IMG/VR virus record: IMGVR_UViG_3300044998_001400
Location: 1 to 23,311 of that record
Origin: a virus
Strand: one strand, 5' to 3'
Length of the DNA: 23,311 nucleotides
Part shown: one piece after another, positions 1 to 23,311 of the stretch
How positions within the stretch are numbered: the stretch's first letter is position 1
Layout of the letters: each line of letters begins with the position of its first letter
The notes under the pieces: generated by a model
Database searches by the model: none
What the model was told of the DNA's origin: nothing
What the model saw: only the letters and a program-made list of their open reading frames with translations
Program-made: the position numbers and the translations under genes

Positions 1-87
1 TGCAAGCAAAATTTGTCTTTGGTCGTCAAAGTTCACGTCAATTGCTTTAAGTCCTGGTGAAAAATAAATTGTGTCGTCTATTCTCAT
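1..87 (-). CDS. Hypothetical protein, N-terminal fragment cut by window edge
   Basis: Reading leftward from an ATG at 87-85, the frame stays open for 29 codons to the first base of the window. It begins MRIDDTIYFSPGLKAIDVNF and then DDQRQILLA. The opening (basic residue, acidic pair, aromatic I-Y-F-S-P) looks like a genuine protein start rather than chance, and it is divergent from the gene at 168. The body lies outside the window, so no function can be assigned. Confidence 0.5.
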   Translation of the reverse strand, partial: MRIDDTIYFSPGLKAIDVNFDDQRQILLA

Positions 88-167
88 ATTTTATGTTTTG
101 TGTCGTCTTTTAACTTTACAGCTAACTATTGGCTATGTATGCTTTTTTGGAAATTATAATATTATAA
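88..167. promoter_or_regulatory. Divergent intergenic region with one GCTAACTAT motif
   Basis: This 80-base AT-rich stretch separates the leftward fragment from the rightward ORF at 168, so it should hold promoters for both. It carries GCTAACTAT at 121-129, a motif that recurs three more times at 685-800. I did not find a convincing Bacteroidota -33/-7 pair (TTTG...TAnnTTTG); TAACTTTA at 111-118 is one mismatch from the -7 box. Confidence 0.35.
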
Positions 168-559
168 ATGAGCAGTTTATTTTCCAAATACTACAACAAA
201 AAATTAGGAATAGCCTTTGTTAGCCTTTTTGAAGTTTACTTGATGAGTCCGGAACCAATAAAACTTATACCGGAGAGTAAAGGAGGGACATTGCAGTACA
301 GAATACCTAAAACCAGCAAACGAATTGGTTATAAAACTATAAAACAGGGATTACAACAACAACGAGTTGAGATATTTAACGACTGTCCCTTTTAAATAGA
401 TTAAAAGCATCCCTTAATAGCGAGAAGGGCCTACAGGATTTTAAAAGTCGGTTCGGGAGTGGGCTTGTCAAGTTACATGTTCGTGAACATGATAATGTGG
501 TTTGCGTACCTCTGGCCACACAAGAGAGATTTGGAATGCCAGCTAATTGCCCCAAATAA
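168..559 (+). pseudogene. Small phage gene interrupted by a -1 frame change near 390
   Basis: The first part (168-395, or from a second ATG at 243 giving MSPEPIKLIPESKGG...) reads as normal protein up to ...EIFNDCPF and then meets TAA at 393-395. The -1 frame is open from 380 to a TAA at 557-559 and also reads like protein, with SRFGSGLVKLHVREHDNVV followed by CVPLATQERFGMPANCPK, but has no ATG near its beginning. Restoring one T in the CCCTTTT run at 387-393 joins both parts into one protein of about 106 residues (from 243) or 131 (from 168). This could be a real one-base deletion, a homopolymer sequencing error, or recoding. The family is not recognised. The GTG-started frame at 459-656 runs into the terminator and looks like a shadow. 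Confidence 0.45.
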
Positions 560-613
560 GTACCAACAAAGTGCGATGACTTTAAAATTACGGCCCTGTT
601 TTAACAGCAAAGT

Positions 614-668
614 CCTGAAACGGCATTCAGGCAAAAAAAGCCTCACAAATTTGTGAGGCTTTTTTTTA
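614..668 (+). terminator. Intrinsic terminator, perfect 20-base palindrome
   Basis: GCCTCACAAATTTGTGAGGC at 640-659 is a perfect palindrome, preceded by a run of seven A (633-639) and followed by a run of T from 660. It can end transcription from either side. A second small hairpin lies just upstream (CCTGAA at 614-619 with TTCAGG at 626-631). It closes the unit that begins at 168; bases 560-613 hold no gene that I can support. Confidence 0.8.
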
Positions 669-683
669 TTACTAAATTCGCAA

Positions 684-800
684 TGCTAACTATATAATTT
701 CAATTAAGATAAATCGACCGGGTGAGGAGTGTCCGTAAGGCCTCCTGATTATATAATTATATAGTTAGCACACCCGGTCACCATAATATATGCTAACTAT
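684..800 (+). promoter_or_regulatory. Leader with repeated GCTAACTAT motifs and competing inverted repeats
   Basis: TGCTAACTATATAATT (684-699) is perfectly inverted at 755-770. GACCGGGTG (716-724) is perfectly inverted at 771-779. AGGAG (725-729) can pair with CTCCT (742-746). The first two pairings cross, which as RNA would be a pseudoknot. A further direct copy, TGCTAACTAT at 791-800, overlaps the start codons at 790 and 799 and can also pair with 761-770, in competition with the upstream arm. Seen: the repeats. Inferred: either an operator array for a DNA-binding protein, or an RNA switch controlling translation of the gene at 799. Confidence 0.6.
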
Positions 801-1026
801 GAAAGTACAAACAATTGAAGACGTGTCGAGGCTGTTTAATTTGCCTTCTGAAAAAATCAAAGCTCTGTTAATTCAATATCCCGATGTATGCGAGTTAATG
901 GAAGGAGAAAATTTTACAACATCTGCTGTGGCTCTCCTGTCGATTTTAATTCCTGAAAACAGGGTTACAAGAAAAAAACTTGTAAACATGCTTACTATTG
1001 ATAATATCAATAATTTAATAAACTAA
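799..1026 (+). CDS. Small HTH-like phage protein, unknown function
   Basis: About 75 residues from ATG 799 (MKVQTIEDVSRLFNLPSEKI...); an in-frame ATG at 790 would add three residues but lies inside a repeat motif, so 799 is preferred. Residues 4-25 (TIEDVSRLFNLPSEKIKALL) have the spacing of a helix-turn-helix of the kind found in small phage regulators, but no family can be named. It lies directly behind the repeat-rich leader at 684-800 and ends two bases before the next gene, so the two are probably co-transcribed. Autoregulation through the GCTAACTAT repeats is a reasonable guess, not shown. Confidence 0.55.
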   Translation: MKVQTIEDVSRLFNLPSEKIKALLIQYPDVCELMEGENFTTSAVALLSILIPENRVTRKKLVNMLTIDNINNLIN

Positions 1027-1028
1027 AT

Positions 1029-1394
1029 ATGGAACAGAGAAAGAAAACAAATGCTTTTAGGCTCCTTTTGGGCTTAATTGTTGGAGGCTTTATACTATTA
1101 GTAATATTTGCAGAAGAGCAACCAACAGAACCCGAACCAAAAGAAAAGCCCTCAGTATTTATTTGTAAGGCAAATTATTACGGCACATATCCATTGCAAA
1201 TTGATAGCTTAAAGATAATGTGTATTGATAATGCCATTGTGCTTTGGCAGCCAAATACAAGCAATATTTGGGCTGTTAATGGAACAGCATTAGAGCGAAA
1301 AAATCAAAACAAATGGCAAGATGTTAGAGATATATGGATAGATGGAGAAAGCCTTATGTTTATAGTAGATAAAGGGCAAGAGCTTTGCAACTAA
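1029..1394 (+). CDS. Membrane-anchored protein with DUF2511-like outer domain
   Basis: The protein has 121 residues: a basic N-terminus (MEQRKKTNAFR), one hydrophobic helix at about residues 10-27, a Pro/Glu-rich linker (about 30-41), then a small domain with cysteines at 46, 65 and 120. The pattern 'YPL...L.C.....W......WAVNGTALE' resembles the DUF2511 family (E. coli YebY type), in which a Cys is followed by an A-x-N-G-x-A segment. Positive-inside logic places the domain outside the inner membrane. It shares a unit with the HTH-like gene upstream and is followed at once by a terminator, isolated from the structural operons. That fits a lysogenic-conversion or superinfection-related 'moron', but this is inference. 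Confidence 0.55.
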   Translation: MEQRKKTNAFRLLLGLIVGGFILLVIFAEEQPTEPEPKEKPSVFICKANYYGTYPLQIDSLKIMCIDNAIVLWQPNTSNIWAVNGTALERKNQNKWQDVRDIWIDGESLMFIVDKGQELCN

Positions 1395-1396
1395 AT

Positions 1397-1424
1397 AAAA
1401 GCCCCTACTATTGGGGCTTTTTTA
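1397..1424. terminator. Bidirectional terminator between convergent operons
   Basis: AAAAGCCCC (1397-1405) and GGGGCTTTT (1413-1421) form a 9-bp stem with a 7-base loop, flanked by A and T runs. It closes the rightward unit ending at 1394 and the leftward operon ending at 1408; the stop codon of the leftward gene (1408-1410) lies inside the loop. Confidence 0.85.
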
Positions 1425-1608
1425 TTAGAACAGTATTATTTATTACTTCAACTTCTAAAGCAAATATCGCTTCATAATCTAATTCTCCCTCTTCTGTTTT
1501 GGGAAGAATTTCTATATCAATAGGGAATACTTCGTTAAGTCCATTGTCTAAGATTCCTTCTCCTATTGAAACTATTTTATTGTTTATAATTTGTACTTTC
1601 ATTTTCAA
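1408..1608 (-). CDS. Small phage protein downstream of tail fibre, unknown
   Basis: 66 residues, MKMKVQIINNKIVSIGEGIL then DNGLNEVFPIDIEILPKTEE and so on. No membrane segment, signal peptide or known motif is visible. The alternation of hydrophobic and polar residues suggests a small beta-rich fold. It is the last gene of the leftward operon, two bases after the tail-fibre stop, so it may be a fibre-associated cap or assembly factor, as small genes after fibres often are. Its stop codon lies inside the shared terminator loop. Confidence 0.6.
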   Translation of the reverse strand: MKMKVQIINNKIVSIGEGILDNGLNEVFPIDIEILPKTEEGELDYEAIFALEVEVINNTVLIKKPQ

Positions 1609-1610
1609 TT

Positions 1611-3023
1611 TTAAAACGTAAAAATTTTATTTCCTTGAATTGTTGTATTGACAGAAAAAGGAACACAAACAAAATTGCCTAAGTTGTGCAAATTCATCGC
1701 ATACATTATAGTCGCTGTATTTGAAAAGTTGTTTATAATATGAGAATCGACAACCTTATTAGTTCTCAAATCAACAACAGCAACAAATGTACCATCTCCA
1801 CTTCCGGGCGCAGACATTATAACATATAAATTAAATGTTTTTGGGTTAAACTTTAGCCCCCTTGCTCTGAAAAGCCCTATCCTGTTTGATTGTAAAATCG
1901 GGTTTGTTGGAATTGTAATATCATAAATAGCAATGTAATGAGATTGAACTCCAACATAGAGTGTGTTACCTATTATTTCACTACTAATACTCCCCTGTGG
2001 TAAGTTTGTAGCATCAGTAATAACGGTTTCAGTTAAATTTATGCAATCATATATAATAAACCTGTTACTTGGGTTCATTGCATATAAGCAGTTTGTGTTA
2101 ATGTTGAAGCTTCCGTTAACCGTATTATTAGCAACAGTGCCTGTAATAATTAATGTAGATGTTAAAGTTGTCTTATCCAATCTTTCTATTCTGTTAGTCC
2201 CATCAAGGTAATGGATATAAACGAAATTACCTGGAGTATCAAACATTTCAATAACAACCCCTTGAGGTGTTGCCGTAACAGAGCCTATTGAGCCGATTAC
2301 TGTATTCGTGTTTGGGTTAATTCTTGTGATAAATCTGTTATTTGCGCATACCCAAACTTCGTCTAAGCTCTCAACATATATGATGTCTCTTATTAAAGTT
2401 CCTATATTTATTTGTGTTACACTCATAGAAACAAGTGTATCTGCGCTATAGTTTCTAATATCTACGACTTGGAGTGATGCCGAGTTTATGTGTGCTGTAA
2501 ACATTTTACCATCACTTTGACGGATAACTGTTTTTTGTGGGGTAAGAGTAGTTGAAGATACTCTTAACACATTGTTTTGTACGCCAGTAATTCTGTCTCC
2601 ATCTATTCTTTCAACTTTTTCAGGATGTGTAAATGGAGTTTGTCCTATACTTAATGTTTGCCCTGCTCTGACAATATAAGTACGATAATCACCATGAGGT
2701 GATTGCCACACAAATAAACTTCCTGCTGAATGTGGAGGATTATATAAAACAACTCCGGGAATACCCTGTACTCCTTGTGGCCCCTGTACTCCTTGTGGCC
2801 CCTGTGCTCCTTGTGGCCCCTGTGCTCCATCTTCTCCTTTTAAAGAATCTATCCATTGCTGCTCGGTGCCGGAAAATCCATTATCAACCGCAATTTCGTA
2901 AGCGCTTTTTCCTCTCTTTCCCGGCAATCCTTCTTCAACAATTTCAATAACGATGGGTTCATCAGGTACAACTTCAACAGGGGTTGTATTTTCAATAATA
3001 ATATCTACTAAAATGTCGGCCAT
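1611..3023 (-). CDS. Tail fibre / receptor-binding protein: collagen-like stalk and beta-propeller head
   Basis: 470 residues. Residues 1-34 are an acidic, strand-rich N-terminus likely to attach to the virion. Residues 40-62 (SAYEIAVDNGFSGTEQQWID) are a module common in phage fibres just before collagen stretches. Residues 63-90 are uninterrupted Gly-X-Y triplets rich in GPQG. From about 155 to the end are repeated blades with NxxxNTVIGSI- and YDxTIPTNP-like segments, the look of a YVTN/NHL-type beta-propeller. Collagen-like repeats in phage fibres form trimeric stalks; the propeller would be the exposed head. It is encoded leftward behind the head genes, far from the baseplate genes, and next to a BppU-like protein. 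Receptor binding is inferred from architecture. Confidence 0.75.
   Translation of the reverse strand: MADILVDIIIENTTPVEVVPDEPIVIEIVEEGLPGKRGKSAYEIAVDNGFSGTEQQWIDSLKGEDGAQGPQGAQGPQGVQGPQGVQGIPGVVLYNPPHSAGSLFVWQSPHGDYRTYIVRAGQTLSIGQTPFTHPEKVERIDGDRITGVQNNVLRVSSTTLTPQKTVIRQSDGKMFTAHINSASLQVVDIRNYSADTLVSMSVTQINIGTLIRDIIYVESLDEVWVCANNRFITRINPNTNTVIGSIGSVTATPQGVVIEMFDTPGNFVYIHYLDGTNRIERLDKTTLTSTLIITGTVANNTVNGSFNINTNCLYAMNPSNRFIIYDCINLTETVITDATNLPQGSISSEIIGNTLYVGVQSHYIAIYDITIPTNPILQSNRIGLFRARGLKFNPKTFNLYVIMSAPGSGDGTFVAVVDLRTNKVVDSHIINNFSNTATIMYAMNLHNLGNFVCVPFSVNTTIQGNKIFTF
2765..2828. repeat. 18-bp tandem repeat (about 3.5 copies) in the fibre gene
   Basis: Units start at 2765, 2783, 2801 and a partial one at 2819; each is CCTGTACTCCTTGTGGCC or the same with one A-to-G change. 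On the coding strand it encodes the hexapeptide Gly-Pro-Gln-Gly-(Val/Ala)-Gln. Such perfect units can gain or lose copies by slippage, changing stalk length without breaking the frame. Confidence 0.9.
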
Positions 3024-3025
3024 AT

Positions 3026-3400
3026 TTAAGCTAATTTATGTTCAACAACTTTTCCTAATGGAGTTTTGCCCGAAGAGTGATAACCTTCGGGAAAATCGCT
3101 ATTTTCACGTTTAATTAAAATCTCCATTCTCATTAATCCTGATGGAAATGACGAGCTGTTTTCGCGTTTAATTAAAATGTAATATTCTCCCGGATTTGAA
3201 CCCGTGTTTATGTCCTCAAAACCATCTTCTTCCTCCTTTGAAAATTTGGCTACTTCCGTGTCGTTTACGGTTAATAGTACCTTTATGTTTTCTCCATTAT
3301 CAATTATAATTGGAGCCCCACTTTTGTCTTTTAGTTTTAAAACTATCTTCTTGTCCTCGCCTTTATAAATGCAAGTTTTACTGGAGTTTGCTGTAATCAT
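3026..3400 (-). CDS. BppU-like small baseplate/fibre-connector candidate
   Basis: 124 residues with an Ig-like pattern: an opening 'IYKGEDKKIVLKLKDKSGAP', a middle strand 'IKVLLTVNDTEVAKF', and 'GEYYILIKRENS', which resembles the N-terminal domain of BppU-type baseplate upper proteins that hold receptor-binding proteins. The segment LIKRENS is present twice (about residues 77-83 and 95-101), each followed by a Phe-Pro, a short internal duplication also visible in the DNA. It sits two bases upstream of the tail fibre and two bases after the tail-terminator-like gene. A role in mounting the fibre is inferred from position and fold; the similarity is weak. Confidence 0.45.
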   Translation of the reverse strand: MITANSSKTCIYKGEDKKIVLKLKDKSGAPIIIDNGENIKVLLTVNDTEVAKFSKEEEDGFEDINTGSNPGEYYILIKRENSSSFPSGLMRMEILIKRENSDFPEGYHSSGKTPLGKVVEHKLA

Positions 3401-3402
3401 AT

Positions 3403-3912
3403 TTATTGCTGATTTATAAAATTTGTTATTATTTCTTGTTCAGGATTAGCCTCTATGTATTTATTCATCATTTCAATATCAGTTAAACGGCATTTAAATT
3501 GAATTACAGTAACTTTTTCCGCGTTTCCGGCATGGTCGAATATTGTACCTATTCGGCTGATACTGCCAAATCCCACACCCGAAAAACCGTGTAACTTTTT
3601 ACAAACTTCGTCAACCGTACTTAAATGTTCGAGAGCTTTATTAATTATGTGGTTTGGCTGGTTGTTGTGACTTTCTTCTATAACCGGTTCACTAACTATG
3701 TGGATGTTAAAGTTAATTACTGCAGCTTGTTTTTTATTAGCAAGGCTTTGCCACGCCATTTGTTCAAACTCCAAGAATACTGCAGGTCTTAAAAAAACAT
3801 TATGGTCATTATCCGGGTCTTCAATGTATTGACCTGCAAATAGGTCAATGTGCTTAATTGAAGAGTTTTTTAGCCTCTCAACAATTTGAAGGTATAATCC
3901 TGCTAAAATCAT
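3403..3912 (-). CDS. Tail terminator / gp37-like head-tail connector candidate
   Basis: 169 residues: an N-terminal helix (LAGLYLQIVERLKNSSI), then 'IDLFAGQY...FLRPAVFLEFEQMAW', a long strand pair, a helix (INKALEHLSTVDEVCKKLHG), and a final strand 'VTVIQFKCRLTDIEM'. A Pro-Ala-Val-Phe-hydrophobic-Glu-Phe segment after an N-terminal helix is typical of tail terminator/joining proteins (Mu gp37/DUF1834-like, gpU-like folds). It overlaps the gpG-like gene by four bases (ATGA-type coupling), which matches the usual order of portal, morphogenesis protein, and joining protein in Mu-like phages. The exact family is uncertain. Confidence 0.5.
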   Translation of the reverse strand: MILAGLYLQIVERLKNSSIKHIDLFAGQYIEDPDNDHNVFLRPAVFLEFEQMAWQSLANKKQAAVINFNIHIVSEPVIEESHNNQPNHIINKALEHLSTVDEVCKKLHGFSGVGFGSISRIGTIFDHAGNAEKVTVIQFKCRLTDIEMMNKYIEANPEQEIITNFINQQ

Positions 3913-4397
3913 TCTTTAATTTTTTTAAATATGTTGTCTAAATCTGTCTCAATTCGAGTATTTATCCTGTTAATTAAAGCAGGAGTAGTTATCATAAATG
4001 GCCGTTTAGGTATATTGGCGTTTCTATAATGCTCTTTTACTTTTTTTCCTCTAACTTTTATTCGGCCTTTAAATCCCTCGTTATGGGCTTGTGCATACGG
4101 AACAGAAGTTACTGCTCTTGCGCTTCTATAATCAGGTTTTTTTCTAATGTCGCGCTTTAGCCTGCCTGATTTTACTAATATTGCTCTGCCTTTACCTTTA
4201 TTTATTTTTCTTGGTTGCCAATTAATCAATTCTCCGCTATTTCCAATGTACCCCTGTCTTCTGAAGTTTTCTTTAAAATCATTAACTGCTATTGTGCTAA
4301 TAATATCGGGCAGCTTTTGGCGAAAGCTCCAATATTCTTTATTAAGTTTATGAAAAGGGTGCTTAAATTGTGTCATTTTTTGTATATTTGCATTCAC
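3909..4397 (-). CDS. gpG-like virion morphogenesis protein (Phage_tail_S type)
   Basis: 162 residues, very basic. Family hallmarks are in order: 'GELINWQPRKI' (W-x-P-R), 'ILVKSGRLKRDIRKKP' (L-x-x-S-G-x-L), 'VPYAQAHNEGF' (Y-A-x-x-H-N-x-G) and 'NIPKRPFMITT' (I-P-x-R-P-F). These match the phage virion morphogenesis family to which Mu gpG and P2 gpS belong, which acts in head-tail joining or tail completion. The start is at 4397 (MNANIQKMTQ...), but an in-frame ATG seven codons later is also possible. It follows the portal fusion after a 109-base gap, the largest in the leftward operon, and overlaps the next gene by four bases. Confidence 0.8.
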   Translation of the reverse strand: MNANIQKMTQFKHPFHKLNKEYWSFRQKLPDIISTIAVNDFKENFRRQGYIGNSGELINWQPRKINKGKGRAILVKSGRLKRDIRKKPDYRSARAVTSVPYAQAHNEGFKGRIKVRGKKVKEHYRNANIPKRPFMITTPALINRINTRIETDLDNIFKKIKE

Positions 4398-4506
4398 GAA
4401 CCTACTAAGCAGTTAGTTCAAAGGTCTCTAAAGTCCTGACAATAATTAGGAACGATTTATCTTCCTACAATATCCTGACGTAAGAGCAGGGGGATTTTAA
4501 GAGGCC
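4398..4506 (-). other. 109-base non-coding gap with hairpin potential inside the leftward operon
   Basis: All other junctions in this operon overlap or are two to a few bases long. Read leftward, the gap has TAGGAA ... TTCCTA pairing with an 8-9 base loop, flanked by two direct copies of GTCAGGA, and further on ACTAA-CTGC-TTAGT before the gpG start. There is no T-run, so it does not look like a terminator. It may set the level of downstream genes by RNA structure or an internal promoter; no clear -33/-7 pair was found on the leftward strand. Confidence 0.35.
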
Positions 4507-6930
4507 TTATTTTTTTATCAAGACTCCTTTTCTATCCACGTTTTTTTCGTTTGAACTATACCACGTTTTAATAATTAATTTTCCATCAATTATATCTACA
4601 GGAACAATCATATACCCATCTTTGTAATATTTAATATAGTTATAATGAAATTTTTCACCTTTTTGGTTTAGCCATACTTCATCTGCATTTAGAAGGGTTG
4701 AGTTTATGTTTTCAAAAATCTTATCTCTTCCTATTTCAATATATTTTTGTGACAAATGCTCTAATAAAGTCTTTTTGTGCAGCAATAATGTTTTTCCTGA
4801 ATGATCGGTATATGTTTTTATTCCATCTTTAGCGGTTTTATCAAACTCTTGAATAACAGATTCCCTTGTGGCTGTTACGTTTTTTGGAATTTCACTTAAT
4901 TGAGCCTTTATAATTTTATCAGCAGATTCCATCTTGGCGCTTTTCCAATCAAAATCGTTTAAATTTTGCCCCAAATAAGCCTTGTTTAACTCAAATATTT
5001 GCTTTGTTTCGCCCCTGTTTACCGCAAATCCTGACTTCTCCATTCTCTTATATTCTTCACCTAATAAGGCTTTAGCTGTATTGCCGTCAATAACGTTGGT
5101 TGAGTCAATTTCTGAAGGTCGCAATTGAATCATCTCACATCTGCATCCAAATCCATTTGGTGGATAAATACTCCTCCAAGAAGTATCGTTGAATTTGAAT
5201 ATTTTACCGTCTAAGGCTCGATGAGAATTTCTTACTCTATCATCGCCAACAGTAACATATTTAAGATAAGGATAAATATTAGCCTGGGCCTTCTGTTCAT
5301 TCCAACGTGCTGCATTTTGAGCCGTTGCATGGGCTAAGTTATACTCCGTTTGAAGATAATTTACATTGTATTTTCCTAATATCCGACTTGCCTGCTCTTT
5401 AAACTCGTTAAAGTTGCTGCTGATTCTGACGGCATTATTAAGCTCAACAATTTCAGAAATGGTTTTGTCAAATCCAAAGCGGTTAATATTTAGCTCCATC
5501 ATAATCTGAGCCATATAATCAGGACGATTGTAGTCGGTTTCAACACCTCCAAACCCTTCAAGCATTGCTTTTCTAAGCTGAGATATCGTATTTTGGTATT
5601 TTACTACTTCATAGCTATTTGATTTAGGGTTGTTATATAGTTCAAATAGCCAATCTTCTTCTTCAGATGAAAGTTTAATATCTGTGCTAAGGGTTAAATT
5701 ATATGGATTTATAGGGCAGCATGTATCATCATGCTGTGCACTAAACTTTTTTTCGCCCTCGCCTCCATCGGGTTGAGGCAATGCAACTGCAGAAGGTTTT
5801 CCATCGGGCATAGGAACACCGTATTTTTCATAAAAATATACAGGATCAATATTTACTTTAGACGCTACCTTTAAGTCAATTTCAATTTGCTTTTCTAAAG
5901 GTAGCTCATTTGTTAGGTTGAATTTAAACTTGCCATTTTCAAGGCCTGAATAACCTAAGTCTATAAGCTTATACTTTAACTCCCAGTTTAAAAAGTATTC
6001 AAGCCATAGGATATCGCTCATTGTAATTTCATCCTCTACATCCTTGTGTACCTCTGATTGGCTTCGAGAACTTCCGTTGTCGGTTGTCATCGTTTGGCCT
6101 AAGAATAGCTTGCTTATTTCTTCATTACATGTTTTAATTAAGTCTTGAAATATCTGACTCTGCCCGGTTCCGCCAGCCTCTTTTATTTCAATCGAACTGC
6201 CTTTCGGTATTACAGCATAGCCAGCTCCACCCATTTTTGATAGCGCTTCGTCTAATAGCTGTCTTGACTTTGCATCAAAAGGATCATATTCGCCAACGCG
6301 GAAGGGCATTCCAAATAATTCGGCAAATTGTGCCCAATCGCCAAACCCTCCTCTCTTATAAATCACATATTGAGCTGCCGTCATTAATAAACCATAATCT
6401 TTTTTACCTCCAACAGAAATTAATCGCTTGCTATATAAAGGGTCGGTTTCATAATTAATCCCATTGCTTTCGTTGTATGCATCTAATGCAACCAATCCAA
6501 TTTCTGGCTTAACGTTTATTCGAGGAATTAAAACCGCCTTGTCGATTAAATCTATGCCCGGTATTAGTTCGATTAATGAATGCCCCCAAATAATTGACTC
6601 CATTGCATGTTTCTTGAAATCAAAGAACCAAGGTGTTTCAGTAATCAAAACTCTCGCGTTTTCTGCCACGCTTTCGTTTTCGCTAACAAACACAACGGGC
6701 TTGTTGCTTACGTTATTTATTCGCTTGTTGATTATTGCTTGAAGATGTCCGTCAAGCAATACATTGTCGTAAAGCTCATATAGTTGTTTTCTTCTTGGAT
6801 TGTTTGGATTTCGAGCAATATCAATAGCTCTTTTCCAAGAAGAAATATCTTGCGGATTTAACGTTATGCTTGCGACCTTAATCTCTGTAATAAGAGGAGA
6901 GGGATACTGTTTTCCAATTTTGCTATTCAT
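4507..6930 (-). CDS. Portal (DUF935) + Mu F-like minor head + C-terminal PBECR-type nuclease domain fusion
   Basis: 807 residues, much longer than a portal of the Mu gp29 type (about 500). Residues 1 to about 390 are portal, with the hallmark 'LGQTMTTDNGSSRSQSEVHK' at 277-296. Residues about 440-605 are a Mu F-like minor head domain (Mu gp30 type) with 'VGDDRVRNSHRALDGKIF' at 561-578 and 'PPNGFGCRCEMIQL' at 590-603. The last 120 or so residues, with 'TYTDHSGKTLLLHKK', 'LLNADEVWLNQKGEKFHYNY', 'IKTWYSS' and a terminal R-KGVLIKK, look like the PBECR class (phage Barnase-EndoU-ColicinE5/D-RelE-like nuclease), which is known to be attached to Mu F-like proteins. Portal rings hold 12 subunits, so every copy would carry the extra domains. 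The start overlaps the gp36-like stop (ATGA). Confidence 0.85.
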   Translation of the reverse strand: MNSKIGKQYPSPLITEIKVASITLNPQDISSWKRAIDIARNPNNPRRKQLYELYDNVLLDGHLQAIINKRINNVSNKPVVFVSENESVAENARVLITETPWFFDFKKHAMESIIWGHSLIELIPGIDLIDKAVLIPRINVKPEIGLVALDAYNESNGINYETDPLYSKRLISVGGKKDYGLLMTAAQYVIYKRGGFGDWAQFAELFGMPFRVGEYDPFDAKSRQLLDEALSKMGGAGYAVIPKGSSIEIKEAGGTGQSQIFQDLIKTCNEEISKLFLGQTMTTDNGSSRSQSEVHKDVEDEITMSDILWLEYFLNWELKYKLIDLGYSGLENGKFKFNLTNELPLEKQIEIDLKVASKVNIDPVYFYEKYGVPMPDGKPSAVALPQPDGGEGEKKFSAQHDDTCCPINPYNLTLSTDIKLSSEEEDWLFELYNNPKSNSYEVVKYQNTISQLRKAMLEGFGGVETDYNRPDYMAQIMMELNINRFGFDKTISEIVELNNAVRISSNFNEFKEQASRILGKYNVNYLQTEYNLAHATAQNAARWNEQKAQANIYPYLKYVTVGDDRVRNSHRALDGKIFKFNDTSWRSIYPPNGFGCRCEMIQLRPSEIDSTNVIDGNTAKALLGEEYKRMEKSGFAVNRGETKQIFELNKAYLGQNLNDFDWKSAKMESADKIIKAQLSEIPKNVTATRESVIQEFDKTAKDGIKTYTDHSGKTLLLHKKTLLEHLSQKYIEIGRDKIFENINSTLLNADEVWLNQKGEKFHYNYIKYYKDGYMIVPVDIIDGKLIIKTWYSSNEKNVDRKGVLIKK

Positions 6931-7337
6931 AAATGATTATTTCTTTTAGGATTACTTCCGTATAATATGTAATTCTTTTCTCCGCCTTGCATTAATGGAA
7001 GGTCGGGATTTATAATTCCGTTGTTTACTTTGTTAAGCCAATCAAGCGCCTGTTCATAGCGGGTAATTCGGTGTTCAGGAATTTTGCGAGGGTTAATTAG
7101 GCTGTGCAGGTGATAAATGGTCATGTCTTTTACATACATAAGAACAATTAAACTTCTATCATTGCCGGTTTTATTAAATATTTCATCAATATCATATCTA
7201 TTAGTTAGATATGATTTGATCTCCTCAATAGCGGTGTTTGTTGCAGATTCTAAAATGTCATCATCAAATTCAGTAATAGCATCTAAATATCGCTCTCTGA
7301 TGGTTGTGCCAAAATCTTCTTTTGTTATAAAGCTCAT
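6927..7337 (-). CDS. Mu gp36-like (DUF1320) head completion protein
   Basis: 136 residues with the DUF1320 pattern: N-terminal 'FITKEDFGTTIRERYLDAIT', helical 'AIEEIKSYLTNRYDIDEIF', 'RSLIVLMYVKDMTIYHLHSL', 'RYEQALDWLNKVNNGIINPD' and a C-terminal 'LYGSNPKRNNHL'. Mu gp36-type proteins are head-tail connector/head completion factors attached near the portal. It overlaps both neighbours by four bases (large terminase upstream, portal fusion downstream), so translation is probably coupled. Its place between terminase and portal is typical of Mu-like phages. Confidence 0.85.
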   Translation of the reverse strand: MSFITKEDFGTTIRERYLDAITEFDDDILESATNTAIEEIKSYLTNRYDIDEIFNKTGNDRSLIVLMYVKDMTIYHLHSLINPRKIPEHRITRYEQALDWLNKVNNGIINPDLPLMQGGEKNYILYGSNPKRNNHL

Positions 7338-8836
7338 AGTTTATGCTTGTTTATGGATTTAGAACCAATTAGTATGTCATGGTTAAACTTCAAATTTTCA
7401 TTAAGTATGTAAAAAGCACCTTCGGTAGCATCGGGGCCGTCTTTTTTGGTTTTAACGCCCGGTTCAAAATTTAGAAATTGCTCTACAAGTTCTTTCATGT
7501 GAGGATTATTTTCCTCATCTTCGTTAAACACTACATTTCCACGCTCAAAGTGTCCTGAAATAGATTCTATTCTGCTGTCTTTATCAGGTTTCTTTCGCTT
7601 GTCTCCAGTAAGCGACAAGGGGTACTTCTTTTTACCATAATCTTTAAAATCTGAATAAAGGAGATCTTGGAGGAATACTTCTTCCATCACAAATCTTGCG
7701 GTTGTGTTTTTGCGTTTTAAATAAGCGTCTATTTCATATCCCCACTCAATCATTTCTGTAATTGAAGCTTGACCGCAAAAGGCTTTGATTATGTAATATT
7801 TCCCGTCCCTAATTCCGGCCAATATCCAAGCTTTAGTGTCCGAAGCGTTTGTTTTCTTAAATCCGGGGTCTAAGTATGCCACTTTAAATGGCATTTTAGC
7901 TATGTCGGGAACTTTTCCAAAGACAATGTCTTTCTTTTTGAACACCTTTCCTTCAGAAATAGGATTATTGAAATATTCTCGCTGCGAAAGACGATATCCC
8001 ATTTTTGAAATCATGTACTGACATTCTTGTAAAGAAAATCGTTCTTTCCACGATGGCTGCCCTTGTTTGTCGAGTATATTTATTTGCTCAAAATCATCAG
8101 CAACATTTATGCTCCTTTTAACCAACGAGTCTTTTGCGATGATGTTCCCAACTATTATAAATCTCTTTGCGCCTTCAATGCTTAAACACCCAAATAGCGC
8201 ACCTATTAACCAGTCCCATGCATTATCCAATCTCTTAGGATTCCGGCATAGTTCGTCATCGTCAATATCATCGCACAAGATATAGTCTGGTCGCGCTTCT
8301 TCATTTCTACTTCCCCTTGGATTTTGACCGGAACCAATTGCTCTAAAGCTACAGCCGTCAGCAGTTATAAATTTTCCATCCTCCCAATTGCCTCTCCCTT
8401 TTTGTATGCCAAAGTCATTAATTAGCCTTTGATTGCTTTCTAATTGTATTTTTAAAGGCCTCAGCAATTCTATTGCGTTATCTTCGCTGTAGCTTACAAG
8501 CAGCATATTTTTAAGCTCTCCCTTCATTTTGAGAAAAAGCGGAAGCATTACACCTGATGTAACCGACTTAGCATGGTCTCTGCTCCATGCTCTTGTTATA
8601 AATATTCTATTATTTTCAACAGTTTTTTTTGCAAATCTTTTATGAAATTGCGCAAAAGGGCTTGTTGTATATTGCGGAAAATAATAGGTACAAAAAGCTT
8701 CAAAATCGGATAATAAATGAGCAATTCTCTTCTGTTTATCAAGAGCATTTTCGTTGCTATCAACAGAAGTAGATTTTATTAAATTCTTCTTGAAAGAATC
8801 CCATTTTAAAAGAGCTGTCCTGTCTTTTACCCTCAT
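7334..8836 (-). CDS. terL: Terminase large subunit
   Basis: 500 residues. The ATPase half has a Walker A-like 'RAWSRDHAKS' at 82-91 (an unusual loop lacking the normal glycine), a Walker B 'YILCDDID' at 185-192, and a coupling-type 'IIVGN' at 227-231. The nuclease half has the acidic residues of the RNase H-like fold: 'YLDPGFK' at 321-327, 'FVMEEVF' at 382-388 and 'KKDGPDATEGA' at 464-474. It is the motor that pumps DNA through the portal and cuts it. It overlaps the small subunit and the gp36-like gene by four bases each. Length and motif order are normal for the family. Confidence 0.92.
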   Translation of the reverse strand: MRVKDRTALLKWDSFKKNLIKSTSVDSNENALDKQKRIAHLLSDFEAFCTYYFPQYTTSPFAQFHKRFAKKTVENNRIFITRAWSRDHAKSVTSGVMLPLFLKMKGELKNMLLVSYSEDNAIELLRPLKIQLESNQRLINDFGIQKGRGNWEDGKFITADGCSFRAIGSGQNPRGSRNEEARPDYILCDDIDDDELCRNPKRLDNAWDWLIGALFGCLSIEGAKRFIIVGNIIAKDSLVKRSINVADDFEQINILDKQGQPSWKERFSLQECQYMISKMGYRLSQREYFNNPISEGKVFKKKDIVFGKVPDIAKMPFKVAYLDPGFKKTNASDTKAWILAGIRDGKYYIIKAFCGQASITEMIEWGYEIDAYLKRKNTTARFVMEEVFLQDLLYSDFKDYGKKKYPLSLTGDKRKKPDKDSRIESISGHFERGNVVFNEDEENNPHMKELVEQFLNFEPGVKTKKDGPDATEGAFYILNENLKFNHDILIGSKSINKHKL

Positions 8837-9276
8837 ATTTTACTTTTGATATACCCGTCCATCAAATTGTTTATTTCTTGTGCCTTTTTCAAATCAATCG
8901 GCCTTAGCCATTCGAGAAATGGCATAAATGCATTAATAGTATCAGCTATTCCAGCATCGTTTTCTAAATTTTTGGCAGCAGCAGACAATTTATTTAAGAT
9001 GTCCGCTTCAGCAGAAGATGGGAATCTTTTGCCTTCTTCTCGATTTTTAATTACATCGGTTAGTTCGTTTATTTGCTGGTAAATTCGCTTTAATTGCTCA
9101 GGTTTTGTAATAACCGTTGCGGCTTTTCTTTCTTCCCACTTTCCTTCTTCTTTCCATTTCCCAATTGTTTTTTCCGTAACACCAACACGTGCAGCTATTT
9201 CTTTTTGTGTTAATCCCTCTGAAATAAATAATAATTCAGCCCAATTTAGAAGGTCTTTTTTTCTTGTTGTTCCCAT
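8833..9276 (-). CDS. Terminase small subunit, HTH DNA-binding
   Basis: 147 residues from ATG 9276 (MGTTRKKDLLNWAELLFISE); an in-frame ATG at 9297 would add MFINFAF, but a promoter-like CAACTTTG lies between the two, so the inner start is preferred. A clear helix-turn-helix is at about 20-47 ('GLTQKEIAARVGVTEKTIGK', then WKEEGKW), followed by a helical oligomerisation region ('QLKRIYQQINELTDVIKNRE') and a C-terminal segment that probably contacts the large subunit. It recognises the packaging site on concatemeric or integrated DNA. It is the first gene of the leftward operon and is translationally coupled to terL by a four-base overlap. Confidence 0.8.
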   Translation of the reverse strand: MGTTRKKDLLNWAELLFISEGLTQKEIAARVGVTEKTIGKWKEEGKWEERKAATVITKPEQLKRIYQQINELTDVIKNREEGKRFPSSAEADILNKLSAAAKNLENDAGIADTINAFMPFLEWLRPIDLKKAQEINNLMDGYIKSKI

Positions 9277-9424
9277 GAATGCAAAGTTGATAAACATTGA
9301 TTATTAATTAAAAAGGTCTTTTAGCTTAATCTTATTATTTAATATAAATAATATAATTAATTGATATGCAGCTAAAAAAGAATTTTAATCAATGTTTAAA
9401 ATATTTCAATTTTGTGCCATCGAT
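9277..9424. promoter_or_regulatory. Divergent, mirror-symmetric promoter/operator region for both structural operons
   Basis: The two structural operons start here in opposite directions. Perfect 13-bp inverted repeats TAAACATTGATTA (9291-9303) and TAATCAATGTTTA (9386-9398) are placed about a shared centre with an inner pair TTTTAGCT (9319-9326) and AGCTAAAA (9370-9377). Outside them lie CAACTTTG (leftward strand, 9288-9281) and CAATTTTG (9407-9414), each one mismatch from the Bacteroidota -7 box TAnnTTTG, just before ATG 9276 and ATG 9425. So each strand shows the same ordered blocks: AGCTAAAA, TAATCAATGTTTA, CAAyTTTG, ATG. Paired activation by one late regulator is inferred. Confidence 0.7.
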
Positions 9425-10390
9425 ATGTCAAAGCAAAAATTCATATTATCCGACCAGTCCCTTAATCGTAAGGGCTCTATTGTAATTACAGCAGGTATTG
9501 ACACTTCCAATTTTATGAAGAATCCGATTATGCTTTTAAATCATAATCACGATGTTGTATTAGGTAAGTGGAATCATGTTGCTGTTGATGGAGATAAATT
9601 GGTGGGAGAGCCTGAATTTGATATGGATGATGCGGAGGCTGCAAAATGGGCCAATAAGGTTAATAAGGGTTATGTTAATTCGGCAAGTATTGCTATTCAA
9701 ATTTTAGACCTTGAAATTGCCGAACAAGAAGGAATGCTTTGTCTTGTAGTTAATAAGTCTGAACTAAAAGAGGTTAGTTTGGTCTCTGTACCTGCCAATG
9801 CAAATGCTGTTAAGCTTTTCGATAAATCAGGGGTGGAAGTTACAGAGGAATCAATCGAATTAATGTTAAGCGACTATAAATCAAATAAAAAACAAAACAA
9901 TATGTCAAAATTGAAATTATTGGCACTTGCCTTATCGCTTGCTGATACAGCGACAGAAGATGAAGTAATTTCAGCAGTTAATAATCTGAAAAAAGACAAG
10001 TCGGATTTGGAGGGAAAGGTTAAAGAACTATCTGATAAGGTGCAGAAGATGAACGAAGATAATGAAGCAAAACAGAAACTGGCAATTAAGCAGCTTTTAG
10101 ATGACGCTCAGAAACAAGGGAAATTTTCAGCGGACAAACGCTCTGTTTACGAAGAGCTTTGCAGTAAGGACTTTGAGTCTACTAAAATAGTTATTGACGG
10201 CCTTCAGCCTTACAAGCCTTTATCTGCCCAAATGGGAGATAAATCGGCTGCTGCTGCTCGTGAAGATTGGGACTTTGGAAAGTGGCAAAAGGAAGACCCT
10301 GCCGGGCTTCAATTAATGTCTGAAAAAGACCCTGAAGGTTTTAAAAGCCTTAAAGAGGCATATATCATTAAGTTGCGTGATAAAAAGTAA
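9425..10390 (+). CDS. Prohead protease with C-terminal scaffold (Mu I-like / HK97-type)
   Basis: 321 residues from ATG 9425 (MSKQKFILSDQSLN...); an ATG at 9392 is in frame but lies within the operator region. The N-terminal half has the serine-protease signature of prohead proteases: 'PIMLLNHNHD' with histidines at 40 and 42, and 'ELKEVSLVSVPANANA' with Ser 118. The C-terminal half has a coiled coil at about 185-225 and an acidic/basic tail, as in Mu I and other protease-scaffold fusions. It cleaves scaffold and probably capsid during head maturation. An internal start at 9902 may give scaffold alone. It is the first gene of the rightward operon. Confidence 0.85.
   Translation: MSKQKFILSDQSLNRKGSIVITAGIDTSNFMKNPIMLLNHNHDVVLGKWNHVAVDGDKLVGEPEFDMDDAEAAKWANKVNKGYVNSASIAIQILDLEIAEQEGMLCLVVNKSELKEVSLVSVPANANAVKLFDKSGVEVTEESIELMLSDYKSNKKQNNMSKLKLLALALSLADTATEDEVISAVNNLKKDKSDLEGKVKELSDKVQKMNEDNEAKQKLAIKQLLDDAQKQGKFSADKRSVYEELCSKDFESTKIVIDGLQPYKPLSAQMGDKSAAAAREDWDFGKWQKEDPAGLQLMSEKDPEGFKSLKEAYIIKLRDKK
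9902..10390 (+). CDS. Possible nested scaffold protein (internal start in protease gene)
   Basis: An in-frame ATG at 9902 follows an A-rich stretch (about 20 bases before it, aaataaaaaacaaaacaat), the kind of leader that precedes other starts here, and the protein begins afresh with MSKLKLLALALSLADTATED. It would yield a 162-residue coiled-coil scaffold lacking the protease, as Mu Z and lambda Nu3 are made from within I and C. Translation from this site is inferred; the sequence shows only the ATG, its context and the domain boundary. Confidence 0.45.
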   Translation: MSKLKLLALALSLADTATEDEVISAVNNLKKDKSDLEGKVKELSDKVQKMNEDNEAKQKLAIKQLLDDAQKQGKFSADKRSVYEELCSKDFESTKIVIDGLQPYKPLSAQMGDKSAAAAREDWDFGKWQKEDPAGLQLMSEKDPEGFKSLKEAYIIKLRDKK

Positions 10391-10393
10391 TAG

Positions 10394-10621
10394 ATGTCGC
10401 ACAGTGGAGAGATTGCTGCAGCTATAACAGGGGCTATTTCTGTAAAGGTTGCAAAAGTTCTTGGACTTATTAGCCTCTCAATGCTTTACGCGGTGATGGA
10501 GAGTTTCATAATTGGAGCAATCGGGGCCACGGGTGGATATTTAGCCAAGAAAACATTAGACTGCTTAGTAAAACTATATAAACAAAAACAACAAAAAAAA
10601 CATGAAAAAACAGTTCAGTAA
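10394..10621 (+). CDS. Small membrane protein upstream of capsid, unknown
   Basis: 75 residues: a hydrophobic stretch from about 19 to 48 (KVAKVLGLISLSMLYAVMES, then FIIGAIGATGGYL), long enough for one helix or a tight hairpin, followed by a strongly basic tail (KLYKQKQQKKHEK). That layout fits a small holin or an inner-membrane protein with a cytoplasmic tail. It starts three bases after the protease stop and overlaps the major capsid gene by 20 bases in another frame, so capsid translation may be coupled to it. A membrane gene between protease and capsid is not the usual order; its function is unknown. Confidence 0.55.
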   Translation: MSHSGEIAAAITGAISVKVAKVLGLISLSMLYAVMESFIIGAIGATGGYLAKKTLDCLVKLYKQKQQKKHEKTVQ

Positions 10622-11642
10622 ATTTTTTATGGGTGTGATTGCGGTTTCATTGGCAATAATTTCTTTGCCTGTCGCTGCTCTAAATTCTATCGTGCCAGCT
10701 CCTACTAATTATGGAGTTCAAATGAATGGCGTAGCGGTTGAAATTTGGGTTGATTACATAATGGGTAATCTTTTTAAAGATAATTCATTTGTGAATTTCT
10801 GTTACAATGAAAGCCAAAACGTACTTGGAGGCTCTGTGGTACATATTCCGCAGGCAGGAGCTAAACCTACGGTTGTTAAAAATAGAAACTCTTACCCGGC
10901 TACAGCGGTTAGAAGAACCGATACTGACATTACTTATCCATTGGATGTATATACAACTGACCCTACTCACATCCCTAAGGCTGAAACAATGGAGATATCT
11001 TACGATAAAATGGGTTCGGTTTTAGATGAACATTTAGAGTCGATGTCAGAAACGATTGCCGATCATCTTCTTTTTAGTTGGGCGCCAACAAGCAGTGCCA
11101 ATATATTGAGAACAACTGGTTCGGCTATTTTAGCTCACTTGCCGTCAGCTACGGGAAACAGAAAGAAGCTTGTTAAGGAAGATTTAAAACGAGCTCAATC
11201 GCTTATGAATAAACAAGGTATTGCTAAGGCTGATAGATATGCATTAATACCGGAAGACATGTATCAGCAATTAACAGAAGACTCTACATTAATGGCTCGT
11301 GACGGTGTTAATGGCGGTGAACTATCGCTTAAAGATGGAGTTGTGTTAAGACTGTATGGATTCAACATAATATCGAGAGCAACAACAGTAGCCTACACAA
11401 ATGCAGGTACACCGGTTCCAAAAGCACCGGGAGCAGCAGCAGCAGCAACAGATAATGATAGTGTGATTTGCTGGCAAAAAAATGCTGTTGCAAAAGCGCA
11501 AGGTACTGTTGAGTTTTTCGAGAATCAAAAAGACCCTCAATATTACGGAGACATCTACTCAATTTTGGTGAAAATGGGAGGTAGAAAACGTAGAGATTTA
11601 GGAGAAGGAGTGGTTGCGATAGTTCAGGATGCATCGGCATAA
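10602..11642 (+). CDS. Major capsid protein (HK97-fold candidate) with signal-peptide-like N-terminus
   Basis: 346 residues directly after the protease/scaffold gene, the standard site of the major capsid. Typical features: an N-terminal arm ('NGVAVEIWVDYIMGNLFKDN'), 'GGSVVHIPQAG', a long spine-helix region ('AETMEISYDKMGSVLDEHLE'), 'DRYALIPEDMYQQL' and a C-terminal 'SILVKMGGRKRRDLGEGVV'. The first 26 residues (MKKQFSKFFMGVIAVSLAII, then SLPVAA) have the n-, h- and c-regions of a Sec signal peptide with V-x-A at the cleavage site, which is strange for a cytoplasmic shell protein. A GCA/GCC-type tract encodes AAAAA near residue 277. Later in-frame ATGs (10629, 10722) could give shorter forms. 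Confidence 0.8.
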   Translation: MKKQFSKFFMGVIAVSLAIISLPVAALNSIVPAPTNYGVQMNGVAVEIWVDYIMGNLFKDNSFVNFCYNESQNVLGGSVVHIPQAGAKPTVVKNRNSYPATAVRRTDTDITYPLDVYTTDPTHIPKAETMEISYDKMGSVLDEHLESMSETIADHLLFSWAPTSSANILRTTGSAILAHLPSATGNRKKLVKEDLKRAQSLMNKQGIAKADRYALIPEDMYQQLTEDSTLMARDGVNGGELSLKDGVVLRLYGFNIISRATTVAYTNAGTPVPKAPGAAAAATDNDSVICWQKNAVAKAQGTVEFFENQKDPQYYGDIYSILVKMGGRKRRDLGEGVVAIVQDASA

Positions 11643-11709
11643 AAATAAAACACACCCCGACAGCCCCGAAGCGCCAAGCGTGTAGGGGCACAGGGTTAAA
11701 TTAGCGCTT
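11643..11709 (+). other. GC-rich gap after the capsid gene
   Basis: This 67-base spacer is strikingly richer in G and C than its surroundings. GCCCC at 11663-11667 can pair with GGGGC at 11685-11689, and AAGCGC (11669-11674) with GCGCTT (11704-11709) just before the next ATG. No T-run follows, so it is not a classical terminator; it may protect the capsid mRNA 3' end or limit read-through. Confidence 0.35.
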
Positions 11710-11976
11710 ATGAACAAAGAATTAGAAAACGAAATTAAAGCAGTATTTGAGGCAAACGATGTTGAAGTAGTGTTTGCAACAGAAGATGGGGTATGCTTTT
11801 TTAATGAGGCAACAGCAAGAGCAGAGGCTGCTCGAAAAAAACTATCTGAGCCTATTAGAGTTAAAAGAGACGATTTCTTAATAGCTGATAATTCTAAAAA
11901 GGCTGCTGAAGAAGAAGCTAAGAAAAAAGCTGCTGAAGAAAAAGCTGCAAAAGGCTCTCAGAAGAAAGGGAAGTAA
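11710..11976 (+). CDS. Small capsid-adjacent protein with Ala/Lys-rich tail
   Basis: 88 residues. The N-terminal half carries 'VVFATEDGVCFFNEATARAEAA', a pattern (hydrophobic-x-T-x-D-G-x-x-F-x-x-x-x-x-A-x-x-H/E-A) seen in small proteins encoded right after the major capsid in Mu-like and Bacteroidota phages. The C-terminal third is a charged run of Lys, Glu and Ala that would be a long single helix. It may be a minor head protein or decoration/assembly factor; no function is proven. It ends one base before the next start. Confidence 0.55.
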   Translation: MNKELENEIKAVFEANDVEVVFATEDGVCFFNEATARAEAARKKLSEPIRVKRDDFLIADNSKKAAEEEAKKKAAEEKAAKGSQKKGK

Positions 11977-11977
11977 A

Positions 11978-12388
11978 ATGAAGGTAACCTTGCATACAAT
12001 ACATGATTGTGGAGAGCAAACCCTCGGTTGCTTAACCGTAGTTAATGCTAATCGTGTTATTTTTTTATGCAAAAGCTTAGAACTGCCCGATAGAAACAAT
12101 AAGCAAGGAGTTAGTAGTATACCTGCAGGCACTTATTTGTGCAAATGGACGTACAGCAATACGTTTAAGCGTAATATGTATGAAGTTTTGGGTGTTGCCG
12201 GGCGCGCAGGTATCAGGATTCATTCTGCTAACTATGCTTCACAACTTAGAGGGTGTATTGCTCTTGGAGATTCAACAAAAGACTTGAATAAAGATGGTCT
12301 TTTAGATATTACACACTCAGGTAATACTGTCAAATCTTTTGAAGAATTAATGAAGGGCCAAGATTTTTATTTAGAAGTAAAAAGATAA
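11978..12388 (+). CDS. DUF5675-family protein, candidate lysis enzyme
   Basis: 136 residues with the DUF5675 landmarks: 'SLELPDRNNK', 'SSIPAGTYLCKW' at about 46-57 and 'GRAGIRIHSANYASQLRGCI' at about 75-94 followed by ALG. The His82...Asn85...Gly-Cys93 arrangement recalls the H...(S/N)...G-C motif of cysteine peptidases/transpeptidases of the YkuD kind, but homology to them is not established. Phage copies are often next to holin-like genes, as here, where the next ORF encodes a one-helix membrane protein. The likely role is peptidoglycan attack at lysis. It shares one base with the next gene (TAATG). Confidence 0.65.
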   Translation: MKVTLHTIHDCGEQTLGCLTVVNANRVIFLCKSLELPDRNNKQGVSSIPAGTYLCKWTYSNTFKRNMYEVLGVAGRAGIRIHSANYASQLRGCIALGDSTKDLNKDGLLDITHSGNTVKSFEELMKGQDFYLEVKR

Positions 12389-12651
12389 TGAACTTAATAA
12401 CCATATTTATGGGCATCGCAAAAAAAAACAAATTTAAGACACTTTTAAAATCTGTAGGTAATGGCATACTTGACAGCATTCCTGTGGTGTCTACAATTAA
12501 GAGTAATGTAGAATCTGATTTGGGAGGAAAAGGAAGAGTAGACTGGGTAAGATTATCAACTTCTGTTTTATTATTAGTTCTGCTTATCGCATTTGTATTT
12601 GGGAAAATATCCTTAGAGCAATTAGAATCATTAATTAAATTATTGAATTAA
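12388..12651 (+). CDS. One-helix membrane protein, holin-like candidate
   Basis: 87 residues. A basic, amphipathic N-terminal half (KKNKFKTLLKSVGNGILDSI) is followed by 'GGKGRVDWVRLS' and one strongly hydrophobic helix at about 55-72 (STSVLLLVLLIAFVFGK), then a short amphipathic end (LEQLESLIKLLN). It starts at an ATG sharing one base with the DUF5675 gene; an in-frame ATG lies seven codons on. Size, single helix and partner gene fit a holin or a lysis regulator, but a structural membrane-contacting role cannot be excluded. The next gene starts two bases later. Confidence 0.55.
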   Translation: MNLITIFMGIAKKNKFKTLLKSVGNGILDSIPVVSTIKSNVESDLGGKGRVDWVRLSTSVLLLVLLIAFVFGKISLEQLESLIKLLN

Positions 12652-12653
12652 TC

Positions 12654-13883
12654 ATGGCAAGACCGAGTGTTAACATATCTCAATCTAATGGCAATTTAGG
12701 CAGAATAGCACCTTTAGAAGATGGCATATCTGCAATTGTAGTATCAGGAGTAGCCGTATCCGGGCAATTTGCGCTTAATGACGTATTAGGCCCTTTCTTT
12801 AGCCTTGCGGATGCTGAAAATGTAGGCATAACAGAGGCGTACGATTCAACTAATACTACTGTTGCTCATAAGCATATCAAAGATTTTTACGATGCTGCCG
12901 GAAACGGTACAGAACTATATGTGATGGTTGTTGCTAAAACATTGGCTATGGCAGATGTTTGCGACAAAACATTGGATTACCTTTCAAAACTGCTTAGAAC
13001 AGCGCAAGGAAAGGTTAGGCTTGTTGCGGTTTGTAGAACTCCTCAAACAGGCTATACTCCAATGTATGCAAATCAATTGGATACTGACATCGTTTCAGCC
13101 ATAACAAAAGCTCAAGAATTATTTGAGGATGAATTTCTGAAACATAGACCAGTACAAATATTAATTGAAGCCCGCGATTTTCAAGGTAATATATCGTCTA
13201 TGCTTGATTTAAGAGACCCTGCCCTTGGTCCTAATGCTAATAGAGTAAGTCTTGTAATATCACAAGATGCCGACTATGCAGCAAATAACGCGTTTGCTTC
13301 TAAAATGGCATTTGCCGGCTATGTTTTAGGCAAATTAGCAGGAATCCCGGTGCAGCGTAACATAGGAAGAGTTAAATCAGGCGCTATTGGCATTACAAAT
13401 ATCGCCTTGTCAAATGGCGTAAACTATAACACCTTAACAGATACTCAGATTAACACACTTCACGATAAAGGCTACATATTTGCGCTCAAACATTCAGGCA
13501 AAGCAGGTTTTTTCTTTAATGATGACCCTACAGCGTGTCCTATTACAGATGATTATGCATTTATTGGCAGAGGAAGAGTGATGGACAAAGCGAGTAGAAT
13601 AACACGTCAGGTTTTCTTAAATGAGCTAAATGACGATGTAGAGCTTAATGAAGAAACGGGCAAGCTTGATGCTGCAGTCATTAAGAGTTATCAACAAAAG
13701 GTAGAAGACGAGATTAATCGTCAGATGACTTCACGCAGAGAGATTGTAAGAGTATCTTGTTTTGTTGACCCTGACCAAAACGTATTATCTACGGATAAAA
13801 TAGATACCGAAGTAAACATATTGCCAAAAGGCTATGCTAAAGAGATTAATTCTGTTTTGGCATACGAAAACCCTTTAGCGTAA
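12654..13883 (+). CDS. Tail sheath protein (DUF2586-type)
   Basis: 409 residues starting MARPSVNISQSNGNLGRIAP and continuing with 'DGISAIVVSGVAVSG', 'HIKDFYDAAGNGTELYVMVV', 'VRLVAVCRTPQTG', 'RPVQILIEARDFQG', a mid-section 'AGIPVQRNIGRVKSGAIGIT' and a C-terminal 'FVDPDQNVLSTDKIDTEVNI'. This is the pattern of the DUF2586 family, the contractile tail sheath of Bacteroidota phages, equivalent to Mu gpL. Hundreds of copies polymerise around the tube and contract at infection. It makes the phage a myovirus and is followed by the tube gene after 29 bases. Confidence 0.85.
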   Translation: MARPSVNISQSNGNLGRIAPLEDGISAIVVSGVAVSGQFALNDVLGPFFSLADAENVGITEAYDSTNTTVAHKHIKDFYDAAGNGTELYVMVVAKTLAMADVCDKTLDYLSKLLRTAQGKVRLVAVCRTPQTGYTPMYANQLDTDIVSAITKAQELFEDEFLKHRPVQILIEARDFQGNISSMLDLRDPALGPNANRVSLVISQDADYAANNAFASKMAFAGYVLGKLAGIPVQRNIGRVKSGAIGITNIALSNGVNYNTLTDTQINTLHDKGYIFALKHSGKAGFFFNDDPTACPITDDYAFIGRGRVMDKASRITRQVFLNELNDDVELNEETGKLDAAVIKSYQQKVEDEINRQMTSRREIVRVSCFVDPDQNVLSTDKIDTEVNILPKGYAKEINSVLAYENPLA

Positions 13884-13912
13884 TTATAAACCTTTTAAAT
13901 AGCATTTAAACG

Positions 13913-14332
13913 ATGATTAATGGTAATGAGTATGCATGGGAAGATATTAAAGTAGTACTTCCCGGAAGCACAAGGCCTCTTGATGGTGTTGTTGCTATTG
14001 AGTATTCTGAGAAAAAAGACCATATAAATATATATGGGCGCGGAGATAAGCCTGTGGCAATGGGAAGAGGCAAAAGAGAGTATTCAGGTAGTATCACTTT
14101 GCTTCAAAGTGAAGTGGAAGCCCTGCAGCGCACTCTTCCAAAAGGACGGAGTATAACTGATATTCCTGCTTTTTCAATCCCGGTTTCTTACCAGCCTGAA
14201 AATGGCCCATTAACTGTTGATATGCTTATTGCGGTTCGTTTTGGCGAGATAAAAAAGGGCATGAAAACAGGAGACCCAAATATGGAGATTGAACTTCCAC
14301 TTATAATTGGTGACATTCAATATAATGTTTAA
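13913..14332 (+). CDS. Tail tube protein
   Basis: 139 residues, beta-rich: 'YAWEDIKVVLPGSTRPLDGV', 'VAIEYSEKKDHINIYGRGDK', 'GRGKREYSGSITLLQSEVEA', 'FSIPVSYQPENG', and 'MEIELPLIIGDIQYNV'. The order of an early strand pair, the G-R-G-x-x-x-Y-x-G-S-I-T-L segment and a final strand matches small tail tube proteins of contractile phages. It lies exactly between sheath and tail assembly chaperone, the conserved place of the tube gene (Mu gpM position). It stacks as hexamers to form the DNA conduit inside the sheath. Confidence 0.82.
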   Translation: MINGNEYAWEDIKVVLPGSTRPLDGVVAIEYSEKKDHINIYGRGDKPVAMGRGKREYSGSITLLQSEVEALQRTLPKGRSITDIPAFSIPVSYQPENGPLTVDMLIAVRFGEIKKGMKTGDPNMEIELPLIIGDIQYNV

Positions 14333-14352
14333 CTATTCTAACAACTTAAAAA

Positions 14353-14661
14353 ATGGACGAGTACAAAAGACCATCTAAATCGGAAATTGATTCTTTAAAG
14401 AAGAAGCATGGCGAAATTTTTCTTATTGCAGTTGATGACAAGGAATGCTTACTTCGCAAACCAACAATGCGAGATATTGAGGCAGCAATGGCCGTAAGAA
14501 CAAAAAAGGGGAACCCAATTGAATTCTCAAAAACCATCGTCCAAAACTGCTGGATTACAGGGCACGAAGTGATGAGAACTAACGATGACCTTTACTTAGC
14601 CGTTTGCCAAAAGGTAGATGAATTGGTAGAGATTAAGGAGGCCTCCATCGCAAAGCTATAA
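14353..14661 (+). CDS. Tail assembly chaperone, short form (gpG-type)
   Basis: 102 residues, MDEYKRPSKSEIDSLKKKHG then ...EIFLIAVDDKECLLRKPTMR and so on, a charged mostly helical protein ending ASIAKL. Position between tube and tape measure is that of the lambda G/GT chaperone. The stop TAA at 14659-14661 is bypassed by -1 frameshifting in a fraction of ribosomes to give a longer G-T form (see the slip site and downstream frame). The chaperone coats tape measure during tail building and is absent from the finished virion. The family is assigned chiefly by position and recoding signal. Confidence 0.8.
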   Translation: MDEYKRPSKSEIDSLKKKHGEIFLIAVDDKECLLRKPTMRDIEAAMAVRTKKGNPIEFSKTIVQNCWITGHEVMRTNDDLYLAVCQKVDELVEIKEASIAKL

Positions 14662-14701
14662 AAGAGGAGCGGGATTATTTGAATAATCCCGCATCCTCTT
14701 T
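14652..14701 (+). promoter_or_regulatory. -1 ribosomal frameshift signal: A AAG slip site and strong hairpin
   Basis: In the zero frame the sequence reads GCA AAG CTA TAA; the Lys codon AAG (14653-14655) can slip back to AAA (14652-14654). Five bases later begins a long stem: AAAGAGGA (14661-14668) plus GCGGGATTATT (14669-14679), pairing with AATAATCCCGC (14682-14692) and TCCTCTTT (14694-14701), 19 bp with a single bulged A at 14693. The innermost pairs probably open into a loop. Spacing and strength are those of known stimulators of tetrameric A-AAG shifts. The -1 frame has an earlier stop at 14634, so the shift must fall between 14637 and 14661, which fits. Confidence 0.85.
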
Positions 14702-14843
14702 GGCAAGAATGTATGCACAAGTTCGATTTTATTATAAAATTCCAAATGCTGAAGACCTGCCGGATGAAAGGCTTATAAAATTATTTGCCGAGTTGCAATG
14801 GGTAAGGCAGGAAGAGGCCAAACACAACACGCCTGAGCAATGA
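14655..14843 (+). CDS. Tail assembly chaperone, frameshifted T part
   Basis: The -1 frame after the slip encodes 62 residues, AIKEERDYLNNPASSLARMY then AQVRFYYKIPNAEDLPDERL and on to a TGA at 14841-14843. It lacks an ATG until codon 19 (14709), yet the protein-like part starts earlier, which supports fusion rather than separate initiation. The fused protein would be about 163 residues: 101 from the short form and 62 from here. In lambda-like systems the T part recruits tape measure and tube subunits. The stop overlaps the tape-measure ATG (14840). Confidence 0.82.
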   Translation, partial: AIKEERDYLNNPASSLARMYAQVRFYYKIPNAEDLPDERLIKLFAELQWVRQEEAKHNTPEQ

Positions 14844-16684
14844 AAATGTCTGAGTGGGTATTAAAAATAAGTGCGCTTAACGAGAAAGTTCTTGATAAGC
14901 TTAGCTCATCTGCAGATAAAGTATCCGGGAAATTTTCAGGGCTTCAAGACAATTTAAACGGATTTCAAGATAAATATGGTGAAATAACGGGGCAAATTCC
15001 GGGAGTTGGTTCAGCCATGAACCTTTTAGTTAATCCTTATGTTGCTGCAGGAGCAGCAATTGCGGGTGTAACGGTAGGGCTTTATAAGGCTACTGATGCT
15101 GCGAAAGAATACAATAACACTTTTTTGGACATTAAAAATCTTAATCTTGATAAGTCAGAGGCCGAACTATCTCAATATTCAAATACGATAAAAGACCTTA
15201 GCCTAAAAAATGGGTTTAATCTAAACAATACCGCGGTTGCGTTTTATGATGTGCAATCAGCTACAGGTCTTTATGGGAAATCGGTTGGAGACTTGGTCGA
15301 AAAGGTTGGTAACTTCGCTATTGCTACTAAAGCAGATTTTAATACTACAATAAACGCATCGACAAAAGCCATGAAAGCGTTTAATTTTGGTGTTGAAGAT
15401 ATGGATAAATATTTGGCAAGTAATGCAAAAACTGTACAGGTAGGGATAACTACATTTAAAGAGCTTGCCGAAGTTCAGACAGAATATGCCGGAGCAGCAG
15501 CGTCTGCAAATCAAAATTTTGATACAGCCAATAAAATATTTGCAGCCTTTACATCCATTGCAAAAGATAGTAGAATAGCAGCGACTATGACTAAAACCGC
15601 TTTTGCTGGTTTTGGAGAAGAAAACACTATTAAAGGGCTTAAATCAATAGGGGTTAATTTGTTTGATGCCAAAGGACAAATGCGTAGCATGGATGAAGTT
15701 ATCAAAGAGTTAATTCCGAAATTTTCGAAAATGAATGACGCGGAGTTTAACAAACTAAAAAATGATATTGGAGGGCCAGAGGGTTTAAGGAATTTGATGA
15801 ATTTGTTGAAAACTTCAGGAGACGAAGTTTTAAGAACATTTGATGCATTTGACAATTCTGCATTTGATGCTAAGAAAGCATTAGCCAACGCAAAGGGAGA
15901 TGCTAAAGTGATGGGAGGGATTTTAAAAAATCAATGGGAAAACATAATGGTAAGAATTGGAGAGAAAATATTGCCGTTTGTCATCACCGGGCTACAAAGT
16001 GCTTCTGAATATGGCCAAAAGATATTTGACTGGTTTACCAAAATGTGGCAACGAAGCGAGCTGTTTAGAGATGTTTTAATGTTTTCAGTTAATCAACTCA
16101 AACTGTCTTATAATTTATTAAAAGAGTTTTATCTAAACATTGAGGCTGTTTTTACAGGAATTGGCAAACTAATTGACTATGTGTGGAGATTATTGGGCGG
16201 AGAAGGTTCTTTGATATCACGCGCCTTTAATTGGCTTGACAGGTTTTATACAAGGGCAAAAGGAATATTTATGAATATTGTGTCTATTGGCAAAACTGCA
16301 GCAGAATTAATGAGAGATATATTGTCAGGTAATTTTGATAATGTAGGCGCGAGATTCGACTTATTGAAGGAGAAAATTAAAAACATTGGGAAAGTACCTG
16401 TTGAAGTAAAATTAGAAGAGCAATTATCAGATGCTCAATCGGGGTCTTCTGCCACCGGTGCCAAAGACACTAAAGGAGGATTAAACGATACGATTAAGAG
16501 CGGACTGACAGATATTTCTGGCGGAGGGAAATCTGTAAGAAATGTTACTGTCAATATACAGTCGCTCGTTAAAGAGTTAAATGTACATACAACCTCGGTT
16601 AAGGAAGGGAGCTCTGAAATTAAGCGATTGGTTGAAGAAACCATTTTAAGGGCTGTTCAAGGAGCAGAATTAGGATTAGCATAA
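14840..16684 (+). CDS. Tail tape measure protein (TP901-type)
   Basis: 614 residues, short for the family. An N-terminal coiled/helical part leads to a hydrophobic segment at about 60-85 ('NPYVAAGAAIAGVTVGLYKA'), then the TP901-type core at about 90-330 with 'KNGFNLNNTAVAFYDVQSAT', 'TKADFNTTINASTKAMKAFN' and 'QVGITTFKELAEVQTEYAGA', and hydrophobic helices towards 440-500. Tape measure length sets tail length at about 0.15 nm per residue, so roughly 90 nm here (inference from that known ratio). The start at 14840 overlaps the chaperone stop (ATGA); an ATG at 14846 is an alternative. It shares one base with the next gene. Confidence 0.85.
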   Translation: MKMSEWVLKISALNEKVLDKLSSSADKVSGKFSGLQDNLNGFQDKYGEITGQIPGVGSAMNLLVNPYVAAGAAIAGVTVGLYKATDAAKEYNNTFLDIKNLNLDKSEAELSQYSNTIKDLSLKNGFNLNNTAVAFYDVQSATGLYGKSVGDLVEKVGNFAIATKADFNTTINASTKAMKAFNFGVEDMDKYLASNAKTVQVGITTFKELAEVQTEYAGAAASANQNFDTANKIFAAFTSIAKDSRIAATMTKTAFAGFGEENTIKGLKSIGVNLFDAKGQMRSMDEVIKELIPKFSKMNDAEFNKLKNDIGGPEGLRNLMNLLKTSGDEVLRTFDAFDNSAFDAKKALANAKGDAKVMGGILKNQWENIMVRIGEKILPFVITGLQSASEYGQKIFDWFTKMWQRSELFRDVLMFSVNQLKLSYNLLKEFYLNIEAVFTGIGKLIDYVWRLLGGEGSLISRAFNWLDRFYTRAKGIFMNIVSIGKTAAELMRDILSGNFDNVGARFDLLKEKIKNIGKVPVEVKLEEQLSDAQSGSSATGAKDTKGGLNDTIKSGLTDISGGGKSVRNVTVNIQSLVKELNVHTTSVKEGSSEIKRLVEETILRAVQGAELGLA

Positions 16685-17250
16685 TGGCAAGAGAGATAAA
16701 CATATTAGAAGTATATCGCAATGTTTTTGGGTATATCGGCCAGCCATATTTCACCGCAAATCCCAAAAGTTATGTGCCTTTAATTAATTTAGATAAAAAC
16801 GAAGCAGTTGATATAACTGAGCGTCAATATTCATTGTTAGGAACACCTATTTTTCTTCCTTGTAAACTTGAGGGAATAGAACTGCCCAATGAACCTATTA
16901 TCCAAATTAGCGGAAGCAAAACAATAATAAAAACGCAAATAGATGGGCAGGACGGAACATTTAAAGAGTTATATTCTTTAAACGATTATCAGGTTACAAT
17001 AAGAGGTGTTGTTACAAACGAAGAGAATGATGATTATCCGGAAGATATTATTAGAAAAATAAGAACTATTTGTGAATTAAAGAAGAGTGTAACTATTATA
17101 AATGCATTAACCTCTTTGTTTGATATTAATAAAATCGCAATTGAATCATTTTCTTTTCCTGCGGTAGAAGGACAAATATCTATGCAGGCGTATGAGATTA
17201 ACGCTTCTTCGGATAGAGATTTTGAACTTAAAATAAAAACAGCTGGATAG
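16684..17250 (+). CDS. DUF6046-type tail/baseplate protein
   Basis: 188 residues, beginning MAREINILEVYRNVFGYIGQ. Features: 'LINLDKNEAVDITERQYSLL', 'GTPIFLPCKLEGIELPNEPI', 'QISGSKTIIKTQIDGQDGTF', 'KELYSLNDYQVTIRGVV' and 'YPEDIIRKIRTICELKKSVT'. This matches the DUF6046 family of Bacteroidota contractile-tail phages, placed between tape measure and hub where other phages have a LysM-type tube initiator or hub-adaptor protein. The S-G-x-K-x-x-x-K-T segment resembles that of baseplate adaptors. The precise role is not proven. Confidence 0.7.
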   Translation: MAREINILEVYRNVFGYIGQPYFTANPKSYVPLINLDKNEAVDITERQYSLLGTPIFLPCKLEGIELPNEPIIQISGSKTIIKTQIDGQDGTFKELYSLNDYQVTIRGVVTNEENDDYPEDIIRKIRTICELKKSVTIINALTSLFDINKIAIESFSFPAVEGQISMQAYEINASSDRDFELKIKTAG

Positions 17251-17258
17251 TGAGAGAG

Positions 17259-18185
17259 ATGAATTGTAAAATATTGATTGGAAATTATGAGTTTGTACAC
17301 TGCAGTTCATTTGAGTGTAACAGCTCGTGGAAAACACTGGCCGATACGGCTAAGATTTTACTTCCCAATGTAAAGTCTATTTTAAGCAAAGAACTTAAAC
17401 GAGGGATGCCTGTAGAAATATGGGCAGGCTACGATGGAAATCTAACTCAAGAGTTTAAGGGGTATGTGTCAAAAATAACGGCTTCTTCGCCCGTAGAAAT
17501 TGAATGTGAGGACGAGATGTGGAAGCTTAAACAAGAAGAAGTGTCAAAAAGCTGGAGAAGTGTAGATTTAAGCGCAATGTTAAGAGATATATTACCGGGA
17601 GCTAAGATAAATTCCCCTAATGTAAATCTGAGCCCTTTTAGAGTGGATAAGTTAACAAAGGCGAAAGTTTTAGAAAAAATAAAGGATGAATTTGGGCTGA
17701 TTGCGTATTTCAGAGGAAAAACGCTTCATGTTGGTTTTCCTTATTTTGAAACTGGACTGGGAAGCGTTGGGTATCATTTTCAAAAGAACATCCCTTCAGG
17801 AGGAGTAGATAATTTATCGTTTAGCTTTAAAGATGATGTTAAGGTAAAGGTTAAGGCAATTTCTGTTATGCCTGACAATAAAAAGATAACGGTAGATGTT
17901 GGCGATAAAGACGGAGAAGTTCACACGTTACATTTTTACAATAAGAGTAAGTCGGAAATTGAAAAACTGGCGCAAAAAAACATTGAAAAATTTAAGTATG
18001 ATGGGTATAAAGGTTCTTTTATATCCTTCGGAGAGCCATTTGCATCTCATAGTATGATAGCTGTGGTATGGGACGATAAGTATCCGGAGCGTGCAGGAAG
18101 ATATTTTATCGACTCTGTAAATGTAAGTTATGGGCCAAATGGTTACAGGAGAGAAATTGAATTAGGTAAAAAAGCTTCATCATGA
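17259..18185 (+). CDS. Baseplate hub protein (Mu gp44 / gpD-like)
   Basis: 308 residues from ATG 17259 (MNCKILIGNYEFVHCSSFEC); a GTG at 17250 would add three residues, but the ATG is more natural. It has a hub pattern: early strand, 'VEIWAGYDGNLTQEFKGYVS', 'SPVEIECEDEMWKLKQEEVS', 'RSVDLSAMLRDILPG', 'VLEKIKDEFGLIAYFRGKTL', and a late 'GRYFIDSVNVSYGPNGYRRE'. This is the gp27/gpD fold signature found in Mu gp44 and P2 gpD, which form the trimer or pseudohexamer at the tail tip. It overlaps the spike gene by four bases (ATGA). Confidence 0.8.
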   Translation: MNCKILIGNYEFVHCSSFECNSSWKTLADTAKILLPNVKSILSKELKRGMPVEIWAGYDGNLTQEFKGYVSKITASSPVEIECEDEMWKLKQEEVSKSWRSVDLSAMLRDILPGAKINSPNVNLSPFRVDKLTKAKVLEKIKDEFGLIAYFRGKTLHVGFPYFETGLGSVGYHFQKNIPSGGVDNLSFSFKDDVKVKVKAISVMPDNKKITVDVGDKDGEVHTLHFYNKSKSEIEKLAQKNIEKFKYDGYKGSFISFGEPFASHSMIAVVWDDKYPERAGRYFIDSVNVSYGPNGYRREIELGKKASS

Positions 18186-18688
18186 GTAAAAACGAAGAAA
18201 TCCGGAGAGCTTTAAAATTAATGTTTAGCAATTCATCAATTGTTATTGGCGAGGTTAAGGGAATTAATATGAACAAATTTACAGTTGATATTGACCCGTT
18301 GGATGGTGGAGCTTTGATTTTTGACGTAAAAATAAAGCCCGACTCGTCAAATACAAATGATGAGTTTTGTTTGATTCCGGAAATTGGCTCAACTGTTTTA
18401 ATTGGCTCCATTGAGGGAGATTCTAATAACTTAATCATATTAATGTATTCAAAGGTTGATAAGGTGTTTCTTAGGGGTGGAGCTTATGGCGGGCTGATTA
18501 AAATACAAGAGTTTAAACAGCAATATGACGTGGCATTTAATACCCTTAAAGCTGCAATTTCGGCAGGTTTTACAGCTTTATCCGCGATTGATAGTGGGGC
18601 ATCTGCAACAGCATTTAATTCTGCTGTTGCTGCATTGCAGCCTCTTAATTTACAGTTGATTGAAAATAATAAGGTAGTGCATGGTTAA
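18182..18688 (+). CDS. Baseplate spike / assembly protein V (Mu gp45-like)
   Basis: 168 residues. After a short helix, residues about 20-95 look like an OB-fold ('VIGEVKGINMNKFTVDIDPL', 'CLIPEIGSTVLIGSIEGDSN'), the start of gpV/gp45-type spikes. Then 'GGAYGGLIKIQEF' and an Ala-rich C-terminal helical part (TLKAAISAGFTALSAID...). Spikes of this kind cap the hub and pierce the outer membrane. The long helical end instead of a repeated beta-helix tip is typical of the Bacteroidota version and leaves the membrane-piercing tip uncertain. It overlaps the next gene by eight bases. Confidence 0.75.
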   Translation: MSKNEEIRRALKLMFSNSSIVIGEVKGINMNKFTVDIDPLDGGALIFDVKIKPDSSNTNDEFCLIPEIGSTVLIGSIEGDSNNLIILMYSKVDKVFLRGGAYGGLIKIQEFKQQYDVAFNTLKAAISAGFTALSAIDSGASATAFNSAVAALQPLNLQLIENNKVVHG

Positions 18689-18986
18689 AGAGGTTTTCGA
18701 TATTGCAATTGATTCTACTAATGATATTGCCATAGTAGGCAATGATTTTGCTATTGCGGAAAGCACATTGCAACATCAAGACGACTTATTAATTGCTCAG
18801 CCGGGAGATTTTAAAGAGTCGCCAATAATAGGGGTTGGGATAGCAAATTGGATAAACGAAGAGATAACGGAGCAAGATGTTAAATCTAAAATTACAAGGG
18901 AATTTGAAAATGACGGAATGATAATTTCAAGCCTTAAAGTTGCAGGGTTAAATAATATAAAGATTTCAGCATCATATGAAGATTAA
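18681..18986 (+). CDS. Baseplate wedge protein (gp25/gpW-like, Mu gp46 position)
   Basis: 101 residues: 'IAIDSTNDIAIVGNDFAIAE', 'STLQHQDDLLIAQPGDFKES' and 'PIIGVGIANWINEEITEQDV', with a final 'DGMIISSLKVAGLNNIKISA'. The P-x-x-G-(V/I)-G segment following a Q-x-x-x-x-L-L helix is the mark of the gp25-like wedge family, which starts sheath polymerisation. It lies between spike and LysM-like gene and overlaps both, by 8 and 11 bases, suggesting coupled translation. Confidence 0.82.
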   Translation: MVKEVFDIAIDSTNDIAIVGNDFAIAESTLQHQDDLLIAQPGDFKESPIIGVGIANWINEEITEQDVKSKITREFENDGMIISSLKVAGLNNIKISASYED

Positions 18987-19260
18987 AGTGGATTCATCAC
19001 AATCAGCGGTTGATATATCTCTTCAATATTACGGAGATGTGGAAGGAATTGTGCTTTTGAAGAGGGATAACCCTCAAATTGCAATTACTCCTGAATCGTT
19101 CTTTATGCAAGGGCAATATTTATCTATACTATCAAAACCGATAAATGAATTTGTGGTGTCTTTTTTTCGAGATAATAATCGGGTGCCGGTATCAAGAATA
19201 ATTAAGAATGAAGGTAGATATAAGAACTTTAATAATGATTTTAATAATGATTTCAAATAA
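18976..19260 (+). CDS. LysM/gpX-like tail protein
   Basis: 94 residues. The core 'VDSSQSAVDISLQYYGDVEG', 'IVLLKRDNPQI' and 'FFMQGQYLSILS' follows the LysM plan (Q-S-x-x-D-I-x-x-x-Y-G-D, Asn-Pro, G-Q-x-L). Such domains bind peptidoglycan or act as hub adaptors, as with P2 gpX and T4 gp53. The C-terminus carries a short tandem repeat, NNDF twice, encoded by aataatgattt copies. It is tightly packed between wedge and fibre-like genes. Confidence 0.7.
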   Translation: MKIKVDSSQSAVDISLQYYGDVEGIVLLKRDNPQIAITPESFFMQGQYLSILSKPINEFVVSFFRDNNRVPVSRIIKNEGRYKNFNNDFNNDFK

Positions 19261-19267
19261 ATAGCGC

Positions 19268-20257
19268 ATGGCAATATTAGACAAACCCACCCTTTTAGCT
19301 AAAATAAACGAGTATATTGACACTACTGGCCAAGAAGGTACAACAGGTGCAGAATTAATTGAACTCTTAACGGATATGGCTGATAGTTTAGCTTTCTCTG
19401 CCAATCTGCAAGTTGCTAAACTGACTAATTATAATCCTTCAAAAGAGTATAGTTTGTTTGACACCTGTATTAATAATGGTGAGATTAAATATTGTGTTGA
19501 GCCTACAACAACGGGGACATTTAATGATAATGCATGGGTCAGCCTTCCGGTTTTAAAAACAACATTATTAGTCGAGCAGTGGGTTCCTTGGGTAAGTCTT
19601 CCTGCAGCAACAATTAGGCGAAATAAGTTTAAAGTCTGGATATCGCTGGTCGATGGTAATAATGTTGAGCCCGGTAGCGACCCTGCAAAATGGCAAAGTA
19701 TAAAGGTGATTAGCGGAACGTTTATTGATTATTTAGCAGGTTCAATATATTCAGGAGGGACAACATTCGTTATTGGTACAACAGTATATATGGTTAGTAA
19801 TTCAATAGACTACATTTATTTAAGCAATCCGGAATCTATAGTTAATGCAATCAATGATGAACATGTACTTATATATTCTTCTTTTGAAAAAGTAAAGAAA
19901 ATAAGCATTGATTACTCATTGTTCTTGGAGCCAGGAGAAGATATTACTAAGAGCTTGTCGGAAAGTTTACCTGCAGGGGCAATACCGATTAGGGTGGTTT
20001 TTGATGTTAAAACATCATTTAAAGCAAAAACGGCAGACGAGATATCTTTACGTTTGAGAACATCACAATCATTAATTACAAGCGGTGTTTCCGTTTTTAC
20101 AAATAGAAAACATAATGTTCAAATAGGTAATTCTATTGTAATTAATGATGAAGCACAGGAGTTATTTGCCGTACTAAATGTGAGTGGAGACGAAGGTGAA
20201 GATTTATATGAAGGCGAAATAGATTTTACAATATATTATAAGGAGGATAATTTTTAA
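19268..20257 (+). CDS. Baseplate-attached fibre-like protein with two carbohydrate-binding-like modules
   Basis: 329 residues. An N-terminal helical anchor at 1-45 ('KINEYIDTTGQEGTTGAELI') recurs in Bacteroidota phage tail proteins. Residues about 52-93 (N-Y-x-x-x-x-x-Y-S-x-x-D ... Y-C-V-E-P ... N-A-W) and about 103-148 (K-V-W-I-S-L ... N-N-V-E-P-G-S-D-P-A-K-W) have the Trp/Tyr spacing of small chitin-binding/CBM5-12 modules. A beta-rich C-terminus follows, ending 'YEGEIDFTIYYKEDNF'. Position between the LysM gene and the J-like gene is unusual for a fibre. It shares one base with the next gene. Glycan binding is inferred. Confidence 0.6.
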   Translation: MAILDKPTLLAKINEYIDTTGQEGTTGAELIELLTDMADSLAFSANLQVAKLTNYNPSKEYSLFDTCINNGEIKYCVEPTTTGTFNDNAWVSLPVLKTTLLVEQWVPWVSLPAATIRRNKFKVWISLVDGNNVEPGSDPAKWQSIKVISGTFIDYLAGSIYSGGTTFVIGTTVYMVSNSIDYIYLSNPESIVNAINDEHVLIYSSFEKVKKISIDYSLFLEPGEDITKSLSESLPAGAIPIRVVFDVKTSFKAKTADEISLRLRTSQSLITSGVSVFTNRKHNVQIGNSIVINDEAQELFAVLNVSGDEGEDLYEGEIDFTIYYKEDNF

Positions 20258-21123
20258 TGGCACGTTCGATTAAGGTAATATATGATGAGATAGTTAATGA
20301 GATACAAACATTCTCTTCATTAGCTAATTTGCAGGCAAACATACACAGTTCTCAAACCTTTCTTGCTGATATTACAACGTCTTCAAAGGTTGCAATTTGG
20401 CGTTTGTGGGTGTGGGTAATTTCGTTCGCTATATATACACATGAGCTTGTTTTTGACGAACATAAACGAGAGGTTGAAGAAATTGCTGCGTCATCAAGGC
20501 CGGGAACTGTTAGGTGGTATCAAGAGGAGATGTTTAAATTTCAATACGGATATTCACTATCGTACTTAAATGGTAAATATCAATACATAACAGATGATGA
20601 ATCAGCTAAGATAATAAAGCGTTGTGCCGTAATTGAAACTGGAGGACAGGTAAGGATAAAGGTTGCAAAAGTTGTTTCAAGCGTAGTAACGCCATTGTCT
20701 GCTCCTGAATTATCGGCAGCACAGGCTTATTTATCGCTAATTCAGTATGCTGGAGTGAACACAGCCTTAATAAGTGGGCCTGCGGATTTGCTTAAAATAA
20801 TCTATAAAGTTTATTACGATCCTTTAGTGCTTAATGCAAACGGTTCTCTTATATCAGACCCTGCTATTTTTCCCGTTGAGGCTGCGATTAATAATTATAT
20901 TAGCTCATTGCCCTTTAACAGTAAGTTAGTATTAACTTATCTTACAGATGCAATTCAGTCAGCAGAAGGGGTAGTAAATCCCATTCTTGTTGGAGCAGAT
21001 GCTAAATTTGGGTTATTACCATATACTCCTATTGTTGAAGAGTATATTGCTGATGCTGGACACATGCAGGTTGATAACGCATTCCCTTTGTCTCAAACCA
21101 TTCAATATATTCCCAATGTTTAA
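20257..21123 (+). CDS. Baseplate J-like protein (Mu gp47 position)
   Basis: 288 residues. N-terminal helices ('IYDEIVNEIQTFSSLANL', 'AIWRLWVWVISFAIYTHELV', 'PGTVRWYQEEMFKFQYGYSL') lead to a mixed alpha/beta middle ('RCAVIETGGQVRIKVAKVV', 'ALISGPADLLKIIYKVYYD') and a C-terminal 'VEAAINNYISSLPFNSKLVL'. The final segment, in which helix N-Y-I-x-x-L-P-F-N is followed by a strand and A-I-Q-S-x-x-G-V, is typical of baseplate_J. It forms the wedge ring that joins hub to fibres. Assignment is by the C-terminal pattern and gene order; the family is divergent. Confidence 0.65.
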   Translation: MARSIKVIYDEIVNEIQTFSSLANLQANIHSSQTFLADITTSSKVAIWRLWVWVISFAIYTHELVFDEHKREVEEIAASSRPGTVRWYQEEMFKFQYGYSLSYLNGKYQYITDDESAKIIKRCAVIETGGQVRIKVAKVVSSVVTPLSAPELSAAQAYLSLIQYAGVNTALISGPADLLKIIYKVYYDPLVLNANGSLISDPAIFPVEAAINNYISSLPFNSKLVLTYLTDAIQSAEGVVNPILVGADAKFGLLPYTPIVEEYIADAGHMQVDNAFPLSQTIQYIPNV

Positions 21124-21709
21124 TTTAAATTGGTATAATATTATATTGTTTGCGCTACCTTGGTTCAGGCGAACAACCCGGAATATAGATTGGCTTCAAT
21201 CCTTGTGTAGGCCAATAATTCAGCTATACGCAATTTTATTAAATTATAGAGCAAATGTGAATTACAGAATGCGGTTTACTGGTCAAATTGTTTATTTAAC
21301 CCATGCTCTTAATGACAGATTTGATCCGCTTAATCGAGCTATTTATATAGATAACGTTGCGAGCGTTTTCAAGCCATTTGTTTATAATAAACTTGAGGCT
21401 AAGCCTCCGACATATGTTTATAATAAGTGGGTTGCGGGACAAAGCTATTCTTTAAACGACAAGGTTTCTTTTGGTATGTTTATATGGCGATCACTAACTA
21501 ATTCGAATCAAGGAAACACCCCATTTATTGGTAGTTCGCATTGGGCTTTTGATAAGAATAGGTTGTGCATAAAAAATAAAGCTGAATCCCCTGCAGTTGA
21601 TTTTATAGTTTATGTGCCATTTTCATTAAACTTTGACATAAATGAAATGAAAGCACTTATTAACTATTATAAGTTAGCAGGCAAGAGATATTCAATTGTT
21701 AATTATTAA
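21116..21709 (+). CDS. Baseplate/tail protein in gp48 (gpI) position with a carbohydrate-binding-like module
   Basis: 197 residues from ATG 21116 (MFNLNWYNIILFALPWFRRT). The frame is open further upstream, but that part lies inside the previous gene, so the start overlapping its end by eight bases is preferred. Residues 1-95 are aromatic-rich with 'LLNYRANVNYRMRFTGQIVY' and 'HALNDRFDPLNRAIYIDN'. Residues about 100-146 ('YVYNKWVAGQSYSLNDKVSF' ... H-W-A-F-D) again have CBM5/12-like spacing, matching the modules in the gene at 19268. It probably connects wedge to fibre, as Mu gp48 does. The family is not recognised for certain. Confidence 0.6.
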   Translation: MFNLNWYNIILFALPWFRRTTRNIDWLQSLCRPIIQLYAILLNYRANVNYRMRFTGQIVYLTHALNDRFDPLNRAIYIDNVASVFKPFVYNKLEAKPPTYVYNKWVAGQSYSLNDKVSFGMFIWRSLTNSNQGNTPFIGSSHWAFDKNRLCIKNKAESPAVDFIVYVPFSLNFDINEMKALINYYKLAGKRYSIVNY

Positions 21710-21720
21710 AAACAGGTAAG

Positions 21721-22521
21721 ATGAATAAATTAAAATCAGACATTAATGGTGGAATAGAATTTAATTGGGACGATTTTCGTTTTGAACAAAACGCGGTTCG
21801 AGAGGCGATAGAAAAGATATGCGCGGGATTTGAGTCCCCCAATAATAATTCATTTAGATTATTTGGCGCGGATTTAATAAGACAGGGAAGTGTCATTATT
21901 GGGTGGGCGCCCGGTTGGGTAGTTATCAACGGAGAACCATGCGTGACTGACGGTGGCAATTTGAGCGCAATAACTATTGGGAATGGTTATTTTTGGGAAG
22001 TCTTTTCGGTTTTCGACCCTGCAGGGCTAGAACCGATGGAAAATGGACAAACAGCCAACACCTATGAAATTAGGAAGGCAAGAATAGTTGTGCTACCGGT
22101 TGGAAGTGGATTAACTCCGGCAAGCCCATCATTGCCAACAATGCAAGACTTGATACGCCCAAGAAGTATTAGTCACCCTTTTAATTCTTCAGATTATACA
22201 GTAACAGGGGGGAGCTCACCAACATGGACGGTAACGGGCTCTAACGTTAAGACAAAATGGGAGATATTTGGAAAGGTTCTTAAAGCGAGGGTTTCAATTC
22301 TGACATCAAATGTTACCGGGACTCCGGACACTTTTCATATTAAATTACCAACAGGATACGTTGCTGCTAACAATTCGGGGGTAATTGGGTTTGTGTCTGT
22401 TGTAAATTTTGCTCGGTGTTTCATTACTCCGGGAAGTAATATAATTACTGTTCAGACCTTAGGCGGAAGCGTTGGGTCTACTGCAACAATAGAATTTCAA
22501 ATGGATATAGAAGTTAATTAG
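21721..22521 (+). CDS. Tail fibre-like protein with beta-sandwich C-terminus
   Basis: 266 residues. The N-terminus (MNKLKSDINGGIEFNWDDFR) and a domain to about 140 ('GSVIIGWAPGWVVINGEPCV') resemble fibre/adhesin scaffolds of Bacteroidota phages. After a Pro-rich linker at about 140-160, residues 160-266 ('DYTVTGGSSPTWTVTGSNVK', 'KWEIFGKVLKARVSILTSNV', 'TIEFQMDIEVN') read as a jelly-roll tip of the kind that binds receptors. As the last structural gene it is the second fibre candidate besides the one at 1611-3023. Function is inferred. Confidence 0.6.
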   Translation: MNKLKSDINGGIEFNWDDFRFEQNAVREAIEKICAGFESPNNNSFRLFGADLIRQGSVIIGWAPGWVVINGEPCVTDGGNLSAITIGNGYFWEVFSVFDPAGLEPMENGQTANTYEIRKARIVVLPVGSGLTPASPSLPTMQDLIRPRSISHPFNSSDYTVTGGSSPTWTVTGSNVKTKWEIFGKVLKARVSILTSNVTGTPDTFHIKLPTGYVAANNSGVIGFVSVVNFARCFITPGSNIITVQTLGGSVGSTATIEFQMDIEVN

Positions 22522-22522
22522 C

Positions 22523-23311
22523 ATGAAAACACCAATTAGTTATTACGGGGGCAAACAAACATTAGCGTCAAGAATCGTAAACATGATTCCAAATCACAAT
22601 ATGTATGTAGAGCCTTTTATAGGAGGAGGCGCTGTGTTTTTTAAAAAGCCCCAGAGCAATATTGAAGTTATTAATGATACTAATAGAGAACTCATTAATT
22701 TTTACGAGGTTGTAAAAAACGACTTTAATCTTCTTGAAAGAGAAGTAAGGATAAGTTTACACTCACGAGATTTGCACAGAAAAGCATCTGTTATTTATAA
22801 TAACCCCGACATGTTTGATAATATTAAAAGAGCATGGGCTTTTTGGTTATTGTCTTCACAGTCATTTGCATCAATTATTGATAATGCATGGGGGTATGAT
22901 AAAACAAAGAACACAACTACAAAAAAAAATAGTAATAAAAGAGACTCATTTACTGAAGAATATGCAATAAGGCTTCAAAATGTACAAATAGAGTGCACTG
23001 ACGCACTTAGGATTATTAACAGCCGAGATAGAGATGACGCTTTTTTTTATTGCGACCCCCCTTATTATAATAGCAATTGTGGACATTATGATGGATATAC
23101 TATTGACGATTTTGAAAGACTTTTGACAACTCTATCAAAAATCAAGGGGAAGTTTCTATTAAGTTCTTACCCATCTGAAATACTATCAAGATATGTTAAG
23201 GATTTTAATTGGCATCAAAAAAGCATAGAGCTTACAGTATCGGTAGCTAATAACACTTCTAAGGATAGAAAAAAGAAAATAGAGGTTTTTACGGCTAATT
23301 ACTCAATTTAA
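22523..23311 (+). CDS. D12-class DNA N6-adenine methyltransferase (Dam/MboI-type)
   Basis: 262 residues, complete, with its TAA at the last base of the window. Family motifs are in order: 'ISYYGGKQTLASRIV' at 5-19, the AdoMet-binding 'YVEPFIGGGAVFF' at 28-40, 'VINDTNRELINFYEVV' at 49-64, catalytic D-P-P-Y at 178-181 ('FYCDPPYYNSN'), and 'KGKFLLSSYPSE'. D12 enzymes methylate adenine in short sites, often GATC, but specificity cannot be read from sequence alone. It starts one base after the fibre gene's stop, as a late accessory gene, comparable in place to Mu mom. It may shield packaged DNA from restriction; no paired restriction enzyme is visible. Confidence 0.88.
   Translation: MKTPISYYGGKQTLASRIVNMIPNHNMYVEPFIGGGAVFFKKPQSNIEVINDTNRELINFYEVVKNDFNLLEREVRISLHSRDLHRKASVIYNNPDMFDNIKRAWAFWLLSSQSFASIIDNAWGYDKTKNTTTKKNSNKRDSFTEEYAIRLQNVQIECTDALRIINSRDRDDAFFYCDPPYYNSNCGHYDGYTIDDFERLLTTLSKIKGKFLLSSYPSEILSRYVKDFNWHQKSIELTVSVANNTSKDRKKKIEVFTANYSI

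Follow-up and report, generated by a model that had tools for sequence, protein, structure and literature searches.

The window analysed here is a whole viral record of 23.3 kb (23,311 nucleotides, 36% GC). Its genes for Portal_Mu, Mu F-like, Mu gp36-like and Mu-I-like protease proteins and for a contractile tail sheath mark it as part of a Mu-like phage; it is a fragment of such a phage of Bacteroidota, and the early region is missing. Two late operons diverge from the site under study, which lies between a leftward terminase small subunit gene and a rightward prohead protease gene (Table 1). The window's terminase small subunit shares 35-48% identity with those of many relatives, which are phages and prophages of Bacteroidota, including hankyphage p00, Porphyromonas gingivalis phages and Elizabethkingia TCUEAP3. 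Because longer open reading frames, from 9297 for the terminase and from 9392 for the protease, each begin upstream of the gene's own -7 box, we set the two starts at the ATGs at 9276 and 9425, respectively.

Table 1. Promoter elements, repeats and genes around the divergent site of the window
Feature	Position	Strand	Remark
-7 box CAACTTTG, leftward promoter	9282..9289	-	predicted start ~9277, leader ~1 nt
-7 box CAATTTTG, rightward promoter	9407..9414	+	predicted start ~9419, leader ~6 nt
-33 element TTTT, leftward promoter	9310..9313	-	exactly 20 bp from -7 box
-33 element TTTT, rightward promoter	9383..9386	+	exactly 20 bp from -7 box
13-bp arm TAATCAATGTTTA, near-palindromic (TAAnCAnTGnTTA), within -33/-7 spacer	9291..9303	-	1 nt from -7 box
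13-bp arm TAATCAATGTTTA, within -33/-7 spacer	9386..9398	+	8 nt from -7 box
AGCTAAAA, putative outer operator, AGCT centre 9324.5	9319..9326	-	35.5 bp from -7 box
AGCTAAAA, putative outer operator, AGCT centre 9371.5	9370..9377	+	35.5 bp from -7 box
Central operator zone between both -33 elements, dyad midpoint 9348	9314..9382	.	AT-rich
Terminase small subunit gene, leftward late operon gene 1	8833..9276	-	ORF; phrog_4151 E=1e-43
Leftward late operon, remainder: large terminase, Mu gp36-like, portal + Mu F (+ PBECR2), tail completion, collagen-like fibre	1611..8836	-	
Prohead protease / Mu I-like gene, rightward late operon gene 1	9425..10390	+	Peptidase_S78 2e-11; phrog_80 / phrog_11321
Rightward late operon, remainder: capsid, DUF5675 protein, tail sheath, tape measure, baseplate + fibre genes	10602..22521	+	

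In the leftward operon, a single 807-aa protein (4507-6930, minus strand) fuses the portal and Mu F domains and carries a C-terminal PBECR2 (Barnase-EndoU-ColicinE5/D-RelE-like nuclease) domain, unlike in hankyphage, where portal and F are two separate genes. This operon ends with the collagen-like tail fibre gene (1611-3023, minus strand). The major capsid ORF (10602-11642, plus strand) has a signal-peptide-like N-terminus when read from its first ATG (MKKQFSKFFMGVIAVSLAIISLPVAALN); either the true start lies downstream or this segment is unusual. At the right end, a D12-class adenine methyltransferase gene (22523-23311, plus strand; MethyltransfD12, E=4e-29) runs to the window edge.

A sequence-only reading of this site had proposed that it is one mirror-image late promoter that drives both structural operons, with an 8-mer, a 13-mer, CAAyTTTG and ATG following each other in this order on both strands about one centre. 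All of these elements are present, exactly and where that reading had placed them. The single centre holds for the 8-mers and the -7 boxes, which are both centred at 9348, with AGCTAAAA 37 nt from the box on both strands, but not for the 13-mers, which are centred at 9344.5 and are therefore 7 bp out of register. The core of the site is TTTT-N20-CAAyTTTG on both strands, with 117 bp from -7 box to -7 box. Because the TTTT lies exactly 20 bp before CAAyTTTG on both strands, we assign the core promoters of the window to the Bacteroidetes sigma-A type; when all window positions were scored for a -33/-7 pair, these two promoters took ranks 5 and 6.

The inverted-repeat score was first run without composition weights, and in that form AT-rich palindromes dominated in the window and scored high in shuffles too. 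Because the unweighted score favoured such palindromes, we adopted register-based tests. For an 8-bp run that keeps register with the two -7 boxes, P is 0.009, and of 400 dinucleotide shuffles of the region, 2 gave an exact inverted repeat of at least 13 bp. The sequence-only reading had also suggested looking for the repeat in the rest of the phage; elsewhere in the window the 13-mer has 34 matches with at most 3 mismatches, against 26 +/- 5 expected, which is no excess over chance. The window's operators are weak, consisting of the AGCTAAAA pair only, and no clear copy of a middle operator was seen in the central zone.

We found the divergent arrangement of terminase and protease in 107 of 107 relatives and at 141 of 141 loci in two later scans, some of these loci being on contigs already used; near-copies among them were removed for the spacing test only. 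The best NANNTTTG box was picked on each side independently, without use of the distance between the two. Such boxes are far above control on both sides, and TTT(G) is enriched exactly at a spacer of 20, again on both sides. The box-to-box distances from these separate picks peak at 115-118, 94-96 and 73-74 bp, the first peak alone holding 39 of 98 spacers (null mean 3, maximum 9). Joint scoring of -33 and -7 placed 65 of the 98 phages into three classes, with 7, 17 and 41 phages at 73, 94 and 115 bp (null 3.3, 3.8 and 3.5; chance total about 10). When all settings were frozen and near-copies removed, 43 of 57 new spacers fell into the same classes (3, 26 and 14, respectively; null mean 6.5, largest 15). 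In light of the result on new spacers we consider two classes firm, 94 and 115, and the third, 73, weak, the last of these amounting to 10 of 155 spacers against about 5.5 by chance.

The box distance is thus quantised at about 94, at 115-118 and perhaps at 73 bp, that is, in steps of 21 bp, or two helical turns. About one third of the relatives lie outside these classes; some of the box calls are surely wrong, and some spacers hold inserts. On the large terminase tree the spacing class switches at least 14 times, a figure that box errors inflate, and the classes therefore do not reflect one inherited distance. At the -12 position, the terminase-side box has C instead of T in 34 of 65 relatives, about half, as it does in the window; this possibly weakens the core promoter.

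Some of the relatives' spacers have peculiarities of their own. In a human-gut phage contig (MT838750) the divergent terminase/protease spacer, which is outside the distance classes, contains a tRNA-Met gene (L038:1380-1454, minus strand). The protease-terminase spacers of two Mucilaginibacter loci (L025, L026) are packed with short GGTTGTGGGTTG-like repeats and their complements, and the box distance is not interpretable there. In L027, L028 and other relatives, the first gene of the rightward operon encodes an S78-like or a ClpP-like protease (with a different N-terminal domain); the promoter geometry is unchanged.

Between the promoters, the relatives carry palindromic sequence in a regular arrangement. 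Dyads centred on the midpoint, or 10.5 or 21 bp to either side of it, are enriched in the 115 class; in the 94 class the enriched centres are the midpoint and +-10.5 bp, and both patterns were repeated in the new spacers. The +-21 bp dyads of the relatives fall at about -48 of both promoters, directly upstream of the -33 element. Self-similarity of the spacers peaks at a 21-bp step; individual spacers have three palindromes or repeats 21 bp apart (L002, L003, L008, L094, L247) or two (L063, L073, L083, L187, L204). Counted inwards from the boxes, the first 16 bp or so show no mirror symmetry, whereas it is strong over the -33 element (20-24 bp) and again at 30 bp and beyond. In these terms AGCTAAAA, 30-37 bp from the box, is inside the symmetric outer operator zone, and TAATCAATGTTTA is outside the symmetric zone. 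The operator sequences themselves vary among phages, with cores such as TGCAAC..TTGCA recurring. The check set by the sequence-only reading, whether relatives keep the repeats, thus has a split outcome: their architecture is kept and their sequence is not.

A PWM of the operator was run on eight phages whose operators are strong (G001, G002, G003, G005, G007, G008, G013, G019), and within 20-40 kb of sequence it scored above chance at the divergent site only. We used the PWM in place of an ungapped 15-mer search, which was too noisy. The same search in these phages did not find several late promoters sharing the operator within a genome. Since the operators are confined to one site, a dedicated late regulator is favoured.

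The 13-mer does not fit this pattern. The sequence-only reading had taken it for an activator site, yet it sits between -33 and -7, and because no class of relatives shows mirror symmetry there, we find this role unsupported. We also rejected the 13-mer as a conserved operator: it is out of register, the relatives have no symmetry at its position, and an exact inverted pair of it occurs in none of the IMG/VR contigs searched.

Bacteroidetes promoters have the -7 box at -12 to -5 (PMC9723704), and by this rule we predicted transcription starts 5 nt after the box. The leaders predicted in this way are 1 nt for the terminase mRNA (ATG 9276) and 6 nt for the protease mRNA (ATG 9425). In 8 of 65 relatives (e.g. 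L009, L011, L045, L046) the first in-frame start codon of the terminase is exactly 4 nt after the box, which predicts a start on the first base of the codon and would make the terminase mRNA fully leaderless. The near-leaderless mRNAs that had been proposed for the site are plausible on both counts.

We next consider which protein might read the array. By analogy with Mu, a homologue of C or Mor had been a natural candidate, but PF08765 was above its cut-off in 0 of 22 phage records, with two weak matches confined to the helix-turn-helix (HTH); a recognisable Mu C/Mor is improbable as the activator. Comparison of 19 near-complete or large records pointed to two families of small HTH proteins, FA (about 74 aa) and FB (about 105 aa; phrog_17154), whose genes in most cases lie towards the end of the early operon. 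FA was found in 9 of the 19 records and FB in 9, without overlap, and 50 further records (one already counted) gave 18 with FA and 9 with FB, again without overlap. In the pooled 68 records there are thus 26 with FA, 18 with FB and 0 with both (hypergeometric P ~3e-5). We regard these two mutually exclusive families as candidates for the activator; the FB protein of hankyphage, whose terminase-side -7 box reads CAATTTTG, is encoded by ORF 10177-10446 of BK010646. Structure prediction makes both of them helical HTH-type proteins; Foldseek with the predicted structures gave no match at E <= 0.001, the MuA I-beta HTH being among the weak matches and Mor not among the matches listed, and neither family has a credible match in Pfam. 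We do not claim that FA and FB are one family, the hhalign probability being only 28%.

The 114-120 bp class includes 15 of 17 FB phages and 4 of 25 FA phages, which mostly have shorter distances (Fisher 4e-6), an association that is confounded by kinship (sign test P 0.25). With its distance of 117 bp and its outer inverted arms, the window agrees with the FB group. In the window, from which the early region is missing, no FA or FB protein was found, and an ORF at 790-1026 was discarded as its regulator (E = 1.1, not significant).

Altogether, the idea at the core of the sequence-only reading, one mirror-image late promoter for both structural operons, receives strong support from comparison with relatives: in these the divergent layout is universal, the -33/-7 pairs are conserved at a quantised distance, the symmetry is in register with both promoters, and strong operators are confined to the site. 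We think it probable that late control in this Mu-like Bacteroidota phage is exerted from this one region, where an HTH protein bound to the array activates transcription in both directions. In such a switch, two host sigma-A promoters of the form TTT(G)-N20-NANNTTTG would stand back to back at a fixed distance, with a small palindromic operator array in 21-bp steps (two helical turns) between them. These steps would bring the outermost operator on each side just upstream of the -33 element, centred near -48; in the window, the outer operators would be the two AGCTAAAA sites. A dimeric HTH protein of the phage, made at the end of the early operon, would bind the array and recruit or activate RNA polymerase both ways from the one site, so that the leftward head and packaging operon and the rightward protease, capsid and tail operon would start together. 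Activity of the promoters and their late timing are inferred, as are an activating rather than a repressing role for the binder and its kinship with FA or FB.

A different protein could bind the same array. If the promoters are real and the array is the target of a CI-like lysogeny repressor, both late promoters would be off in the prophage, as with lambda CI. An array of one to three operators set two turns apart and flanked by divergent promoters does resemble lambda OR, and most phage genes go up when the CI-like repressor of hankyphage is silenced (PMC12135933). However, the early promoter is where one would expect a lysogeny repressor to act, and the eight strong-operator phages have no copies clearly above chance elsewhere, including the early/repressor region where it is present; moreover, the operators are upstream of -33 and do not cover the core promoter. 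We therefore judge a repressor of this kind to be unlikely. It is similarly improbable that two regulators share the site, with AGCTAAAA as the activator site and the palindromic 13-mer TAAnCAnTGnTTA as a repressor site over both core promoters that keeps them closed. The 13-mer is near-palindromic, lies between -33 and -7 on both strands in copies 95 bp (nine turns) apart, and forms a pair that chance seldom produces (the 2 of 400 shuffles above), but the lack of symmetry at -33/-7 in every class of relatives, the lack of an exact inverted pair in the IMG/VR contigs searched and the lack of a copy excess in the window all argue against such a repressor.

The repeats might also have nothing to do with transcription and be a pac-like binding site of the small terminase subunit, a protein that has a helix-turn-helix and whose sites are often close to terS in other phages. 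This is very improbable: transposable phages such as Mu package their DNA starting at the end of the genome, from which this site is about 17 kb away (on the L159 map), and the array keeps a strict register with two promoters that have N20 spacers. It is rather unlikely, finally, that the divergent promoters alone are real and the repeats of the window are chance matches in an AT-rich spacer. The 36% GC of the window, the chance levels of its repeats (0.009 for the in-register 8-mer, 2 in 400 for the 13-mer) and the high scores of AT-rich palindromes in shuffles would allow for it; the 117-bp distance, the N20 spacers and the position of AGCTAAAA, on the other hand, all match the pattern found independently in the relatives.

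Returning to the bidirectional activator switch, we see about an even chance that a single rule is shared by Mu-like phages across Bacteroidota. It would place the two promoters 52 + 21n bp apart, with n palindromic operators between them (2, 3, perhaps 1), and have them read by one of two mutually exclusive families of small HTH activators not assigned in Pfam, so that the whole virion programme hangs on one site. It looks as though docking sites for the control protein are gained or lost singly. The result is a natural series in which operator number varies in two-turn steps and promoter geometry stays constant. Because the architecture is fixed and countable and there are two candidate activator families, the proposal is directly testable, and the site offers a bidirectional Bacteroides promoter, one that a single small protein may be able to induce. 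Bacteroidota phages, including hankyphages, are widespread in the gut, and in the literature we found, late gene control has not been worked out for any of them; a search for late or divergent promoters of Bacteroides phages or Bacteroidetes transposable phages returned no description of this site.

Among known phages, hankyphage p00, the P. gingivalis Mu-like phages and Elizabethkingia TCUEAP3 have the same gene order and the same divergent site as the window. Neither for these nor for F. columnare fF4 does the literature we found describe the late promoter or its operators. For fF4, a mor-like ORF14 was proposed by HHpred (PMC7761591), and the hankyphage transcriptome study, in the portion available, shows repressor control and contains no mapping of the divergent late promoter (PMC12135933). 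The core promoters follow the Bacteroidetes sigma-ABfr promoter, which has TTTG at -33 and TAnnTTTG at -7 (PMC7366714, PMC9723704): the -33 TTT(G), the N20 spacer, NANNTTTG on both strands and the predicted start 5 nt past the box are the same. They differ from that consensus in that the first base of the box (-12) is often C, as in the window, where the -33 element is TTTT.

Lambda OR, with its three operators between divergent PR and PRM, likewise has a palindromic array at roughly two-turn spacing. In contrast to OR, the operators here occur at one site only in the strong-operator phages and not at early promoters, both promoters serve late genes, and the number of units varies. Another parallel to the proposed switch is offered by the late promoters of Mu (Plys, PI, PP and Pmom, which depend on C) and by Pm (which depends on Mor), PI being the promoter that drives the protease gene. 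As proposed here, these have a dyad-symmetric activator site just upstream of a -35-like element. The Mor site at Pm is centred at -43.5 (PMC4390567), and the C site is upstream of -35 (PMC4461284). In Mu the gene of the regulator is small and lies within the early operon or after it, much as we propose here. Unlike Mu, which has four separate late promoters, these phages have one bidirectional site; their leftward packaging operon is inverted relative to that of Mu, the host sigma-A -33/-7 elements are kept, no protein in the 22 records exceeds the Pfam cut-off for Mor, and the operators come in multiples of 21 bp.
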